A DNA stretch of 64,000 nt from Achromobacter pestifer (GTDB lineage Bacteria > Pseudomonadota > Gammaproteobacteria > Burkholderiales > Burkholderiaceae_B). The notes beneath the pieces were generated by a model. The model made no database searches. It saw nothing but the letters and a program-made list of their open reading frames with translations, and was not told where the DNA came from. Below are positions 1 to 64,000 of this stretch, piece after piece. Position 1 is the stretch's first letter; each line of letters starts with the position of its first letter. The DNA lies in assembly GCF_013267355.1 (NCBI RefSeq), contig NZ_CP053985.1, positions 5,580,001-5,644,000 on the forward strand, read 5' to 3'. The position numbers and the translations under genes are program-made.

Positions 1-584
1 TCATGCAGGCCAGCGTCCTGGACCTTGGCAACGCCGAGATGGCCCGATGCGCCAGCGGCTGCACGGCGGTGCTGTCCTGCCTGGGCCACAGCATGACCCT
101 GAAGGGCATGTACGGCGCGCCTCGCAGGCTGGTGGCGGATGCGACCCGACGCTTGTGTGCGGCGGTCTGGGAGAACCGGCCGGATGCGCCCGTCAGATTC
201 GTGCTCATGAACACGGCGGGCAACAGCAACCGCGATCTGGCGGAGCCTGTTTCATTCGGCCAGAAGTGCGTGGTCGGGCTGGCGCGCCTGCTATTGCCGC
301 CGCACGCCGACAATGAGCAGGCATCCGACTATCTGCGCACCCAGGTGGGCCAGACTGACGCAATGGTGGAATGGGCCGTCGTCCGGCCCGACAGCCTGCG
401 CAACGCCGATGCTGTCACGGGGTATGAGGTGCATCCTTCGCCCACCCGCAGCGCCATCTTCAACGCCGGCGCGACCAGCCGTATCAATGTGGCGCACTTC
501 ATGGCCGAGCTGGCCACAGACACGGCCACATGGAGCCGGTGGAAGGGGCGGATGCCGGTCATCTATGACCAGGACATGGCTTAA
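1..584 (+). CDS. NAD(P)-binding (NmrA/SDR-like) oxidoreductase, 5' truncated by window edge
   Basis: C-terminal part of a Rossmann-fold NAD(P)-binding protein of the NmrA/atypical SDR type. The visible frame holds a beta-strand plus turn (AVLSCLGHS), a strand ending in FVLMNTAGNSNRD where these enzymes place the nucleotide-proximal loop, and a later WAVVRPDSLRNA strand typical of the family. The frame is open to base 1, and the usual N-terminal GxxGxxG nucleotide loop is missing, so the gene starts outside the window. The Met at base 3 is probably internal. It ends with TAA 24 bases before the convergent reductase-peptidase gene. Its substrate cannot be told from what is visible. Confidence 0.6.
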   Translation, partial: MQASVLDLGNAEMARCASGCTAVLSCLGHSMTLKGMYGAPRRLVADATRRLCAAVWENRPDAPVRFVLMNTAGNSNRDLAEPVSFGQKCVVGLARLLLPPHADNEQASDYLRTQVGQTDAMVEWAVVRPDSLRNADAVTGYEVHPSPTRSAIFNAGATSRINVAHFMAELATDTATWSRWKGRMPVIYDQDMA

Positions 585-608
585 GGCCAGCCAGCTCGCA
601 CCGTCTCG

Positions 609-2312
609 CTAACGCAGCAGCACATCCTCGTAGAACGCGCCGATCGGCCGCTGCGCATCGCGCACCTGGATCTCTAGCACCCAGATGCCGTCGGCGGGCA
701 CGAAGTCCGCCTGCGCCAACAGGTGCTTGCCGTACAGCGCGTGCGGAAAGTCCGATACGCGGTGCCCCGGAATCTCCCGCACCAGTTCGCAGCCTAGCTC
801 GCGCGCATACTCCGAGGCGCGGTCGTACAGGGCGGCGCCCGTCAGACCCTCCAGCCATGCCAGGCGGCTGCGCCGGAACACCTCGCGCGCGGCCTCCGCG
901 CAGCGTTCGCGGTCCGCATCCGCGCCCAGCACGAAGGTGTCGCCGTAGTCGCCCTCGTGGCCATCCCACACCGGGCCGATGTCCAGCACGAAGATGTCGT
1001 GTTCCTGCAGCTTGCGGTCATAGTCGGTGCGCTGGACGGGCGGGGATTGCGTGTCCGGGCCGAAGCGCACATAGGTCGGGTGCCAGTTGTTGGACGCGCC
1101 CATCCGGCGCAGATGATCGTCCGCCACGGCGATGGCCTCGCGCGTGGTCATGCCGGGCCGCATCAGCGCGGCGATTTCTTCCACCGCCTGCATGGAACGC
1201 CGGCGCGCGTCCAGGATACCGGCCAGCGTGTAGCGCGGACTGATGCGCTCCCAGGGATGCGCTTCGCGCTGCGGAGGGCTGCCAACCGCGCCGCCCGCTG
1301 CTGGGTGGAAGGCTTCCGCCCGGTAGCGGTCCTGGGGCAGGCCGGCCGCGAGCAGCTGGGCACGGGCCGCGCTCACCATCGCCGGATTACCGCAGGCGTA
1401 GACCAGGCTGCGCGGCCAGTCATGCCCCGCCGCGACGGCGGCGTCCTGCACGTGACGGCGGGGCTGGCCGTCATCGTTCCCGGCCTGGGACAGCACCGCA
1501 TGCCACTGGAACCCATCGCCCTTGCCTTGCAAGGCGTCCAGCATCTGGCCGGCGTAGCAATCGTCCGGCGTGCGCCCGCCCCAGTACAGGGTCACCGTCT
1601 TCAGCGCGCGGCTTTGCAGCGCGGCCATGAGGATGGGCGCCACGCCCGCATAGCCCGTGCTGGTGGCCAACAGCACCAGGTGGTCTATGCCCGCAGGCAT
1701 CTCCGCGGGCCAGGTGCAGCCGCCTTGCGCGCCGTCCAGGGTCAGGGTGTCGCCGGGCCTGAGGCTGGGCAGGATGCCGTCGGTGAAGGCGCCGCCCGGC
1801 ATGCGGCGGATGTGGAATTCCAGCCGGACAGGCCCCGCCGCGCCGGGCGCATTCGCGATCGAGAAGTTGCGGCGGGCGCCGCCCACCAGGACCAGTTGGG
1901 CATGCTGGCCGGGCAGGTAACCGTAGTCCTCCCCGTCCTGCAGTTCGACGATGAGCTGGGTGACGTCCGGCGCCAGCGGCAGGCGCGACGCCACGCGGGC
2001 ACGGCGCAGAGGGATTGGCTCTTCGGGGGCGCACCAGTGCGGGAAACGCAGGGTCAGGTTGCTGGCCGCGCGGCACTGGCACATCAGCAACTCGTCGCTG
2101 GCGGCCTGGTAGCTGCCGTCCGCGGGCGGGGCGATGCGTTCATAGCGGCCGTCCACGACCACTGCGCGGCACGAGCCGCAAGCCCCGCGCTGACAGGAGA
2201 AAGGCACTGGCACGCCCTGGGCCAGGGCCGCCTCCAGGATCGAGGTCGTGCCGTCCGTGACGAAAGGGCCGGTCTCCAGGGTGATGGTGTGGCAGGGCGG
2301 GGTGGCGTTCAT
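609..2312 (-). CDS. [2Fe-2S] ferredoxin-FAD/NAD reductase fused to an M24 (Xaa-Pro peptidase-like) domain
   Basis: A 567-residue two-part protein. Residues 1-90 are a plant-type [2Fe-2S] ferredoxin domain with ligands C40, C45, C48 and C78 (C-x4-C-x2-C-x29-C). Residues about 100-335 are a ferredoxin-reductase module: RNFSIAN is the FAD motif (RxxS type) and YACGNPAMV is the NAD-binding C-terminal motif. From about 352 (WERISPRYTLAG) to the end is a pita-bread M24 domain. It has the five expected metal-ligand positions: D443, D454 (D-x10-D spacing), H516 in GHRVSDFPH, E546 in VLEIQ and E561 in FYEDV. Reductases of this kind pass electrons from NAD(P)H to an oxygenase, and M24 proteins are metallo-aminopeptidases or creatinase-like hydrolases. 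No partner oxygenase is seen nearby. The gene is divergent from the MocR-AraC regulator, which may control it. Confidence 0.85.
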   Translation of the reverse strand: MNATPPCHTITLETGPFVTDGTTSILEAALAQGVPVPFSCQRGACGSCRAVVVDGRYERIAPPADGSYQAASDELLMCQCRAASNLTLRFPHWCAPEEPIPLRRARVASRLPLAPDVTQLIVELQDGEDYGYLPGQHAQLVLVGGARRNFSIANAPGAAGPVRLEFHIRRMPGGAFTDGILPSLRPGDTLTLDGAQGGCTWPAEMPAGIDHLVLLATSTGYAGVAPILMAALQSRALKTVTLYWGGRTPDDCYAGQMLDALQGKGDGFQWHAVLSQAGNDDGQPRRHVQDAAVAAGHDWPRSLVYACGNPAMVSAARAQLLAAGLPQDRYRAEAFHPAAGGAVGSPPQREAHPWERISPRYTLAGILDARRRSMQAVEEIAALMRPGMTTREAIAVADDHLRRMGASNNWHPTYVRFGPDTQSPPVQRTDYDRKLQEHDIFVLDIGPVWDGHEGDYGDTFVLGADADRERCAEAAREVFRRSRLAWLEGLTGAALYDRASEYARELGCELVREIPGHRVSDFPHALYGKHLLAQADFVPADGIWVLEIQVRDAQRPIGAFYEDVLLR

Positions 2313-2368
2313 GGCGGGTTCCAGGAAATTTGCCCCACTCGGGGCTCAGGCGGTCAATCTACCGATAG

Positions 2369-2393
2369 AATGGCTACATGAAATAGAGCCATT
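2369..2393. promoter_or_regulatory. Candidate operator between divergent reductase fusion and MocR-AraC regulator
   Basis: Perfect 7-base inverted repeat AATGGCT (2369-2375) and AGCCATT (2387-2393), separated by 11 bases. It lies in the 90-base gap between two divergent genes, ten bases before the regulator's ATG. MocR regulators usually act on the divergent gene and on themselves from this position. The function is inferred from location and symmetry only. Confidence 0.4.
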
Positions 2394-2402
2394 TCAAGCA
2401 AT

Positions 2403-4430
2403 ATGAACAAGCCACTTTCAGCAGGGCAGCCAGTTGCGAAGCGCCAGGAAGCCAGCCTGGACCTGCCGATGGACGCCGTGCGGCCAGGCGAATCCAAGCA
2501 GGCCTGGGTCTACCGCGAGATCCGCGAGCGCATTTTGAAGGGCGCGCTGCCGTCCGCCGCGCGCCTGCCGTCCACGCGCAGCCTGGCCGCGCGCTGGCAC
2601 ATCGCGCGCTCCACGGTCGAGGCCGCCTACGACCAGTTGCGCAGCGAAGGCTACACGGCGGGCACGGTCGGTTCAGGCACCTATGTGGCGGCGGTGATTC
2701 CGGACAACTTCTTCCGGGCAGGGTTGCCGGGCGAGGGCGCAGCCAGGTCCAAGGCGCGAGCGCCCGCGCCTGTATCGCAAGCAGACGCGGCGCAACGCGT
2801 GGCACCCGCCAGCGCGCCGCCGCCCGCGCCGCAAATGGCCGCGATCTTCACGTCGGCGCAGCCCAACTCCCAGTTCTTCTCCCGCAGCGCCGACGCCGCG
2901 CTCTTTCCCATGGAGCGCTGGCGCAAGGGGCTCATGGCCAGCGCACGCCGGGTGACGCCGGCCCAGCTCGCCAATGACGAGCCGCAAGGTTGGCGTGCGC
3001 TGCGGGAGCAGATCGCACGCTATCTGGGCGCCGCTCGCGGCATCAGCTGCGATCCGGATCAGGTCATCATCCTGAGCGGCATCCGCGACGGCCTGGACCT
3101 CTGCGGCCATCTCCTGCTGCAGCCGCAGGACAAGGTGCTGATCGAGGATCCCGGCTACCTGAACGCCGAGCCCATCTTCGGCCAATACACGCGGCACATC
3201 GTCCCCCTGGCCATCGACGCCGAAGGCTTTCCGGTTGCGCAGGCGCGGCGCCAGCGCGGCGTGAAGCTGGTGCACGTCACGCCCGCGCACCAGTCGCCCA
3301 CCGGCGTCACCATGCCGGTGTCGCGCCGCCTGGAGCTGCTGGACTGGGCCGCGCAGGCCGGCTGCTGGATCGTCGAGGACGACTACGACAGCGAGTTCAG
3401 CTACGACGGCGCGCCACTGGCCGCACTGAAAAGCCTGGACACGGCCGACCGCGTCATCCATTGCGGCAGCTTCAACAAGACGCTTTTCAACGCCTTGCGC
3501 ATCGGCTATGCCGTGGTGCCCAAGGAACTGGCGACCGCCTTTGTGCAGGCGCGCCGGCGGGCAGGGCGCGTGCCCAGCATCATCGAACAGATGACGCTCG
3601 CGGCATTCCTGCAGGACGGCAGCTTCGCCCGCCATGTGCGCAAGGCGCGCGGCGTGTACGCGCGCAGGCGCAGCGCCGCGCTGAGCGCCTTGCGGCAGGC
3701 GGTGGGCAGCGATGCGCTGCGCGTCAGCGGCGAGCATGCGGGCTTTCACCTGCTGTGGTGGCTGCCGCCGGGCTGGGACTTGGGGCAGGCCGTGGCGGCA
3801 GGGCGGGCAGCGGGAGTGGGCATGCAGCCGGTCGCGGACTTCTGCCGCAAGGTGGACCTGGCGCCAGGCGTGGTGCTGGGCTATAGCGCGGTGGAGGAAG
3901 ATGCCCTGCCGAGGCTGGGGGCGTTGCTGGCGCAAGCGGCGCCGGGCGCAGGCCCACAGCAGGATCCTGCCTTGCTGCGGCGGCTCTTGCGCGTCAAGGA
4001 CCGCATGGATGCCGCCTCGCAGGAAGCCTGGCCGGTGGAGCGCCTGGCTGAAGTTAGCGGCATCTCCAAGGCCCATTTCGCGCATTCCTTCAAGCGTGCC
4101 TTCGGCCTGCCGCCGCACCGCTACCTGCTGACGCGGCGCATCGAGCAAAGCGTGGCCCTGTTGCGGGACACGGATCAGAGCGTCACGCAAATCGCCTACG
4201 CCACGGGCTGGGAAAGCCTGGGCACCTATAGCCGCATCTTCCGTGACATCACTGGGCTGAGCCCCAGCGCCATGCGCGCGCAGGCGCGTGCCGGAATTCC
4301 GCCGCTGGACCGCGTGCCTGCCTGCGTGGTGAAGGCCGCGCAGCGTCCCGATCTCAACATCGCAGTTTTGGAGAAGCGCCGCCGCGCGGCCGTCGGTAAA
4401 TTGCCGCCATCAACCAAGGAGGTCTCATGA
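2403..4430 (+). CDS. MocR-type regulator (GntR wHTH + class I aminotransferase) with extra C-terminal AraC domain
   Basis: A 675-residue regulator with three parts. Residues about 30-98 are a GntR winged helix (WVYREIRERILKGALP, then LPSTRSLAARW and SRSTVE-like recognition helix ARSTVEAAYDQL). Residues about 150-510 are an aminotransferase fold like PdxR/GabR/MocR. It has EDDYDSEF for the PLP-ring aspartate and SFNKTLFNALRIGY with the PLP lysine at about K359. From about 520 there is a double-HTH AraC domain (VERLAEVSGISKAHFAHSF and VTQIAYATGWESLGTYSRIF), followed by a tail rich in basic residues. Ordinary MocR proteins end near 480-500 residues, so the AraC part is extra. It looks like the stand-alone AraC proteins often found beside VOC genes, and a VOC gene follows directly with an ATGA overlap. 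Start chosen at the first ATG. Confidence 0.9.
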   Translation: MNKPLSAGQPVAKRQEASLDLPMDAVRPGESKQAWVYREIRERILKGALPSAARLPSTRSLAARWHIARSTVEAAYDQLRSEGYTAGTVGSGTYVAAVIPDNFFRAGLPGEGAARSKARAPAPVSQADAAQRVAPASAPPPAPQMAAIFTSAQPNSQFFSRSADAALFPMERWRKGLMASARRVTPAQLANDEPQGWRALREQIARYLGAARGISCDPDQVIILSGIRDGLDLCGHLLLQPQDKVLIEDPGYLNAEPIFGQYTRHIVPLAIDAEGFPVAQARRQRGVKLVHVTPAHQSPTGVTMPVSRRLELLDWAAQAGCWIVEDDYDSEFSYDGAPLAALKSLDTADRVIHCGSFNKTLFNALRIGYAVVPKELATAFVQARRRAGRVPSIIEQMTLAAFLQDGSFARHVRKARGVYARRRSAALSALRQAVGSDALRVSGEHAGFHLLWWLPPGWDLGQAVAAGRAAGVGMQPVADFCRKVDLAPGVVLGYSAVEEDALPRLGALLAQAAPGAGPQQDPALLRRLLRVKDRMDAASQEAWPVERLAEVSGISKAHFAHSFKRAFGLPPHRYLLTRRIEQSVALLRDTDQSVTQIAYATGWESLGTYSRIFRDITGLSPSAMRAQARAGIPPLDRVPACVVKAAQRPDLNIAVLEKRRRAAVGKLPPSTKEVS

Positions 4431-4843
4431 AACCAGGCATCAATGTGGCGGGCGTGTACGTGGACGATCAGGACGCGGCGCTGGCGTTCTACGTGGACAA
4501 GCTCGGATTCCGCGTCCATACGGATGTGCGCAACGGGCCGTACCGGTGGCTGACTGTCCAGCATCCGGATCAGCCCTCGTTCCAGCTCGGCCTGTTCGCG
4601 CCCGGCCCTCCCATCCACGACGAGGCCACGGCGCAGACCTTGCGCGCCATGGTGGCGAAGGGGGCCATGCCGCCCCTGGTCCTGCATGTGGCCGACTGCC
4701 GGGCGGACCATGCCCGGCTGCAGGCCCTGGGCGTCGAATTCACGCAGGAACCCATCGAGCGCTACGGCAGCGTGGACGCGGGCTTCCGCGATCCGGCGGG
4801 CAATGGCTGGAAGATGATCCAGGCGCCGCGCGGCGCGGCCTGA
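4427..4843 (+). CDS. VOC (glyoxalase/bleomycin-resistance-like) family protein
   Basis: A 138-residue single-unit VOC protein. It opens with the usual first strand and helix (VAGVYVDDQDAALAFYVDKLGF) and ends with the GFRDPAGNGWKMIQ strand in which such proteins carry a late metal ligand or its replacement. VOC proteins isomerise, cleave or bind small molecules through a metal centre; no substrate can be named. The ATG overlaps the TGA of the MocR-AraC gene (ATGA at 4427-4430). It has a strong AAGGAGG at 4416-4422 inside the upstream gene, so the two are translationally coupled. Confidence 0.9.
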   Translation: MKPGINVAGVYVDDQDAALAFYVDKLGFRVHTDVRNGPYRWLTVQHPDQPSFQLGLFAPGPPIHDEATAQTLRAMVAKGAMPPLVLHVADCRADHARLQALGVEFTQEPIERYGSVDAGFRDPAGNGWKMIQAPRGAA

Positions 4844-4871
4844 CAGCCGGCCCCGGGCGCGGGCGGCGCGG

Positions 4872-5303
4872 TCAGTAGGTGATCCGCACCGAGGGCGCGC
4901 TGCGTTCGGCGCCCGCGCGGGTGACGGCTTCGATATTGTTGCCATCCGGGTCCAGCACAAACGCGGCATAGTAGCCGGCATGGTAGTTGGCGCGCTCGCC
5001 CGGCGGGCCATTATCCCGGCCACCATGCGCCATCGCCGCCTGGTAGAAAGCCTCCACCATGGCCCGGTCTTCCGCCTGGAACGCCAGATGGATGCGGCCG
5101 GTCAGTTCGCCCTGCACCTCGGCGCTGCCGCGCGACGAAATGAACAGCTCGTCCGTCCAGAAGTCCGGGCCGTCGGAGCCGCCGATGGGAATCTGTAACG
5201 CATTGAAGACCGCCGTGTAGAACGCCTTGCTGGCGGGCAGGTCGCGCACGACCAGCCCGATGTGATCGATCAAGCGGCCCTTATGTCGTTCTTTCTGCGC
5301 CAT
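4872..5303 (-). CDS. VOC family protein
   Basis: A 143-residue VOC-fold protein beginning MAQKERHKGRLIDHIGLVV. It has the paired motifs RLIDHIGLVVRDLPASKAFY at the N-terminus and GYYAAFVLDPDGNNIEAV at the C-terminus. The longer open frame runs to 5378, but the ATG at 5303 is preceded by AGGAG six bases upstream and matches where family members begin, so it is preferred. The gene is convergent with the preceding VOC gene across a 28-base gap. Substrate unknown. Family members include glyoxalase-like enzymes and resistance proteins. Confidence 0.88.
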   Translation of the reverse strand: MAQKERHKGRLIDHIGLVVRDLPASKAFYTAVFNALQIPIGGSDGPDFWTDELFISSRGSAEVQGELTGRIHLAFQAEDRAMVEAFYQAAMAHGGRDNGPPGERANYHAGYYAAFVLDPDGNNIEAVTRAGAERSAPSVRITY

Positions 5304-5403
5304 GCATGGCTCCTGGGTATCGAGGTGGTGGGGAAGAGTCGGCGGTGTCAGGCTACGCTTGCCAGCGTCCCGTTTCAAGCCGCCGCGCAGCGGCCAGGCC
5401 CGC

Positions 5404-5742
5404 TCAGTCCTTGCCGGCCATGGCCCGCATGGGCTGGCAGGTCAGTTCCTTTTCTTCCTCTCCGAAATCCGCCATGTCCTTGCGCGCCTTGGTGTAGGCG
5501 CGCAGATACTCGGCGTCGAACACCAGCGACGACACGCCGGATTCGCGCGTGGCGGACTGCTGCCGTTTCTTCAGGATCTCCAGCAGTTCCGGGGTCAGCA
5601 CCTGGCAATACTCCATGATCGCGTGGATCTGGGCCAAGGAGGTGGCGCGCTCCAGGTCCTGTTGCGCCGAGACGGTTGCCACAGGCAGCGACAGGACGGC
5701 GGCCGCGGCCCAGGAGGCCGGTTTGAGCAGGGGGTGAGGCAT
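5404..5742 (-). CDS. Small exported protein of unknown function
   Basis: A 112-residue protein with a clear Sec signal peptide (MPHPLLKPASWAAAAVLSLP, likely cleavage after ATVSA and before QQDLE). The mature part is about 85 residues, charged and helical, and includes two cysteines (EYCQVL and LTCQPM) that could form a disulfide in the periplasm. I do not recognise a family. It stands alone between the second VOC gene and the divergent alpha-hydroxy-acid dehydrogenase gene. Confidence 0.65.
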   Translation of the reverse strand: MPHPLLKPASWAAAAVLSLPVATVSAQQDLERATSLAQIHAIMEYCQVLTPELLEILKKRQQSATRESGVSSLVFDAEYLRAYTKARKDMADFGEEEKELTCQPMRAMAGKD

Positions 5743-5903
5743 TGCGGGGTACTTCCGTTCATATGGCGAGAGCCCGCATTTAACACGATCTTCGGTGGCA
5801 TTTGCTTCGATGCCTTGGGAAACGCGGCTGTCGGTCTACAATTCCTCCCGCTCCATTCGGGGGCCAGGCTGTCTGTACGTGTAGTGTCGATAAAGGTCTA
5901 CCC

Positions 5904-7049
5904 ATGCGTCTGAACCAGTGCCAGAATTTCCACGACTTTCGCAGCATGGCTCGCCAGCGGCTGCCGGGCCCCATCTTCAATTACATCGACGGCGCCGCCG
6001 ACGATGAAACCACCTACCGCCGCAATACCTCCGCGTTCGAATCCTGCGACCTGCTGCCGGATGTGCTGCGCGGCGTGGCGGAGGTGGACATGTCGGTGAG
6101 CGTCATGGGCCAGAAGCTGGCGCTGCCGGTCTATTGCTCGCCGACCGCCTTGCAGCGCCTGTTCCATCACGATGGCGAACGCGCCGTGGCGGCCGCCGCG
6201 GGCAAGTTCGGCACCATGTTCGGCGTGTCTTCCCTGGGCACCGTCAGCCTGGAAGAAGCCCGCAAGATCAGCGGCGGCCCCCAGGTCTACCAGTTCTACT
6301 TCCACAAGGATCGCGGCCTGAACCGCGAAATGATGGCGCGCGCCAAAGAGGCTGGGGTCCAGGTCATGATGCTGACCGTGGATAGCATCACCGGCGGCAA
6401 CCGCGAGCGCGACAAGCGCACGGGCTTCGCCATTCCGTTCAGGCTCAACCTGGCCGGCATCGCGCAGTTCGCCATCAAACCGGCCTGGGCGCTCAACTAC
6501 CTCACCCATGAACGCTTCCGGCTGCCGCAGCTGGACACCCATGTCGACATGGGCGGCGGCGCCATGTCCATCAGCCGCTACTTCACCGACATGCTGGACC
6601 CGGCCATGACCTGGGACGACGTCGCCGCCATGGTGCAGGAATGGGGCGGACAGTTCTGCCTGAAGGGCGTGATGTCGGTGGAAGACGCCAGGCGCGCGGC
6701 CGACATCGGCTGCACCGGCATCGTGCTGTCCAACCACGGCGGCCGCCAATTGGACGGCTCGCGCAGCGCCTTCGACCAGCTTGCCGAGATCGTCGACGCG
6801 GTTGGCGACCGCATCGACGTGATGATGGATGGCGGCGTGCAGCGCGGCACCCACGTGCTCAAGGCGCTGGCGCTGGGCGCCAAGGCAGTGGGTTTGGGCC
6901 GCTACTACCTGTTCCCGCTGGCGGCCGCGGGCCGGCCCGGGGTGGAGCGGGCGCTGGAACTGATGCGGGTCGAGATCGAACGCGCCATGAAGCTGATGGG
7001 ATGCAGGACCGTCGGGGACTTGCAGCGGCGGCACTTGCGGTTCCGCTGA
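5904..7049 (+). CDS. FMN-dependent alpha-hydroxy-acid dehydrogenase (L-lactate dehydrogenase/glycolate oxidase family)
   Basis: A 381-residue TIM-barrel flavoenzyme that oxidises an L-2-hydroxy acid. Visible family marks are FNYIDGAADDETTYRRN near the N-terminus, the catalytic histidine and arginine block in LSNHGGRQLDGS, and the FMN-phosphate loop in MMDGGVQRGTHVLKALALGA and GLGRYYLF. The open frame extends upstream to 5802, but family members start just before NFHDFRSMAR. The ATG at 5904 has AAAGG at 5892-5896. This family feeds electrons to quinone, cytochrome or oxygen. The substrate (lactate, mandelate, glycolate or other) is not determined by the sequence. The gene is convergent with the autotransporter across a strong hairpin. 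Confidence 0.9.
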   Translation: MRLNQCQNFHDFRSMARQRLPGPIFNYIDGAADDETTYRRNTSAFESCDLLPDVLRGVAEVDMSVSVMGQKLALPVYCSPTALQRLFHHDGERAVAAAAGKFGTMFGVSSLGTVSLEEARKISGGPQVYQFYFHKDRGLNREMMARAKEAGVQVMMLTVDSITGGNRERDKRTGFAIPFRLNLAGIAQFAIKPAWALNYLTHERFRLPQLDTHVDMGGGAMSISRYFTDMLDPAMTWDDVAAMVQEWGGQFCLKGVMSVEDARRAADIGCTGIVLSNHGGRQLDGSRSAFDQLAEIVDAVGDRIDVMMDGGVQRGTHVLKALALGAKAVGLGRYYLFPLAAAGRPGVERALELMRVEIERAMKLMGCRTVGDLQRRHLRFR

Positions 7050-7063
7050 TCGATTGTCAGGTC

Positions 7064-7094
7064 CGCGGATCGGGCTGTTTACGCCCGATCCGCG
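7064..7094. terminator. Bidirectional terminator hairpin between convergent genes
   Basis: Perfect 12-base stem (CGCGGATCGGGC at 7064-7075 pairing with GCCCGATCCGCG at 7083-7094) with a 7-base loop. It sits in the 55-base gap between the stop of the FMN dehydrogenase and the stop of the autotransporter. There is no long T run on either strand, so its strength as a factor-independent terminator is uncertain. Confidence 0.7.
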
Positions 7095-7104
7095 TAGCTG
7101 CGCT

Positions 7105-10100
7105 TCAGAAGGCTATTTTCACGCCGAGCTTGCCGTTGAAGTTCTGGCCATCGCCCCTCAGGCTGATCTCCGAGCCCACGCTGCCGTAGATGGAGACATT
7201 GCGCTTGACGCCCACGTCCGCGCCCAGATTCAACTGCACGGACATTCCCTTCATATCGGCCCGGAAAGGCACATAGCCGTTCTGCGAAGAGAACTCCGTG
7301 GTCGGGTTGGTCAGGAATTCATTGACGAGGCTGGCGCGCAGCCAGGTCGTGGCGACCCGTTTGCCTTGCGGTCCGGGATCCAGCTCCACCGTGCGCGCCA
7401 GGCGCACGCCCACGCGGCCCCTCAGGCTGTCGACGTCGTTGAAGCGGATCTTGGCGGCGCCGTCGTTGGCGTCGTTGAGATTGACGTTCTGGAAGACGAG
7501 CTGCGCTTGCGGCTCGATGACCCATTCATCGTTCAAACGGAACGGATAGCCGCCTTCCAGCGAGGTCGCGAAGCCGAAGCCGCGCGTGTCGAGGTTGTAA
7601 CCCGCGGGCGAGCGGCCGTTGTCGACGTCGTAGCGCGTGCCCTGGATCACGGCGTCGACATACCAGCCTTCCTTGCCGATATGTGTCCAATAGCCGCCCA
7701 GCGTCACGCCATTCATGGCCGCCTGTCCGGCCGAGCGGCCGTCGAGGTGGTCGACGTCGGCCGTGGCGCGGCCGAAGGCCACGTAGGCGCCTGCGTGGTC
7801 CATGCTGCCGTTGGCATTGGCCCGGCGATAAAGGTCCACGCCGGATTGCAGGCCGTAGATCTTGTAGTCGTAGTCCGGGCCTCGGGATCCCAGGATGCCC
7901 GAGTTGCTGCCGTTGCGCTCGCCGGTCACGCCGATGACGCGGCCCCACACCAGGGAATTGCTGCCGGCCGGGGTTGAGGGCAGGGCGTAGCGCGCCTCGC
8001 CGATGCGCTCATGCAGCGAGTCGAGGAAGGTCGAGCCGTAGCGCAAGGCCAGCTCCGGCGTCGCCACCGCGGTGGAGACTTCGGGCCGGTAGTTGGGCGG
8101 CGCGGGCGGAACCGGCGCGGGCGGGTTGGGAGGCACCGGCGGCACGGGCGGATTCGGCGGAACGGGGGGCTCCGGATCTTTGCAGGCGGGATTGCTGGGC
8201 GCGGCGGCGCAGTCCACCGTCGAACGCAGGTACCAGTTCTGCAATCCGCTGCCGTCCACGCTGGAGCGTTGCAGCGTATAGGCATAGGGGCCCGCGGCGA
8301 CGTAGCCGCCGGCATTGCCCAGCGAGAACGCGCTGGCGCCAGTAGTGCCACCATTGACGGCATCGACCAGCAGGATGCCGTTGCCGGTGGTCACGGCGCC
8401 GGCGCCGCCGGCATTGCTGACGATCAGCGAAGACGAGCCGGAGGCCGCACCGCCATTGATCACCAGCCGGTCGGACGGCGATCCATCGCCGCCGAGCAAG
8501 GTGTTCATGGCGATCCTGCCGCCCTGGCCGACGTAGTTCGGCGTCGTCAGCGTGGTGCCGGGCGCGGTGCCGGTGCCCATGTTGATGAGGCCGGCATTGC
8601 TCACGCCGGCCGTCGCCTGGCTGTAGCCGTTCAGATCGAGAATGCCTGCCGCTGCCACGTTCACGGCCGAGTTCGGACTGAGCGTGGAGGCCGCGCCCGC
8701 ACGCAGCACGCCGTTGTTGACGTTGGTGGGGCCGCCATAGGTGTTCTGCGCGGTCAGGACCGTGGCGCCGGAACCGTTCTGATTGACCGTGCCGCTGCCC
8801 GAGATCAGGCCCGCGAACGTCACTGTATCGGAACGGTTGAAGCTCAACGCGCCGTTGTTCGCCACGTCGCCCAGGATGGCGCCGGAGGCGCCGCCATTGC
8901 CCAGCTGCAGCGTGCCTGCCGAGATCGTGGTGCCGCCGGTGTAGGTATTGTTCGCGGTCAGGATGGTGGCGCCGGCGCCGATCTGATTGACCATGCCGCT
9001 GCCGGAGATCTGGCCCGCGAAGGTCTGGACGTCGGAGCGGTTGAAGCTCAACGCGCCGTTATTCGCCACGTCGCCCAGGCTGCCGCCCGAGGTGCCGCCA
9101 TTGCCCAGCTGCAGCGCGCCTGCCGAGATGGTCGTGCCACCCGTGTAGGTGTTGTCTGCGGTCAGGATGGTGGTGCCAGCGCCGATCTGGTTGACCACGC
9201 CGCTGCCGGATATTTGGCCCGCGAAGGTCTGGACGTCGGAGCGGTTGAAGGTCAGGGCGCCATTGTTTGCCACGTCGCCCAGGATGGAGCCCGTAGTGCC
9301 GCCGTTGCCCAATTGCAGGTTGCCGGCGGAAATCGTGGTGCCGCCGGTGTAGGTATTGTCTGCCGTCAGGATGGTGGTGCCCGTGCCGATCTGGTTGACC
9401 ACGCCGCTGCCGGATACTTGGCCCGCGAAGGTCTGGACGTCGGAACGGTTGAAAGCCAACGCGCCATTGTTCGCCACGTTGCCCACGATGCCGCCCGATG
9501 CGCCGCCGTCGCCCAATTGCAGTGTGCCTGCCGAAATCGTGGTGCCGCCCGTGTAGCTGTTGTTGCCCGTCAGCACGGTGGTGCCTGTGCCGATCTGGTT
9601 GACAGCGCCGCTGCCGGAGATCTGACCGGCAAGCGTCATGGTGTCGGAGCGGTTGAAGGCCAGCAAGCCGTCGTTCGCCACATTGCCCAGGATGGACCCC
9701 GAAGTGCCGCCATTGCCCAGTTGCAGGGCGCCTGCCGAAATCGTGGTGCCGCCGGCGTAGGTGTTGTCTGCGGTCAGGATGGTGGTGCCCGTGCCGATCT
9801 GGTTGACCACGCCGCTGCCGGAGATCTGGCCCGGGAAGGTCTGGACGTCGGAGCGGTTGAAGGTCAAGGCGCCATTGTTTGCCACGTCGCCCAGGATGGC
9901 GCCCGTGGTGCCGCCGTTGCCCAATTGCAGGGTGCCGGCGGAAATCGTGGTGCCGCCGGTGTAGGTGTTGTTGGCCGTCAGGATCGTGGTGCCTGTGCCG
10001 ATCTGGTTAACCACGCCACTGCCGGAGATCTGACCGGCGAAGGTCTGGATGTCGGAGCGGTTGAAGGCCAGCGCGCCGTTGTCCACCACATTGCCCAGGA

Positions 10101-12678
10101 TGGCGCCGGTGGCGCCGCCACTGCCCAGCTGCAACGTGCCGGCGGAAATCGTGGTGCCGCCCGTGTAGGTGTTGTTTGCCGTCAGGACCGTGGTGCCGGT
10201 TCCGATCTGGTTCACCACGCCGGTGCCGGAGATCAGGCCGGGGAATGCCAGCATGTCGGAACGGTTGAAGGCCAGCGCCCCGTTATTGCTCACATCGCCC
10301 AGGATGGCGCCGGTAGTGCCGCCGTTGCCCAGCTGCAGCGTGCCCGCTGAAATCGTGGTTGCGCCCGTGTAGGTGTTGTTGCCCGTCAGCACCGTGGTGC
10401 CGGCGCCGATCTGGCTGACTGAGCCGCTGCCCGAAATCTGGCCGCCTAGCGTCAGGGTGTTGGAGCGATCGAACACCAGCGCGCCGTTGTTCGCCACGTT
10501 GCCCACGATGGCGCCCGTGGTGCCGCCGTCGCCCAGCTGCAGGGTGCCCGCGGAAATCGTGGTGCCGCCGGTGTAGGTGTTGTCTGCGGTCAGGATGGTG
10601 GTGCCCGTGCCGATCTGGTTGACCACGCCGCTGCCGGAGATCTGGCCCGGGAAGGTCTGGACATCGGAGCGGTTGAAGGTCAAGGCGCCATTGTTTGCCA
10701 CGTCGCCCAGGATGGCGCCGGTAGTGCCGCCGTTGCCCAATTGCAGCGTGCCGGCGGAAATCGTGGTGCCGCCGGTGTAGGTGTTGTTGGCCGTCAGGAT
10801 CGTGGTGCCGGCGCCGATCTGGTTAACCACGCCACTGCCGGAGATCTGACCGGCGAAGGCCTGGATGTCGGAACGGTTGAAGGCCAGCGCGCCGTTGTCC
10901 ACCACATTGCCCAGGATGGCGCCGGTGGCGCCGCCATTGCCCAGCTGCAACGTGCCGGCGGAAATCGTGGTGCCGCCCGTGTAGGTGTTGTTTGCCGTCA
11001 GGACCGTGGTGCCGGTTCCGATCTGGTTCACCACGCCGGCGCCGGAGATCAGGCCGGGGAATGCCAACGTGTCGGAACGGTTGAAGGCCAGCGCCCCGTT
11101 ATTGCTTACATCGCCCAGGATGGCGCCGGTAGTGCCGCCGTTGCCCAGCTGCAGCGTGCCCGCTGAAATCGTGGTTGCGCCCGTGTAGGTGTTGTTGCCC
11201 GTCAGCACCGTGGTGCCGGCGCCGATCTGGCTGACTGAGCCGCTGCCCGAAATCTGGCCGCCTAGAGTCAGGGTGTTGGAGCGATCGAACACCAGCGCGC
11301 CGTTGTTCGCCACGTTGCCCACGATGGCGCCCGTGGTGCCGCCATTGCCCAACTGCAGGGTGCCTGCCGAGATCGTGGTGCCACCGGTGTAGGTATTGTT
11401 GGCCGTCAGTATCGTGGCGCCCGTGCCATTCTGATTGACCGTGCCGCCTCCCGAGACCAGGCCAGCGAAGGTCACGGTGTCGGTGCGGTTGAAAGTCAAG
11501 GCTCCGTTGTTCGTCACGTTGCCCACGATGGCGCCGGTAGTGCCGCCGTTGCCCAGCTGCAGGGTGCCCCCGGCTATCGTGGTGCCGCCCGTGTAGTTGT
11601 TGTTGGCAGTCAACACGGTGGTGCCGTTGTAGGTGCTGAGCTTGCCCGCGCCCGTGATACCCGGAGTGAACACATAGCCGCTGGTGTCGGTGTGATTGAA
11701 CACCAGCGCCCCGGTGGCGCCCAGCGTCAGGCTGGGGCTGGGGCCCGTCAGTGTCAGCGTGCCCGGGGCCGCCGCGGCGGCCAATGCCGCTGCGCCGATA
11801 TTGATGACGCCCTGCGAACCTGCGGCCACGCCTGCCCGCGCGCTGACGGCGCTGACCGTCGCGTTATCCGAGATGGTCAGGGCGCCGGAGCCGGCGTTGC
11901 CCACCGTGAGGACGCCGGAGTTTGTCCACGAGGAGCCGGTGCCGTCGACGGTGACCGCACCCATCGCGTTCGTGCCTGCGCCTATGGTTCCGAGCGTACT
12001 GGAAACCGCGGCGCCATTCGAGATGTTGAGTTGGCCCTTGCCGGTGGTGCCGACGCTGAGTTCAGCGCTGCTGTTCCACTGCGATCCAACGCCGCTTATG
12101 GTCACCGTACCCACGCCGGTCGTGTCATAGCCGATGTAGCCAAGGCCATTTGTCACGACCGCGCCGTTGGTGATTTGCACTGTGCCAGTGCCTGTCTGGC
12201 CCACGCGCATGAATCCAGCGGTGTTCAGCTGCGAGCCCGCGCCGCTTATCGTCAGCGTGCCGGAACTGCCGGCTGCAACACCCAGGTAGGTATTGGTCGT
12301 GCTCGTCACATGGCCGCCGTTCGAGATGCCCAGCGTGCCGGTGCCGAAGTTCCCGATATTGAGCCCCGGCCCGGCGGTCCACTGCGCTCCTATGCCATTC
12401 ACAGTCACGTTGCCTGTGCTGCCGACTTGGCGGCCGATAAAGCCGGATCCGCTCGATACTATGCCGCCCGCGCCGATCTGCAGCGTGCCGGTGCTGGTGT
12501 TACCTATCGTCAGAGAACTGGCTCCCAGGTTCCAGGGCGAACTCTGCGATCCGGGAACGGTGACTATCGATCCGCCATCGATGGTCTGGGAATAAGCGGG
12601 GAAAGTACCCAACGCGATCAGGAATGCGCTGGAAAGCTTGAATGACAAGCGGACGTCAATTGGTGACAAGGGCTGCAT
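7105..12678 (-). CDS. Type Va autotransporter with beta-strand passenger repeats
   Basis: A 1857-residue surface protein. Residues 1-31 form a signal peptide (LSSAFLIALGTFPAYSQ). Residues about 40-310 contain a first kind of repeat, with blocks of the type VTVxGxGSxW followed by LxIGxxGxGxLxI. Residues from about 360 contain fourteen 68-residue passenger-associated repeats built around NTYTGGTTISAGTLQLG. After these come a PATR-like end, a proline-rich linker (PPVPPNPPVPPVPP) and a C-terminal beta-barrel domain of about 280 residues ending GVKIAF, with the terminal aromatic expected for outer-membrane assembly. The passenger should be a long beta-helix displayed at the cell surface, with adhesion or aggregation the usual role (inference). 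It is transcribed alone. The upstream gap carries a palindrome and a hairpin. Confidence 0.93.
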   Translation of the reverse strand: MQPLSPIDVRLSFKLSSAFLIALGTFPAYSQTIDGGSIVTVPGSQSSPWNLGASSLTIGNTSTGTLQIGAGGIVSSGSGFIGRQVGSTGNVTVNGIGAQWTAGPGLNIGNFGTGTLGISNGGHVTSTTNTYLGVAAGSSGTLTISGAGSQLNTAGFMRVGQTGTGTVQITNGAVVTNGLGYIGYDTTGVGTVTISGVGSQWNSSAELSVGTTGKGQLNISNGAAVSSTLGTIGAGTNAMGAVTVDGTGSSWTNSGVLTVGNAGSGALTISDNATVSAVSARAGVAAGSQGVINIGAAALAAAAAPGTLTLTGPSPSLTLGATGALVFNHTDTSGYVFTPGITGAGKLSTYNGTTVLTANNNYTGGTTIAGGTLQLGNGGTTGAIVGNVTNNGALTFNRTDTVTFAGLVSGGGTVNQNGTGATILTANNTYTGGTTISAGTLQLGNGGTTGAIVGNVANNGALVFDRSNTLTLGGQISGSGSVSQIGAGTTVLTGNNTYTGATTISAGTLQLGNGGTTGAILGDVSNNGALAFNRSDTLAFPGLISGAGVVNQIGTGTTVLTANNTYTGGTTISAGTLQLGNGGATGAILGNVVDNGALAFNRSDIQAFAGQISGSGVVNQIGAGTTILTANNTYTGGTTISAGTLQLGNGGTTGAILGDVANNGALTFNRSDVQTFPGQISGSGVVNQIGTGTTILTADNTYTGGTTISAGTLQLGDGGTTGAIVGNVANNGALVFDRSNTLTLGGQISGSGSVSQIGAGTTVLTGNNTYTGATTISAGTLQLGNGGTTGAILGDVSNNGALAFNRSDMLAFPGLISGTGVVNQIGTGTTVLTANNTYTGGTTISAGTLQLGSGGATGAILGNVVDNGALAFNRSDIQTFAGQISGSGVVNQIGTGTTILTANNTYTGGTTISAGTLQLGNGGTTGAILGDVANNGALTFNRSDVQTFPGQISGSGVVNQIGTGTTILTADNTYAGGTTISAGALQLGNGGTSGSILGNVANDGLLAFNRSDTMTLAGQISGSGAVNQIGTGTTVLTGNNSYTGGTTISAGTLQLGDGGASGGIVGNVANNGALAFNRSDVQTFAGQVSGSGVVNQIGTGTTILTADNTYTGGTTISAGNLQLGNGGTTGSILGDVANNGALTFNRSDVQTFAGQISGSGVVNQIGAGTTILTADNTYTGGTTISAGALQLGNGGTSGGSLGDVANNGALSFNRSDVQTFAGQISGSGMVNQIGAGATILTANNTYTGGTTISAGTLQLGNGGASGAILGDVANNGALSFNRSDTVTFAGLISGSGTVNQNGSGATVLTAQNTYGGPTNVNNGVLRAGAASTLSPNSAVNVAAAGILDLNGYSQATAGVSNAGLINMGTGTAPGTTLTTPNYVGQGGRIAMNTLLGGDGSPSDRLVINGGAASGSSSLIVSNAGGAGAVTTGNGILLVDAVNGGTTGASAFSLGNAGGYVAAGPYAYTLQRSSVDGSGLQNWYLRSTVDCAAAPSNPACKDPEPPVPPNPPVPPVPPNPPAPVPPAPPNYRPEVSTAVATPELALRYGSTFLDSLHERIGEARYALPSTPAGSNSLVWGRVIGVTGERNGSNSGILGSRGPDYDYKIYGLQSGVDLYRRANANGSMDHAGAYVAFGRATADVDHLDGRSAGQAAMNGVTLGGYWTHIGKEGWYVDAVIQGTRYDVDNGRSPAGYNLDTRGFGFATSLEGGYPFRLNDEWVIEPQAQLVFQNVNLNDANDGAAKIRFNDVDSLRGRVGVRLARTVELDPGPQGKRVATTWLRASLVNEFLTNPTTEFSSQNGYVPFRADMKGMSVQLNLGADVGVKRNVSIYGSVGSEISLRGDGQNFNGKLGVKIAF
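8741..11596 (-). repeat. Fourteen tandem 204-base units in the autotransporter passenger
   Basis: In-frame tandem array with a period of exactly 204 bases (68 residues). Each unit has the core ISAG-TLQLGNGG, then NNGALxFNRSD, then QISGSGVVNQIGTGT. Boundaries are approximate and set by the TLQLG position. The outermost units are the most diverged and the inner units are nearly identical, as expected for an array that grows and shrinks by recombination inside it. Confidence 0.9.
9761..11392 (-). repeat. Higher-order repeat: two tandem 816-base blocks of four units
   Basis: Units 2-5 (about 10577-11392) and units 6-9 (about 9761-10576) match each other unit by unit, each at a distance of 816 bases. 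For example, the unit with VFDRSNTLTLGGQISGSGSV occurs once in each block, as does the unit with LAFPGLISG. Only about ten residue differences are visible over 272 residues. This indicates a recent duplication of a four-unit block, added on top of the 204-base array. Confidence 0.88.
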
Positions 12679-12798
12679 CTTCTCTACTCACTTATTCAAA
12701 AGAAATTCAGTGAAGTGATCGTCTGCGCGTAATGCCTGCCAATTGAATTTGCCGGTGGGTAGAACCGCCGGCCAGGGCAGGTGACCAGCATAAGCCTG

Positions 12799-12824
12799 TT
12801 TATCGTTGTATTTACAACAATAAA
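12799..12824. promoter_or_regulatory. AT-rich palindrome, candidate operator for the autotransporter
   Basis: A 26-base near-perfect inverted repeat with arms TTTATCGTTGTA and its mirror TACAACAATAAA around the core. Only one mismatch lies inside the arms. It is AT-rich in GC-rich surroundings and lies 121 bases before the autotransporter ATG. Symmetry and location suggest a dimeric repressor or activator site. The protein that binds it is unknown. Confidence 0.45.
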
Positions 12825-12855
12825 TAGGGACTGATGCTGGCGCGCAGGGAGGTCT

Positions 12856-12880
12856 GGCTCCCGCTTATTCAGCGGGAGCC
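12856..12880. terminator. Strong GC hairpin, terminator-like
   Basis: Perfect 9-base stem GGCTCCCGC (12856-12864) with GCGGGAGCC (12872-12880) and a 7-base loop. No T run follows on either strand. It could end reverse-strand transcription from the M48/DUF4034 pair, whose last stop is at 13338, before it enters the autotransporter. This is inference from position. Confidence 0.4.
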
Positions 12881-13337
12881 TTGGATATGCGTTGAAAATG
12901 CCTGACGATCAGGGAACCGAAGCGATTCCGATCAGAGGCTGGCAATGGACGGCTTGCAGGCCCGGCCGCGCGCGCAGGGCAGCGCGGCGGCAGGCAAGGC
13001 CGGGGGGGAGGGGGGACGTACAGGCAACGCGCATGGCTGATAGAACCGACAAAAAGAAAATGCCTAGCCTCAGTAGTTCTGTTCCATGGCAGAGCAGCTT
13101 GGACCTCCGGATTCAGCACATGGTCTGGAAATGCACGAACGAGGGTTTTGCAAAGGAGGTCAGGTTCAGATTAGTGCTGGAAAATCCGGGTGCAGTTGAC
13201 GTAGATCAATGGCCGCGCTCGATGTGCGTTCAATCACCTGTTCGTGCGCAGAGCATTGTCTTGTTCCCACAACCGATAGCAATACTGTTGCGGATTGCGG
13301 CGATGGTGAATGGCGCGGCGTTCGGGGTTTGAATCGC

Positions 13338-15242
13338 TCAGGCGCCGGTTCGGCGCAGCAGGTAGGCTGGCGTGCACTGGCTCAATAAGGGATCGCCGGC
13401 TTCCAATAGCACAGGTTCGACGGACTGGCGCAGGCGAGGCAGCAGCCGCGCCAACAGCATTTCGCAATCGCGCCGCAAATAGCTGGTTTCGCCCGTCAAC
13501 TTGCCGATGGCGCGCGCCCAAGCCGAGTCCCGCGCCAGCACCAGCAATGCCAGACGGCCGCTGCTGGCGTCGCGCAGCACCCAGACGCCGGTGGCGATGC
13601 GTAGCAGCGGATCCAGCGTGTCGGCGAGTTTGCGCAGTTCGGATTCGTTCAATCCATGCGGTTGATAGCGCGCCTCGTCGCCTTCGGCCTGGGCCTTCCG
13701 CTCCAGCATGTCCGCCTCCACCCGCCAGGCTTGCGCCTGGCCGGCGTCACCGCGCCGCAATGCCGCCGCCGTCAGCAGGCGCAGGCAGGGCTGGCGATGG
13801 GGGCCGGGTTCGTTGATGGCTTGCCGCCATAGCGCCTCGGCGCTTGCCTCAAGGCGCGAAGCTTCGCCGCTGGCCCTGTGTGCAGCTCGGCGCAGCTGCA
13901 GCGCGGCTAGTTGGCACAGCGTGGGCAGGTGGCCGGGATGTTCCTGCAGATTCTGCTCCAGCAGGGCGGCGGCGCCGTCCGAGTCGCCCGTAAGCGTGTC
14001 GGCGTACCAGGCCATGCGCGCCCGTTCGTCGGCCGAGAGCGCGTGCAGGTGCTGCTTGCGCAGCAGCTCATGATGGCCGGCAAGCGCTTCGTCGCGCTCG
14101 TTACGCGCCTCGCGGGCCGCCTGCTCGATGGCGTCGCGTTGCGATTCGTCCAACGCCAGAGCCAACGGCAGGCGCTGGTCGACCAGCCATTCTTCAGCGG
14201 CGCTGGGCGAGGCTCGGCGCCAGGGCAAAGGGTTGGCGTTGGTTGGCGCCATGCCTTGCTCGCCGCTGTCCGCCAACGTCGCGCCGTTCTGCGGGGCCGC
14301 TGCATGCAGCGCGGCCAGACGGTCGGATAGCGAAGGATGCGTGTCGTCGCCGGCGGTTGGCCGGCACAGCGCCTGGTGCAGCCAGGCCTGCGCCTCGGCT
14401 TCGTCGCGGGGATGGACCAGCTCGGCTTCGCCGGCCAGCCGCGCATGCGGAGAGGGCGGTTGTGCGCCGGTGGCTTGCGCATACACGTCCGGCCAATACT
14501 CGCGCAGGGCCCGGCCCTGCACGGACACGGCCAGCAGCGCGTTCGCGGCTGCAGCCGCGCCACAGGCTTGCGCAGACTGCGCATCGGCCTCGTACTCGCA
14601 TGCCCGCGCAAAATCCAGGCTCGCCGCCAGAAACCGCGGCACGTGCCAATTCATGAAGAGGCGCAACGGAGCCGTCGACAGTCCCTTGCGCCGTTCCAGC
14701 TGCCGAGCCGCCTCCTGCCATTGCAGCCGCGCGAAATAGATGCGGCTGGCATAGCGTCCGTGGCTCCCCGCGATATGGGCGCACTCATGCGCCAGGATGG
14801 CGCGGCAAGACTCGGCCGACAGCATCTCCAGCAGCGGCTGTCCCAGCCACAGCACGTTGCGCGTGCGGCCCAGCAGGCGTCGGTGCTGCCGGATGCTGGC
14901 GTTGAACTCGCCGTTCAGGTAGACGGCGTCCAGCGCCGGCGCGCCCAGGCGGGCGCGTATCTGCTCGATCTCGTGGAACAGCGCTGGCGCGTCTTCGGCT
15001 CGCAGGCGGATACCGTCTTCGGCGCCCGGCAGGCGCGCGGCGAAAGGCAGCCGCAGCATCGCCCAGCCCGCGAACGGCAGGGGCAGGGCCAGCGCCGCGG
15101 CCGCCGCGCCCAGCACACCCGGCAAGGCCGCGTACAGCCACACGGGCGCGGTGCACAAGGCAACGCCGGAGCCGGCCAGGGCCGCATCGCCCAGCAGCAG
15201 CCGGGCTGACAGCTTCAATCCCGACAGGCTGCCGCGCGCCAT
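13338..15242 (-). CDS. M48 family membrane-associated zinc metalloprotease
   Basis: A 634-residue protein. Residues about 15-65 hold two hydrophobic segments that anchor it in the inner membrane. The zinc-protease core follows with HECAH at 152-156 (HExxH) and EYEAD at 216-220, supplying the third ligand as in HtpX/Oma1/Ste24-type M48 enzymes. The second half (about 330-634) is helical and tetratricopeptide-like. The open frame continues upstream to 15773, but that part overlaps the DUF4034 gene in another frame. The ATG at 15242 follows the upstream TAA by two bases, so this start is used. It is evidently co-transcribed and coupled with the DUF4034 gene; the substrate is unknown. Confidence 0.85.
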   Translation of the reverse strand: MARGSLSGLKLSARLLLGDAALAGSGVALCTAPVWLYAALPGVLGAAAAALALPLPFAGWAMLRLPFAARLPGAEDGIRLRAEDAPALFHEIEQIRARLGAPALDAVYLNGEFNASIRQHRRLLGRTRNVLWLGQPLLEMLSAESCRAILAHECAHIAGSHGRYASRIYFARLQWQEAARQLERRKGLSTAPLRLFMNWHVPRFLAASLDFARACEYEADAQSAQACGAAAAANALLAVSVQGRALREYWPDVYAQATGAQPPSPHARLAGEAELVHPRDEAEAQAWLHQALCRPTAGDDTHPSLSDRLAALHAAAPQNGATLADSGEQGMAPTNANPLPWRRASPSAAEEWLVDQRLPLALALDESQRDAIEQAAREARNERDEALAGHHELLRKQHLHALSADERARMAWYADTLTGDSDGAAALLEQNLQEHPGHLPTLCQLAALQLRRAAHRASGEASRLEASAEALWRQAINEPGPHRQPCLRLLTAAALRRGDAGQAQAWRVEADMLERKAQAEGDEARYQPHGLNESELRKLADTLDPLLRIATGVWVLRDASSGRLALLVLARDSAWARAIGKLTGETSYLRRDCEMLLARLLPRLRQSVEPVLLEAGDPLLSQCTPAYLLRRTGA

Positions 15243-15244
15243 GA

Positions 15245-17254
15245 TTACTGCGCGGCCGGCTTGGGCGGCAGGTCTTCGGCAGACACGCCGCCGCGGCCCA
15301 GATAGGCGCCGAACACCGTGCCTAGGGTCTTGACCAGGCTGTGCGAGTTCATCACCTGCGCCTGGATGTCTTCGATGTCCTCGTCGTCCGGTTGCAGGCG
15401 GCAGGCGTGCTGCGCCCACTCGATTGCGGCAAAGCGGTTCTTCTTGGCGCCGCGGCCGTGCGTGTAGGCCAGCGCGATCTCGGCGCTGGCGCGCCCAGCG
15501 CGCCAGTCGTCGTCTTCCTCGACCAGCGGACGCAGATAGGCGCGCACGCCTTCCTCCTGTTCCTGTTCGGTGCCGTGGTCGCGCAGCAGCACGCCGATGC
15601 GCAAGCGCGCCAGCGCTTCCGCGCGCGGTTCCTCGCGTGCGCCTTGCAGCAGCCACAGCACCTTGTCCAGGTTCTCGCGGCGCGAGAAGTCCAGCTCGCC
15701 GTCGAAGATATTGCGATGGGCCATGTTGTACTTGGCCAGCGGCGAGCCGTCCTCCACCGCGCGCTGCAGCCACTGGTCGCGCACCGCGTCATCCAGATAG
15801 CTGTCGGGCGTATTGTCGCGGAAGCCTCGGTGGATGTCGTACATGCTGCAGGCCGAGTCCGCCACGCGTCGGTCCGCCAGCTGACGCGTCAGGAAATATC
15901 CCTGCTCATGGTCGCCGCCGTCCCATAGCATCGCGGCCGCCGCCAGCAGGTTGAAATCGTCGTCCATCTGGTTGGCGGCAAGCACCGCGGCACGGTCCAG
16001 CAGCTGCTGCGCGCGCGCAGGATCCTGCGCAAAGCCCCAACGGCCGAACTGATGCGCCACGGCCGCCAGCGCATGCGCCGTGGCCACCTGGTCCCAGCCG
16101 CACATGCGTTCCAGCACGCGCTTGAATGCGCCATCGTCATCGGGCTGGTGATGGATGATGCTGACGTGGGCGAAACTGCGGAACGGCCCGTCCACCTGCG
16201 CGAAATACTCGTTCGGCCCGAATGCCGCCACGCTTTGGCCATGCAGCGCGCGGGCGCGCGCCTGGTCTTGCAGCGAATAGCTGGCGAATTGCGCGTAATA
16301 GCCCAGCGCCATGCCGCGCTCCGTCGGCCGCAGTTCGCGCGCCAGGAACGATTCGAAAATGCGGCGGTATTCTTCAACGGCCTCGGCATCGTCGGCCTCC
16401 GGATAGCTGTCCAGCGCGTCATGAATTCCGATCCAGCGGATCGCATTGCGCTGCGGTTCGGAAAGCGCCGAGCACAGCGGGCCGCTGGCCATGCCGTCGA
16501 TATCCTCGTAGCTGCCGCCCCAGCGCGGCTGCAGGTATTGCGCATAAGCTGTCAGCGCGCCCAGATGTCCGGGCCGCAATTCCAGGGTCCGCAGCAGCCA
16601 ATAATCCTTGGCCTGCTCCATTTCATGCTCGGCACGCGGCGCAAGCCACGCCGGCAGGGCTTGCGGCGCCTGCGCGAGACGCGGCACGCCGACCGATGCC
16701 AGATGCGCCAGCGCTGCATCCATCAGGCCTTCTTCCTCGATGTCGTCATGCGTCAAGGTCTCGGGCTGATTGCCCGTGTACAGCGCACGCAACCAATACG
16801 GTTCCTTGAAATGCGCGGCCAGCTGCATCATCGTCACGCAGGCCGCAATCGGCCGCGTGCAAAGCGCCATCGCCCGCAGCAAGGCAGCGGCAGAACGCTC
16901 GCAAGCCAGCGCCGCGCCCAGCCAGCGGTCCTGCGTCACGCTGTCCGCCCAGCCATAACCGCGTATGTCTGCGGCGCGGCCGTAGCAGAAGTTACCCATC
17001 ACCAGCTGTGCGTGATACGAATCCGGGCAGGCGTCGATCCAGGCTTGCAGAAAATCCGAGGCGTCCTGGTACGGCACCGTCGAATAGTCGAACAACGTGC
17101 CGGAATTGGCGGCCTCGAAATAGGGCGCGCCGGGGTCTTGCGTATTTGCCCAGTCTTGCTGTTCCAGATCGGCGTAATAGGCGTCGAGCTGCGCGTAGGC
17201 GCGGGATTCAACCAGGGCGCGGATATCGCGGCGGATGGCGGTGAGGGATTGCAA
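15245..17254 (-). CDS. DUF4034 / Sel1-TPR-like protein paired with M48 protease
   Basis: A 669-residue soluble helical protein. The N-terminal 300 residues look like the DUF4034 family (RDIRALVESRAYAQLDAYYA near the start, then WLGAALACERSAAALLRAM). The C-terminal half contains Sel1/TPR-type blocks with alanine and tryptophan at regular spacing (DQWLQRAVEDGSPLAKYNMA and ASAEIALAYTHGRGAKKNRF). There is no signal peptide. Such proteins act as scaffolds or substrate receptors. The two-base gap to the membrane metalloprotease gene suggests the two products work together. No precise role is known to me. Confidence 0.75.
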   Translation of the reverse strand: MQSLTAIRRDIRALVESRAYAQLDAYYADLEQQDWANTQDPGAPYFEAANSGTLFDYSTVPYQDASDFLQAWIDACPDSYHAQLVMGNFCYGRAADIRGYGWADSVTQDRWLGAALACERSAAALLRAMALCTRPIAACVTMMQLAAHFKEPYWLRALYTGNQPETLTHDDIEEEGLMDAALAHLASVGVPRLAQAPQALPAWLAPRAEHEMEQAKDYWLLRTLELRPGHLGALTAYAQYLQPRWGGSYEDIDGMASGPLCSALSEPQRNAIRWIGIHDALDSYPEADDAEAVEEYRRIFESFLARELRPTERGMALGYYAQFASYSLQDQARARALHGQSVAAFGPNEYFAQVDGPFRSFAHVSIIHHQPDDDGAFKRVLERMCGWDQVATAHALAAVAHQFGRWGFAQDPARAQQLLDRAAVLAANQMDDDFNLLAAAAMLWDGGDHEQGYFLTRQLADRRVADSACSMYDIHRGFRDNTPDSYLDDAVRDQWLQRAVEDGSPLAKYNMAHRNIFDGELDFSRRENLDKVLWLLQGAREEPRAEALARLRIGVLLRDHGTEQEQEEGVRAYLRPLVEEDDDWRAGRASAEIALAYTHGRGAKKNRFAAIEWAQHACRLQPDDEDIEDIQAQVMNSHSLVKTLGTVFGAYLGRGGVSAEDLPPKPAAQ

Positions 17255-17429
17255 GAGGGCACCTGAGGGGGAGGGCGGGATCGGCCCGTTGGCGGAAGCG
17301 GGCCAATAATGCCTCAGATGCGATTCATGGTGAAGGATGAAAGCTACAAAATAGACATATAAGTTTCAAAATGTATTTGAGCATTGAAAGGGCCGACCTC
17401 CGGATGGCCGGGCACCCGGAGCCCTTGCA

Positions 17430-17451
17430 GAAAAACCCGCACTCAGTGCGG
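17430..17451 (-). terminator. Terminator whose loop is the stop codon of the alcohol dehydrogenase gene
   Basis: On the reverse strand CCGCAC-TGA-GTGCGG forms a 6-base stem whose 3-base loop is exactly the TGA stop codon. It is followed at once by GTTTTTC, so it resembles a factor-independent terminator. The last codons (Pro-His) form the upstream arm. Confidence 0.65.
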
Positions 17452-18543
17452 CTTGATCGCTACTTTCAACACCCCGTCGCGCTGGTTGGCGAACAGCTCG
17501 TAGGCCGCGACGATGTCATCCAGCTTGTAGTGGTGCGTGACCAACAAGCCCAGATCCACGCGCCCCGAGGCGATCACGTTCATCAGGCGGCGCATGCGCT
17601 CCTTGCCGCCAGGGCACAGCGCGGTGTTGATCTGGTGATCGCCCAGCCCGGCGGCAAAGGCGTCCATGGGTATGCGCAGGTCGGTGGAATACACCCCCAG
17701 GCTGGACAACGTGCCGCCCGGCTTGAGGATGCGCAAGGCCGATTCGAACGTGCCCTGGGTGCCTAGGGCCTCGATGGATGAATCGACGCCGCGTCCGCCC
17801 GTGAGTTTCAGCACCTCGGCCACGACGTCGCAATTCTTGAAATTCAGCGTCACGTCCGCGCCCATCTTGCTGGCGATCTCCAGGCGGTGGTCATTGCCAT
17901 CGATGGCAATGATGGTGGTGGCGCCGCGCAACTTGGCACCCGCCGTGGCGCATAAGCCGATAGGCCCTTGCGCGAACACGGCCACCGTGTCGCCGATCTT
18001 GATGTTGGCGTTCTCCGCGCCCTTGAATCCCGTGGACATGATGTCCGGGCACATTAGTACCTGTTCATCGGTCAGCCCGTCCGGAATGGGCGCGAGGTTG
18101 GCCTGCGCGTCGGGCACCAGCACATACTCGGCCTGCGTACCGTCGATAAGATTGCCGAAGCGCCAGCCCGCCGTGGCCTTGTAGCCGTGGCAGCCGCAGC
18201 GCCCGCTGGGGATTAGATAGGCACCGTCTTGGCTGGGGAACCCGTCCTGGCTGGGATACGAGGTGAAGCTCGGGCAAATGGCGCCGGCGATGACGCGCTG
18301 GCCCTCCTGGTACCCGATCACGGCGCTGCCTAGCTTTTCGATCACGCCAACCGGTTCGTGCCCCACGGTGAGGCCCTGGGCGACGGGGTACTCGCCTTTC
18401 AGGATGTGTACGTCCGTGCCGCAGATGGTGGTGGTGGTGATGCGGATCAGCGCGTCGTTGGGACCGACGTCCGGGATGGGCTTGTCGGTCAGCTCGATCC
18501 GGCCGGGCGCGACGAAGATTGCAGCTTTCATGAGAGCGGGCAT
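17443..18543 (-). CDS. Zinc-dependent NAD(P) alcohol dehydrogenase (MDR superfamily)
   Basis: A 366-residue medium-chain dehydrogenase that interconverts an alcohol and an aldehyde or ketone. Catalytic-zinc residues are in TICGTDVHILKGEYP and GHEPVGVIEKLG. The nucleotide-binding segment is VAVFAQGPIGLCATAGAKLRG, followed by the D of AIDGNDHR that usually selects NAD. The usual structural-zinc loop with four cysteines is not present (only SGRCGCHGYK remains), as in the tetrameric secondary-alcohol dehydrogenases. The start at 18543 has AAGGAG six bases upstream, and a second Met at codon 5 is less likely. It is a single-gene unit ending in a terminator that uses its own stop codon as the loop. 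Confidence 0.9.
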   Translation of the reverse strand: MPALMKAAIFVAPGRIELTDKPIPDVGPNDALIRITTTTICGTDVHILKGEYPVAQGLTVGHEPVGVIEKLGSAVIGYQEGQRVIAGAICPSFTSYPSQDGFPSQDGAYLIPSGRCGCHGYKATAGWRFGNLIDGTQAEYVLVPDAQANLAPIPDGLTDEQVLMCPDIMSTGFKGAENANIKIGDTVAVFAQGPIGLCATAGAKLRGATTIIAIDGNDHRLEIASKMGADVTLNFKNCDVVAEVLKLTGGRGVDSSIEALGTQGTFESALRILKPGGTLSSLGVYSTDLRIPMDAFAAGLGDHQINTALCPGGKERMRRLMNVIASGRVDLGLLVTHHYKLDDIVAAYELFANQRDGVLKVAIKPH

Positions 18544-18772
18544 CAGAGTCTCCTTGGGGCGGTAGTTGATTCCTCAGGCTAAACCGGAGCGGTCCGCAGG
18601 CCAACTGCAGTGCCGCAGTCAATTGATGTGGGTCAAGATAAGTCGGCAGGCGGAAAGCGCGGCGATCGCGCGCTCTTCGCAAATGCTGGCAATCCTCAGT
18701 GGCACAAGCGTCGCAAGGTATCATGCGCAGGTTTTCACGGATTGACCTCCTACACGGTCAGAAGGCTTTTCA

Positions 18773-19156
18773 ATGAAAAAAAGCATTCCGCTGGTATTGC
18801 TGTCGTCCATGCTGCTGACGGCCTGCGGCCCCGACAAAATCATCGCCGATCTGCCTTCGCCTGGCGGGAAGCATCACGTCGAGGTCCGCAAATGCCCGCA
18901 GCGCGGGTCGCTGACCTGGGACGAGATGACCCAGGTTTCCGTGGTTGAGGCCGGCGTGTCGGAAAAGTGCAATGCGTTCATCGTGGCGCTGACGCAGTTC
19001 CAGTCGTATACGCCCGACGAGCAACTGCAGCTTGAATGGATTTCCGATACGGAGCTCAGGGCTTGGCATCCCGCGTTCGAGCCGAAGAATGGCCCCAGGG
19101 TCCGGACCTTCAAACAGAACTCACCCGTTCAGGTGATATTCGCGCCCAAGAAGTAA
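18773..19156 (+). CDS. Small lipoprotein of unknown function
   Basis: A 127-residue protein with a lipoprotein signal peptide (MKKSIPLVLLSSMLLTAC, lipobox LTAC with Cys18). The Gly-Pro-Asp after the cysteine includes an aspartate near the +2 region, so inner-membrane retention is possible. The mature domain is mostly beta and short. It is the first of three exported proteins in a row on this strand (with 19401 and 20114), but the gaps are long enough that they may be separate units. No family recognised. Confidence 0.7.
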   Translation: MKKSIPLVLLSSMLLTACGPDKIIADLPSPGGKHHVEVRKCPQRGSLTWDEMTQVSVVEAGVSEKCNAFIVALTQFQSYTPDEQLQLEWISDTELRAWHPAFEPKNGPRVRTFKQNSPVQVIFAPKK

Positions 19157-19400
19157 TCCGCCGCAGGTTTTCCACGCTTTGCCATGGCAATATCGTAAAC
19201 GTGATAATTTGTTGCGTCGTCGGCGCAGTTGTTACTGCTTGAATCGGCCGTTTCGAGTGCGTGCGGAAAATCTATGGCTTATCGCCACGGATCACTGATT
19301 TTTTGCCCATCCGCGCAGTGCCATCTGTGGTTGAATACGCTCCGTTTGCGCGCGCGGTTTCGCCGGCCGCATGACCAATGTCCACGGAGCCTTATCCCGT

Positions 19401-20045
19401 ATGCGTTTCAGAGTTTTGACCATGGGGCTGCTGATGGCCGGCGGCAGTATCGCGCAGGCCGCCACGGTGCAGGAAGTCTTCAATGGAAAAATGCTGGGCA
19501 AGAGCCAGGCGCATTTCGAAGCGATAGCCGGCGTGCCGCAGGAATCCTACGGCGACGATCGCGTGTTCGACGTGCAGAGCTGCCTGATCACCGCGACGAT
19601 CAAATCGGGCAAGGTCTCGGCGCTGAGCATGGAACCTACCGGAAGCTGCCAGCCCGACCTCGCCAGCTTCATCGGCGAATATGCGCCCAAGCCGGGGCAG
19701 AAACTCACCCCCGCCGCCTTTGACTCGAACCTGACTTATACGGCAGATTGCCTGAGCGACTGCGGCAATGCCGCCGATCCCTGGGTTTACGCAAGCTGGA
19801 CCGCGCCCCGCGTGGCCGGCGGCATGGAGGTCATGCTGGGCTTCGTGCAGGCGGGAGGCGACTCGCTGGACGCGGCCGATAAATGGGCCACGCAGATGGA
19901 AAAGGCGGAAGGCAAGGATTACCTGCTCAACAACAAATTCAATTGCGACGCCCGCTACAACGACGTGGCGGAGGCCGCTTTCAAGAACGTGATCGCGACC
20001 AGCGTCAAGGTCGGGTTCAATCTGCCGAAGGAACCTTGCCGCTAG
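19401..20045 (+). CDS. Exported cysteine-rich protein of unknown function
   Basis: A 214-residue protein with a signal peptide (MRFRVLTMGLLMAGGSIAQA, cleaved before ATVQE). The mature domain has six cysteines (QSCLI, GSCQP, ADCLSDCG, FNCDA, EPCR), an even number that suggests three disulfides in the periplasm. A longer frame begins ten codons upstream at 19371, but the Met at 19401 begins the signal peptide directly. I do not recognise the family. Confidence 0.68.
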   Translation: MRFRVLTMGLLMAGGSIAQAATVQEVFNGKMLGKSQAHFEAIAGVPQESYGDDRVFDVQSCLITATIKSGKVSALSMEPTGSCQPDLASFIGEYAPKPGQKLTPAAFDSNLTYTADCLSDCGNAADPWVYASWTAPRVAGGMEVMLGFVQAGGDSLDAADKWATQMEKAEGKDYLLNNKFNCDARYNDVAEAAFKNVIATSVKVGFNLPKEPCR

Positions 20046-20113
20046 GCTGCGCTGCGAACTGCTGTCTTTGTCATCCACGGCCATGTCAGGCCGGTCCCAG
20101 GGGAAAACAATAA

Positions 20114-20494
20114 ATGAAGAAGCTAGTCTTGACGGTTCTTGTGACTCAACTGCTTGCCGGGTGCGCGGGCTCCCCGATAGGCAATATGATCAATAATGAA
20201 CGCCAGGAAACCCGGGCTGACATGATGCAATCGTGGGTCGGCGAGAGCGAAGAAAAGCTGGTTTCAAAATGGGGGCCGCCCACCAATAGCTATACCTTGT
20301 CCAGCGGCGGAAAGATCATTTCGTACGAATACGTCCGTGGCATCATCAACAACACCATCTACCGATGCACGGAGAAGTTCAGGATTGATGACGGCACGGT
20401 CACCAAGTGGGGCCTGAGTTCCGGGTGCGACACGAGGATCAATGGCGGCGACCTGATATCGAAGGATATCCCCATTCCGCAGCCGACCTTGTGA
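20114..20494 (+). CDS. Small lipoprotein of unknown function
   Basis: A 126-residue protein with a lipoprotein signal (MKKLVLTVLVTQLLAGC, Cys at 17 and lipobox LAGC). The mature part begins AGSPIGNMINNE and includes MMQSWVGESEEKLVSKWGPP, a pattern seen in small envelope lipoproteins that contain a BamE/SmpA-like turn. A family assignment would be a guess. It is followed by a GC hairpin (20501-20519) before the HD-hydrolase gene. Confidence 0.7.
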   Translation: MKKLVLTVLVTQLLAGCAGSPIGNMINNERQETRADMMQSWVGESEEKLVSKWGPPTNSYTLSSGGKIISYEYVRGIINNTIYRCTEKFRIDDGTVTKWGLSSGCDTRINGGDLISKDIPIPQPTL

Positions 20495-20500
20495 TGACGG

Positions 20501-20519
20501 GCGCGGCCTATGGCCGCGC
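20501..20519 (+). terminator. Compact hairpin between lipoprotein and HD-hydrolase genes
   Basis: Perfect 8-base stem GCGCGGCC / GGCCGCGC with a 3-base loop, starting seven bases after the lipoprotein stop and ending 21 bases before the GTG start of the next gene. There is no T run. It may be a weak terminator or an mRNA 3'-end stabiliser. Confidence 0.4.
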
Positions 20520-20540
20520 TGCAATGGGTTGAGACTGAGC

Positions 20541-21113
20541 GTGAATATCGAGAACATCAAAGGCCGGCTGGCTTTTTTGCAGGAAGCCGAAAAACTCAAA
20601 AGCGTGCTGCGTAGCGGATTCACGTCTACCGGCCGCCCCGAAAGTACGGCCGAGCACAGCTGGCGCCTGTGCCTGATGGCCATGGTCTTCGAGGACGAAC
20701 TGGCCGGCCTGGATATGCTCAAGGTCCTGAAACTGTGCGTGCTCCATGATCTGGGCGAGGCCATACATGGCGACGTTCCTGCAATCGAGAAACACCAGCA
20801 TCCGGGCAAGAACGAGCAGGAGAAAGCCGACCTGCTGCATCTGACTCGATCCCTGGACGAGAAACAGCGGGCCGGCATCATGGCGCTTTGGCAGGAATAT
20901 GAGGATGCCGTCACCCCGGAAGCCAAAGCCGTCAAAGCCCTGGATAAGCTGGAAACCATCCTGCAGCACACGCAGGGCCTCAATCCGCCGGATTTTGATT
21001 ATGGGTTCAATCTGACCTACGGCCAGAAACACACCGAGGCGGATCCCTTGTTTGCCTTGGTACGCAGCATCCTGGACGAGAAAACGCGCGCGCGCATTGA
21101 TCCGCAGACCTGA
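20541..21113 (+). CDS. HD-domain phosphohydrolase (YfbR/HDDC2-like)
   Basis: A 190-residue HD-superfamily protein. Metal-binding residues are visible as H in TAEHSWRLCLMAM, the HD pair in LCVLHDLGEAIHGD, and the later aspartate in AVKALDKLETILQH. This layout matches the YfbR/HDDC2 5'-deoxynucleotidase-like branch, which dephosphorylates nucleoside monophosphates. Substrate specificity is inferred only from family. The frame is open from a TTG at 20529. GTG at 20541, giving MNIENIKGRL, fits the family N-terminus better, though no strong ribosome binding site supports either. Convergent with the DMT transporter gene. Confidence 0.82.
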   Translation: MNIENIKGRLAFLQEAEKLKSVLRSGFTSTGRPESTAEHSWRLCLMAMVFEDELAGLDMLKVLKLCVLHDLGEAIHGDVPAIEKHQHPGKNEQEKADLLHLTRSLDEKQRAGIMALWQEYEDAVTPEAKAVKALDKLETILQHTQGLNPPDFDYGFNLTYGQKHTEADPLFALVRSILDEKTRARIDPQT

Positions 21114-21130
21114 TCAAGCCTGGCCGCGAA

Positions 21131-22012
21131 TCAAGCTGCGGCGCGCCGCTCATGCGTGCCAAACCAGACGCCGGACAGCACCAGCACGAAAGCGCCCGTC
21201 AGGCGCCAGGTCAGCGGGTATGAGCCATTCAACAGTTCGATCAACACTGCCGTGATCGGCGCCAGCGCCTGAAACGACATCACCCGGCTCGCCTCCAGGC
21301 GGCTCAGCGCCCACAGCAGGCAGAAATAGCCCACCGCGCTGGAAAGCCCGATGAACACCACATTCGCCCATTGAAAGCCCGACATGCTGGGCAACAATGG
21401 CGCGCCACGAGCCAGACAGACGCCCGCCAGGAACAACACCGAGACAAACATCGCCACCACGCTGACATACATGGCCGGATAACGCTGCAAGTACGGACGA
21501 TATAAAAGACTGCAAGCCGCGCCGATAAACGTCGCGCCCAGCAACGCAGCCCAAGCCCAACCGTCAGCGGCGCCGCCTACCGCGGCAGCAGAGGGTTGCA
21601 GCAACAGTGCAATCCCCGAAACCGCCACGCCCGCGCCGATCAGCCGCGTCCAACTGAACCGTTCGCGTCCCGTGGCAATCGCGAGGCACAGGGTTACCAG
21701 CGGCAACGTGGAAAACACCAGCGCGCACGTGGCGGCCGGCAGCCGCGCCAGCGCGTAGTTCAACAGCAGTATCAGCATCGCGAATTGCAGTATGCCCAGG
21801 CCCGCCACCGCACAGAAATCCTTGGCCGTGAAACGCACCGACCAGCGCCGCAGCATGGGCGCGACGAGCACAACCGCCCCTATGGCATAACGCAGGAAGG
21901 CCAGCGTTTCCGCTGAGACGTCATTCGACACTGCACGCGTAGAGACCATCGCGGCCCCCACCAGCGCGCCCGTGACGGCGGCAGCACAAACCGCTTTGGC
22001 GCGTTCACTCAT
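21131..22012 (-). CDS. DMT-superfamily (EamA) transporter
   Basis: An inner-membrane protein of about 293 residues with ten predicted membrane segments arranged as two EamA repeats (for instance GALVGAAMVSTRAVSNDVSA, AVAGLGILQFAMLILLLNYA, FQALAPITAVLIELLNG). EamA proteins export metabolites or amino acids, and the substrate is unknown. The frame begins at 22033, but the Met at 22012 (MSERAKAV) is the more usual beginning. Neither has a strong ribosome binding site. It lies downstream of the MarR-GNAT gene on the same strand with a gap of 60 bases, so the two may be co-transcribed. Confidence 0.88.
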   Translation of the reverse strand: MSERAKAVCAAAVTGALVGAAMVSTRAVSNDVSAETLAFLRYAIGAVVLVAPMLRRWSVRFTAKDFCAVAGLGILQFAMLILLLNYALARLPAATCALVFSTLPLVTLCLAIATGRERFSWTRLIGAGVAVSGIALLLQPSAAAVGGAADGWAWAALLGATFIGAACSLLYRPYLQRYPAMYVSVVAMFVSVLFLAGVCLARGAPLLPSMSGFQWANVVFIGLSSAVGYFCLLWALSRLEASRVMSFQALAPITAVLIELLNGSYPLTWRLTGAFVLVLSGVWFGTHERRAAA

Positions 22013-22072
22013 CGCAGCCGCGCCTGTCCGCAAATGCGGGTTTCATCTGACTGCAGGGATGCATCGCCTTCC

Positions 22073-22996
22073 TTACAGATTCCGCGCCCAATACTGCCCC
22101 ACCAGATCCTTGCCGAAGCTGTGGTGCTGCTCTTCCTCGACCAGCTCGAAGCCGGCCTTCTCATAGATCCGGCGCGCATCCGTCAGCACGCTATTGGTCC
22201 ACAACACCATGCGCTTGTAGCCCGCCTGCCGCGCAAACCGCAGGCACTCGTCCACCAGCCGATGGCCGATGCCCAGCCCGCGCGCCGAGCCGTCCACGTA
22301 CAGCAGGCGCAGCTTCGCCGTGGTTTCGTCCTGCCGCACCACGAAGACCGAGCCCGCCATCTTCCCGTCCTTCTCCGCGATCCAGCAGCGCTCGCCATCG
22401 CGGTCGAACTCCCGGATGAACTTCGCCACGATCTCGGCCACCAGCGCCTCGTACTCCGCGTTCCAGCCGAACTCTTGCGCGTAGACCATGGCCTGGTTTG
22501 CCACCACCAAACCCATATCGCCCGGCCTTGGATCGCGCAGCACATAGGGCAGGGGGACTTTATCGCTGAGCAGGTTCTGGATTTCGTTCATGGCATGGAC
22601 CAGCTGCGCTTGCGCCGGCTCCGATAGCTGTTTGAGGATGGCGATGATCTCGTTGCGCGACGCTTCATTGAGCGGCGCAAACGCCGCCCGTCCGGCGTCC
22701 GTCAGTTCCAGCAGGCCCACGCGGGCGTCCGCCGTCGAGCGCGTCTTGGCGATCAAGCCTTTTTTCTCGAAGCCCGAGATCACCCGGCTGACATACCCCG
22801 CGTCCAGGTTCAGCTCCCGGCAGAGGTCCGAGGTGCTGAGCGCGGGGCGGTGGGCTAGCTCGTAAAGAATGCGCACTTCGGTCAGTGAGAACTCGCTGGC
22901 CAGCAGATGCTCATGCAAAACCCCGATCTGGCGAGTGTAGAAACGGTTGAAGCGCCGGACCGCTTCAGCGCGGTCGTAGAACGATTGCTCTGTCAT
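22073..22996 (-). CDS. Bifunctional MarR-type regulator / GNAT acetyltransferase
   Basis: A 307-residue fusion. Residues 1-140 are a MarR winged helix (LTEVRILYELAHRPALSTSDL, then LNLDAGYVSRVISGFEKKGL for the recognition helix and wing). Residues about 150-307 are a GNAT fold with the acetyl-CoA loop RGLGIGHRLVDECL and the C-terminal NSVLTDARRIYEKAGFE motif. This two-domain arrangement is known in proteobacteria; the acetylated target is not. A TTG at 23008 gives four more residues, and the ATG at 22996 is preferred. Two direct-repeat operator-like sites lie just upstream, which suggests autoregulation. Confidence 0.9.
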   Translation of the reverse strand: MTEQSFYDRAEAVRRFNRFYTRQIGVLHEHLLASEFSLTEVRILYELAHRPALSTSDLCRELNLDAGYVSRVISGFEKKGLIAKTRSTADARVGLLELTDAGRAAFAPLNEASRNEIIAILKQLSEPAQAQLVHAMNEIQNLLSDKVPLPYVLRDPRPGDMGLVVANQAMVYAQEFGWNAEYEALVAEIVAKFIREFDRDGERCWIAEKDGKMAGSVFVVRQDETTAKLRLLYVDGSARGLGIGHRLVDECLRFARQAGYKRMVLWTNSVLTDARRIYEKAGFELVEEEQHHSFGKDLVGQYWARNL

Positions 22997-23008
22997 GCCA
23001 AGGTCCAA

Positions 23009-23045
23009 TTGCTTGCTTAAGGCATATTATTGCTTGCCTTAGGCA
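23009..23045. promoter_or_regulatory. Tandem candidate operators of the MarR-GNAT regulator
   Basis: Two 16-base copies, TTGCTTGCTTAAGGCA (23009-23024) and TTGCTTGCCTTAGGCA (23030-23045), repeat with a period of 21 bases, two helical turns. Each contains a partial palindrome (TGCCTAAGGCA on the reverse strand of the second copy). They begin 12 bases before the ATG, the usual place for a MarR repressor that blocks its own promoter. Confidence 0.6.
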
Positions 23046-23261
23046 GTTTTATTGATTTTTTGACGTAGCATTACCAGGCTGATAGTTTTTTTTATATATG
23101 AGCCTTTGATTGTCACTCCAACGAGGAGGCAGTGGTTGCGCCTGTTGGCCAGGAGTGGCCGCTGGTGATTAATGAGGCGGACGCTTACATGTGGCGCGGC
23201 GAGCCCACGCCATCCTTACCCCTTGGTCAAACTTGCGTGGCAGCGGCACGGAGATGCCGGT
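23046..23261. other. Gap between MarR-GNAT promoter region and membrane-protein gene end
   Basis: About 216 bases without a supported gene. The first part is AT-rich (TTTTTTATATATG near 23087) and probably contains the reverse-strand promoter of the MarR-GNAT gene. Nothing else is recognised. Confidence 0.5.
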
Positions 23262-24731
23262 TCACAGCTGGGATCGCACTGCACGCAGGAAGCGCACGAG
23301 TTTCATGGACCGATAGGCAACAAGGGCAGTGCTCGCTGTCAGCAACAGACCCAACACAAATATTGAATCGAACTTGTCGGACAGTTGAAGCAGCATCAAG
23401 GGTGGAACAAGGACCGGCAGGACGAAGATGGTAAGGCCGGTGAGCAGACGGGAGAGCGGGTCGCCGAACAGCCCCATCCACGGGTAATCGGCTGCGCTTT
23501 TATCGACACTTCGCCCTTTGCTTTCGGTGCTTCGCTGACGCAGCATAGTAAGGTTGGAAAGCAGGAATAAGGAGAGCGCGAAGCATGCGATAGGCGAGAC
23601 CACCCTAACGGATCTCTCTTCCACCCGCACCCCGCCCAGATCTATTGTCTTCATGCTCTCAACCTTCTTTTTGTGAAGGTAAGTCACCGCTTCTTTGGGC
23701 GCCAGGTTTTCTATCTCAAGCCAGACCGGATCCAGATGAGGCAAGCCCATTATGTTCTCCCCTGGTAGGCAGCTATCGGAATATTCCTTCGCGATCCTTT
23801 TGGTACTCGTGTACTCGTCCCTAGCGGCTTTGAAGACAGTCTCGAGGCTACCCGCATTCCACCCAGCGTCGCGATTTTCCTTGCCATGTTTCCTGGCCCG
23901 TGCGATCGCGTCATTGCGAAGGATAAGCCGCTTTTGGCACCGATCCTCCATCCATGCGTGCATCGGCTGAAGGATGAGTCCCAGAGGCCGTGTGTGCCCA
24001 CGGGCCTTTGCAACGAGATGGCTCTCCTCCACTCTTGCACGGAAGAGTTCATGAGACGATTCGGTTATATCGGCGATTTCCATCCGCCCGCGAGGCTCTC
24101 CCGCACTGTACGTTATCTCCTTGTCGGCCTTCTTAAAGGTCAGGATTAGGTGCCATTCTTTGCCTGCTGGATCCATTGGGTTCACAAGACCATGGCGATC
24201 CAGTCGACGATCATTCACGAGCGGGAATACTCCCGCGGCATGCAAGGAAAAGCCATCTGGAAGAGGTTCGCACGAGGCCAGATCATCGTTGTCGTCCAGA
24301 CAGCGAATTTCTCCGTGCCTGCCGTTGATGCGATCTATCCACTCCACCACGTCGGTGTCGTGCGGCAAAGGTACTCTTGGAAGCTGCATGTCCTTAGAAA
24401 GGCTTGCCAGTTCGGTAAATGTCAAATTTTCACTCGCTTCGCGCGCGAAAATCGGAGCGTGGTAGGTGAAGTCCTCATCAACTTTCACGCCGTGAGCAAC
24501 GAACAAGCTTTTCACGGCAATCGTGTCGGCGGCTGACTTGCCTCCGCGTTCGACCGAAGGAAAGAAGCGTGCCCAGGCATCATGGGAAAAATCAGAGACA
24601 AATTGCGCTTCCATTTGTGCGGAGTGATATTCGTCGGCATCTCTCGGAGAAAGCGCGAATGCCAGAATGGCGGCTGTTGTGGCGATCAGCATCCAGTGCG
24701 TCGTGCGCACACTGGAAATGAACTCTTCCAT
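23262..24731 (-). CDS. Membrane protein of unknown function
   Basis: A 489-residue protein with one membrane segment near the N-terminus (THWMLIATTAAILAFAL, about 10-28), a soluble charged region of about 350 residues, and three hydrophobic segments at the C-terminus (SPIACFALSLFLLSN, LLTGLTIFVLPVLVPPLMLL, FVLGLLLTASTALVAY). The large loop is probably outside the cytoplasm. The frame is open upstream to 24881, but the ATG at 24731 is preceded by GAGGGGAA at a good distance. No family recognised. It is divergent from the amidase-like and protease/hydrolase genes, with a palindrome between them, so it may belong to the same module. Confidence 0.7.
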   Translation of the reverse strand: MEEFISSVRTTHWMLIATTAAILAFALSPRDADEYHSAQMEAQFVSDFSHDAWARFFPSVERGGKSAADTIAVKSLFVAHGVKVDEDFTYHAPIFAREASENLTFTELASLSKDMQLPRVPLPHDTDVVEWIDRINGRHGEIRCLDDNDDLASCEPLPDGFSLHAAGVFPLVNDRRLDRHGLVNPMDPAGKEWHLILTFKKADKEITYSAGEPRGRMEIADITESSHELFRARVEESHLVAKARGHTRPLGLILQPMHAWMEDRCQKRLILRNDAIARARKHGKENRDAGWNAGSLETVFKAARDEYTSTKRIAKEYSDSCLPGENIMGLPHLDPVWLEIENLAPKEAVTYLHKKKVESMKTIDLGGVRVEERSVRVVSPIACFALSLFLLSNLTMLRQRSTESKGRSVDKSAADYPWMGLFGDPLSRLLTGLTIFVLPVLVPPLMLLQLSDKFDSIFVLGLLLTASTALVAYRSMKLVRFLRAVRSQL

Positions 24732-25032
24732 CGGGTTCCCCTCACTCATTAGGCGTAAATGGTCCCAGCATTTGCGCGTCCGCGCCCAGCACGGCCGAGC
24801 ACCTGCAGTTGCAGGTCGTTCAGTAAGTTGAACAGGAAAGCTCGCTGTCTCGGCCTTTCTTGTTCGGTATCCCGAGTGCACGCGGATTAATCCATCTGCG
24901 CTAATGAGTTATCCATTCACGCGAGCTATAAACTCCGAAGAATCATCGCTGCTGCAAGAACCCCGTCCTTCGTTGTGCAAACTCGCGAACACGATCCAAG
25001 TTCGATAACACATCACTTCGGGAAACTGCCCT
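24732..25032. promoter_or_regulatory. Divergent promoter region with palindrome at 24801-24816
   Basis: A 301-base gap between the membrane-protein gene and the amidase-like gene. It contains a perfect inverted repeat ACCTGCA-GT-TGCAGGT at 24801-24816, 70 bases from the membrane-protein ATG. The remainder is AT-richer than the flanks. No gene is supported here. Confidence 0.45.
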
Positions 25033-26481
25033 ATGCCGCGCTGTCCATTCGCCGTTTGGAAACCGATATCCGGTGGCTCTGGTCCGCATCTGGGCGGACC
25101 CTTCAAAATTGTCCACCACACCACGGAAGGTCATAGCGCCGAAGATGCGATGGCGCTCTTCCAGTCAAAACGGTCCGACCCCCATTTCACTGTCGACGCG
25201 AGCCACATCTACCAACATGTGGACACCTCCGAGGGTGCGCGGGCGCTGCGCAACAAGGCGGGCGGCGTGCAGACCAATCGTGATTCGGCTGTGCAGATCG
25301 AACTGGTGGGCTTTGCCCACCTGCCGAAGGACATTGCCGCGCTGACCAACGTGGCTCGTTTGTGCCGATGGATCGAGCGCACGCACGGCGTGCCGCGCGA
25401 ATGGCCGTCGGGGCCGCCCAAGCCGGCCAGGAACGGCCATGACCCGGGCGACCACAATCGTGATGAGAAGACCTGGGACACACGTGGGGGGCACTATGGG
25501 CACTGCCATGTTCCCGAGAACACCCACTGGGATCCTGCCTACTCGGCACAAGAGGCAACCTTCGTGCTTAACGCCGAATTCGGCAGCGATGATTCACTGG
25601 TCTCGGCAGTGCCGCCGTCCCAGCCCACACGCCGGACTGCCGGCGCCGGCAAGATGCGCGCCGTGTCGACCATGCCCGACCATGATGACGTGATTCGTGG
25701 CGTGTCGGCGTATATCCGCGACCTGGCGTTGCCGCCACAAGCGTTGTCCCGATCGGTCGCAGTGCGCCCGATGAAACGCCGCGAAGGCAATCGGATGCTT
25801 GCCGGCCTGGCGACTGTCGCCGCGGACAAGCAAGAGGCGGCGATCAATGTGGGCAGCCTGATCGGCTTCGTCGCGGGACTCGGCGCGGACGAGAAGGACG
25901 ATGTGCAGTATTCCGTGCAACTCGCACAGCGCGCCGCCAGCGGAAAGTTCGATCGCTTCACGCAGACCCAGGCCTGGTACGGGGCGTACATGGAGGTGCT
26001 GGAGAACCTGGGGTGGGCAAGTCAGTCGTTGGCGTTTACATCGGTCGAGAACAAGAGCGGCACCTTCATGATGGACAAGGCGGCGTTGGAATTACTGGTT
26101 GCGGTGGCCACTGGTAACCAGTTGGCCATCTTGCGTGCGGGCGTCGAGGCCTTGAAAGAGGTGGCCAATGATGATGGTGCGATCGAGTTTTTTGACTTCC
26201 ACGCGTCGGAACAGAGCACCGGAAATTTCCAGTTGGGGGCCGTGGAACGCGAGGAGAACGACACGTTATCGATGGCGCTGGGGGCTTACTACTTCCACGC
26301 GGCCGACCAACGCAAGAAGTTCCTGTTTTTCAAATGGGGCGCCAACAAAATCAATTTCTGGGCGGCCGTCCAGCGTTTGACGCTGAACCGGTCTCTGTAT
26401 TCAACCGTGCGGGATGAGGTGAAAGCGAAGCTTGCGGACGCGCCTGCCTATGTGGTCGGCCTGAAGCTTGGAAAGCGATAA
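25033..26481 (+). CDS. Amidase_2/PGRP-like N-acetylmuramoyl-L-alanine amidase domain protein without signal peptide
   Basis: A 482-residue protein. Residues about 20-185 look like a peptidoglycan amidase (Amidase_2/PGRP fold). KIVHHTTEGHSAEDAM gives the first zinc histidine, HFTVDASHIYQHVD is the typical second strand, and GGHYGHCHVPENTHWDP carries late histidines in place of the usual third ligand region. The C-terminal 290 residues (from about 190) are not recognised and end VVGLKLGKR. No signal peptide is visible, which is unusual for a cell-wall enzyme. It is followed after 23 bases by the papain-like/hydrolase gene, so the two form an operon. Confidence 0.72.
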   Translation: MPRCPFAVWKPISGGSGPHLGGPFKIVHHTTEGHSAEDAMALFQSKRSDPHFTVDASHIYQHVDTSEGARALRNKAGGVQTNRDSAVQIELVGFAHLPKDIAALTNVARLCRWIERTHGVPREWPSGPPKPARNGHDPGDHNRDEKTWDTRGGHYGHCHVPENTHWDPAYSAQEATFVLNAEFGSDDSLVSAVPPSQPTRRTAGAGKMRAVSTMPDHDDVIRGVSAYIRDLALPPQALSRSVAVRPMKRREGNRMLAGLATVAADKQEAAINVGSLIGFVAGLGADEKDDVQYSVQLAQRAASGKFDRFTQTQAWYGAYMEVLENLGWASQSLAFTSVENKSGTFMMDKAALELLVAVATGNQLAILRAGVEALKEVANDDGAIEFFDFHASEQSTGNFQLGAVEREENDTLSMALGAYYFHAADQRKKFLFFKWGANKINFWAAVQRLTLNRSLYSTVRDEVKAKLADAPAYVVGLKLGKR

Positions 26482-26504
26482 CTGACGATAGGCGGGAGAC
26501 AACC

Positions 26505-28517
26505 ATGGCAACACAGACCACTGCGGCAAAAGCGCGCGGATCGAGTAGTGCGGCTGCAGGCAAGACGAGCCGGATCGGCAGGGCCTCGACCAGCGCCAAA
26601 GGTTCCCCGCCGCGAAAGACCAGACTCATGCCGTTCCAGCGTGTGGCCAAGCCAGACGCATTCGATGAGCGGGACATCGCGTTTCGGCCCAACATCTCCC
26701 TTGCGCCCAAGCAGCAGTACTATCCGCGACGCACGCTCACGATAAAGAATCAAGGCGACACCAACGCCTGCACGGGCTTTGCGCTGTCGACGGTTGTCGA
26801 ATACTTGTTGGGCGAATCGGGCCGCGAGAACCAGCCCGCCATTTCACCCTTCATGCTGTATTCCATGGCGCGTCGCTACGACGAGTTCGCGGGCCACAAG
26901 GGTGATAACGGGTCCAGCCTGCGAGGCGCATTGAAGGGATGGTTTAAACATGGAGCCTGCGAGCAAGCGTTGTTTCCCGCCAAGGAAATGCCGCCGGCAT
27001 CGTCAAAACTGCAGGACGACTGGTGGTTGGACGCGGTGAAGCGTCCGTTGGGCGCCTATTATCGTATCGATACGTCGTCCATCAGCGCAATGCACGCAGC
27101 CATCAACGAGGTAGGCATCTTGTACGCGAGCGCGGGCTGTCATCCGGGATGGAACCGTGGCGTCGAGGTTGAAAACGACGTGGAAGATGGGACACCGTTG
27201 CCCAGGCCGCACTGGATCATTCCACAGGAAGAAAAGGATCGGACCCACCTGGGCCACGCGTTCGCCATTATCGGTTATACCGAGCTGGGCTTCATAATCC
27301 AGAACTCCTGGGGCCAAAAATGGGGCACGCGCGGCCTGGCCGTCCTGACCTACGACGATTGGCTCCGCAACGCCATGGATTGTTGGGTCGTGCAGCTTGG
27401 CGTGGTTACGCGCGAACACACCGAAATATCGGAGAGCATCAGCCTGCGCACCGTGGGCAATAAGGTCACCCTGGCTGCAGGCGAGGTGCTTCGCAACCGT
27501 GAGATTTCGCCCTTTATCGTTAATGTGGGCAATGACGGCCGCCTCAGTAGTAGCGGCGAATTCCGCACCACTCCCGACGACGTGCGTGCCATTGTCGATG
27601 TGCATCTGCCGGCCGCGCGCAAGCTATGGGGCATGGAAAGCAAGGCGCTCGACGTTTGCGTGTACGCGCACGGCGGGCTGGTCAGCGAAGCCAGTGCAGC
27701 CAAGATTGCGGCGGAATGGATTCCGCTGCTGTACGAACAGCAGATCTTTCCTGTCTTCATCATGTGGGAAACCGATTTCATCACGACGGTGATGAACATC
27801 CTGAAAGACAAGGTGAAGCTGTTGCCTATCCCTACGGGCGGTATCCGCGATACGGCGGAGCGCTATTGGAACGAGCGCCTGGAAGGCATGCTCGCGCGCC
27901 CCGGAACAGTCATCTGGCAAGAGATGAAGGAGAACGCAAAGGGCATGAGCCAATACAAGCGCGACTTGGATATCTATCACCCCGAGCAGGCGGCGATGGT
28001 CATGCTGTACCAGCACTTCCACGAGCACGTCGCAGCGGGCGAGGTGCGCTTGCACATCGTCGGGCACTCGGCGGGGGCCATCGTGGCCAGTCATTTCGTC
28101 AGTGAACTCGCCAACGCCGGTGGGAAGTTGGAATCGCTCAGCCTCATGGCGCCTGCAGTGCGAGAGGACGACTTCCGGACGCTGGTTGTCCCGCATCTAA
28201 AATCCAGGCGAGTGAAGCGCTACCAGCAAATGCACCTGACCGACCGCACAGAGGAAGACGACCCCACATGCGGGCCTTACCTTCGTTCCCTGCTGTACCT
28301 GGTCAGCGAATCGTTCGAGGGGGGTGTGCGCACGAAACTGCTCGGCATGGACAAGTACTTCAGCGTCTCCGGCATTCCCTGCGACAAGGTGTTCTTGTCG
28401 CCGTCCGGCAATGCCGCCGCGGTCAATGCAAAGCCACCGATCGTGGCCGCGTCCCACGGCGGTTTCGACAATGATGAAGGGGCCAGGCAGGCGATCGTGC
28501 GATTCATCAAGCAGTGA
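26505..28517 (+). CDS. Papain-like (C1) cysteine protease fused to an alpha/beta hydrolase
   Basis: A 670-residue two-enzyme protein. After a basic, low-complexity N-terminus (1-45), residues about 50-300 are a C1 peptidase. NQGDTNACTGFALSTV holds catalytic C89, GHAFAIIGYT holds H251, and IIQNSWGQKWGTRG holds N267. From about 380 there is an alpha/beta hydrolase with an oxyanion-type HGGL (390-393), the nucleophile elbow GHSAG with S522, and a downstream LMAPAVREDDF segment that may carry the acid. No signal peptide. GGGAGACAACC precedes the ATG. The upstream partner is the amidase-like gene. Protease plus lipase/esterase activity in one chain suggests a toxin or defence effector, but this is inference. 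Confidence 0.8.
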   Translation: MATQTTAAKARGSSSAAAGKTSRIGRASTSAKGSPPRKTRLMPFQRVAKPDAFDERDIAFRPNISLAPKQQYYPRRTLTIKNQGDTNACTGFALSTVVEYLLGESGRENQPAISPFMLYSMARRYDEFAGHKGDNGSSLRGALKGWFKHGACEQALFPAKEMPPASSKLQDDWWLDAVKRPLGAYYRIDTSSISAMHAAINEVGILYASAGCHPGWNRGVEVENDVEDGTPLPRPHWIIPQEEKDRTHLGHAFAIIGYTELGFIIQNSWGQKWGTRGLAVLTYDDWLRNAMDCWVVQLGVVTREHTEISESISLRTVGNKVTLAAGEVLRNREISPFIVNVGNDGRLSSSGEFRTTPDDVRAIVDVHLPAARKLWGMESKALDVCVYAHGGLVSEASAAKIAAEWIPLLYEQQIFPVFIMWETDFITTVMNILKDKVKLLPIPTGGIRDTAERYWNERLEGMLARPGTVIWQEMKENAKGMSQYKRDLDIYHPEQAAMVMLYQHFHEHVAAGEVRLHIVGHSAGAIVASHFVSELANAGGKLESLSLMAPAVREDDFRTLVVPHLKSRRVKRYQQMHLTDRTEEDDPTCGPYLRSLLYLVSESFEGGVRTKLLGMDKYFSVSGIPCDKVFLSPSGNAAAVNAKPPIVAASHGGFDNDEGARQAIVRFIKQ

Positions 28518-28719
28518 TTGGGTAATGAGTGTCCAAGTCTTGCGGAATCGATAAAGCGATGCGCTGTCGACGCCTCGCTTTGTTTCTCGCTGATTAGTTG
28601 ATGATTGGTGGATGGCTATTTGCTAGCCGCTCGTTCAGTCATAAGCGCCACGCCGCGCGCGCCCGCGCGCTTTGGTCGTTGACGCTTTTGCCGAACTGGC
28701 TGGCGTAGGAAAGGCCGAT

Positions 28720-29432
28720 GCTGGCGCGCTCGCTTACAGATCACATGCCGCTGTACTGCCAGGAGAGCATCTTTGCGCGTGACGACCTGGCCCTGCCGCG
28801 GTCGACGTTGGGCCAATGGGTTGGCGTGTGCGGCGTACGCCTGCAGCCGTTGGTCGATGCGCTGCGAGCGGACCTGCTGTAGCATGGTGTGCTGCATGCT
28901 GACGAGACTCCGGTGCAGATGCTAGACCCAGGGAGCAGGAAGACGCACCGCGCCTATCTGTGGGCATACTGCCCGACAAACTTTGAGTCAGTGTGCGGTG
29001 TAGTCTATGACTTCGCCACCAGCCGCGCTGGTGAGCACGCAAGAGCCTTCTTGCTGGAGTGATCCGGGAAGCTCGCCAGCGATGACTTCTCGGGTTACAA
29101 GGCGAGCTTCGGTTCAGGCGTGACCGAGATCGGCCGCATGGCACACGCCAGGCGCAAGTTCTATGACTTGCATGCCAACAACAAGAGCCAAGTAGCCGAA
29201 CACGCATTGGGCTTCATCGGACTGCTGTACAACATCGAACGTGAGGTGGCGACGATTGCCCCCGATGACGGGCGCGGGATCCGTCAGGAGAAGGCCGTGC
29301 CGGTGGCCGAAGCGCTGCATGCCTGGATGATGGCGCAGCGCTAAAAAGTACCCGAAGGGTCGGCCATTGCCCGCGCCTTGGATTACAGCCTGAAGCGCTG
29401 GGTCGCACTGATGCGCTATCTGGAAGGTGGCG
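28720..29432 (+). pseudogene. Decayed IS66-family transposase (TnpC) remnant
   Basis: Translation of the forward strand gives stretches of IS66 TnpC: DDLALPRSTLGQWVGVCGVR, then HADETPVQMLDPGSRKTHRA, then DDFSGYKASFGSGVTEIG, MAHARRKFYDLHANNKSQVA and finally RALDYSLKRWVALMRYLEGG. In-frame stops interrupt it (after RADLL, after FLLE and after MMAQR). Both ends are missing: the N-terminal third is absent, and the sequence stops just before the end of the GlxA-type regulator gene. The 202 bases before it (28518-28719) hold nothing recognised. No terminal inverted repeats were identified. Confidence 0.85.
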
Positions 29433-29446
29433 AGGCGAAGCCGCCA

Positions 29447-30397
29447 TCACCGCTGTCGGAACTGCTTCCGATACCCCGCAGGCGACACCGAAAACGCCGC
29501 CGTGAAATGCTGGCGCAGCGATACCGTCGAGCCGAACCCCGTGGCCTCGGCCACCCGGTCCACGGAAAACCCACCCGTTTCCAGCAGCCGCTGCGCCGCG
29601 GCCAGCCTGTGGTTCAGCACCCATTGCGTCACGGTCGTGCCCGTCTTCAGCTTGAAGCGCCGCGTGAAATTGCGGCGGCTCAGCCCGGCCTCGCTGGCCA
29701 GGCGGTCCAGCCCCAGCGGCTCCTGCAAGTGCTCGATGGCCCATTCCATCGCGACGCTTATCGGGTCGCCGCCGTCCTCCCGCGTCAGCGGCCGTTCGAT
29801 GTACTGCGCCTGCCCGCCATCGCGGTGCGGCGCCATCACCATGCGGCGGGCCACCCGGTTCGCCAGCTCGGCGCCGTGGTCGCAGCGCAGCAGATGCAGG
29901 CAGCAATCGATGGCGGCCGCGGTGCCGGCCGAGGTCAGGATGTCGCCGTCGTCCACGTACAAGGCCTTGCGGTCGAGCCGGACCTGCGGGTACTTGCGGG
30001 CGAAGTCGTCGCTCCAGACCCAGTGCGTCGAAGCCGCGCGGCCGTCGAGTAGCCCCGCCTCGGCCAGCACAAAGGCGCCCAGGCACAAGCCGATGACCCG
30101 TGCGCCGCGTGCATGCGCCTCGCGCAAAGCCTGCAGCATGGTTTCGGGCGGGCGCTCGTCCGGGTCGCGCCAGGCTGGCACGATCACCGTGTCGGCTTCG
30201 GCCAAGGCCGAATAGTCGTGCGGCACATGGATATCGAAACCCGACATGGTCGCGACCGGCCCGACCGCTTCGGCGCAGACCAGTAGGCGATAGCGCGGCA
30301 CCCCCAGCCGGGCCAGGTCGTCGCCGAACACCATGCAGGGCACGGACAAGTGGAAGGAACTGATGCCCGCGAAGGCGACGACGGCGATGGTATGCAT
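29447..30397 (-). CDS. GlxA-type transcriptional regulator (DJ-1/PfpI domain + AraC HTH)
   Basis: A 316-residue regulator. Residues 1-175 are a DJ-1/PfpI-like sensor domain beginning MHTIAVVAFAGISSFHLSVP, with the nucleophile-elbow cysteine in VIGLCLGAFVLAEAGLL. The C-terminal 110 residues are an AraC double HTH (DRLASEAGLSRRNFTRRFK and VDRVAEATGFGSTVSLRQHF). The frame starts at 30439, but the Met at 30397 begins the first strand of the sensor domain. Such proteins activate genes for nitrogen- or carbon-compound use and usually act on the divergent neighbour, here the cysteine hydrolase. The IS66 relic ends immediately beyond its 3' end. Confidence 0.9.
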   Translation of the reverse strand: MHTIAVVAFAGISSFHLSVPCMVFGDDLARLGVPRYRLLVCAEAVGPVATMSGFDIHVPHDYSALAEADTVIVPAWRDPDERPPETMLQALREAHARGARVIGLCLGAFVLAEAGLLDGRAASTHWVWSDDFARKYPQVRLDRKALYVDDGDILTSAGTAAAIDCCLHLLRCDHGAELANRVARRMVMAPHRDGGQAQYIERPLTREDGGDPISVAMEWAIEHLQEPLGLDRLASEAGLSRRNFTRRFKLKTGTTVTQWVLNHRLAAAQRLLETGGFSVDRVAEATGFGSTVSLRQHFTAAFSVSPAGYRKQFRQR

Positions 30398-30548
30398 GGC
30401 GCGAGAGGCAGGAATGCGGATTTGGCCCGATCCTATCATTTATTGGTATTCGGGCCACTTTCCGGTTTTGGACCGATGGCGGATCCTTGATGCTGTTCGC
30501 CCGCATGCGTGAACTGCACACGAAACGCCTACAGATCAAGGACCTACG

Positions 30549-31166
30549 ATGAACAATCCGACCATCCGCGCCATCGCCGGCGCCACCGCTCCGCAATCGA
30601 TCGACCCGGCCAGCACCGCCTTGCTGGTGATCGACTTCCAGAACGAATACTTCAGCGGCAGGCTGCCCATCCCTGAAGGCCCCGCGGCTCTGCGCAACGC
30701 CGCGCAGCTCGTCGCCCACGCCGATCGGCATGGCATCCCGGTCTTCCATATCCAGCACGCCACGCCCGCCGGCAGTCCGGTCTTCGCCGACGGCAGCGCC
30801 GGCATCGAATTCCATCCCGATCTGCGCCCCGCGCCGGGCCATGCGGTGCTGCGCAAGTCCACCGTCAGCGTGTTTCCCAGCACCGACATCGACCAGCGTC
30901 TCAAGGCGGCTGGCGTACGCACGCTGCTGATCACCGGCCTGATGACGCACGCCTGCGTCGCCGGCGCGGCTAGGGACGCGGTGCCGCTGGGCTACCAGGT
31001 GATCGTGGCGGCTGATGCCTGCGCCACGCGCGACCTGGATACGGGCGCGGGGGAACAGGCCGCGTTGCCGCATGCGATGCTGCATCGTGCGGCGCTGGCG
31101 AGCATCGATGACACCTTTGGGGACATCATGACGACGAAGCAGGTGTTGGAGTTGCCCTTGGGTTGA
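30549..31166 (+). CDS. Isochorismatase-family cysteine hydrolase
   Basis: A 205-residue hydrolase with the family's catalytic triad: Asp in LLVIDFQNEYF, Lys in LRKSTVSVFPSTD and Cys in GLMTHACVAGAARDAV. The length is normal for the family. Members hydrolyse isochorismate, nicotinamide, ureas or biuret-like amides. The exact substrate cannot be read from the sequence. It is divergent from the GlxA-type regulator with a 151-base gap and is probably its target. Confidence 0.9.
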   Translation: MNNPTIRAIAGATAPQSIDPASTALLVIDFQNEYFSGRLPIPEGPAALRNAAQLVAHADRHGIPVFHIQHATPAGSPVFADGSAGIEFHPDLRPAPGHAVLRKSTVSVFPSTDIDQRLKAAGVRTLLITGLMTHACVAGAARDAVPLGYQVIVAADACATRDLDTGAGEQAALPHAMLHRAALASIDDTFGDIMTTKQVLELPLG

Positions 31167-31206
31167 CGGAGGAGGGGGCGCCAGGCGCTCCCTACCGCGC
31201 AGTCCG

Positions 31207-32100
31207 CTACGCGCCGACCTGACTCTCCGCCTCGCCGATCCGGAATACCTGAGATAGATCCCAGTCTCCCATGCCGCGCTGCACGGCGTCCTGCAGCAGG
31301 CGGCGTACTTCCGGCAGCACGCGCTGGACCGTGGCGCTCGCTTCGGCCAGTTCGGCAATCGCGTCTAGATCCTTGAGCATGACGCGCACCGTGCCGGTGG
31401 CATGCTCGGGCGGGGTCACCATGCGCGGCCATAAGGTTTGCAGCAGCACGGAATCGGCCCAACCGCCTTGCAGGGCCGACGGCAGGGCTGCGGTATCGAT
31501 GCCGCTGCGCTTGGCCAGCACGAAGGCTTCGGCCAGGCCGGCGAGCGTGGTCGCGACGATGGCCTGATTGGCGAGCTTGGTGGTCTGGCCCGCGCCGACG
31601 TCGCCCATGCGCGTGACGCGCGAGGCGTACGCGCGCAGCAAGGGCGTCACGGCTTCGATCGTGTCGGCCGGTCCGCCCGCCATGATGGCCAGCTTGCCGT
31701 TCGCCGCGCCTTCCGTGCCGCCCGAGACAGGCGCATCGATCCACACGCCGCCGGTTGCCGCCGTCCAGCGCCGGGCCAGGGCGCGCGTGAGCGCGGGCGA
31801 CAAGGTCGAATGGTCGATGAGGCAAGCGGGCGGCGTGGCGGCTTGCGCCAACCCGTGCTCGCCGAACACCACGTCCTCTACGGCTTTGCCGTCGCCCAGG
31901 CAAAGCAGGGCGATGCCCACGCTCTCGCCCAGCGCTTGAGGCGTGGCCTTGGCCACGGCCCCGGCAGCGCTAAGCGAGCCGAGCTTCGCGCTGGAGCGGT
32001 TCCAGACGGCGACCTCGTGCCCGCCGGCCAACAGCCGCAGGGTCATGGGTTCACCCATGCGGCCGATGCCGCAAAAGCCGATGCGCGGCGTCTTCGTCAT
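31207..32100 (-). CDS. NAD(P)-dependent 3-hydroxyisobutyrate dehydrogenase-family oxidoreductase
   Basis: A 297-residue beta-hydroxyacid dehydrogenase. The Rossmann loop is [13 protein letters not shown], the substrate-binding motif is [11 protein letters not shown] and the catalytic lysine is in [13 protein letters not shown]. Family members include 3-hydroxyisobutyrate dehydrogenase, tartronate semialdehyde reductase and threonate dehydrogenase. It is the last gene of the operon with the dehydratase, SDR and MFS genes. Its ATG overlaps the dehydratase stop by 4 bases. The setting points to a sugar-acid intermediate as substrate (inference). Confidence 0.9.
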
Positions 32101-33839
32101 TCTTGGCTTCCATGGGCAGGCGCTTCCCCGAGAGGCGCTTCGTAAGGCCAGGTCACGGCCCCGGAATGGGTCACCGCACCCAGCTTGGCCGGACGCACCA
32201 GCGCTTCATACTTCTCAAGCACGCCGCCCAGCCTGCCGCGCGCGAACGGCTGGCATGCCTTCGCCCGCTGCGCGAGTTCCTCGTCGGAAAGTTCGACGTC
32301 CAGGCTCCCCTTGATCGCATCGATGTGTATGCGGTCGCCGTCGCGCAGCAGGCGTATCGGGCCGCCCGCCGCGGCTTCGGGGCCGACATAGCCGATGCAC
32401 ATGCCGCGCGTGGCGCCCGAGAACCGGCCATCGGTCAGCAGCGCGACCTTTTCACCCATGCCTTGCCCATAGATCGCCGCGGTGACGCTCAGCATTTCGC
32501 GCATGCCGGGGCCGCCCTTGGGGCCTTCGTTGCGTATCACGAGGACATCGCCTTCCCGATAGCTGCCGGCGGCAACCACCGCCATGCAGTCTTCCTCCGT
32601 CTCGAACACCCGCGCCGTGCCCGAGAACACCAGCTGCTTGAGGCCGGCGGTCTTCAGCGCGGCGCCGTCCGGGGCCAGATTGCCGCGCAGGACCACCAGC
32701 CCCGCGTTGGGCGAGAGCGGTTCGTCATGCGGCTTGACCACGCGGCCGTCAGGGCCAGGGAAGGCGCGCAGCGCCGTTTCCAGCGTTTCGCCGCTTTGCG
32801 TGAGCGTGTCGCCGTGTATATGCCCGCCCGCGAGCAGGGCGTTGAGCACCGCCGGCACGCCGCCGACGTGATGCAGATCCACGGCAAGATAGCGTCCGCC
32901 CGGCTGCATGTCGCCGATGAGCGGCGTGCGCGCCAGGACTTCCGAGACGTCATCGAGCGTGAAGGCGATGCCTGCCTCGTGGGCGATGGCTGGGATGTGC
33001 AGCATGGCATTGGTCGACCCCCCGGTGGCGGCGACGGCGGCGCAGGCGTTCTCCAGGCTCTTGCGGGTTACCAGGTCGCGCGGCAGCGGCCCGCCGTTGC
33101 GCAGCGCGCGCATGACGTTTTCACCGGCGCGGCGGGCAATCGCGATGCGTTCGCTGTAGACGGCCGGCACCATCGCCGAGCCCAGCGGAGCCAGCCCCAG
33201 CACTTCAGCGACCATCGCCATGGTGTTTGCGGTGAATTGCCCTGGGCAGGAACCGGCGGTCGGCGTGCAACGCTTTTCAATGCCGCGCAGCGTTTCGGCC
33301 GACATATCGCCGCGCTGCGCCGCGCCCACGGCCTCGATGGCCGTCAGGATCGTGGCCTGCGAGCCGTCCGGCGCCACGCCCGGCAACATCGCGCCTCCGA
33401 ACAGGAACACGCCGGGGACGTTCACGCGCACCATGCCCATCAGGATGCCGGGCAGGGTCTTGTCGCAACCGGCCACGCCGACCAGCGCGTCGTAGCAATG
33501 GGCGCGTACGAACAATTCGACGCTGTCGGCGATGGTCTCGCGCGAAACCAGCGAGAACCGCATGCCCGAGTGATTCATCGATGTGCCGTCGGAGACCGAG
33601 ATCGCCGAGCCGCGTATCGGCACGCCGCCGCCCGCCGCGATCCCGAGACGGACGTTGTCCGAGATCTGGTTCAGCGACATGGAACAGGGCGTGTTCTCGC
33701 CGTACGTGTCGACAATGGCGACGAACGGCTTGTCGATGGCCTCGTCGTCCAGGCCCGTGGCACGCAGGAAAGCACGGTGCGGCGCGCGCGTCACGCCCTC
33801 GGTGACCGTGCGGGAGCGGTGTTTGTGCAGATCTTTCAT
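32097..33839 (-). CDS. IlvD/Edd-family dehydratase (sugar-acid dehydratase type)
   Basis: A 580-residue Fe-S dehydratase of the dihydroxy-acid/phosphogluconate dehydratase family. The iron-sulfur cysteines are in [22 protein letters not shown] and [17 protein letters not shown]. The late [20 protein letters not shown] block forms the active site. Catabolic members convert aldonic acids to 2-keto-3-deoxy acids. The neighbouring transporter and dehydrogenases argue for that role rather than branched-chain amino-acid synthesis. AAGGAA precedes the ATG. It lies 28 bases after the SDR gene and overlaps the next gene. Confidence 0.92.
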
Positions 33840-33867
33840 GGATGGTGTTCCTTGTATCGGGGGAGAC

Positions 33868-34647
33868 TCAGGTGTTGAGCATCAAGCCGTTTTCGATGGC
33901 CAGCACCTGACCGGTCATGGCCGGGGCGCGGGCGGCGATGAACCAGGCCAGTTCCGCGACTTCCGACGGCTGCGACACCCGCTTGAGCGGCGAGTTCTCG
34001 CGCATGCCGTCGATCACGCGCGCGTAGGCCTCGTCGCCCAGCACGCGCCGCAGCAGGCCGTCGTCGACCATGCCCGGGGCGATGGCATTCACGCGGACCT
34101 GCGGGGCGAGATTGCGCGCGAGCGACAGCGTCAGCGAATTGACCGCGCCCTTCGAGGCCGCATAGGCGATGGACGATCCCGTGCCATTCAGGGATGCCAG
34201 CGAAGAAATATTGATGACGCAGCCCGACGCCGCGCCTGTCGGGCGGTCGCGCAACAGCGGAGCCGCGGCGCGCGTCATCTGGAACATGCCGATGAGGTTC
34301 ACGCGGTAGACGCGTTCGAATTCGCTGGCGTCGATCGCGTCGAGGTCGCCGTGCGGAATCACGCGCGTCGTGCCCGCGCTGTTCACGACCGCGTCCAGCC
34401 GTCCCCACTTCGCCGCGACGGCATCGACCATGCCGCGGCAGGCGGCGTCGTCGCCCACGTCGGCGTCCACGATAAGGGTCTGAGCGCCAGCGTCGCCGCA
34501 CTGCGCGGCCACCGCCTCGGCCGCCGCGCGGGTGCCGTGGTCGAAATTGTTGATGGCCACGGCCCAGCCTTCACGCGCGAAACGCAGGGCCGTGGCGGCC
34601 CCGATGCCGCTGGCCGCGCCGGTTACCAGACAGACGGGCACTTTCAT
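33868..34647 (-). CDS. SDR-family oxidoreductase
   Basis: A 259-residue classical short-chain dehydrogenase. The cofactor loop is [13 protein letters not shown], followed by the NSAG motif in [10 protein letters not shown], the catalytic serine in [11 protein letters not shown] and YAASKGA for Tyr and Lys. The frame is open far upstream (to 34986), but that part overlaps the MFS gene in a different frame. The ATG at 34647 overlaps the MFS stop as ATGA and begins [13 protein letters not shown]. It probably oxidises the hydroxyl of the transported sugar acid or sugar (inference). Confidence 0.92.
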
Positions 34648-35972
34648 GCCTGACCCCGCTTCGTGCCCAGTGACATCGCGATAAAGGCCCCGCCGACCAG
34701 CGCGCAGGCCAGCAGGACCATGCCGGGCAGCAGCTGTCCGGTGGCGTCCTTGAGAAAGCCGATGACATAAGGGCTGACGAAGCCGGCCAGGTTGCCGACC
34801 GAGTTGATCAGCGCAATGGCCGCCGCGGCGCCCGCGCCGCTCATCATCGCCGTGGGGATGCCCCAGAAGACCGGCGCGATCGAATTGATGCCGATGGCGG
34901 CGACGATGAGGGCGGCCATCGACCACCACAGGTGCTGGGCCAGCAGCACCGATACCAGCATGCCGACGGCGCCCAACACACAGCACACGGCAACATGGAT
35001 GCGGCGCTCGTTAGTGCGGTCCGCATGGCGCGCGATGAGTATCATCGCCACCGCGCTGACCAGCGACGGCACCGCCGACAGCAGGCCGATACTGCCCAGG
35101 TTGGCGACGCCGGCGGCGCGTATCATCGTCGGCAGCCAGAACACCAGGCCGTAGTTGCCCATGGCGATGCAGAAATAGAGCAGGCCGAGCAGCCACACTT
35201 TACGGTCGCCGAACACGTGCCGCACGCTATGGCGGGCCCGGGTGCTGTCGTCGGCGGCCAGATCCTGCGCCAGCAGGCGCTTCTCGTCCGCGTTCAGCCA
35301 CTTCACCGTCTCGATTCGGTCCTGCAGCATGAAGAAGGCGGCAATCCCGACCAGCAGCGACCCCAGGCCTTCGACCAGGAACAGCCACTGCCAACCGGCC
35401 AGGTCATGCAGGCCGCCGAACCGTTCCATGATCCAGCCAGACAGCGGGCCGCCGATGGCGCCCGACACCGGGATGGCCACCATGAACAAGGCGATGATCT
35501 GCGAGCGGCGGCTCGACGGGAACCAGGTGGACAGGTACAGCACAATGCCCGGGAAGAAGCCGGCTTCGGCCACCCCCAGCAGGAAACGCAGCAAATAGAA
35601 CGACAGCGGTCCCTGCGCGAACATCGTCAGCGACGAAATGATCGACCACGTGACCATGATGCGCGCGATCCAGATGCGTGCCCCTACGCGATGCAGGATC
35701 AGATTGCTGGGAACTTCGAAGATGAAGTAGCCCAGAAAGAAAATGCCGGCCCCCAAGCCGTAGACCGTTTCCGACATCGACAGGTCGCTCAGCATTTGCA
35801 GCTTGGCGAAGCTCACGTTCACGCGGTCGATGTACGCGACGATGAACGACAGGAACAGGAACGGCATGATGCGCCAGGCCAGCTTGCGGTACAGCGCGTC
35901 AAGCTGCGCAGGATTCCGCGCGGCCTGCGCGCCGGCATAGGCCGGCGCGCCGCCGGATAGGGACGTGCTCAT
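34644..35972 (-). CDS. MFS transporter, anion:cation symporter (ACS) family
   Basis: A 442-residue inner-membrane carrier with about 12 membrane segments. Family marks are FLSFIVAYIDRVNVSFAKLQ in TM1 and LYLSTWFPSSRRSQIIALFM in the middle, as in phthalate/tartrate/hexuronate-type symporters. The frame is open to 36053, but the ATG at 35972 has GGAG nine bases upstream and gives a normal N-terminus (MSTSLSGG). First gene of the four-gene catabolic operon and divergent from the LysR gene. It is expected to import an organic or sugar acid. Confidence 0.92.
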   Translation of the reverse strand: MSTSLSGGAPAYAGAQAARNPAQLDALYRKLAWRIMPFLFLSFIVAYIDRVNVSFAKLQMLSDLSMSETVYGLGAGIFFLGYFIFEVPSNLILHRVGARIWIARIMVTWSIISSLTMFAQGPLSFYLLRFLLGVAEAGFFPGIVLYLSTWFPSSRRSQIIALFMVAIPVSGAIGGPLSGWIMERFGGLHDLAGWQWLFLVEGLGSLLVGIAAFFMLQDRIETVKWLNADEKRLLAQDLAADDSTRARHSVRHVFGDRKVWLLGLLYFCIAMGNYGLVFWLPTMIRAAGVANLGSIGLLSAVPSLVSAVAMILIARHADRTNERRIHVAVCCVLGAVGMLVSVLLAQHLWWSMAALIVAAIGINSIAPVFWGIPTAMMSGAGAAAAIALINSVGNLAGFVSPYVIGFLKDATGQLLPGMVLLACALVGGAFIAMSLGTKRGQA

Positions 35973-36182
35973 GAGTGTTGTCTCCGTGGGTGTGTGCCAT
36001 GGGGCACATCGAGTTATTCGGCAGCCTGCGAGTTCGGTTATGCGATGCGGCATCGGCGTGGGATCAATCCTTGCTCCCGGCGATTCGTCGATGCTTCATG
36101 AGAAGCCCGCACTACAGTGCTGTCCGTTCGAAGGGTACGGGCTGCCCGGACCCGGCGGCAAATCACACTTTGCGCATTCGGC

Positions 36183-36198
36183 ATTACCATTTGGTTAT
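36183..36198. promoter_or_regulatory. Candidate LysR box upstream of LysR gene
   Basis: ATTACCATTTGGTTAT is an imperfect palindrome (ATnACCA / TGGTnAT) containing the T-N11-A pattern of LysR sites. It lies in the 277-base gap between the MFS operon and the LysR gene, about 52 bases before the LysR start. The rest of the gap (35973-36249) shows nothing else. Confidence 0.4.
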
Positions 36199-36249
36199 GA
36201 TTGGCGACTTACGCCACTACGCGATGGCGACCGATACCCTCGCCTTTCC

Positions 36250-37230
36250 ATGCACTCCATGTCCGCCAGCACGCCGTCCGACAATTCGATAGAACGTTTC
36301 TTCCGCAGCGGCCTGAAGCTCGGGCATTTGCGCATCCTGGTGGCGCTGGGCGAGTTGCGTCAGGTGACGCGGGTGGCCGCGGCGTTCCACGTCACGCAGC
36401 CTGCCATCTCCAAGCAGATCGCGGAGATCGAGGAGGCGCTGGCCACGCCGGTCGTGCGCCGCGTAGGCAACGCCATTGAATTGACGCGCATAGGGCGCGT
36501 GCTGGTCGAACGCGGGCGCGAGATCCTGCGCCAGATCGAACTGGCGCGGCGCGACGTCAAGGCGCTGGCCGCTGGCACGGCGGGCCACGTCAGATTCGGC
36601 GCCGTGGTGACGATTCCCCAACCCCTGATCGCGCACGCCGTCGAACTGTTCACGCGGCGCGCGCCGAATGCCTCGTTCTCATTCGTGGAAGCCACGCTCG
36701 ATCGCCTGCTCAAGATGATGGACGAGGGCAATCTCGACCTGGCCTTGGGCCGCAACCGCGTGACCGGGAATCTGCCGGTGATGCGCCACGAGTCATTGCA
36801 TCACGAGCCGTTCGTGTTCGTGGTGGGTACGCGCCACCCATTGCGCGGCCCCGACATCCCCGTGGCCTGGGCCGACCTGCAGGACGTGCGCTGGATCACG
36901 CCGATGCAGGGTTCGCCCGCTTTTGCGACCATGGTCGAGATCCTGGCCGAACATGGCGTGACCCTGCTGCGCCCGACCATCGAGTCCAGTTCCTTGGCGC
37001 TGAACCTGTCCTTGCTGCGCGACGGGGGATACGTCTCGATCCTGCCGCTGTCGCTCGCGCGCCGCTACGTACAGCGCGGAACGATGCGGATGCTGCCGCT
37101 GCCGCCGCTGGGCCCCTTGGGAGAAGCTATCCTGTACTGGCGCGAAGACACCACGACATCCACCACGCAGCTGTTCGCCGAGTGCTTGCGGGAGTCCTCG
37201 GCGGAATTGATCGATGCCGCCGGCGCCTAG
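36250..37230 (+). CDS. LysR-family transcriptional regulator
   Basis: A 326-residue LysR protein. The HTH lies in LRILVALGELRQVTRVAAAF and HVTQPAISKQIAEIEEALAT, and the C-terminal part is a periplasmic-binding-protein-like sensor (VRFGAVVTIPQPLIAHAVEL). The frame is open from 35965, but the sequence before MHSMSAS is unlike any LysR N-terminus. ATG at 36250 or 36259 is chosen. It is divergent from the MFS-SDR-dehydratase operon, and its regulation of that operon is inferred. Confidence 0.9.
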   Translation: MHSMSASTPSDNSIERFFRSGLKLGHLRILVALGELRQVTRVAAAFHVTQPAISKQIAEIEEALATPVVRRVGNAIELTRIGRVLVERGREILRQIELARRDVKALAAGTAGHVRFGAVVTIPQPLIAHAVELFTRRAPNASFSFVEATLDRLLKMMDEGNLDLALGRNRVTGNLPVMRHESLHHEPFVFVVGTRHPLRGPDIPVAWADLQDVRWITPMQGSPAFATMVEILAEHGVTLLRPTIESSSLALNLSLLRDGGYVSILPLSLARRYVQRGTMRMLPLPPLGPLGEAILYWREDTTTSTTQLFAECLRESSAELIDAAGA

Positions 37231-37242
37231 CGGCCGGCCGCC

Positions 37243-39510
37243 TTATTTCGGCCCGGCCCCGGTCCGCTCCACGTAGATCGGGCTGGAATAGATGAAGAAG
37301 CCGTCCTCGGTGGTGATGCGCAGGTACACCGCATTGTCGGAGTCTGTGTGCAGCGGCACGCGCACCCGGGCCTGCATCCGCTGTACCGGATTCTCGTCTG
37401 GCAGGCGATAGACCTGGAGCCGGCGCCGAATGCCGCCGTTTTCGACGACTACCGGCTCCAGTCCGATCTGGTCGACGGGGATCTCGGTGCGCACTACCGG
37501 CGTGTCTATTTTCAGCACGCCGGCGCGCGGATCGCTCAGCCGCACGTCGATGCCGCTGTAGCCGCCGGTGGTCAGCGAGCGCCAGCTCAGCAGGTCAGGG
37601 CGAGGTTGCGCCAAGGTCTTGTCCAGGTTCCAGAAATTGATGGGCAGCGGATCGACGAAGGTGTTGCCCTCCAGGGTCGCGCTGCCGTCCCAGACCGTCT
37701 GGCGGCCACGGCCGCGATACTCGGATCCTTCCCAGACGATGCGGATCCGGCTGCCGAGCGAGGCCTCGCCGTAGGGGTACAGCGTCTGCACCACGTCCAT
37801 GCGGTTGCGGACTTCCACGCGCTCGATGGCGCCATGGGTCAGGACCTCGAAGGACAGCTCCAGCGAGTCGCCGTCGTACGACAGGATGGCGCCCATATCG
37901 GCCTGCGTGACGGACTCGCGCGTGACCGGGGCGCCCAGCTTGGGATCATCGGAATAGCGCTGCGCCGGACTATCGAAATGCGCTTGCACGTCCAGGTAGG
38001 CGCGGCATCCGGTGGTGGCGTAGTGGCGGCGCTGGCGCAGGCACTCGGCGATCGACTGGCGGGTCAGCTGGTCGGCAATCAGACAGCTCAGGCCGCCATA
38101 CGCGCCAAACATCGACGCGCCAGGATGGCTGGCGCCGTGCCGGCCCTTGTGTCCGTCGCTATTGGCCAGGATGCCCACGCGGTAGCCCAGCCGGAAGGCA
38201 TCTTCCAACAGCCATTCGAAGGTGCCCCAGTCGGAGTGGATCTCGATGGAGCGCTCCAAGCGCGCGTCATGGGACCGCGTAATGTCGGCGTAGCGGCCGC
38301 CGATGTGCGCGAACACCACCACATCCTCGTCTTTCAGCGCGTCAAACAGCGCATCGGCATCGTTGGCGTCCAGCGCCAGGTCCGACAGGTCGTCGATCAG
38401 CGCGTGCGAGGACCGATGGATGGGGCGGTCTTCCTTCAGGTACAGCACGTTGCGGTCGCCGCCCAGGCCGGTGTTGCCCGACCATTCATAGCCGGGGAAG
38501 ATGATGAACGATCCATCCTGGTTGTATTGCGCGGTCAGCTTATTCAACTGTTCCCAGAATGGCGTGGTGATCTGGAAGTCATTGCCCTGGTGGCTCATGA
38601 CGTCCAGAAAGGCGCGGTCCCGCGCGAACAGGATCAGGTCCTCGGCGGAATTGGTGCCTATGGTTTCCTCGGACTGCCCGTGCAGGTCGGCCCAGTAGTG
38701 CCCGCGTGTTCCGCCGCCGGCCGCGACGACGCGGCAGGGCGTGCTTTGCGCCACGGGCAGGCCGTCGCGCAGCACCTCGATGCGCAGCTCGCCAGGCGCT
38801 TCGGCCACCAATCCTTCAAGCCGCGACGAGAGCTCGCCCTCGCGCATCGAGAACGTGGCGGGCAGGCCGCGTAGCGGCAGGCTGCTGCGCAGGGTGAACT
38901 CGCCGGATACCTGATCGCTGGGGTTTCCCCATTTGTCTTCGCCCTTGAAACCCAGGGTGAAGGGGTCGCCCGCCACCACCTGGCTGGGCAGGATCGCCTT
39001 GTAGGCGACCGGCGGCCCGGCCACCACGGCGATGGTGGGCGAGTGTTGGAGCTCGGTGTAGTTGTAGGTGGCGAAGGCGTCCACCAGCACCTTGAATTCG
39101 AACGTAGGCTCGCTGAACGTCTGCACCCGCATGCCCGGTGAGCCCTGCCGCGTATCGCCAAAGCGCACCACGATGCGATCGCCTTCCTCCAGGTAGCCGC
39201 GCACCACCCGGATGAATAGCGTCTTGTCCCAGGGCCGGATGTTGCGCTTGCCGTCGTACTCGACCTGCAACACCGCGCCGTTGGAAGCCTCGACCGTGGT
39301 GTAGTTCCAGCCGTCCGGCTGATCGAACTGCGGCTTGCCCATGTCGCTGGCGAAGCGGTGCACGATCTTGATCGATCCGGTGTCGTCGATGCCGAAATAG
39401 CCCGCGGTGTACGTCAGCGTGAACGACGCGAAGCTGCCCGCTTCGAAGCGGCCGGTAGGTTCGACGATGGCCGATCCCATGCGGTCGGCGGCGTAGGAAG
39501 AGTGGGGCAT
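37243..39510 (-). CDS. DUF3604-domain protein (PHP-like metal-dependent hydrolase)
   Basis: A 755-residue soluble protein. The N-terminal third is beta-rich (MPHSSYAADRMGSAIVEPTG onward). From about 290 a metallohydrolase-like core appears: HYWADLHGQSEETIGTN carries an HxDLHxH-like site (DLHGQSEE), FAHIGGRYADI a middle histidine, and ILANSDGHKGRHG a DGH motif. This matches DUF3604, related to PHP phosphoesterases. The frame begins at 39561, but the Met at 39510 gives the usual N-terminus and a clean gap to the divergent LysR gene. Substrate unknown. Confidence 0.82.
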   Translation of the reverse strand: MPHSSYAADRMGSAIVEPTGRFEAGSFASFTLTYTAGYFGIDDTGSIKIVHRFASDMGKPQFDQPDGWNYTTVEASNGAVLQVEYDGKRNIRPWDKTLFIRVVRGYLEEGDRIVVRFGDTRQGSPGMRVQTFSEPTFEFKVLVDAFATYNYTELQHSPTIAVVAGPPVAYKAILPSQVVAGDPFTLGFKGEDKWGNPSDQVSGEFTLRSSLPLRGLPATFSMREGELSSRLEGLVAEAPGELRIEVLRDGLPVAQSTPCRVVAAGGGTRGHYWADLHGQSEETIGTNSAEDLILFARDRAFLDVMSHQGNDFQITTPFWEQLNKLTAQYNQDGSFIIFPGYEWSGNTGLGGDRNVLYLKEDRPIHRSSHALIDDLSDLALDANDADALFDALKDEDVVVFAHIGGRYADITRSHDARLERSIEIHSDWGTFEWLLEDAFRLGYRVGILANSDGHKGRHGASHPGASMFGAYGGLSCLIADQLTRQSIAECLRQRRHYATTGCRAYLDVQAHFDSPAQRYSDDPKLGAPVTRESVTQADMGAILSYDGDSLELSFEVLTHGAIERVEVRNRMDVVQTLYPYGEASLGSRIRIVWEGSEYRGRGRQTVWDGSATLEGNTFVDPLPINFWNLDKTLAQPRPDLLSWRSLTTGGYSGIDVRLSDPRAGVLKIDTPVVRTEIPVDQIGLEPVVVENGGIRRRLQVYRLPDENPVQRMQARVRVPLHTDSDNAVYLRITTEDGFFIYSSPIYVERTGAGPK

Positions 39511-39567
39511 TGCGGTTCCAGGCGGGTTAGGGAAATCCCATCTTAGGGACCGCACATCCATATAGCT

Positions 39568-39583
39568 ATAGTATGCAAACTAT
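39568..39583. promoter_or_regulatory. Candidate LysR operator between DUF3604 gene and LysR gene
   Basis: ATAGTATGCAAACTAT is palindromic with ATAGT/ACTAT arms and only two non-matching positions. It is AT-rich and lies in the 92-base divergent gap, 20 bases before the LysR ATG. An overlapping ATAGCTAT lies just before it. This is the usual place for a LysR site controlling both directions. Confidence 0.5.
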
Positions 39584-39602
39584 TCCATCATGACGTCGCT
39601 AC

Positions 39603-40529
39603 ATGACCGAGCCGATCGAATCCGTCTCCCTGCGCCAACTGCGCGCGCTGGTCGCTATCGGTGAAACCGCCAGCTTCACGGCCGCCGGCGAACGCCTGGG
39701 CCTGTCGCAACCGTCAGTCAGCCACTTGATCCGCCGATTGGAGGCCGAAGTCGGCCAGCCGCTGGTGGTGCGCGGCCGCGAGGTCTCCTTGACGCGCGAC
39801 GGCCAGGCCATGGTCGACGCGGCGCGGCGCGCCATCCTGGCCATCGACAGTTCGATCCAGGAATGCCGCGAACACTCCGACCTGAAGCGCGGCAAAGTCA
39901 TGGTCGCCGTGGGCCATGTCAGCGCGGCCACCTTGTTGCCGCACATCCTGATGGAGTTCCGCCAGCGCCACCCCCAACTGGACCTGATCGTGGTCGATTG
40001 CATGGTGCAGCAGATCCGCACGCGCCTGCTCTCGCACGAGGCCGATGTCGGCCTGGGCGCGGTCATGCAAGACGACGACTCCCGCATCATGGTGGAACAG
40101 CTTTCGGACAGCGGCGTCGCGCTCTTCGCGCGCATGGATCATCCCCTGGCCAGGCTGGACGAGGTCGACGCCAAGGTGCTGGCCGAATTGCCCTGCATCC
40201 AGCTGAATCCCGAAGCGCCCGCCTGGCTCAACATCAGCCGCCGCTTGATCGCCGCGAATATCTATCCGCGCGTCGAACAGCGCGTCGTCCTGCTGTCCAC
40301 GGCCATCGGCCTGATACAGGCCGGCATGGGCGTGGCCATGCTGCCGCAGATCGCGCGCGGGCAGATGCCCGCCGGCATCAAAGGCATCGCCTTGCGCAAC
40401 CCGGCGCTGGAATGGCCGATCTCCATCGCGCGCCTGGCCAACTACCCCTTGTCTCCCGCGGCGCAGGCCTTCGTCGCCGTGGTCCGCTCGGTCTCCCAAC
40501 GCCTGCGCCGCGACGCCGCCATGCCGTGA
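39603..40529 (+). CDS. LysR-family transcriptional regulator
   Basis: A 308-residue LysR protein with the HTH in LRALVAIGETASFTAAGERL and SQPSVSHLIRRLEAEVGQPL, and the effector domain from about 90 (GKVMVAVGHVSAATLLPHIL). Divergent from the DUF3604 gene and 113 bases before the Bug-family binding-protein gene. It is the likely regulator of both. The inducer is probably the compound bound by the Bug protein or its product (inference). Confidence 0.92.
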   Translation: MTEPIESVSLRQLRALVAIGETASFTAAGERLGLSQPSVSHLIRRLEAEVGQPLVVRGREVSLTRDGQAMVDAARRAILAIDSSIQECREHSDLKRGKVMVAVGHVSAATLLPHILMEFRQRHPQLDLIVVDCMVQQIRTRLLSHEADVGLGAVMQDDDSRIMVEQLSDSGVALFARMDHPLARLDEVDAKVLAELPCIQLNPEAPAWLNISRRLIAANIYPRVEQRVVLLSTAIGLIQAGMGVAMLPQIARGQMPAGIKGIALRNPALEWPISIARLANYPLSPAAQAFVAVVRSVSQRLRRDAAMP

Positions 40530-40642
40530 TGGCATGACGCTATAGCACCCCGCCTATTTTTCGGGTTTGCCTCCTCCGATACGCTGCTTGGCATCATGCA
40601 AGCCCGCATGGTTTCCATTGCTCGCGCCAGCGCGGAGGCATC

Positions 40643-41623
40643 ATGAAAACACTACAAGGGGTTCTACTGGGGGCCGTACTGGCCTGTGCGTCGCTTGTCG
40701 CGACATCAGCCGAGGCGGCGCCGTTTCCGGATCGCCCTATCACGCTGGTCGTGCCCCTTGCGGCGGGCAGCACGGCCGATATCCTGGCGCGGTCCATCCA
40801 GCCCGGCCTTAGCCAGCAACTGGGGCAAACGGTCGTCGTCGAGAACAAGCCCGGCGGCGGCGGCCAGATCGCCATGAGCTACGTAGCCAAGGCCTCGCCC
40901 GACGGCTATACGCTGGTGCTGGGCTCCAACAATACCTGGGCCATCAACCTGGGGCTGTTCTCGAAGCTGTCCTACGATCCGACCAAGGACTTCGTGCCGG
41001 TCGCCTATCTGGCCGGCGGCTCCAATGTGCTGGTCGTGCCATCCGACAGCCCGTACCGCTCCGTGCCCGAACTGGTCACGGCCTTGAAAGCCCAACCCGG
41101 CAAACTGATGTACTCGTCCGGGGGCAACGGCACCACGCACCACCTCTCGGCCGAACTGCTGCTGTCGATCACCGGCACCCAGGCCGCGCACATTCCCTAC
41201 CGTGGCGCCCCGCAAGGCGTGGCCGCCGTCATGGCGCATGAGGTCGCCTTCGCGTTCTACAACACGCCCAGCGTGTCCGGCCTGGTCAAGGAAGGCAAGC
41301 TGCGCGCCCTGGCGGTCACAGGCGAGGCGCGATCCCCCTTGTTGCCAGACGTGCCGACCATGATGGAAGAGGGCGTGTCGGGCTACGTGATCACCGTCGA
41401 CCTCGGCCTGATGGCCCCCGCCGGTACGCCGCCGGACGTCGTGGTGAAACTCAACGCCGCGGCGCGCAAAGTCATGGACAGCGCTGAACAGCGCCAGCGG
41501 TTGCAGGGCTTGGGGTATGAAATCTTCCACGACGGGCCGCCCAGCGGACTGGCTGCATTTATCCAGGCGGATATCGCCAAATGGGTGCCGTTGGTGCAGA
41601 GGTCGGGGGCGAAAGTGGATTAG
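40643..41623 (+). CDS. Bug-family tripartite tricarboxylate transporter substrate-binding protein
   Basis: A 326-residue periplasmic protein with a signal peptide (MKTLQGVLLGAVLACASLVA, cleaved after AEA). Family marks are FPDRPITLVVPLAAGSTADI, VVENKPGGGGQIAMSYVAKA and GYTLVLGSNNTWAIN. Bug proteins bind carboxylates or amides. Most in this order stand alone without the membrane subunits, as here. Its place after the LysR gene and near DUF3604 suggests shared regulation. Confidence 0.92.
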   Translation: MKTLQGVLLGAVLACASLVATSAEAAPFPDRPITLVVPLAAGSTADILARSIQPGLSQQLGQTVVVENKPGGGGQIAMSYVAKASPDGYTLVLGSNNTWAINLGLFSKLSYDPTKDFVPVAYLAGGSNVLVVPSDSPYRSVPELVTALKAQPGKLMYSSGGNGTTHHLSAELLLSITGTQAAHIPYRGAPQGVAAVMAHEVAFAFYNTPSVSGLVKEGKLRALAVTGEARSPLLPDVPTMMEEGVSGYVITVDLGLMAPAGTPPDVVVKLNAAARKVMDSAEQRQRLQGLGYEIFHDGPPSGLAAFIQADIAKWVPLVQRSGAKVD

Positions 41624-41721
41624 GTGTTTGCATTGGCCTGATTCCTCTGCCTGGGGAAATGCGCGGGGCGCCAGCTTACAATTCGCCGGCCCCAGCCACC
41701 TCAGCAGAGTGAGTCCCGCCC

Positions 41722-42522
41722 ATGTCCGAACACCACCAGTTTCTGTGCCCCCGCGACATGCATTTGCCGCCGCCTGATTGGCGCGCGCTGGAAATCAAAC
41801 TGCTGGAAGGTGGATATGTGATGGAACCGCGCGGCGACGGCGTTCCGTATCGCGCGCTGTTGAACCTGAGCTTCGATTTGGCGAGCTTGAATGAAGGGTC
41901 GTACCAGTATCAAGAAGGCCTGCGTACGACGGGTGACGTGATCGCCATGTACGTGGGGGCAGGGTATCTGCCGGCGGAGATACCGATACGCCATAACGAC
42001 ACAATGGAAGAGGCCGTGGCGTTGCTGGCTGAGCACGGTATTACGCCGGGGGATCGGTATGCGGATAACGAGAGCAGCGACTGGAATAGCCCGCAGTACT
42101 GCTTGGGTCCGGCGGCTCGTGCCTATCTGACTGACGATACGCGGGCTTCTTATGATGCTGACCCAAAGAATTTTCCGTTGATGCTGCTGGCCTATGACGG
42201 CCCTGAGCCGCATGTGGCGGTGGGGGAGAATCTGTCCGAGCCTAGCTTGCCGGGGTCAGATGAACTGCTGGAATCCATGCCGCCGTTCGACTCGCATGTT
42301 GATTTTATTGGAGCGGCTTATGAGGATCCGGCGGCGCAGTGGCATTGTGCGGAGAATGGGCGCGATTTCCGGATACTGGAGTTGGATTGGCGGTACAGCT
42401 TGGCGATGGGGTTTCGGATGATTCGGACGGAATGGCTGGATGACGGCAGCGCGAGGGGGCTGGCTAGGCTGATCAAGGGGATGACCGGGCAGGCTATGGT
42501 TTGCAGCCATCGGCATTTGTGA
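41722..42522 (+). CDS. Hypothetical protein
   Basis: A 266-residue soluble, acidic protein beginning MSEHHQFLCPRDMHLPP. No signal peptide or membrane segment. Tryptophan- and tyrosine-rich segments (DWRALEIKLLEGGYVMEPRG, NSPQYCLGPAARAY, LELDWRYSLAMGFRMIRTEW) suggest a folded alpha/beta protein. No family recognised. It stands alone 98 bases after the Bug gene. Confidence 0.65.
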   Translation: MSEHHQFLCPRDMHLPPPDWRALEIKLLEGGYVMEPRGDGVPYRALLNLSFDLASLNEGSYQYQEGLRTTGDVIAMYVGAGYLPAEIPIRHNDTMEEAVALLAEHGITPGDRYADNESSDWNSPQYCLGPAARAYLTDDTRASYDADPKNFPLMLLAYDGPEPHVAVGENLSEPSLPGSDELLESMPPFDSHVDFIGAAYEDPAAQWHCAENGRDFRILELDWRYSLAMGFRMIRTEWLDDGSARGLARLIKGMTGQAMVCSHRHL

Positions 42523-42604
42523 ATGCGGGGTAGGGGATAGGCGCTGGGCTGTTATTCCCTTGTTCTTGCGAGACATAAACCTACGATTTGAATGAGAGGC
42601 GCCG

Positions 42605-42934
42605 CTAAGGTTGTTCCAGCTGCCACACCTCAACGACCCCGTGCGCGACGGCGCAGGGCGTTTGCGACACCATTGCTATAGCTTCGGCCATGTCGACGGC
42701 TTCGATGATGGCGAAGCCGGCCACTGGTAAGGGCGATTTCATGAATGGGCCGTTTGTTGTTTCGACCCGAGCGGCCTCGTGGTTGCGCACTTGCACTGAC
42801 TTGCCTGCAATGCCCATCAGTACACCGTCGTTCTGCAGTTTTGCGTCGTGCGCATGCGCTGCATTTCGGATGGCCTGTGGGGTGCGATCGTAACCCTCTT
42901 GGTCGCCATATCCGATCGTCACAAACTTTGGCAT
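42605..42934 (-). CDS. YciI-family protein
   Basis: A 109-residue protein of the YciI/DGPF-like dimeric alpha-beta barrel group: MPKFVTIGYGDQEGYDRTPQ, a Gly-rich VQVRNHEA strand, and a TTNGPFMKSPLPVAGFAIIE motif with the late GFxI-E. Many members assist small-molecule reactions, and the substrate is unknown. The frame is open to 43036, but AAGGAG lies seven bases before the ATG at 42934, which decides the start. Confidence 0.85.
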   Translation of the reverse strand: MPKFVTIGYGDQEGYDRTPQAIRNAAHAHDAKLQNDGVLMGIAGKSVQVRNHEAARVETTNGPFMKSPLPVAGFAIIEAVDMAEAIAMVSQTPCAVAHGVVEVWQLEQP

Positions 42935-43321
42935 GGATCGTCTCCTTAGCGAGGATGAGATTCGGGGCTGCCTGCAATTCCAATAAACGGAAAATGGTAA
43001 AGCATGGGATGGGCCTTTAGGCACCAGCCCGAGCATGATTTCTCACTTGGCGACGGATCCTCAGGTCTTGGAGACTTACTAGCCGCACTACAGCTTGAGC
43101 GGTGTTGGCGGCACAAGACGCTGCTTGTTCTGGTTGGCCTATCTTTTTGTGTTGCTCCAGCGCTCCGTCCTCGCTCTGCCCCTAAAGTAAAGTTCGGGTA
43201 ATATCTGTAGATATTTGTCACGAACTGGTTTGTTCGCGATCACTTTTACTGGGCGCTTAGATACTTTCTCGAGATTGTGAACCAACGCGAGCGATAGCTC
43301 GTACGCAAATTGGAGCAGAGC
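42935..43321. other. 387-base gap at the left edge of the defence-like island
   Basis: No gene is supported. Composition changes here from GC-rich chromosome to lower-GC island. The only clear structure is the nested inverted repeat at 43192-43225. The small open frames have no ribosome binding site. Confidence 0.5.
43192..43225. promoter_or_regulatory. Nested inverted repeat upstream of the nuclease gene
   Basis: ATATCTGTAGATAT (43201-43214) has perfect 6-base arms. It is flanked by a second pair, GTTCG (43192-43196) and CGAAC (43221-43225). It lies 97 bases before the nuclease ATG. A repressor site is the likely reading. Confidence 0.45.
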
Positions 43322-44407
43322 ATGGAGTTGATGGAAAAACTCAGAGGCCTTTCCGAAAAAATTCGTCAACAAGGCCCCGGAATCAAGACCGAAGAGGCGA
43401 CGAAGAATGCGTTTGTGATGCCGTTCATTCACAACATATTGGGATACGACGTCTTCGATCCCAATGAGGTAACGCCCGAGTTCATTGCCGACGTTGGCAC
43501 CAAGAAGGGTGAGAAGGTCGATTACGCGATTCTTCAGAATTCACAAATCCAGATCTTGATTGAGTGCAAGAAGTTCGGTGATCCGCTGAACATAAATCAC
43601 GCCTCTCAGCTGTTCCGCTACTTCCATGTCACGACCGCGAGAGTCTCCATTCTTACCAATGGTCAGGTTTATCAGTTCTTTACCGATCTCGATGCGCCCA
43701 ACAAGATGGACCAGAAGCCATTTCTGGAGCTTGATCTACTCGATATCGATGACTATATCGTCCCCGAACTGAAGAAGCTGACGAAAGGCGCGTTTGACCT
43801 GGAATCGGTCATCAGTGCTGCCGGGGAGCTTAAGTATCTAAGTCAGATCAAGAAGATTGTCGCCAATCAATTCGTTGCCCCTGAAGAGGATTTCGTCAAG
43901 CTGTTCGCTTCGCGGGTCTATGAGGGTGTGATCACACAACGAGTTCGAGATCAATTTTCCTCATTGACGAAACGTGCACTTGGTCAGTTTTTGAATGATC
44001 AAATCAACGAGCGACTCAAATCAGCCATGAATAGCAACGCCGTTGCATCGGTAGTGGCAGATACGCCGGAAGCTGAAGAGATCGGAGATGGACCAGACGA
44101 CTCCATTACTACGACGCTTGAGGAAATCGAGGGCTACCACGTGGTTAAAGCAATTGTCCGAGCCGTAGTCGATGTCAAGCGCGTCGTTCAGCGAGACACG
44201 CAAAGCTATATGGGCATACTTTTGGATGACAACAACAGGAAGCCCATTTGTCGTCTGCACTTCAATCGTGCGCAGAAATACGTGGGAATATTCGACGAGA
44301 ACAAAAATGAGACTCGGCATCCCATCTCGTCTATCGACGAAATTTACAATCTCTCCGACGCGCTTAGAAAAACTGTGGGCTCCTATGGGACGGATGTGGC
44401 AGCTTGA
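43322..44407 (+). CDS. Stand-alone PD-(D/E)XK nuclease, type I restriction HsdR N-terminal-like (COG4748-like)
   Basis: A 361-residue protein. The N-terminal 90 residues carry a PD-(D/E)XK core: TEEATKNAFVMPFIHNILGY (acidic helix), D67 in KVDYAILQ, and E81/K83 in LIECKKFGDP, with D-x13-E-x-K spacing. The SQLFRYFHVTTARVSILTNG segment is typical of HsdR N-terminal and COG4748 proteins. The C-terminal half is helical, then beta. No motor, methylase or specificity subunit is nearby, so it is not a complete type I system. GGAG at 43312-43315 supports ATG at 43322 over the TTG four codons earlier. Likely defence-related (inference). Confidence 0.8.
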   Translation: MELMEKLRGLSEKIRQQGPGIKTEEATKNAFVMPFIHNILGYDVFDPNEVTPEFIADVGTKKGEKVDYAILQNSQIQILIECKKFGDPLNINHASQLFRYFHVTTARVSILTNGQVYQFFTDLDAPNKMDQKPFLELDLLDIDDYIVPELKKLTKGAFDLESVISAAGELKYLSQIKKIVANQFVAPEEDFVKLFASRVYEGVITQRVRDQFSSLTKRALGQFLNDQINERLKSAMNSNAVASVVADTPEAEEIGDGPDDSITTTLEEIEGYHVVKAIVRAVVDVKRVVQRDTQSYMGILLDDNNRKPICRLHFNRAQKYVGIFDENKNETRHPISSIDEIYNLSDALRKTVGSYGTDVAA

Positions 44408-44474
44408 AGAGGGGCGCTGAGCCGTTTTTATCGCGTATCTAGATTAAGGGCTTTAGACGAGAAACTAGCTCACG

Positions 44475-44494
44475 AATTTAGCCTGGCACCTTTT
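44475..44494 (+). repeat. Degenerate copy of the hairpin repeat (right arm only)
   Basis: AATTTAGCCTGGCACCTTTT matches the right arm of the family (AATTGTAGTCTGACACCTTTT type) with three differences. No left arm is recognisable. It lies 68 bases after the nuclease gene. Confidence 0.4.
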
Positions 44495-44607
44495 CTTCCT
44501 ACCTTTTTTCTCAATCCGCATCGTCGGTTGGAACTCGGAACGACACGCGCAACCGCCGCCGAGAGAGATTTTTATCCTACAACCCCATAATTCATAAAGA
44601 GACTTTG

Positions 44608-45261
44608 ATGTCCCGTATCAGTATCGCCGCAGTAGTTGTCCTCACGCTTGGTGCTTGCACGACCGTCAAGCATGCACCCATTTCCCAAGATTCTCTGAGC
44701 AAGCTGGAAGGCAAATCCATCGTGTCCGCACGCTACGGGCAACCGGACTTCACGGCCTTTACCGCTGGCAAGGCGGCGTTCGCGATGCTTGGCGCCGGTG
44801 CGATGGTCACGGAAGGCAATGCCATCGTGAAAGAAAACGGCATTGAAGATCCTGCGATTGCTATCTCTGCCGGATTGCAAAACAAGTTGGCTAGCTTGAA
44901 GAACACGACGGCCGTGCAGGCGTCTGCCGTGGCAGCTAAGGATGATGTAGCGACCGTCGTCGCCGCCAGTCAAGGTGGCGATTTTGTTTTGGACGTGAAG
45001 ACGCTGACATGGATGTTCAATTACTACCCGACGGATTGGGCACACTACCGCGTTAGTTATACGGCGAGGTTGCGGCTGATTGACGCGGCGACAAAGACCG
45101 TGGTGGCGGAATCGGCCTGCGCCGGGGGGCAGGGGGATGACAAGAACCCGCCGACGAAGGATCAGTTGCTGGCGAACGGGGCGGGGTTGTTAAAGGAATA
45201 TTTGGCCAAGGCGGGGGACGCTTGCACGGAGGTGCTGGCGCGGGATGTTCTGGGGCTGTAA
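44608..45261 (+). CDS. Lipoprotein of unknown function
   Basis: A 217-residue protein with a lipoprotein signal (MSRISIAAVVVLTLGAC, lipobox LGAC). The mature part has a glycine/alanine-rich hydrophobic stretch (KAAFAMLGAGAMVTEGN) and a C-terminal alpha/beta region (MFNYYPTDWAHYRVSYTARL, then RLIDAATKTVVAESAC) resembling envelope lipoproteins that bind or sense cell-wall components. The frame allows a TTG one codon earlier; AAAGAGA precedes the ATG. It is followed by a copy of the hairpin repeat. Confidence 0.72.
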   Translation: MSRISIAAVVVLTLGACTTVKHAPISQDSLSKLEGKSIVSARYGQPDFTAFTAGKAAFAMLGAGAMVTEGNAIVKENGIEDPAIAISAGLQNKLASLKNTTAVQASAVAAKDDVATVVAASQGGDFVLDVKTLTWMFNYYPTDWAHYRVSYTARLRLIDAATKTVVAESACAGGQGDDKNPPTKDQLLANGAGLLKEYLAKAGDACTEVLARDVLGL

Positions 45262-45289
45262 TATTTTTTGAAGGTCTTCCGTCAAACTG

Positions 45290-45333
45290 AGAGGGGTGCT
45301 GCAGTTTCGGAAGCAGAATTGCAGTCTGACACT
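45290..45333 (+). repeat. Hairpin repeat copy A (left arm shortened)
   Basis: Right arm AATTGCAGTCTGACAC at 45317-45332. The left side reads GTG-CTGCAGTT, as if five bases (TCAGA) had been deleted from a GTGTCAGACTGCAATT arm. It lies between the lipoprotein and the membrane-protein gene. Confidence 0.65.
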
Positions 45334-45390
45334 ATTTTTCGTGTGATCTGATATTTTAATTTCGCACGCTACCAATTTTAAGGAATCTTC

Positions 45391-45867
45391 GTGGTCGAAG
45401 TTGTTGCACCCAAGATCGCAGATATATCAAGCATTAAAGGTGTCAGTGCATTACTTGCATTGCCGATGCTTTGCGTTGCTTATTTTCTCCAGACTGGTGC
45501 CGCGATTTCGTGGAGCGACTCAATTTGGTTTGGCCTGGGAGAGGGCCTACCGCCCGAGGCCGAGCTTCGAAGATTGATAGCAATCTTCGTGCTCAAGTCT
45601 GTATGGGCATCGTTCTTTGGAGTTGTCGGCTACGCCGTTCTTACCATGGTCCATATCCATGTCGACTTTCCGGTAATACAGCTAACGTCGGTTGTTCTTA
45701 TTGCATTCGCATTGTTTGGAATATTCTGTTCAGAGCTATTTGATCAATTGAAATTGATTGCGCCGTTTTGGTTTTACGGTCTTGTTGTTTGGGGTGTTTT
45801 TCTTTCAAGTATGAAGGAACAGCTTAATGCTGAGCGCCGCAGGATCGAAGAGGGAAAAAATAGATAG
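45391..45867 (+). CDS. Small membrane protein of unknown function
   Basis: A 158-residue protein with about four membrane segments (VSALLALPMLCVAYFLQTG, FVLKSVWASFFGVVGYAVLT, IQLTSVVLIAFALFGIF, FWFYGLVVWGVFLSSM) and a charged C-terminal tail (KEQLNAERRRIEEGKNR). The start is GTG at 45391, with AAGGAA five bases before. No family recognised. It sits between two copies of the hairpin repeat. Confidence 0.65.
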   Translation: MVEVVAPKIADISSIKGVSALLALPMLCVAYFLQTGAAISWSDSIWFGLGEGLPPEAELRRLIAIFVLKSVWASFFGVVGYAVLTMVHIHVDFPVIQLTSVVLIAFALFGIFCSELFDQLKLIAPFWFYGLVVWGVFLSSMKEQLNAERRRIEEGKNR

Positions 45868-45906
45868 TGAGGGTATTCGGCAAAAATCTCATTAAGTATT
45901 AGTAAA

Positions 45907-45951
45907 GGAGTCAGGCCGCAATTTAGCTAGCCAAATTGTAGTCTGACACCT
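45907..45951 (+). repeat. Hairpin repeat copy B
   Basis: Left arm GAGTCAGGCCGCAATT and right arm AATTGTAGTCTGACAC (45934-45949) pair imperfectly. The short loop TAGCTAGCCA is self-complementary at TAGCTA. It lies downstream of the membrane-protein gene. The remaining bases to 46100 show nothing. Confidence 0.7.
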
Positions 45952-46100
45952 TGTATCTTGGGGTGGGAGGAGGGGGCGGGCCCTCTGCCGATGTTGAATG
46001 GCCTGTCAAGGCAGCGGGCGCTGCGCAATAGTGGCCCGGCCGGAAATTGTGTGGGCCTACTGCTATTGAGCCAACGCCGATTGTTCGCACAGTTGTGAGC

Positions 46101-46835
46101 TCAATTGCTGCTCGTTGCGCCTGCTGGAAGTGGAGATGATGGGGCGGCATTCGCCTCCAGAAAGGTGAGGAGACGCTTGTACAAGCTCCGGCCTTCGCGG
46201 AATAGCCGTTCCCGGCTACCTGTGAGCGTCGCGCCGCCGACAACCATGCTCATCGCTGCAGTCCCTATCACGTGCGCAATGTGTACGAGAGAATTTTTGG
46301 AAGGTGGGTAAATCGCGGTGAACTCCAGTTCTTCGCCTCCCTCGTTGGGGGTTGATCGCGTATGGCGTGCAACGGCGAGCCGGTTTGGATGTGCGCCGCG
46401 AGCGATCAAATCTTCGTAGGAGGCCTTCAACTCGCGGTGCTCTTCAATCCCTTCTTTCTCAAGAAGCCTGAACGCCTCTGACGCGTGGACCTTTTTTTTG
46501 AAATCTCTCGGCGGATTTGTCCAGCGGTCGAAATGCTCATCGCCCCTGGAGACCACATATCCGAACAGCGCGGCTTCGAGCGCCGCACGTGTCGTCGCGT
46601 GGACCGCTGCCGTGTGGCCGCTAAAAGCTAGGTGGAACGCGCACATAAAGGTCGTAGTCGAAACTTGAATTAGTAGCTGCGGTGCGGGATTCCCATCAAT
46701 ATCAAGTGCAAGGACGGGAACCATAGTCTCGCAGTATTGCTCTGCCATTTTGAATAGTTCTTGCATTTGGGGATGCTGAAGATGTTCCTGAAATGAAGCA
46801 TTAGAGGTACTTATGAACCGCCGAAGCTCGGACAC
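46101..46835 (-). CDS. Hypothetical helical protein
   Basis: A 244-residue soluble protein, mainly helical, with a GTG start at 46835 preceded by AGGAAAA. Notable segments are MQELFKMAEQYCETMVPVLA, AAVHATTRAALEAALFGYVV and RWTNPPRDFKKKVHASEAFR. The Arg/His-rich helix pair recalls HEPN-like or DUF5677-like folds, but I cannot assign it. It is reverse strand among forward-strand island genes. Confidence 0.65.
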   Translation of the reverse strand: MSELRRFISTSNASFQEHLQHPQMQELFKMAEQYCETMVPVLALDIDGNPAPQLLIQVSTTTFMCAFHLAFSGHTAAVHATTRAALEAALFGYVVSRGDEHFDRWTNPPRDFKKKVHASEAFRLLEKEGIEEHRELKASYEDLIARGAHPNRLAVARHTRSTPNEGGEELEFTAIYPPSKNSLVHIAHVIGTAAMSMVVGGATLTGSRERLFREGRSLYKRLLTFLEANAAPSSPLPAGATSSN

Positions 46836-46877
46836 GGAATTTTCCTGATTAACGGTGGAAGGTACGGATTATTGCGC

Positions 46878-47080
46878 ATGGCAAAGCTCACGGGCGCGCA
46901 CAAGCGCTACATTATCCAGGCCCTGGCCTGCTGGGATACCCCCAAGTCAGGTCGCAGAGACTGTCAAGGACGAATTTGGGCTGGGCCCCGCATGCTGGTC
47001 GCGCAATACGACCCGACCAAGGTGGCCGGCCAGAAGCTGGCGAAGAAGTGGGCGGACCTGTTCGAAACCACGCGTAGAAA
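46878..47080 (+). pseudogene. Frameshifted DUF2280 (phage/terminase-associated) gene
   Basis: Reading three segments in two frames recovers a DUF2280-like protein: MAKLTGAHKRYIIQALACWD, then in the next frame PSQVAETVKDEFGL, then back to YDPTKVAGQKLAKKWADLFE followed by TTR. Two frameshifts, near 46930 and 46985, break it. DUF2280 genes are found in phages of this order, close to terminase genes. No other phage gene is nearby. Hairpin repeat copy C follows at once and replaces the normal C-terminus. Confidence 0.7.
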
Positions 47081-47140
47081 AGGGTGTCAGACTACAATTC
47101 CGCAGTTCCTAGGTGGCGAAATTGCAGTCTGACACCTTTT
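47078..47140 (+). repeat. Hairpin repeat copy C (most complete)
   Basis: Left arm GTGTCAGACTACAATT (47084-47099) pairs with AATTGCAGTCTGACAC (47120-47135), 15 of 16 positions, around a 20-base loop. It is bordered by AAAAGG on the left and CCTTTTT on the right, so the inverted repeat extends further. The T run makes it a possible forward-strand terminator. Confidence 0.8.
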
Positions 47141-47250
47141 TACCAAAGCGGCCATCCATCACATCAGATGGCTATTCGCGGCTAGACGATGCCCTTCGAC
47201 AACTGAGACTGATCCCGTTTATCGCCTATGGCTTGGGATTTGGAAAAAAG

Positions 47251-50200
47251 TCAAGATACCTCGGGCGGCCAAGGCTGGCCTGATGCAAGATCAGGGTGAC
47301 GCGGTTCACCCATCGGTCTGCCATACTCCAAGCGCCATTCCTCGAGTTGACCGAGAAGCATGAAAGCAGACTGCTGTCGTCTCTCGTCGCCAAGCGCCAT
47401 TTTGAACAGCAAGACTCGCAGTTCGTTTGACGTTCGTGCATGTTGTGTGAAGACGTTGGGACTTTGTCCTTCGGGTCGCCGTTCGACGAATGCCGCTTCG
47501 AGTTGAACCCAAACGCCCTGCGGTACTGGTGATGGCTTAGCGTCATCAATCAGGTTCAGATTTAGGGCGAAGGCTTCGGGCGTACCGAGCCGGGCCATTA
47601 CTTGCGAGAGTAGGTGCCGATTGTGTTCCGGTAGGTCCAGGTACATGACCGCAGCGATGTGCCAACTGGCGTAGCTCATGGTGCCGCCATTGCCGAGAGG
47701 CCCACGGTCGCCGGCCGCGCGCGCAGCGCGCCCGCGACGCATTCTCTCTACGTCGGAGCGGGTAAGCTTCACCAAGTCTGTCATATCTTCGGATGTTCCG
47801 ACTTGCGCTATTGATGAGGCCAGGTTCGCTTTCTCCTGGCCGCCGAAATCATCCTGTGCCAGGACGATATCGACGCTACTTTTCAGGTAGGCGCGAATGT
47901 CCGCCTTCAGTCCCTCATCGGCGATGCGCAGCGGCTCCACGTCAGGCCTGGCGACTCTGCTTAGAAGGCCGGTTGAAACCTTGATATCGAGCGGATCTCC
48001 GCTGGTGATGGAGGATAGAATGCCAGCCACTGCGACGTCGTCGGGAAGGGCGCGGAACACGGCTTCCAGCTGGCGCATTTTCTGCCACTCGAGTTCGTGT
48101 CGCACGTTAGGCTCCGCACTCTCCGCACCTCGCAATTCGCGCAGTGTCGCAAACACGCGCGCCGCAAGATTAGCGTCCGCGCGAGTAGCAATGATGGAAA
48201 CTATGCCTCCGAAATGCTCGTTCTTGAGGTCTTCGGTTTCGATACGTCGTAGGCATTTCTCGACGAGGCCGTCTGGAATGGCGGTTGCAAACGACAACCA
48301 ATACTCGTGCTCATAGAGGTTGCCTTCGGCAACCCGGTTCGCCACCCACTCACTCACCCAGGCAGGATCGACTCGGCGCAGATATTCGAGCGCCGGCTCG
48401 ATATGATGCGAGCCCTGATTGCGCACGTCGTCGCCGGACAGCGCCGCCATTGCATCTTTGATGACCTCGTCCAGGCCAGTCTCGCCGATTTCGATAAGCT
48501 TGAGCGCGGCTTGTAGGCGCGCGGGATGGTTGCTGGAGATCTCGATGAAATGGCGTATTGTGGCGAGGGTCTTGGGTCTGAGCACCGCTGGAAATTGGTC
48601 GGCGTTCCGGCGTGCGACCTCCTCAAATGCTTGTGCATCCATCGAATCGAGGATGGGGACCAGCGCATTGTCAGACCTAGTCCACATGAGGCCGGAGACC
48701 GCCGCGTTCTTCACCTCGGTACTGTCGTCCTCCGCTGCGAAGGCCGCGACCTCGCCGTCGGCACGATGATGCAGCAGTTCGGCTACAAAATCCGCACGCG
48801 CCTCCTCGCTCCAGCCGTGTACTTGCTCGCGCCAGTTCGGTCCAAGCGACGAGACCTGGATATCCGGCCAGAGCCGGTACGTGCTTAGTCGAGTTTGCCG
48901 GTCTTGGCCTGACAGAAGTGGCACGAGGATGTCGCCGAAGTCGGCCGCGCCAGTGGCGAGCATGGCAGCGACGGCATACTGACGAAAACTGCCGTCGCGG
49001 ATTGCGTAGACCGCGCGGATGCGCTCGCCGACGGTCGTGCGAACTGCACTCCAGACTTCTGTGCCACAAAGCCTTGCGAGCTCGCCGGCGAACACCAGGT
49101 CTACGGGTAGCGCCATCGCCACCAGCTTCCCACCGGCGCTGGTATTTCTCCTGTCGGTTTCGCCGTCACCGGTCTGCTCGGCAAACGTCTCGGCGATCAT
49201 GCGCAGCGGTTCAGCCCATGCTGGATCGTTGACGTAGTCAGCGGTAAAGCGGGTGGTCGCCTCATGGTCGTCATCCTGCAGGTCGAGAAGCTGCGCGCGG
49301 ACATCGAGTGCCGCGTAGTATTCTTGAAGCTGTTGATGCTCGAACAGAAACGCCGTTTGCGGGTAGTCGACGCGCTCAAGTACGTGGTGCGCCGTCAGCG
49401 TCGCGAGGACTGCTGGCGGCCCCACCGGCTCGATCTGCCCACGGCTCAGAAGCTCTCGTGCAACGAGGGCAGAAACGGCACGGGCTTCAGCCTCGGACGA
49501 CGTTACTGCTCCGCTGCGGGTCATCTGAGTTGCAAGGGCCTTCAGATAATCCGTTTGCCGACCGAAGATTGGTCCTGTCTGCAGGGCGTTTTTGTGTTCA
49601 TCTCGTTGTTCTTGCAGACGGAGAACCTGGGATAGGACGCCGATTTTCGTGGAAGGGATTGTAGCCTCGGCTTCGAATAGCGAAGCGACTTCCGAGAGGA
49701 TGAACGGCGTGCGAGTCAGCTCGTCGAGGGACGGGTCGGTATCAATGTGGGTACAGAGGTCAGCGCCTTTCGCGCCAAGACGGGCTGCAAGGTAAGCTGC
49801 CCGCTGTTCGCGTCGAAGGCGCAACAACCGCAGACGCAATGCGCCGGGAAGCGGCGGGGTTAAGTGGTGTGTGCGGGTTGCGACGATGATGCCCGCACTC
49901 GGGAAATCCCGCTCGATTTCTCGGAGTGCATTGTTCGCCTGCTCGGACTTCGCATCCGGGATCTCATTCCAGCCGTTCAACAAGAACAGGAAAGGTTCGG
50001 CCTGCTGCACTCGCGCGAGGTCGGCGGGCGTAACACGCTCGGCCTGAAACGCCGGCATGCCGGTAATGTATTCGAGTATTCCTCTCTGCGATGACGTCCA
50101 CGCCGGAAGTTCGACGATGAACGGTATGCCGGCGGCCCGTGTACGTTGTGCGAGCTGTATCAGCGTTGTGGTTTTTCCGCGGCCGGCTGGCCCTTCGAGA

Positions 50201-50859
50201 ACAATACGGCCGCTCTGCGACAGCGCTTGATCGATCTGTTCAAGCGACAGAACGTCGGCAGACTCTGCGCCGTCCGGCGCAAGCCGATTCGCCGTGAGTT
50301 CAATGAGCGGATGTCCTTTGGTCTTGCCGGCCCAGGTGCGCGCGACAACTTGGACCGCGCGCCTTATTCTGTCGATGAGATCTGCGATCTGCGGTTCAAC
50401 GTCGAGATCTAGGCGGAGGAAGCTTGCACGAAGCGAGGCGTTCTCTGGCATCATCATCAGCGTGATAATTTCTTCGCGCTCGATAACGTGAAGTTCGACG
50501 CCGTAGTCGTTATAAATTGCCTCTTCCCATCGCTTTCGATCGGCGTTGCCAATCTTGGCGGATGTCACGAAGATGAGCGCCCCTAGATCAGGAAAGTGCG
50601 CTTTGGCGGTCTCCGTGTCGTCAGAAATCTTCTTTAGCGTTGGTGTGATCGAAGCAGCCAGTCCCTTGCCGATTTTCTCCGGCGTCAGGCTCGCGGGCGC
50701 GTAGGCATCAAGGCCAAAATCCTTCTTGCGCTGGCGGGCGATAAGTTCGGGCCACCGCTTCTTGCCTAGTACGACCGCAAGTCCCTGAAAACGCATGCCC
50801 TCCTCTTGGGAGGAAAGCTCATTAAGAGCTCTTTCGATGTCGGTTCTCAGAATGGCCAT
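47251..50859 (-). CDS. NACHT-type STAND NTPase with nuclease-like N-terminal domain and HEAT-like C-terminus
   Basis: A 1202-residue protein. Residues 1-150 look like a PD-(D/E)XK/Mrr-like fold (FGLDAYA strand, then LGALIFVTSAKIG), but the usual E-x-K is not evident. Residues about 215-400 are a NACHT-type NTPase with Walker A GPAGRGKTTTLIQLA (about 223-231) and a Walker B region FLFLLNGWNEIPD with Asn where Asp is usual. Residues 400-560 hold the winged-helix part, including TAFLFEHQQLQEYYAALDVR. The rest is HEAT-like helical repeats that would sense a ligand. Such proteins in bacteria act as anti-phage sensors that trigger an effector. The TTG at 50877 was rejected in favour of ATG at 50859. 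Confidence 0.85.
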   Translation of the reverse strand: MAILRTDIERALNELSSQEEGMRFQGLAVVLGKKRWPELIARQRKKDFGLDAYAPASLTPEKIGKGLAASITPTLKKISDDTETAKAHFPDLGALIFVTSAKIGNADRKRWEEAIYNDYGVELHVIEREEIITLMMMPENASLRASFLRLDLDVEPQIADLIDRIRRAVQVVARTWAGKTKGHPLIELTANRLAPDGAESADVLSLEQIDQALSQSGRIVLEGPAGRGKTTTLIQLAQRTRAAGIPFIVELPAWTSSQRGILEYITGMPAFQAERVTPADLARVQQAEPFLFLLNGWNEIPDAKSEQANNALREIERDFPSAGIIVATRTHHLTPPLPGALRLRLLRLRREQRAAYLAARLGAKGADLCTHIDTDPSLDELTRTPFILSEVASLFEAEATIPSTKIGVLSQVLRLQEQRDEHKNALQTGPIFGRQTDYLKALATQMTRSGAVTSSEAEARAVSALVARELLSRGQIEPVGPPAVLATLTAHHVLERVDYPQTAFLFEHQQLQEYYAALDVRAQLLDLQDDDHEATTRFTADYVNDPAWAEPLRMIAETFAEQTGDGETDRRNTSAGGKLVAMALPVDLVFAGELARLCGTEVWSAVRTTVGERIRAVYAIRDGSFRQYAVAAMLATGAADFGDILVPLLSGQDRQTRLSTYRLWPDIQVSSLGPNWREQVHGWSEEARADFVAELLHHRADGEVAAFAAEDDSTEVKNAAVSGLMWTRSDNALVPILDSMDAQAFEEVARRNADQFPAVLRPKTLATIRHFIEISSNHPARLQAALKLIEIGETGLDEVIKDAMAALSGDDVRNQGSHHIEPALEYLRRVDPAWVSEWVANRVAEGNLYEHEYWLSFATAIPDGLVEKCLRRIETEDLKNEHFGGIVSIIATRADANLAARVFATLRELRGAESAEPNVRHELEWQKMRQLEAVFRALPDDVAVAGILSSITSGDPLDIKVSTGLLSRVARPDVEPLRIADEGLKADIRAYLKSSVDIVLAQDDFGGQEKANLASSIAQVGTSEDMTDLVKLTRSDVERMRRGRAARAAGDRGPLGNGGTMSYASWHIAAVMYLDLPEHNRHLLSQVMARLGTPEAFALNLNLIDDAKPSPVPQGVWVQLEAAFVERRPEGQSPNVFTQHARTSNELRVLLFKMALGDERRQQSAFMLLGQLEEWRLEYGRPMGEPRHPDLASGQPWPPEVS

Positions 50860-51193
50860 TTGATGGAATTTTGGCAAGCAGTTGGGCTCGGACTGAACCG
50901 GCAGAGTTTCCGTTGCTTATGTTAGGTTCTCTCCGTACGGTCGCATAAGGACGCACCGATACATCCGCGAACCAGAACAGAGCTACGAAGAGGGACGGGC
51001 TCATTTTGCCAGTATCCGCTTGGGGTCGGAAGCGGTCTGTCGTCATAGATGGCTCCCGGCCAATTGCAGCCACTGGTGGCGAGTTAAGCAGACGTTTAAA
51101 AAAACAAGAAGCGGACCAGCTTCTGCGGTCCGCTTGAGTGACAGGTTTGAATACGGCGTCTACGTAGGACTTCTGAACTATTTCCCCAGAAAG
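50860..51193. other. 334-base gap upstream of the NACHT gene
   Basis: Contains the likely reverse-strand promoter of the NACHT gene and the terminator of the small gene at 51194. No gene is supported. Apart from that terminator nothing is recognised. Confidence 0.5.
51095..51135 (-). terminator. Factor-independent terminator of the 73-residue gene
   Basis: Perfect 9-base stem AAGCGGACC (51109-51117) with GGTCCGCTT (51127-51135) and a 9-base loop. On the reverse strand it is followed by CTTGTTTTTTT, a classical U-tract. It lies 58 bases after the stop of the small reverse-strand gene. Confidence 0.8.
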
Positions 51194-51415
51194 TTACGGA
51201 AGCTGGCTAGAAATTCTTTCCAGATGCTCTTGTGCCTTCTTGATAATGGCAGGAGCACAAGCCAAACATATGTTCTTGCGGTTTCCTGGCACTTGATCAT
51301 ATGCGAAATGTCTTTCGCCTGCCATGATCTGGTGTTTTGAGCTCGCATCGCAAGTTCGTGTCCCTACTGCTACTTCATAACGGAAGCTTGATACGATATT
51401 TCGAGTCGCAGACAT
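51194..51415 (-). CDS. Small hypothetical protein with Cys pair
   Basis: A 73-residue ORF beginning MSATRNIVSSFRYEVAVGTR. It is supported as a real gene by GGAGAG placed correctly before the ATG and by a strong terminator 58 bases after the stop. Two features stand out: ICLACAP gives a C-x2-C pair, and the C-terminal helix KKAQEHLERISSQLP is amphipathic. It could bind a metal. No family recognised. It is on the same strand as, and upstream of, the NACHT gene, but separated from it by the terminator. Confidence 0.55.
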   Translation of the reverse strand: MSATRNIVSSFRYEVAVGTRTCDASSKHQIMAGERHFAYDQVPGNRKNICLACAPAIIKKAQEHLERISSQLP

Positions 51416-51526
51416 GCTCTCTCCAGTTCAGGAATTTTCTAACGTAATGCACTCCGCATTGCTGGCCAAAATATAGCTTTAAGAGCGCGCGAAGCCAATT
51501 CATTCACACGCAGGCCCCCCAAAAAG

Positions 51527-51569
51527 TTGTCAAACTTACTATTCTGGCAGCGAAATTGTAGTCTGACAC
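51527..51569 (+). repeat. Hairpin repeat copy D (left arm degraded)
   Basis: Right arm AATTGTAGTCTGACAC at 51554-51569. The left side GTTGTCAAACTTACTATTCT keeps most positions of GTGTCAGACTACAATTCT with extra bases. It overlaps the 3' flank of the 60-residue gene. Confidence 0.65.
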
Positions 51570-51575
51570 TGGAGT

Positions 51576-51758
51576 TTAGGCCCGAACGCTGGAGCCAGCC
51601 GCCGCTTCGAAGTACACCTTGCCGGTGCGACGACCGGCTGGCGAGGCCATTTCACGGGTCTCATCGTAGTGGAGGGCCGCGTGCAATTGCTTCGCGAGTT
51701 GCTCGTTTAGCCTCGATATCTCTGCGACGTCTGTGATCACCTCGAATACTTCGTCCAT
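51576..51758 (-). CDS. Small hypothetical protein (60 residues)
   Basis: MDEVFEVITDVAEISRLNEQ begins an amphipathic helical N-terminus, followed by a basic patch (AGRRTGKVYFEAAAGSS). GAGGAG lies five bases before the ATG, so translation is likely; a GTG two codons earlier is less likely. It is divergent from the HEPN/Toprim gene. No family recognised. A regulatory or antitoxin-like role is only a possibility. Confidence 0.5.
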   Translation of the reverse strand: MDEVFEVITDVAEISRLNEQLAKQLHAALHYDETREMASPAGRRTGKVYFEAAAGSSVRA

Positions 51759-51981
51759 TGGCACTCCTCTGCTGCGTTAGTGTGTTGTGCGTCCAGCCAC
51801 TTGTCAGAGAAAGGTTCAAGCAGCTAAAAAACTCGATGACTTTTCGTTGATGGATGCTCCCAGGCCGCGATTTCGTTGGCACGAGGGGTCCATAATTATT
51901 GTTGAAGGATATCGTCATGCAATGCCCTGGACGCGTTCTGGCCGGATAAAATCTCCACCCTATTCATTGACGGGGGTGGTC

Positions 51982-53121
51982 ATGGGATCGATGGTCCATC
52001 TTAGTGCCGGATGCATCCATATTGATTGGGGCAAGAATCGCGGGTACACAAACCACGGTGTGCTGTTTCAGAGCGGTGACGAAGCGGTAGGTCCGTATAG
52101 ATACATCGGCAGCGACAGCGATGAAGAAATCATTGAGGAGAAGCCATGTCTGTGTAGGTCGCTGGGTCGAATTAAACCGCGACTTGAAATTCTCGGATAT
52201 ACCCTCGAAGCCTGTCGCAGCTGGCTGCAAAGCACATTTGGTGAAGACGAAAATACTCGACCAAGCGCGGTTTTCGAGCAGTTAAGTGAGTTTTTGCGAT
52301 CATTGCCGTGGGAAGTGGATGGCCCCTATTTGGATTTCGATAGTGTCGTCATGGGGACCTTCGGCGTGTCGCTAGACACATATGTCGTGTTGCGGGTGCT
52401 GGCGGAGATTCCAGAGTTGGAGAACCTCCCAATACGATGGGAGTACGCGGACATCATCGAAGGCGGCTGGGTTTCTCCCGATGAAATCGTCCCCGGCTGC
52501 GGCGCGCAACGGTGCATGATCGTCACGGAAGGCTCTTCGGACGTGCATGTCCTGAAGCGAAGTCTGCAGCATCTATATCCAGATATAGCCGACTTTTTCG
52601 ATTTCATCGACATGAAGGATGGCAACCCATTCCCCGGTGTTGGAAACCTAGTGACCTTCTGCAAGGGGCTCGCACGCATTGGATACTCGGGGCACATGCT
52701 TATCGTGCTCGACAACGATACGGCGGGAAGATGGGCGCTCGAGACCATAGTTTCGTTGGACCTGTCACCGAACGTCAAAGCAACAACACTTCCCGTGTTG
52801 TCAGAGTTCAGTCAATTTAGGACCATCGGTCCATCCGGTAATGCTGTCGAAGATATTAACGGCAGGGCTTGTTCAATCGAGTGTTTTCTCGACTTGAGTG
52901 TCATCGATTCCGACCCCATCGTGCGATGGAAAAACTACAACGAGAAGCTGAAATCCTACCAAGGTGAGCTGGTGCGAAAGGACGACTATATCCGGGCCTT
53001 CCGTGACCAATTCAATCGAATGGACACCTACCAGACCAAAAAGCTCTATGTACTGTGGGAGCACCTCATTGCAGAGAGTGCCATGAACAGAGTGATTTTC
53101 CCAACCGAGGAGAATTGGTGA
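51982..53121 (+). CDS. HEPN/Toprim-associated protein (Toprim nuclease-like)
   Basis: A 379-residue protein starting MGSMVHLSAGCIHIDWGKN, the usual opening of the HEPN/Toprim N-terminal domain. The C-terminal part has a Toprim core: CMIVTEGSSDVHVLKRSLQH with the catalytic Glu at about 183, then MLIVLDNDTAGRWALETI with the DxD pair at about 244/246, as in OLD-family and DnaG-type Toprim domains. It presumably cleaves or nicks nucleic acid with metal ions. The frame is open from 51787, but homology begins at the ATG at 51982. Placed in the island beside the NACHT gene, so probably a defence protein (inference). Confidence 0.8.
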   Translation: MGSMVHLSAGCIHIDWGKNRGYTNHGVLFQSGDEAVGPYRYIGSDSDEEIIEEKPCLCRSLGRIKPRLEILGYTLEACRSWLQSTFGEDENTRPSAVFEQLSEFLRSLPWEVDGPYLDFDSVVMGTFGVSLDTYVVLRVLAEIPELENLPIRWEYADIIEGGWVSPDEIVPGCGAQRCMIVTEGSSDVHVLKRSLQHLYPDIADFFDFIDMKDGNPFPGVGNLVTFCKGLARIGYSGHMLIVLDNDTAGRWALETIVSLDLSPNVKATTLPVLSEFSQFRTIGPSGNAVEDINGRACSIECFLDLSVIDSDPIVRWKNYNEKLKSYQGELVRKDDYIRAFRDQFNRMDTYQTKKLYVLWEHLIAESAMNRVIFPTEENW

Positions 53122-53205
53122 TCCGTCGATGGCAATGACGCAGAAGCCCGATGGGGCTAGTCGTCATCTCCATCCCGTACACTACCCCGATCACCAGGGA
53201 GCGAT

Positions 53206-53418
53206 ATGTCGATTCAAAGATTAGGCCGTTGCAGCATCCTCTTGTTCCTTGCCGCCTTGAGCTCAGGTTGCTCCTTAGGCGGCGAGTGCGGATGGAACCG
53301 CAGCAGCTGCATGTATGAAGGCAAGTACGAAGAAGGCGAGGAAGACTACGCGGAAGACGAAGCGAAGCGCTTGAACAAGAACTCATCCGATCGGTTGCGC
53401 CGCAGTTCTGGCAATTGA
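53206..53418 (+). CDS. Small lipoprotein with acidic tail
   Basis: A 70-residue protein with a lipoprotein signal peptide (RLGRCSILLFLAALSSGC, lipobox SSGC) and a short mature part containing ECGWNRSSC (two further cysteines) and a highly charged stretch (EGKYEEGEEDYAEDEAKRLN). AGGGAG precedes the ATG at 53206. No family recognised. Confidence 0.65.
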   Translation: MSIQRLGRCSILLFLAALSSGCSLGGECGWNRSSCMYEGKYEEGEEDYAEDEAKRLNKNSSDRLRRSSGN

Positions 53419-53450
53419 TCCACGGACCGAGGCTTTCAGCTCGCGAGGCC

Positions 53451-54022
53451 TTAGCCAGAGACTTGCCAGTCGCGAAACTGCTTGAACAAGCGAAACCCGA
53501 CATAGGTTTCACTTCTGAACCAGCGCCGCCGGTAGTAGCAATCCCAGTAGCTGATCATGCGTTGCTGCGCCAGATCCAGAAAGGCCGGATTGCCTCGAAG
53601 AACCGTTCCATAGACGTGCTTGTCCAGCAAGGGCAAGCGTGCCTCGACGTCCTGCAGGATTTCAACGACGTATTCGCTGCAGAGCTGCACCATGAACGGT
53701 ACAACCCAAGGCTCGGATGCCCCGGCCAGTCGCTCAATTTGGCGCTGGCGTACGTGACCGTCATGATGGCGTGTCTGTATGCACGCGTAGATCAGGGCCT
53801 GGGGTTCGTCCAGCTTGGAGGACAAGGAGTCGCTGCCCCCATGCTGAACGCGATAGGGCAGCGTCAACGGTCCTGCACGATGACGGACAATCCGCGGCCG
53901 CACATGACCGAGGGGCAGATCTCCTCGGCGATATGTGCCACTTCGGCTCGCAGTCGCGCTGGGAAGGCCGCTGTTAGCAGCGTAGTCTGCTCAGGGGCGA
54001 CCTTGCGCGGGCGAGAGGACAT
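53451..54022 (-). pseudogene. Conserved hypothetical gene, probably frameshifted
   Basis: The reverse-strand frame from 54022 reads MSSRPRKVAPEQTTLLTAAF then ARLRAEVAHIAEEICPS and stops at a TGA near 53890. From the same spot a shifted frame continues as LTLPYRVQHGGSD, then ACIQTRHHDGHVRQRQIERL, WVVPFMVQLCSEYVVEILQD and ISYWDCYYRRRWF to 53451. A single frameshift near 53885-53890 would join them into one protein of about 190 residues. The second part alone (53451-53903) has only a GTG start. No function known to me. Confidence 0.55.
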
Positions 54023-54131
54023 GTCGTGGGGAAGGCTGCTTGAATGGCGTTCACCGTGTCATACGGTGGATCTGGCAGAAGACTACGGCACGCACGGATG
54101 CTGACGCTGCGGCATGAAGCACGACAGGCGC

Positions 54132-54992
54132 TTACGCCGCCGCCTCTGCAGGTTTCGGCACGAAGAACCGATCCTTCAATTCCTGCAACCCAATCCTATC
54201 CAGCATTTCCGTCAGCCGCTCAGCCGCCTTCCTGCGCGGCAAATCCTTGTACTGCGCGATGATGAGCTCATTCTTCATCGAATGCTCCCATCCCACCAGC
54301 TCGGTCACGCTGACCTGATACCCATGCGCTTCCAGCTGCAAGCACCGCAGCACATTCGTGATCTGGCTCCCAAACTCCCGCGTATGCAGCGGATGCCGCC
54401 AAATCTCAGCCAGCGGATCAGCCAGCGCCTTTGCCTTGTTCTTGCGCAGCACCGACGCCACTTCCGCCTGGCAGCAGGGCACGACGACGATGTATTTGGC
54501 CTTCTTCTCCAACGCGAAATGAATCGCGTCGTCGGTGGCCGTGTTGCAGGCGTGCAGGGCGGTGACCACATCGATCGTGGCGGGCAACTTGTCCGACGTG
54601 ATCGAATCAGCCACCGACAGGTTCAGGAACGACATGCCGTCAAACCCCAGCCGCTTGGCCAGTTCTTCCGACGACTTCACCAGCTCTTCGCGGGTTTCTA
54701 TGCCGTAGATGTGAGAGCCGTTCGCGAGCGCCTCGGGCTGTTCCTTGAAGAACAGGTCGTACAGGATGAAGCCCAGGTACGACTTGCCCGCGCCGTGGTC
54801 GGCCAGGGTGACGGCGCCGCGTTGTTGTTGGACGTCTTTGAGCAGAGGTTCGATGAACTGGAACAGGTGGTAGACCTGTTTGAGTTTGCGGCGGCTGTCC
54901 TGGTTCATCTTGCCGTCGCGGGTCAGGATGTGCAGGGCCTTGAGCAGTTCGATCGACTGGCCGGGGCGGATGTCGTGGGTTTTGTCGGACAT
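54132..54992 (-). CDS. Class I SAM-dependent methyltransferase
   Basis: A 286-residue protein. The SAM-binding motif I is AVTLADHGAGKSYLGFILYD, motif II region IYGIETREELVKSSEELAKR, and a later DVVTALHACNTATDDAIHFA with VVVPCCQAEV, a pattern found in METTL25/RRNAD1-like and related RNA or protein methyltransferases. The substrate is unknown. The frame begins with TTG at 55004, and the ATG at 54992 (MSDKTHDI) is preferred; neither has a clear ribosome binding site. Confidence 0.85.
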   Translation of the reverse strand: MSDKTHDIRPGQSIELLKALHILTRDGKMNQDSRRKLKQVYHLFQFIEPLLKDVQQQRGAVTLADHGAGKSYLGFILYDLFFKEQPEALANGSHIYGIETREELVKSSEELAKRLGFDGMSFLNLSVADSITSDKLPATIDVVTALHACNTATDDAIHFALEKKAKYIVVVPCCQAEVASVLRKNKAKALADPLAEIWRHPLHTREFGSQITNVLRCLQLEAHGYQVSVTELVGWEHSMKNELIIAQYKDLPRRKAAERLTEMLDRIGLQELKDRFFVPKPAEAAA

Positions 54993-55222
54993 GGGGTAAG
55001 GCAATGCGCCCCGCGATGGGCGGGGCGCATAAGTAGGCGGAAAGCGTCAGTTTAACGAAAACGCCGCCGACGCTGGCGAACCGGGAAAACCGGCCCTGGA
55101 CTGTGCAGTATTTTGCGATCCAGGTTATCTGGCATGCGAGTAACATGCCCGATGCGATTGAGGCATGTCATGCATTTCTGAAAGCGCCTGACCATCAGGG
55201 CGGGCGCATGGAGAGTCGTCAA

Positions 55223-55627
55223 ATGTTCAGCCATATCACTGTCGGGACGCGTGATCTTGAACGCGCGGGCCGTTTTTATGACGCGGTGTTGCTTCCGCTT
55301 GGACTGAAGCGTCGGGTTGTCACGCCGGATGGCGGGCCCTTGGCGCTTTGCTGGGTGACCGGTCAGGCGCTGCTGCCGCGCTTCTACGTCTACATGCCCT
55401 ACGATGGCGAGCCGGCGACGGTGGGCAATGGCAGCATGGTGGCTTTTCTGGCGCCTACGCAGGAAGCGGTGAGCTCGGCCCACGCGGGCGGGCTGGCGCA
55501 GGGCGGGACGGACGAAGGGGCGCCGGGCGTACGTCCTCATTATGGTGACGGCTACTTCGGCGCGTATCTGCGCGATCCTGACGGCAACAAGGTCCATATC
55601 GTTCATCGCGGAGACCTCCCGCTGTAA
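55223..55627 (+). CDS. VOC family protein (glyoxalase-like)
   Basis: A 134-residue VOC protein: MFSHITVGTRDLERAGRFYD at the N-terminus and YFGAYLRDPDGNKVHIVHRG at the C-terminus. The frame is open from 55103, but members of this branch begin at MFSH, which has GAGAG upstream. Metal positions look partly conserved. It lies 34 bases before the LysE gene and is likely co-transcribed with it. Substrate unknown. Confidence 0.88.
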   Translation: MFSHITVGTRDLERAGRFYDAVLLPLGLKRRVVTPDGGPLALCWVTGQALLPRFYVYMPYDGEPATVGNGSMVAFLAPTQEAVSSAHAGGLAQGGTDEGAPGVRPHYGDGYFGAYLRDPDGNKVHIVHRGDLPL

Positions 55628-55661
55628 GGCGGAGGGGCCCGACGTCCCTGGAGAAACGCAA

Positions 55662-56291
55662 ATGCTCGTGAGTCAGCTTGCTCTTGTGTACGGCACTTAT
55701 CTGATTGCCACGGCCAGCCCCGGACCCAGCAATATGGCGATCATGGCAACGGCGATGCGTGACGGCCGTGTGCCGGCCCTTGCGCTGGCGGCGGGCGTTA
55801 TTACTGGCTCGTTGTTCTGGGCGACCCTGGCGGCGACAGGCATTTCCGCCGTGCTGGCGGCTTCCGCCCAGGCGCTTCTCATCATAAAGATGGTGGGCGG
55901 AGTCTATCTGCTCTATCTGGCGTTCCGCACCGGCAGGTCGGCGCTGAAGCGGGGCTCCGGCTTCGTGAACGTGCAAACAGGTCGTGCGACGCCGCGCTAT
56001 CGGGCGCTCTACCGCCAGGGTGTGCTCATGCATATCGGCAATCCGAAGGCGGTGCTGGCCTGGATGGCGATCATGTCGCTGGGGCTGGGGGAGAGCGCGT
56101 CGGACGGCACCTTGCCCGCGATCATTGGCGGTTGCGCGTTGCTCGGCGTCATGGTGTTCGGCGGCTATGCGATCGCCTTCTCGACCGCGCCAATGATTGC
56201 CCTTTACGTCAGGCTGCGGCGTTGGATCGAAGGGACGGTGGCTGTGGTGTTTGGCGTTGCGGGCGTCAAGCTGCTGACTTGGCAACGTTGA
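55662..56291 (+). CDS. LysE/RhtB-family amino-acid exporter
   Basis: A 209-residue inner-membrane exporter with six membrane segments. Family motif ATASPGPSNMAIMATAMRDG lies in the first segment, followed by LIIKMVGGVYLLYLAFRTGR and IGNPKAVLAWMAIMSLGLG. Such proteins export amino acids or homoserine lactones. The frame is open from 55542, but GGAGAAACGCAA precedes the ATG at 55662. It is the second gene after the VOC gene. Confidence 0.9.
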   Translation: MLVSQLALVYGTYLIATASPGPSNMAIMATAMRDGRVPALALAAGVITGSLFWATLAATGISAVLAASAQALLIIKMVGGVYLLYLAFRTGRSALKRGSGFVNVQTGRATPRYRALYRQGVLMHIGNPKAVLAWMAIMSLGLGESASDGTLPAIIGGCALLGVMVFGGYAIAFSTAPMIALYVRLRRWIEGTVAVVFGVAGVKLLTWQR

Positions 56292-56303
56292 TATAGCGGC
56301 TTG

Positions 56304-56371
56304 TCATCGCCGACACTGGTCGGCGATGACGTAGCCCAGGCAAAGCGTCCGGCACGCAAGCGGCCGGACGC
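56304..56371. terminator. Two hairpins between convergent LysE and CMD genes
   Basis: First stem TCATCGCCGAC / GTCGGCGATGA (11 bases, 4-base loop, 56304-56329). Second stem GCGTCCGGC / GCCGGACGC (9 bases, 9-base loop, 56345-56371). Together they separate convergent transcription. No T run is present. Confidence 0.65.
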
Positions 56372-56378
56372 CGCAGGA

Positions 56379-57548
56379 TCAAGCCTGCGGGAAAACCGGC
56401 TCACCCAGGTTCAGCATCAGGCGATTCGCCCAGGCGAAGATCGCATCCGAATGCAGCAGATCCAGGATCTCGCCTTCGTTCAAGCCCGCATCCTTCAGGG
56501 CCTGGATGCTGTCGGCGTTCACCGCGGCAGGCGCTTCGGTGATCTGGATCGAGAACTTGCCGATGGCGAGTTCTCGCGCCGTGGTGCCGGCGGTGGCGGG
56601 ATCCTCGAACACCTGAGCAATGACCTCATTGCGCTTGGCCAGTTGCTCAAAGCGCTGGGCATGCACGGACGCGCAGTACACGCAGCCGTTGATGCGCGAC
56701 ACGTAGGTCGAACCCAGTTCGCGCTCGGCGCGCGACAGGCCGCCCGGTGCGTACATGATGGCGTTGAACGCCGTGGAGCGCTGGCGCAGGATTTCCGGCT
56801 GATGCACCAGGAACAGGTAGTAGTCCGAGACCTTGGCCTTGGGGTGGCTTTCTTCCAGGACGGCGACCTGTTCGGGCGTGGCGGTTTCGACGTTGACGAC
56901 GTCTAGCCAGGCCTTCCATTCCAGCGATTCGTTGGTGAAGCCGTGGGCCTTGATGACGGCGCCCGGCGCGGTGGCGGCGGTGTTGGCGGGGAAGGGCGCG
57001 GGCGGGGTGCCTGCGGCGCGCTCGGGCTGGCCTTCCAGGGCCTTCATGGCTTCCAGGCCGGCAACAAGGCGGACCTGGTAGGACAGGAAGGCAACGAGCT
57101 GGGACAGCGTGACCACGGCGGGCGTGGAGACGCCGGCGGCGGGCAGAGTCTTGAGAGCGGCTTCGTCGCCCTCGACGGGCTTCTCGATCAGCTTGCGCGT
57201 GAATTCCAGGATGGCGGCCAGGCGCGGGGTGGCGGCGTCGGACGGCTTGCCGGATTCGGCGACGGCGATGTCGGCCGGGGTGGCGCCAGCGTCGGCCAGG
57301 CGGGCGCGGTAGTGCGCGGCCAGCAGCGGCGACGGGGTGATGCGGGTGGCGTACAGCGCGACCAGCAGGCGCTCGGCCAGGGACAGGCCGGGCAGCGCGG
57401 GGTCGAACAGGGCGTCGTAGCTGCCTTGGGTGGCGGCGGCGACTTTCTCGCGGTAGTGGCGCACTTCGTAGGTCTTGACGCCCGGGGCCAGGCCGATCAG
57501 GCGGTCGACGAGGTCGTCCGTGACGTTGTAGACGATGGGTTCAGCCAT
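56379..57548 (-). CDS. Two-domain AhpD/CMD protein (Avi_7170-like + Avi_7169-like domains)
   Basis: A 389-residue fusion. Residues 1-200 form a carboxymuconolactone-decarboxylase-like domain (DDLVDRLIGLAPGVKTYEVR, then LSLAERLLVALYATRI). Residues about 205-389 form an alkylhydroperoxidase AhpD-like domain with the redox motif NGCVYCASVHAQRF (C-x2-C-x3-H). The pair corresponds to two families usually found as neighbouring or fused genes beside peptide-type ABC transporters, as here. Likely a peroxide or organic-hydroperoxide reductase (inference). It is the last gene of the operon and has an ATG at 57548 just before its partner. Confidence 0.85.
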   Translation of the reverse strand: MAEPIVYNVTDDLVDRLIGLAPGVKTYEVRHYREKVAAATQGSYDALFDPALPGLSLAERLLVALYATRITPSPLLAAHYRARLADAGATPADIAVAESGKPSDAATPRLAAILEFTRKLIEKPVEGDEAALKTLPAAGVSTPAVVTLSQLVAFLSYQVRLVAGLEAMKALEGQPERAAGTPPAPFPANTAATAPGAVIKAHGFTNESLEWKAWLDVVNVETATPEQVAVLEESHPKAKVSDYYLFLVHQPEILRQRSTAFNAIMYAPGGLSRAERELGSTYVSRINGCVYCASVHAQRFEQLAKRNEVIAQVFEDPATAGTTARELAIGKFSIQITEAPAAVNADSIQALKDAGLNEGEILDLLHSDAIFAWANRLMLNLGEPVFPQA

Positions 57549-57566
57549 GCGGATCTCCTTGATGCT

Positions 57567-58862
57567 TTACTTGGCGGCGCGCGCTGCGACAGCGGCGTCG
57601 AGGAACTGCTTCACGCCTTCCCAGGATTCCTGGTCGGCGCGGGCGTTGTCCTTGGGGTTGCCGCCGCTGGTGCTGATCTTGCCGGACACGGGGTGGGCAT
57701 AGACGAGCTGGGTGGTGGGCACGTAGGGGAACAGGATGGAGTGCCCGCCGTTCTCGTAGTCCAGCCACTCGACCGGGTAGGGGTGGTTCACCTGGGCCAG
57801 CTTGTCCTGCACCATCTTGGAATAGATGCTGGACGGCCAGGAGCCGTCGTCGGTGCCGGACAGCAGCATGACGGGGCCCTGGATGTCTTCGACCTTGATG
57901 CGGGCGCGGGCCACGGCGTCGGGGTCTTGCAGGGCGGTGAGGATGGCCTTCTCGTGGCGGTGCGGCGAGGGGCCTTCGTCGAAGGGCGCCCAGGTGGCGG
58001 TGCGATTGTTTTCCCAGACGTGGGGGATGGGCTTGCCGCCCAGTAGCCACGTGGGGCCTTCGCGGCCGATCTTGGGATCGCAGGCGTTCTGGCCGCTGTG
58101 GACCACGGCGCCAGGCACGTAGGCGACCACGGCCGAGACTTCCTCGGGGAAGGTGGCTCCTAGCAGCAGTACCAGCTCGCCGCCGCGCGACTGGCCGCTG
58201 ATGGCGACGAAGTCGTGCTTGGGGCTGACCTTCTTGCGCAGCCAGCGCAGGCCGGTCTGGAAGTATTCCAGCGGGGTGTTGGAGATGTAGTCCGACAGGC
58301 CCGGCGCCTTGAAGTAGGCCAGCGCGAAGGCGGCGTAACCGCGCGATGCGTAGAGCGCCGCGCGCGGTTCGTTGATGCCGCCGCCGGAGCCGTTCAGGAT
58401 CATGACGGCGGGGAACGGGCCGGGGCCGGGCGGCAGGTACAGCGTGCCGACCAGGCCTTCTTCGCGCACGTCCTGTCGGGTGACGCCGTCAGCCGCCAGG
58501 CGCTGGGTGAAGCTGGCCTGGGCCTGCGCGCCGGCGGCGCGCGCCACCACGTCGGTGACCAGGGCGTCGGTCACCGGGTGGTTGAAGTGTTCGCGGCTGG
58601 ACGAGTCCACGGGGGACTGCGACCAGACCAGGCCCATGGGCGCCACGCCGGTGTAATCGCCGGACACGGGCGCGTCACGGCCCAGGTCGACCGTGCCGTC
58701 CGCGCCGGCCACGAAGGCGGCCTGGCTTTGCCAGAGCACGCCGTTGCGGCGGGTCAGGGCGGTGATCTCCACCGTCTGGCCGGGCGCGACGTGTTCGACC
58801 CGGATCTGGCGCGGCACGTCGATCAGGTCGACGGCCGGGGTGATGGTGAGGGTGGGCGTCAT
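57567..58862 (-). CDS. BAAT-like acyl-CoA thioesterase/alpha-beta hydrolase
   Basis: A 431-residue protein with an N-terminal beta-sandwich as in bile-acid-CoA:amino-acid N-acyltransferase/acyl-CoA thioesterase (TITPAVDLIDVPRQIRVEHV) and a C-terminal alpha/beta hydrolase. The nucleophile elbow is ISGQSRGGELVL (Ser), the acid lies in LLSGTDDGSWPSS and the histidine in NGGHSILFPY. Family members cleave acyl-CoA or transfer acyl groups; the substrate here is unknown. It lies 3 bases after the SBP gene and 18 bases before the CMD gene. Confidence 0.85.
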   Translation of the reverse strand: MTPTLTITPAVDLIDVPRQIRVEHVAPGQTVEITALTRRNGVLWQSQAAFVAGADGTVDLGRDAPVSGDYTGVAPMGLVWSQSPVDSSSREHFNHPVTDALVTDVVARAAGAQAQASFTQRLAADGVTRQDVREEGLVGTLYLPPGPGPFPAVMILNGSGGGINEPRAALYASRGYAAFALAYFKAPGLSDYISNTPLEYFQTGLRWLRKKVSPKHDFVAISGQSRGGELVLLLGATFPEEVSAVVAYVPGAVVHSGQNACDPKIGREGPTWLLGGKPIPHVWENNRTATWAPFDEGPSPHRHEKAILTALQDPDAVARARIKVEDIQGPVMLLSGTDDGSWPSSIYSKMVQDKLAQVNHPYPVEWLDYENGGHSILFPYVPTTQLVYAHPVSGKISTSGGNPKDNARADQESWEGVKQFLDAAVAARAAK

Positions 58863-58865
58863 GGC

Positions 58866-60437
58866 TTACTTGCCCGCGTCCTTGGTGACCATCATGGCGG
58901 CGGTGCGGTCGCTGGTCATGGGGGTGACCTTCAGGCCTTTCTTGGTGGCCCAGATGTTCTTGTAGTGGAACAGCGGGATGATGGCCACGTCGTCGGACAC
59001 GATCTTGACGGAGTCGCGCAGGACGGCTTCACGCTTGGCCACGTCGAATTCCGAGGTGGATTGTTCCAGCGCGGCGTCGACCTTGGGGTTGCTGTAGCGG
59101 CCCCAGTTGGACGCGCCCAGGCCCTTCTTGGCGTCGGCGGTGGCCAGGATGTTGACCAGCGCGTAGCTGCCTTCGCCGGTGCCGTTGCCCCAGGCCAGCA
59201 TGCTGACCGCGAATTCGTTCTTGTTGGCGCGGCCCGAGTACACGGCCCATGGCACGACTTCCACCTGGGTCTTGATGCCGGCGCGGGTCCAGAACTGCGC
59301 CACGGCCTGGGCGGTTTCCGGGCCTTGCGGGTAGCGGTCGTTGGGCACGTGCATGGTCAGCTTGAAGCCGTCCGGGTAGCCGGCTTCGGCCAGCAGCTTC
59401 TTGGCCTGGGCGACGTCGTTGGGGATGTCCTTGACGTCGGGGTTGTAGCCGATGGTGCCCTTGGGCATCCACTGGTTGGCTTCGGTGGCGGCGCCTTGCA
59501 GGATGCGGTCGGCGATGGCCTTGCGGTTGATGGCCAGGTTCAGGGCCTGGCGCACGCGCACGTCCAGCAGCGGGTTCTTGTCCAGCGGTTTGCCGTTGTT
59601 GTCGGTGATGTACTGGTTGGGCGCGGGGTTGAAGCTGGGCTGCAGGATCATGACGCGCAGGCCGTCGTAGGGGTAGACCGACACGTTGGGGGCCTTTTGC
59701 AGCTTGGCCAGGTCGGATACCGAGACCTTGTCGATCACGTCCACGTCGCCCGCTAGCAGCGCGGCAGTGCGGGCGGCGGCGTTGTTGATGTAGCGGTAGT
59801 TGACCTTGTCCCAGATCTGCTTGTCGCCCCAGTAGCCGTCGTTGCGTTCCATGATGACGCGGTCGCCGGGGGTGTAGGACACGAACTTGTAGGGGCCGGT
59901 GCCGACCATGGCCTTGCCCGAGTTGTAGTCTTCGGTGGTGGACTTTTCACCGACGTGCTTGCTGACCACGTGCACGGAGGCCAGGTTCAGCGGCAGGTCG
60001 GGGTTGGGGGCCTTGGTCTTGATGATCAGGGTCAGCGGATCCTTGGCGGTCATCGTGTCGATGGTGCGCAGGTAGCCGGCATAGGTGGCCACGCTGCCCG
60101 GCACGGCGCGCGCGCGGGTGTAGGAGTAGATCAGGTCGTCGGCGGTGAAGGGCGTGCCGTCCTGCCACTTGACGCCTTCGCGCAGCTTGAATTCCCAGGT
60201 CTTGTCGTCCAGCGGCTTCCAGCTGACGGCCAGGCCGGGCTGCAGCTTGTTCCACTTGTTCTCGATCAACAGGTCCCAGAAGTGCAGGGCCACCGAGCGG
60301 TCGCCGGCGTGGTTGTTCAGCTGCGGGTCCAGGGACGACAGCGGGTCGGCGAAGCCGATGGACAGGTCGTCGGCGGACGCGGCGGCAGAAGCGCCGAGGA
60401 TGGCGGCGGTCAGGGTGGTGAGAATCAGGCGTTTCAT
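58866..60437 (-). CDS. ABC transporter periplasmic substrate-binding protein (peptide/nickel SBP_bac_5 type)
   Basis: A 523-residue periplasmic protein with signal peptide MKRLILTTLTAAILGASAAA (cleavage before ADDLS). Family marks are FADPLSSLDPQLNNHAGDRS, LHFWDLLIENKWNKLQPGLA, WEFKLREGVKWQDGTPFTAD and GTGPYKFVSYTPGDRVIMER. It is expected to bind a peptide-like or small organic ligand for the permease encoded upstream in the same operon. The gap to the upstream ATP-binding gene is 65 bases, enough for a separate ribosome binding site. Confidence 0.92.
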   Translation of the reverse strand: MKRLILTTLTAAILGASAAASADDLSIGFADPLSSLDPQLNNHAGDRSVALHFWDLLIENKWNKLQPGLAVSWKPLDDKTWEFKLREGVKWQDGTPFTADDLIYSYTRARAVPGSVATYAGYLRTIDTMTAKDPLTLIIKTKAPNPDLPLNLASVHVVSKHVGEKSTTEDYNSGKAMVGTGPYKFVSYTPGDRVIMERNDGYWGDKQIWDKVNYRYINNAAARTAALLAGDVDVIDKVSVSDLAKLQKAPNVSVYPYDGLRVMILQPSFNPAPNQYITDNNGKPLDKNPLLDVRVRQALNLAINRKAIADRILQGAATEANQWMPKGTIGYNPDVKDIPNDVAQAKKLLAEAGYPDGFKLTMHVPNDRYPQGPETAQAVAQFWTRAGIKTQVEVVPWAVYSGRANKNEFAVSMLAWGNGTGEGSYALVNILATADAKKGLGASNWGRYSNPKVDAALEQSTSEFDVAKREAVLRDSVKIVSDDVAIIPLFHYKNIWATKKGLKVTPMTSDRTAAMMVTKDAGK

Positions 60438-60502
60438 GTTCGGAGTCCTTGGTATAGGGGGAACTAGCGGTTAATCCGGGAGCCGCGGCGCGGCGGCTGG
60501 GT

Positions 60503-61516
60503 TCACGCCATGTCGTTCAGGTGACAGGCGCTCAGGTGGTTGATGGCGATTCCCTTCAGCGTGGGAACCTCGGTCTTGCAGCGCGGCATCGCATGCGGGC
60601 AGCGCGGATGGAAATGGCAGCCGCCGGGCGGATTCAGCGGGCTGGGGATCTCGCCCTTGATCGCGGTAAAGATCTTGTGGCGCGACTTCAGGGTGGGGAT
60701 CTCGGCCAGCAGGGCTTGCGTGTACGGGTGGTTGGGGTGGCGGAACACTTCTTCCACCGTGGCCGTTTCCACCACGCGGCCCAGGTACATGATCACGACG
60801 CGGTCGGACAGGTGCTCGACCACGCCCAGGTCATGGCTGATGAAGAGATAGGTCAAGCCCAGGTCTTCGCGCAGGTCCATGAAAAGGTTCAGGATCTGCG
60901 CCTGGATCGACACGTCCAGCGCGGCCACGGCTTCGTCGCACACCAGCATGTTCGGCTGCACGGCCAGGGCGCGGGCGATGCCGATGCGCTGGCGCTGGCC
61001 GCCGCTGAACTGGTGCGGATAGCGCTGGCGCAGCGCGGGGTCCAGGCCGGCGCGCTCCAGCTGGGCGCTGACGTAGTCGTCGAAGTCGCCGTTGCCGACC
61101 AGGCCATGGATGCGGGCCGCTTCGCCCACGATCTCGTCCACGCGCAGGCGCGGGTTGAGGCTGGCGTAGGGGTCCTGGAAAATCATCTGCACTTGCAGGC
61201 GCGCGGCATGGGCCTGGGCCGAGTTCATGTCGGCCGGGCGCACGCCGTTGATGCGGATCTCGCCGCCGGAGGGCGTGAGCAGGCCGGCCGCGATGCGGCC
61301 CAGCGTGGACTTGCCGCAGCCAGATTCGCCGACCAGGCCGACCACTTCGCCGGGGTTGACGATCAGGTCCACGTTGTCGACCGCGCGGGTCACGGCGGGC
61401 GGCTTGGACAGGCCCAGGCGTTGCATGGCGCGCACCGCGGGGCCGGTGGGGCGTTCGCCGAAACGCTTGCTGACTTGGCTGAGATCAATCAGCGGGGTAG
61501 GGGCAGTCGTGCTCAT
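60503..61516 (-). CDS. Oligopeptide-type ABC transporter ATP-binding protein (DppF/OppF-like)
   Basis: A 337-residue ATPase subunit. Walker A is GLVGESGCGKSTLGR, the signature motif is FSGGQRQRIGIARAL, and Walker B DEAVAALDVS uses A-V in place of the common P-T/S. The C-terminal oligopeptide-family segment ends CHFHPRCPHAMPRC. Its ATG overlaps the stop of the upstream ATPase gene by 4 bases, so the two are translationally coupled. Confidence 0.92.
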   Translation of the reverse strand: MSTTAPTPLIDLSQVSKRFGERPTGPAVRAMQRLGLSKPPAVTRAVDNVDLIVNPGEVVGLVGESGCGKSTLGRIAAGLLTPSGGEIRINGVRPADMNSAQAHAARLQVQMIFQDPYASLNPRLRVDEIVGEAARIHGLVGNGDFDDYVSAQLERAGLDPALRQRYPHQFSGGQRQRIGIARALAVQPNMLVCDEAVAALDVSIQAQILNLFMDLREDLGLTYLFISHDLGVVEHLSDRVVIMYLGRVVETATVEEVFRHPNHPYTQALLAEIPTLKSRHKIFTAIKGEIPSPLNPPGGCHFHPRCPHAMPRCKTEVPTLKGIAINHLSACHLNDMA

Positions 61517-62520
61517 GCCATCGCCTCGCTGGTCTGGATCGTGGGGTGGAAGCAGCGCACTTTGTGTTCGGGCAGGGCTTGGGTGATGCCGGGTTGCTGG
61601 CCACAGGCGGCGGTGGCGCGCGGGCAGCGCGCCGCGAAGGCACAGCCCGCGGGCAGGTTGAGCAGGTTGGGCGTCATGCCGGGAATCTGGCGCAGGCGCT
61701 GGCCGCGCCGGTTGTTGCTGGGCAGGCTGTCGATCAGGCCCACGGTGTAGGGGTGTTGCGGGCGGTCCAGCACGTCGTCGACGGTGCCGTGCTCGACGAT
61801 GCGGCCGGCGTACATGACGGCCACGTCGTCGGCCAGGCCGGCCACCACGGACAGGTCGTGGGTGATCCAGATCAGGCTGGTGCCGTGCTGCTGCGCGAGC
61901 TTCTGCACTTCGGACAGGATTTGCGCCTGGATGGTGACGTCCAGCGCGGTGGTGGGTTCGTCGGCGATGATCAGGTCGGGCCGGTGCAGCATGGCAATCG
62001 CGATGGCCACGCGCTGGCGCATGCCGCCGGACAGCTGATGCGGATAGGCCAGCAGCCGCTCTTCGGGGCTGGGAATGCCCATCATGCCCAGGGTGTCGCG
62101 CGACAGGGCGCGGGCCTGGGCCACGCTCATCTTGTTGTGGGCGCGCACGGTCTCGATCATTTGCGCGTCGACCCGCAGCACGGGGTTCAGCGTCATCATC
62201 GGATCCTGGAAGATCATGGCGATGCGGTTGCCTTGCAGCTTGCGCAGTTCGCGCGGCGCCAGCTTGGTCAGGTCGCGGCCCTGGAACAGCACTTCGCCGC
62301 CGACGATGCGGCCGGGGGCGTCGACCAGGCCCATGATGGAGAAGCCCGTGACGGACTTGCCCGAGCCGGACTCGCCGACCAGGCCCAGGATCTTGCCGCG
62401 TTCCAAGGTGAAGGAAACGTCGTCCACGGCAGGCAGCACGCCCGCGCGGGTATGGAAGTGGGTGCGCAGGTTGCGCACCTCCAGCGTCGGCGCGCCGGCG
62501 TTGTCGCGGTCGGCGCTCAT
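61513..62520 (-). CDS. Oligopeptide-type ABC transporter ATP-binding protein (DppD/OppD-like)
   Basis: A 335-residue ATPase subunit beginning [20 protein letters not shown]. Walker [15 protein letters not shown], signature [15 protein letters not shown], Walker [15 protein letters not shown], and the C-terminal oligopeptide-family segment [12 protein letters not shown]. The frame stays open to 63186 but overlaps the permease gene there. The start is fixed at the ATG overlapping the permease stop (62517-62520). Confidence 0.93.
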
Positions 62521-63431
62521 TTGTGGGTCCTCGGGTTCAGCACGTCGCGCAGGCGGTCGCCCACCAGGTTGATCGCCACGATGGTGACCAGCAGCGCGAT
62601 GCCGGGGTAGAAACTGATCCAGTATTCGCCGGACAGCATGGTCTGGAAGCCGTTGGAGATCAGCAACCCCAGCGACGGTTCGGTCACGGGCACGCCCAGG
62701 CCTAGGAAGCTCAGGGTGGCCTCCAGCGTGATGGCGCGCGCGATCTGCAAGGTGCCGATGACGATCAGCGGCGGCAGGCAGTTGGGCAGGATGTGCTTCA
62801 ACATGATGCGCCAGTTGGGGATGTCCAGGCAGCGGGCCGCTTCCACGTATTCGCGGCGGCGCTCGACCAGGGCCTGGCCGCGCGCGGTGCGGGCGTAGTA
62901 GGCCCATTCCAGGATCACCAGCGTCAGCACCACGTTGCCCACGCCCTTGCCCAGATAGGCCAGGATCATCATGGCCACGAGGATGGACGGGAACGACAGG
63001 ATCAGGTCGACCAGACGCATGATGATCGCGTCGGTCTTGCCGCCGGCGTAGGCGGCCAAGAGACCCAGCAGTGTGCCGATGATGCCGGCGATGACGGCCG
63101 AGCCCACGCCCACGATCAGGCTGATGCGCAGGCCGTACAGAATGCCCGAGAGCAGATCGCGGCCCTGGCCGTCGGTGCCCAGCCAATAGTGGAAGGTGTC
63201 CAGCCCGTTCATGCTGCCCGGCGGCAGGCGCGCGTCCAGCACGTCGATCTGCAGCAGGTCATACGGGTTCTGCGGCGCGATCCAGGGCGCCAGCACGGCG
63301 GCCAGGATCAGCAGGGTGGCGACAGCCAGGCCCAGCACTGCCGTCTTGGACGACATGAACTCGGCCAGGTTGCGCCGCCACGGCGATTCGCGGCGCAGCG
63401 CGGGAGTGGGGTTCGTCGATACGGCGCTCAT
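62517..63431 (-). CDS. ABC transporter permease (DppC-like)
   Basis: A 304-residue inner-membrane permease with about six membrane segments: a first segment in TAVLGLAVATLLILAAVLAP, then the DppC-type GTDGQGRDLLSGILYGLRIS, and the permease loop EYVEAARCLDIPNWRIMLKH. It forms the channel together with the DppB-like subunit. It overlaps both neighbouring genes by 4 bases. Confidence 0.93.
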   Translation of the reverse strand: MSAVSTNPTPALRRESPWRRNLAEFMSSKTAVLGLAVATLLILAAVLAPWIAPQNPYDLLQIDVLDARLPPGSMNGLDTFHYWLGTDGQGRDLLSGILYGLRISLIVGVGSAVIAGIIGTLLGLLAAYAGGKTDAIIMRLVDLILSFPSILVAMMILAYLGKGVGNVVLTLVILEWAYYARTARGQALVERRREYVEAARCLDIPNWRIMLKHILPNCLPPLIVIGTLQIARAITLEATLSFLGLGVPVTEPSLGLLISNGFQTMLSGEYWISFYPGIALLVTIVAINLVGDRLRDVLNPRTHK

Positions 63432-64000
63432 GCCGAGGCCTCCAGCCGCACCCGCGGGTCCAGCACTTTATAAAGAATGTCCACGATCAGGTTCAGGGTC
63501 ACGAACAGGCACACCACCACGATCAGGTAGGCCACGATGACGGGGCGGTCCAGCGCGTTCAGGCTGTCCAGGATCAGCTTGCCGGCGCCGGGCCAGGCGA
63601 AGATGCTTTCCGTGACCACGGCGAAGGCGATGGTGGAGCCCAGCTCCAGGCCCAGCACCGTCACCAGCGGAATCATGGTGTTGCGCAACACGTGCACACA
63701 GACCACGCGCATGGGCGACAGGCCCTTGGCGCGCGCGAACTTCACGAAGTCCAGCGGCAGCACGTCGCGCACGCCGGCGCGGGTCAGGCGGATCACCAGG
63801 GATATCTTGAACAGCGACAGGTTGAACGCCGGCAGGATCAGGTGGCGCCAGCCGTCTGCCGTCAGCCAGGACCACTGGAAGCCCAGGAACTCCACCGTTT
63901 CGCCGCGGCCGCTGGCCGGCAGCCAGCCCAGCGACACGCTGAACGTCATGATCAGCATCAGCGCGATCCAGAACGTCGGCAGCGAAAAGCCGACGATGCT
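63428..64000 (-). CDS. ABC transporter permease (DppB-like), 5' end outside window
   Basis: C-terminal 190 residues of a DppB-type permease. FSLPTFWIALMLIM continues to the window edge, so the start lies beyond base 64000. Visible marks are TRAGVRDVLPLDFVKFARAK and VLRNTMIPLVTVLGLELGS, the permease loop with the ARAKG motif. Its stop overlaps the DppC-like start by 4 bases. It is the furthest upstream gene of this operon visible here. Confidence 0.92.
   Translation of the reverse strand, partial: SIVGFSLPTFWIALMLIMTFSVSLGWLPASGRGETVEFLGFQWSWLTADGWRHLILPAFNLSLFKISLVIRLTRAGVRDVLPLDFVKFARAKGLSPMRVVCVHVLRNTMIPLVTVLGLELGSTIAFAVVTESIFAWPGAGKLILDSLNALDRPVIVAYLIVVVCLFVTLNLIVDILYKVLDPRVRLEASA

Follow-up and report, generated by a model that had tools for sequence, protein, structure and literature searches.

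The window, a 64-kb stretch of Achromobacter pestifer DNA, carries an island of low GC content at 43-54 kb, where 1-kb bins have GC fractions of 0.49-0.61, compared with 0.64-0.70 at 29-42 kb and 0.63-0.70 to the right of the island, at 55-64 kb. The island is bracketed by tctC-like and YCII-like genes on one side and by methyltransferase-like and LysE-like genes on the other, names that reflect our reading of the translations. GC content, profile matches and arm counts bear out the preliminary description of a low-GC island that combines a nuclease, NACHT and HEPN/Toprim proteins, a phage gene fragment and a hairpin family. Ten island ORFs were scanned against Pfam, NCBIfam, PADLOC and PHROGs, and the features are arranged as follows.

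42605..42946, minus strand: YCII-like gene (name read from the translation), the left flank conserved in eight relatives according to tblastn and homology breaks
43310..44407, plus strand: HSDR_N-type nuclease (HSDR_N 48.3 bits, cut-off 25.1)
44475..44495, plus strand: degenerate right arm of the hairpin family, 3' of the nuclease, read from the sequence
44605..45261, plus strand: lipoprotein-type gene (read from the translation), no family in Pfam, NCBIfam, PADLOC or PHROGs
45298..45333, plus strand: hairpin 1, left arm degenerate
45391..45867, plus strand: probable membrane protein of 158 aa (read from the translation)
45907..45950, plus strand: hairpin 2
46101..46835, minus strand: all-helical protein of 244 aa, possible HEPN fold
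46872..47074, plus strand: 5' part of a gene of phage type (phrog_546, 1.5e-17), within the ORF 46872-47132
47078..47141, no strand assigned: hairpin 3, near-perfect, with A/T-rich outer edges
47251..50877, minus strand: NACHT STAND NTPase with an NCAB2 end, 1,208 aa
51194..51415, minus strand: small cysteine-containing protein, 73 aa
51526..51570, plus strand: hairpin 4, left arm degenerate, 6 nt past the end of 51576-51764
51576..51764, minus strand: ORF of 62 aa, no family
51787..53121, plus strand: HEPN/Toprim_N protein (HEPN_Toprim_N 93.8 bits, cut-off 25)
54132..55004, minus strand: methyltransferase-like gene (name read from the translation), the conserved right edge of the slot

Genes and hairpins of the island

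The HSDR_N-type nuclease is present at the same site in two relatives (G030 and G032) and also matches a phage-type endonuclease family (phrog_4225, 4e-130). The HEPN/Toprim protein was found in two of the 101 relatives searched, these being the window's own genome and one from another genus. Both the nuclease and the HEPN/Toprim protein probably act in this strain as separate single-gene defences. No strong PADLOC match was obtained for the island's own proteins, the best being 8.5e-6.

The NACHT protein scores 85.1 bits for NCAB2 (cut-off 27) and 25.5 bits for NACHT, just below the cut-off of 26.7, and it is 98% identical to a homologue of 1,502 aa (P0005) for which both domains are precomputed. 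NACHT matches occur in 3 of 43 genus genomes, and the other two are just 28-35% identical. Such a protein would sense and then trigger an N-terminal effector. Relative to the longer homologue, the copy in the window misses 300 residues in frame, and the full-length family architecture is not kept. Lacking this part of its C-terminal half, it may be altered or dead. The internal deletion, like the membership of the hairpins in a transposon family, required tools to be recognized and was missed by the preliminary description.

Genes of no known family had also been put forward as possible new defence parts, a suggestion that is not supported. Nothing significant was found in Pfam, NCBIfam, PADLOC or PHROGs for 44605, 45391, 51194 or 51576. 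The lipoprotein-type gene at 44605 has DNA matches in G012, G011, G037 and G006, and a weaker one in G038, and it occurs elsewhere in the genus without the rest of the cargo. The 51194 protein has a relative with 50% identity in G006 (locus L099). In the case of 46101, the sole family match among the same four collections is to phrog_36906, of unknown function (4.4e-8). This protein may have a HEPN fold, a weak lead and the only one among these genes.

The phage-type fragment matches phrog_546 over profile positions 1-69 of 162. Together with the phage-type family of the nuclease, it could point to an integrative element or prophage, now a remnant, as the former carrier of the defence genes. 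However, integrase and phage structural genes are absent from the ten ORFs scanned, the 64-kb window has no tRNA, and megablast gives no match among 50,697 phage and 72,556 plasmid records, from which records of the window's own genome are possibly omitted. A prophage or plasmid origin is therefore disfavoured, and we regard such a remnant as very improbable.

The 16-nucleotide arm of the hairpins, with up to three mismatches, has eight matches in the 64 kb against 0.39 expected, a number reached in none of 100 shuffles. Five exact arms, located at 45317-51569, form four hairpins, three of which have a weaker left arm. Strand-specific model matches of the repeat number 16 in the window's own genome (G000) and reach a maximum of 49 in G003. 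The exact hairpin pattern has no match in viral contigs, the hairpin has none in plasmids, and its one phage match is at chance level (E 0.7). At gathering thresholds, Rfam has no match in the window.

A conserved slot with variable cargo

We compared the site in loci of 38 genus relatives by using tblastn and homology breaks. Eight of them share both flanks and mostly carry other cargo at the site, which begins immediately beyond the YCII-like gene, so alternative cargo, which the preliminary description had proposed looking for, does exist. The methyltransferase-like edge gene is present in 42 of 43 genus genomes, and its island side is low in GC in 28 of the 37 relatives listed, by a hand count that required GC under 0.58 in one 2-kb bin no more than 6 kb away. 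The preliminary description had named synteny of the same genes in all members of the genus, with no effect on phages, as what would refute it. The synteny check did not refute it: the distribution of the NACHT and HEPN/Toprim proteins and the other cargo in the eight relatives show no such genus-wide sharing.

In six of the eight relatives with both flanks, cargo gives strong matches to defence families in PADLOC, with Lamassu, Gabija, DSR2, RT-Toprim, PtuA-like and PADLOC-candidate families represented. Matches at the slot include LmuA (2.6e-88), LmuB (4.6e-130), GajA (1.9e-206), Dsr2 (1.7e-143) and RT-Toprim_I-C (9.4e-200), and further PDC-S06, PDC-M11A and PDC-M01A/PtuA. The set that includes LmuB to PDC-M01A/PtuA consisted of ten hand-picked proteins, eight of which match at 1e-8 and two of which have no match. 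The comparison thus shows a slot whose site is conserved, whose cargo varies among relatives, and whose cargo in those relatives matches many named defence families. The idea of a mixed defence locus is thus largely correct, although most of the unnamed genes lack evidence of a defence role.

The hairpins themselves are not needed to explain this richness. Twenty low-GC, arm-free stretches of 7 kb (97 ORFs) match 130 PADLOC families at 1e-20, a count of families rather than of proteins; those shown include Hachiman, Gabija, AriA and PtuA. Nineteen of the 20 come from other genomes, where they flank this edge gene on its island side, so this control is not independent of the slot, and three of the loci (L070, L093 and L098) hold an arm elsewhere. 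Arm-free stretches of the slot are therefore at least as defence-rich, and hairpins are unnecessary for defence richness.

Outside the slot, we took 20 other hairpin sites in order of model score, excluding the slot, haemagglutinin arrays and same-place repeat matches. At 1e-20, the families matched by their 94 ORFs are Drt8, GajA, GajB, MTase_II, RTasPDDEXK, Tmn, PDC-S31, mad3 and some minor RT families, whereas 20 arbitrary sites that we positioned manually within these genomes match mad3 alone (4 of 107 ORFs). With mad3 dropped from both, the comparison is 6/94 versus 0/107 (Fisher 0.010), where the six is our lower guess at the number of distinct proteins in a search that does not identify the matching member. 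A specific link between hairpins and defence was nonetheless rejected. The matched low-GC, arm-free control is richer still, and we therefore claim no association beyond that of accessory DNA.

Transposon ends and cargo joints

A terminal repeat, GGTGTCAGACTRC..., makes up each hairpin as an inverted pair of copies. In four further species of the genus, this repeat also bounds a unit that encodes a REP-associated (Y1/HUH) tyrosine transposase. The tnpA genes of these units (L111-L114, in G007, G018, G021 and G023) score 79.3-82.2 bits for REP_Tyr_transpos, two of the four just below the cut-off of 80, and carry HVH and YIELNP motifs. The four copies lie in four different flanks and have common sharp ends, AAATAAGGTGTCAGACTACGTTTT...AAAACGTAGTCTGACACCTTATTT, with one left end reading AAATGTGG. 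Searching genomes with the complete unit also retrieves bare end pieces elsewhere, corresponding to positions 1-24/29 and 829-855 of 855. These observations show that the hairpin is the two ends of the transposase unit minus its gene. Y1_Tnp has no match in the window's own genome, nor in seven of eight hairpin-bearing relatives; the eighth, G042, has two matches, without arms.

Cargo blocks meet at hairpins more often than expected by chance. Breakpoints lie within 15 nucleotides of an arm in 22 of 114 cases, against 3.4 expected and a largest value of 11 in 5000 draws. A fairer, intergenic null is exceeded far less strongly, with 13 of 40 breakpoints at arms against 5.6 expected and equally high values in 11 of 5000 draws. 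Among 772 matches, homology stops at the outward arm edge in both loci in 16 one-ended and 3 two-ended cases, compared with a mean of 0.007 one-ended and zero two-ended cases for shifted arms. The corresponding control at inward edges (0/772) is not independent, because common arms lengthen matches, and match ends near arms in a single locus are 64 inward versus 63 outward.

Individual joints are also apparent. Homology with G032, which has the arm too, stops at the degenerate arm beside the nuclease (window 44493, L097 10093), and the 45391..45867 block sits between two hairpins in G030 as well. Hairpin 3 cuts the phage-type gene, whose DNA homology stops by 47074, 4 nucleotides short of the hairpin; at this fragment and at the G016 copy, one sequence is replaced by an unrelated one within ~10 nucleotides of the hairpin edge. 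No clean pair of loci with and without a hairpin was found.

The site might instead be an ordinary defence hotspot in which the hairpins are passive, the repeats having inserted at gene ends in tolerant low-GC accessory DNA. As bidirectional terminators, they would coincide with junctions merely because both are intergenic. Consistent with this, arm-free stretches of the slot are equally defence-rich, GC is 0.569 at the 20 other hairpin sites versus 0.653 at the arbitrary sites, and the hairpins are scarce between divergent genes (2 cases, against 27 between tandem and 7 between convergent genes, with 7 within called ORFs), as REPs are described to be (PMC3733652). However, breakpoints exceed even the intergenic null, and the abrupt changes at the phage-gene fragment and at the G016 copy also count against passive repeats. 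We give this explanation appreciably less than an even chance.

Alternatively, cargo between outward-facing repeats could be excised and inserted whole by the Y1/HUH transposase, acting in trans in strains that retain it and building arrays of hairpin-bounded genes. Hairpin arrays are indeed found in G003, G007, G023 and G030, the tnpA unit itself occupies four different flanks, and a 1,068-nucleotide hairpin-SUKH gene-hairpin unit is 98.6% identical between G030 and G003, with both ends at the outer arms and unrelated 60-nucleotide flanks. However, apart from tnpA, this is the only cargo unit with sharp hairpin ends on both sides, and among genomes that carry the repeat in the window's form, a Y1 transposase was detected in G042 alone. 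A 1.29-kb "mobile unit" shared by G003, G030, G031 and G042 at first seemed the strongest evidence of cassette mobility. It is an insertion of an IS3-family element in the arms, with HTH_Tnp_1 and rve matched in its G003 copy, and was therefore dropped as proof. Excision and insertion of whole cassettes is thus unlikely. We rate as quite unlikely a further reading, in which a domesticated-type tyrosine transposase family serves the genus as a cassette system: individual genes for defence or toxin immunity would lie between its paired ends and move as hairpin-gene-hairpin units within and between the defence slot and toxin-immunity arrays, so that immune genes are shuffled in an integron-like manner without an integron.

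The explanation that we prefer, and consider probable, is that the island is this strain's version of a slot in which species of the genus gain and lose anti-phage genes, and that the hairpins are transposon-end joints. They would be insertion or recombination scars that provide a common joint for unrelated blocks, and such a shared joint would make blocks exchangeable by homologous recombination between arms. Where the transposase is present, it could alternatively move them. A genus-wide defence slot offers a position-based route to new anti-phage genes. The repeat family has a possible, directly testable role in the exchange of defence and immunity genes, and transposon-end hairpins at the joints offer a concrete candidate for the way in which individual defence genes pass from island to island with no obvious mobile element.

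Comparison with known systems

In integron cassette arrays, genes are separated by a lineage-specific hairpin, and attC ends carry a GTTRRRY / RYYYAAC core. The window resembles these arrays in its hairpin-separated genes, but the arm consensus, read directly, lacks the GTTRRRY / RYYYAAC core. Arrays of CDI and polymorphic-toxin immunity genes are another system for comparison. The hairpins also separate genes of SUKH type beside giant haemagglutinin-repeat genes in G003 and G030, as judged by domain matches, but the island in the window is without a giant haemagglutinin gene.

Chromosomal defence hotspots, such as Pseudomonas genomic islands, are outlined as fixed places with strain-specific defence cargo (PMC12629846). 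The island is like them in its conserved flank gene and its variable, defence-rich cargo. It differs from the hotspots as outlined there in that the site adjoins a methyltransferase-like gene and that blocks in some species join at a transposon-end hairpin.

REPINs are described as two inverted arms that form a hairpin whose stem shows changes on either side, with a dedicated Y1 transposase, the RAYT (PMC3116915). The window's hairpins share the inverted arms, the two-sided stem changes and a dedicated Y1 transposase family. Unlike REPINs, they have few copies per genome (the 16 to at most 49 noted above fall short of high-copy extragenic spread) and lie in accessory arrays, not in extragenic space at large. 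REPs are defined by a GTAG tetranucleotide 0-2 nucleotides 5' of a short stem (PMC6006769); in the window's repeat, GTAG is located within the long arm, and a short REP-type stem tagged with it was not identified.

The main text of PMC3733652, which has no mention of Achromobacter, describes TIRtrons (TIRYT) as a RAYT-like HUH tyrosine transposase gene with long terminal inverted repeats that are also dispersed as single or paired copies, and names protein signatures specific to TIRYTs. The genus unit likewise has an HUH motif and a catalytic tyrosine in a transposase whose gene lies between long inverted repeats, and these repeats are also found without it. In contrast to TIRtrons, it is found in several flanks, and its repeats are few, clustered in accessory arrays, and persist in species without a detected transposase. 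Because Y1_Tnp is unmatched in its own genome, the window's repeats are classed as orphan relatives of the TIRtron/TIR family.

Content and variability of the low-GC slot

GC content in 1-kb bins is 49-61% across 43-54 kb of the window, compared with 63-70% over 29-42 and 55-64 kb. The features of this island and its edges are as follows.

42605-42946: YCII-like gene, left flank
43310-44407: HSDR_N-type nuclease; almost the entire protein is covered by a match to a phage endonuclease family
45298-45333: hairpin 1
45391: probable membrane-protein block
45907-45950: hairpin 2
46872-47074: cut phage-type gene
47078-47141: hairpin 3
47251-50877, minus strand: NACHT protein with an NCAB2 end
51526-51570: hairpin 4
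51787-53121: HEPN/Toprim_N protein
54132-55004: methyltransferase-like edge gene

The 16-nt hairpin arm, allowing up to three mismatches, occurs eight times in the window versus 0.39 expected; the five exact copies all lie inside the island and belong to four hairpins. GC bins, family matches and arm counts bear out the mixed content reported in the preliminary description. Its proposal that the unnamed genes may be new defence parts was too generous, and a PADLOC scan of ten ORFs gives no strong match (best 8.5e-6). A second lower-GC stretch (19000-29000, GC 0.54-0.64) includes ORFs that read in translation as amidase-like (25033-26481) and as large and protease/esterase-like (26505-28517); the interval 18251-25250, together with 1.5 kb on either side, contains no arm at up to two mismatches.

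The edge gene is present in 42 of 43 genus genomes, and from 38 relatives we sampled as much as 20 kb next to it, on the side of the island (L065-L102; five shortened by contig ends). By hand count, 28 of 37 loci have a 2-kb bin with GC under 0.58 no more than 6 kb away on that side; on the opposite side, the kilobase next to the gene has a GC of 0.62-0.72. Eight of the 38 also have the left flank (41722-42946) in common: G030, G039, G031, G015, G003, G042, G041 and G032. Comparison with related strains had been suggested, and these eight do differ between the flanks: by DNA comparison G030 and G032 also carry the nuclease, G030 also has the 45391 block, and the remaining cargo aligns with none of the eight. 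Nor are the same genes syntenic genus-wide, since 3 of the 43 genus genomes have a NACHT match (28-35% identity in the two besides the window's own) and HEPN/Toprim is matched in 2 of 101 relatives, namely the window's genome and a genome from a different genus.

The G003 locus (L069, oriented 7664-8882 and 12769-13043) holds flank genes 41722 and YCII a second time, as a copy truncated at the 5' end, directly behind a hairpin. This copy is nearer to other species' copies than to G003's own, and was therefore probably acquired. A further 5' piece of 41722 in L069 ends at another hairpin.

Defence cargo and the NACHT copy

Among ten hand-chosen cargo proteins of relatives scanned singly, eight give strong PADLOC matches; the exceptions are a 497-aa protein of G030 and an 820-aa protein of G003. 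Proteins of G042 were scanned solely in a pool of 63 (62 slot proteins and one from L141).

PADLOC matches in slot cargo of relatives
G030: LmuB and PDC-S06 in single scans; LmuA also matched
G039: GajA
G031: PDC-M11A
G015: Dsr2
G041: RT-Toprim_I-C and PDC-S06
G032: PDC-M01A/PtuA

Hachiman, Gabija, AriA and PtuA families are matched in arm-free low-GC stretches as well; 19 of these 20 stretches lie on the island side of the edge gene in other genomes. Judged from these two sets of matches, the slot is predicted to be a genus-wide defence slot, and the earlier reading of the location as a mixed defence locus is broadly right. A loss within the NACHT gene and the source of the hairpin repeats, both described below, were beyond the reach of that reading.

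NACHT homologues of ~1,500 aa are common (664 proteins). The best 120 (P0005-P0124) are mostly ~1,502 aa and 78-94% identical to the window protein in the searched N-terminal part, with one at 100%. Compared with P0005, the window copy lacks residues 1075-1374 as a clean in-frame gap and is 98% identical on either side of it; two further homologues reveal the same gap. Over the first 215 residues, identity to the window protein is 79-84% for homologues whose names assign them to Burkholderia, Thiobacillus, Halomonas, Nitrospirae and Rokubacteria, which suggests that the family has been widely and recently transferred.

Origin and placement of the hairpins

The majority consensus of 38 hairpins is AAAAAAGGTGTCAGACTACAATTT, a variable-length loop, and AAATTGTAGTCTGACACCTTTTTT, with one pair often G-C in place of A-T. 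Of 37 genus genomes, 20 contain the exact arm, compared with none of 24 genomes from the order's other families; a backward control pattern gives none. Across 84,980 species, each represented by one genome, the strict two-arm pattern is found in five stretches, every one of them named Achromobacter; viral contigs yield no hit. The covariance model built from these 38 hairpins matches 28 of 43 genus genomes, with 16 strand-specific matches in the window's own genome and 49 in G003.

Ten of 43 genus genomes contain Y1_Tnp matches. The arm lies on both sides of the transposase gene in 5 of 18 fetched loci (L111, L112, L113, L114 and L121; G007, G018, G021 and G023), and is absent from the fetched flanks, up to 1.5 kb, of the other 13. 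Four proteins tested from these arm-bounded loci score 79.3-82.2 bits against REP_Tyr_transpos (cut-off 80; two just below) and show an HVH motif together with a conserved tyrosine. Four copies of the ~855-bp unit (two in G007, one each in G018 and G023) share identical sharp ends, apart from small changes in one, in four different flanks. Besides units and some internal pieces, whole-unit searches find bare end pieces in G003, G007, G010, G012, G013, G018, G021, G023 and G030. The hairpin model, none of whose 38 rows comes from these transposase loci, still finds the hairpins adjoining the G018 transposase (4.4e-14).

Across nine loci, the window's and those of the eight relatives, there are 114 homology breakpoints, of which 22 are no more than 15 nt from an arm; random places would give 3.4. 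Under the fairer null of random intergenic places, the count is 13 of 40 versus 5.6, with 11 of 5000 draws equally high. Of 772 matches between sampled arm-bearing loci, 19 stop at an arm's outward edge in both partners (16 one-ended, 3 two-ended; shifted-arm control mean 0.007). The two-ended cases are two transposase units and a 1,068-nt unit, a SUKH-type gene between two hairpins that is 98.6% identical in G030 and G003 within unrelated flanks. In the window, homology of the phage-gene fragment extends no further than 47074, which leaves 4 nt to hairpin 3. G016 has a single exact hairpin: the DNA on one side of it is unmatched in the other genomes that were searched, and the DNA on its other side is conserved in nine of them.

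An IS3-family element appears to target the arm at four sites in four genomes.

L136:4086-5384
L138:6770-8063
L067, oriented 5859-7157
L072, oriented 16032-17326

Hairpin role and known systems

A special role for the hairpins faces four points. The slot's arm-free stretches are also defence-rich; no Y1 transposase was found in the window's own genome or in hairpin-rich G003 and G041; a promising 1.29-kb unit proved to be the IS3-family insertion sequence and was rejected; and a search for a clean hairpin-present/absent pair gave none. We therefore limit our rating: the hairpins are real, transposon-derived and enriched at joints, as an association.

Hairpins also occur elsewhere. A second site in the window's own genome (L141:9317-10506, ~2.562 Mb of contig C2) holds an Mrr-type nuclease flanked by hairpins on both sides, with a 93% identical counterpart in G031. 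In L136 and L137 (G003:C4:592000-631999), L138 (G030), L139 (G007) and L140 (G023), hairpins lie between small low-GC ORFs near giant haemagglutinin-repeat genes, with SUKH_6 and DUF6911 among the scanned ORFs; these arrays resemble toxin-immunity arrays. At least 15 arm pairs are present in G003, the majority of them near-identical. An arrangement like that of the arm-bounded transposase has been published under the name TIRtron, with TIR repeats (PMC3733652). The slot itself belongs to an already known type; its distinguishing feature, and what makes it worth testing, is the presence of transposon-end hairpins at the joints.
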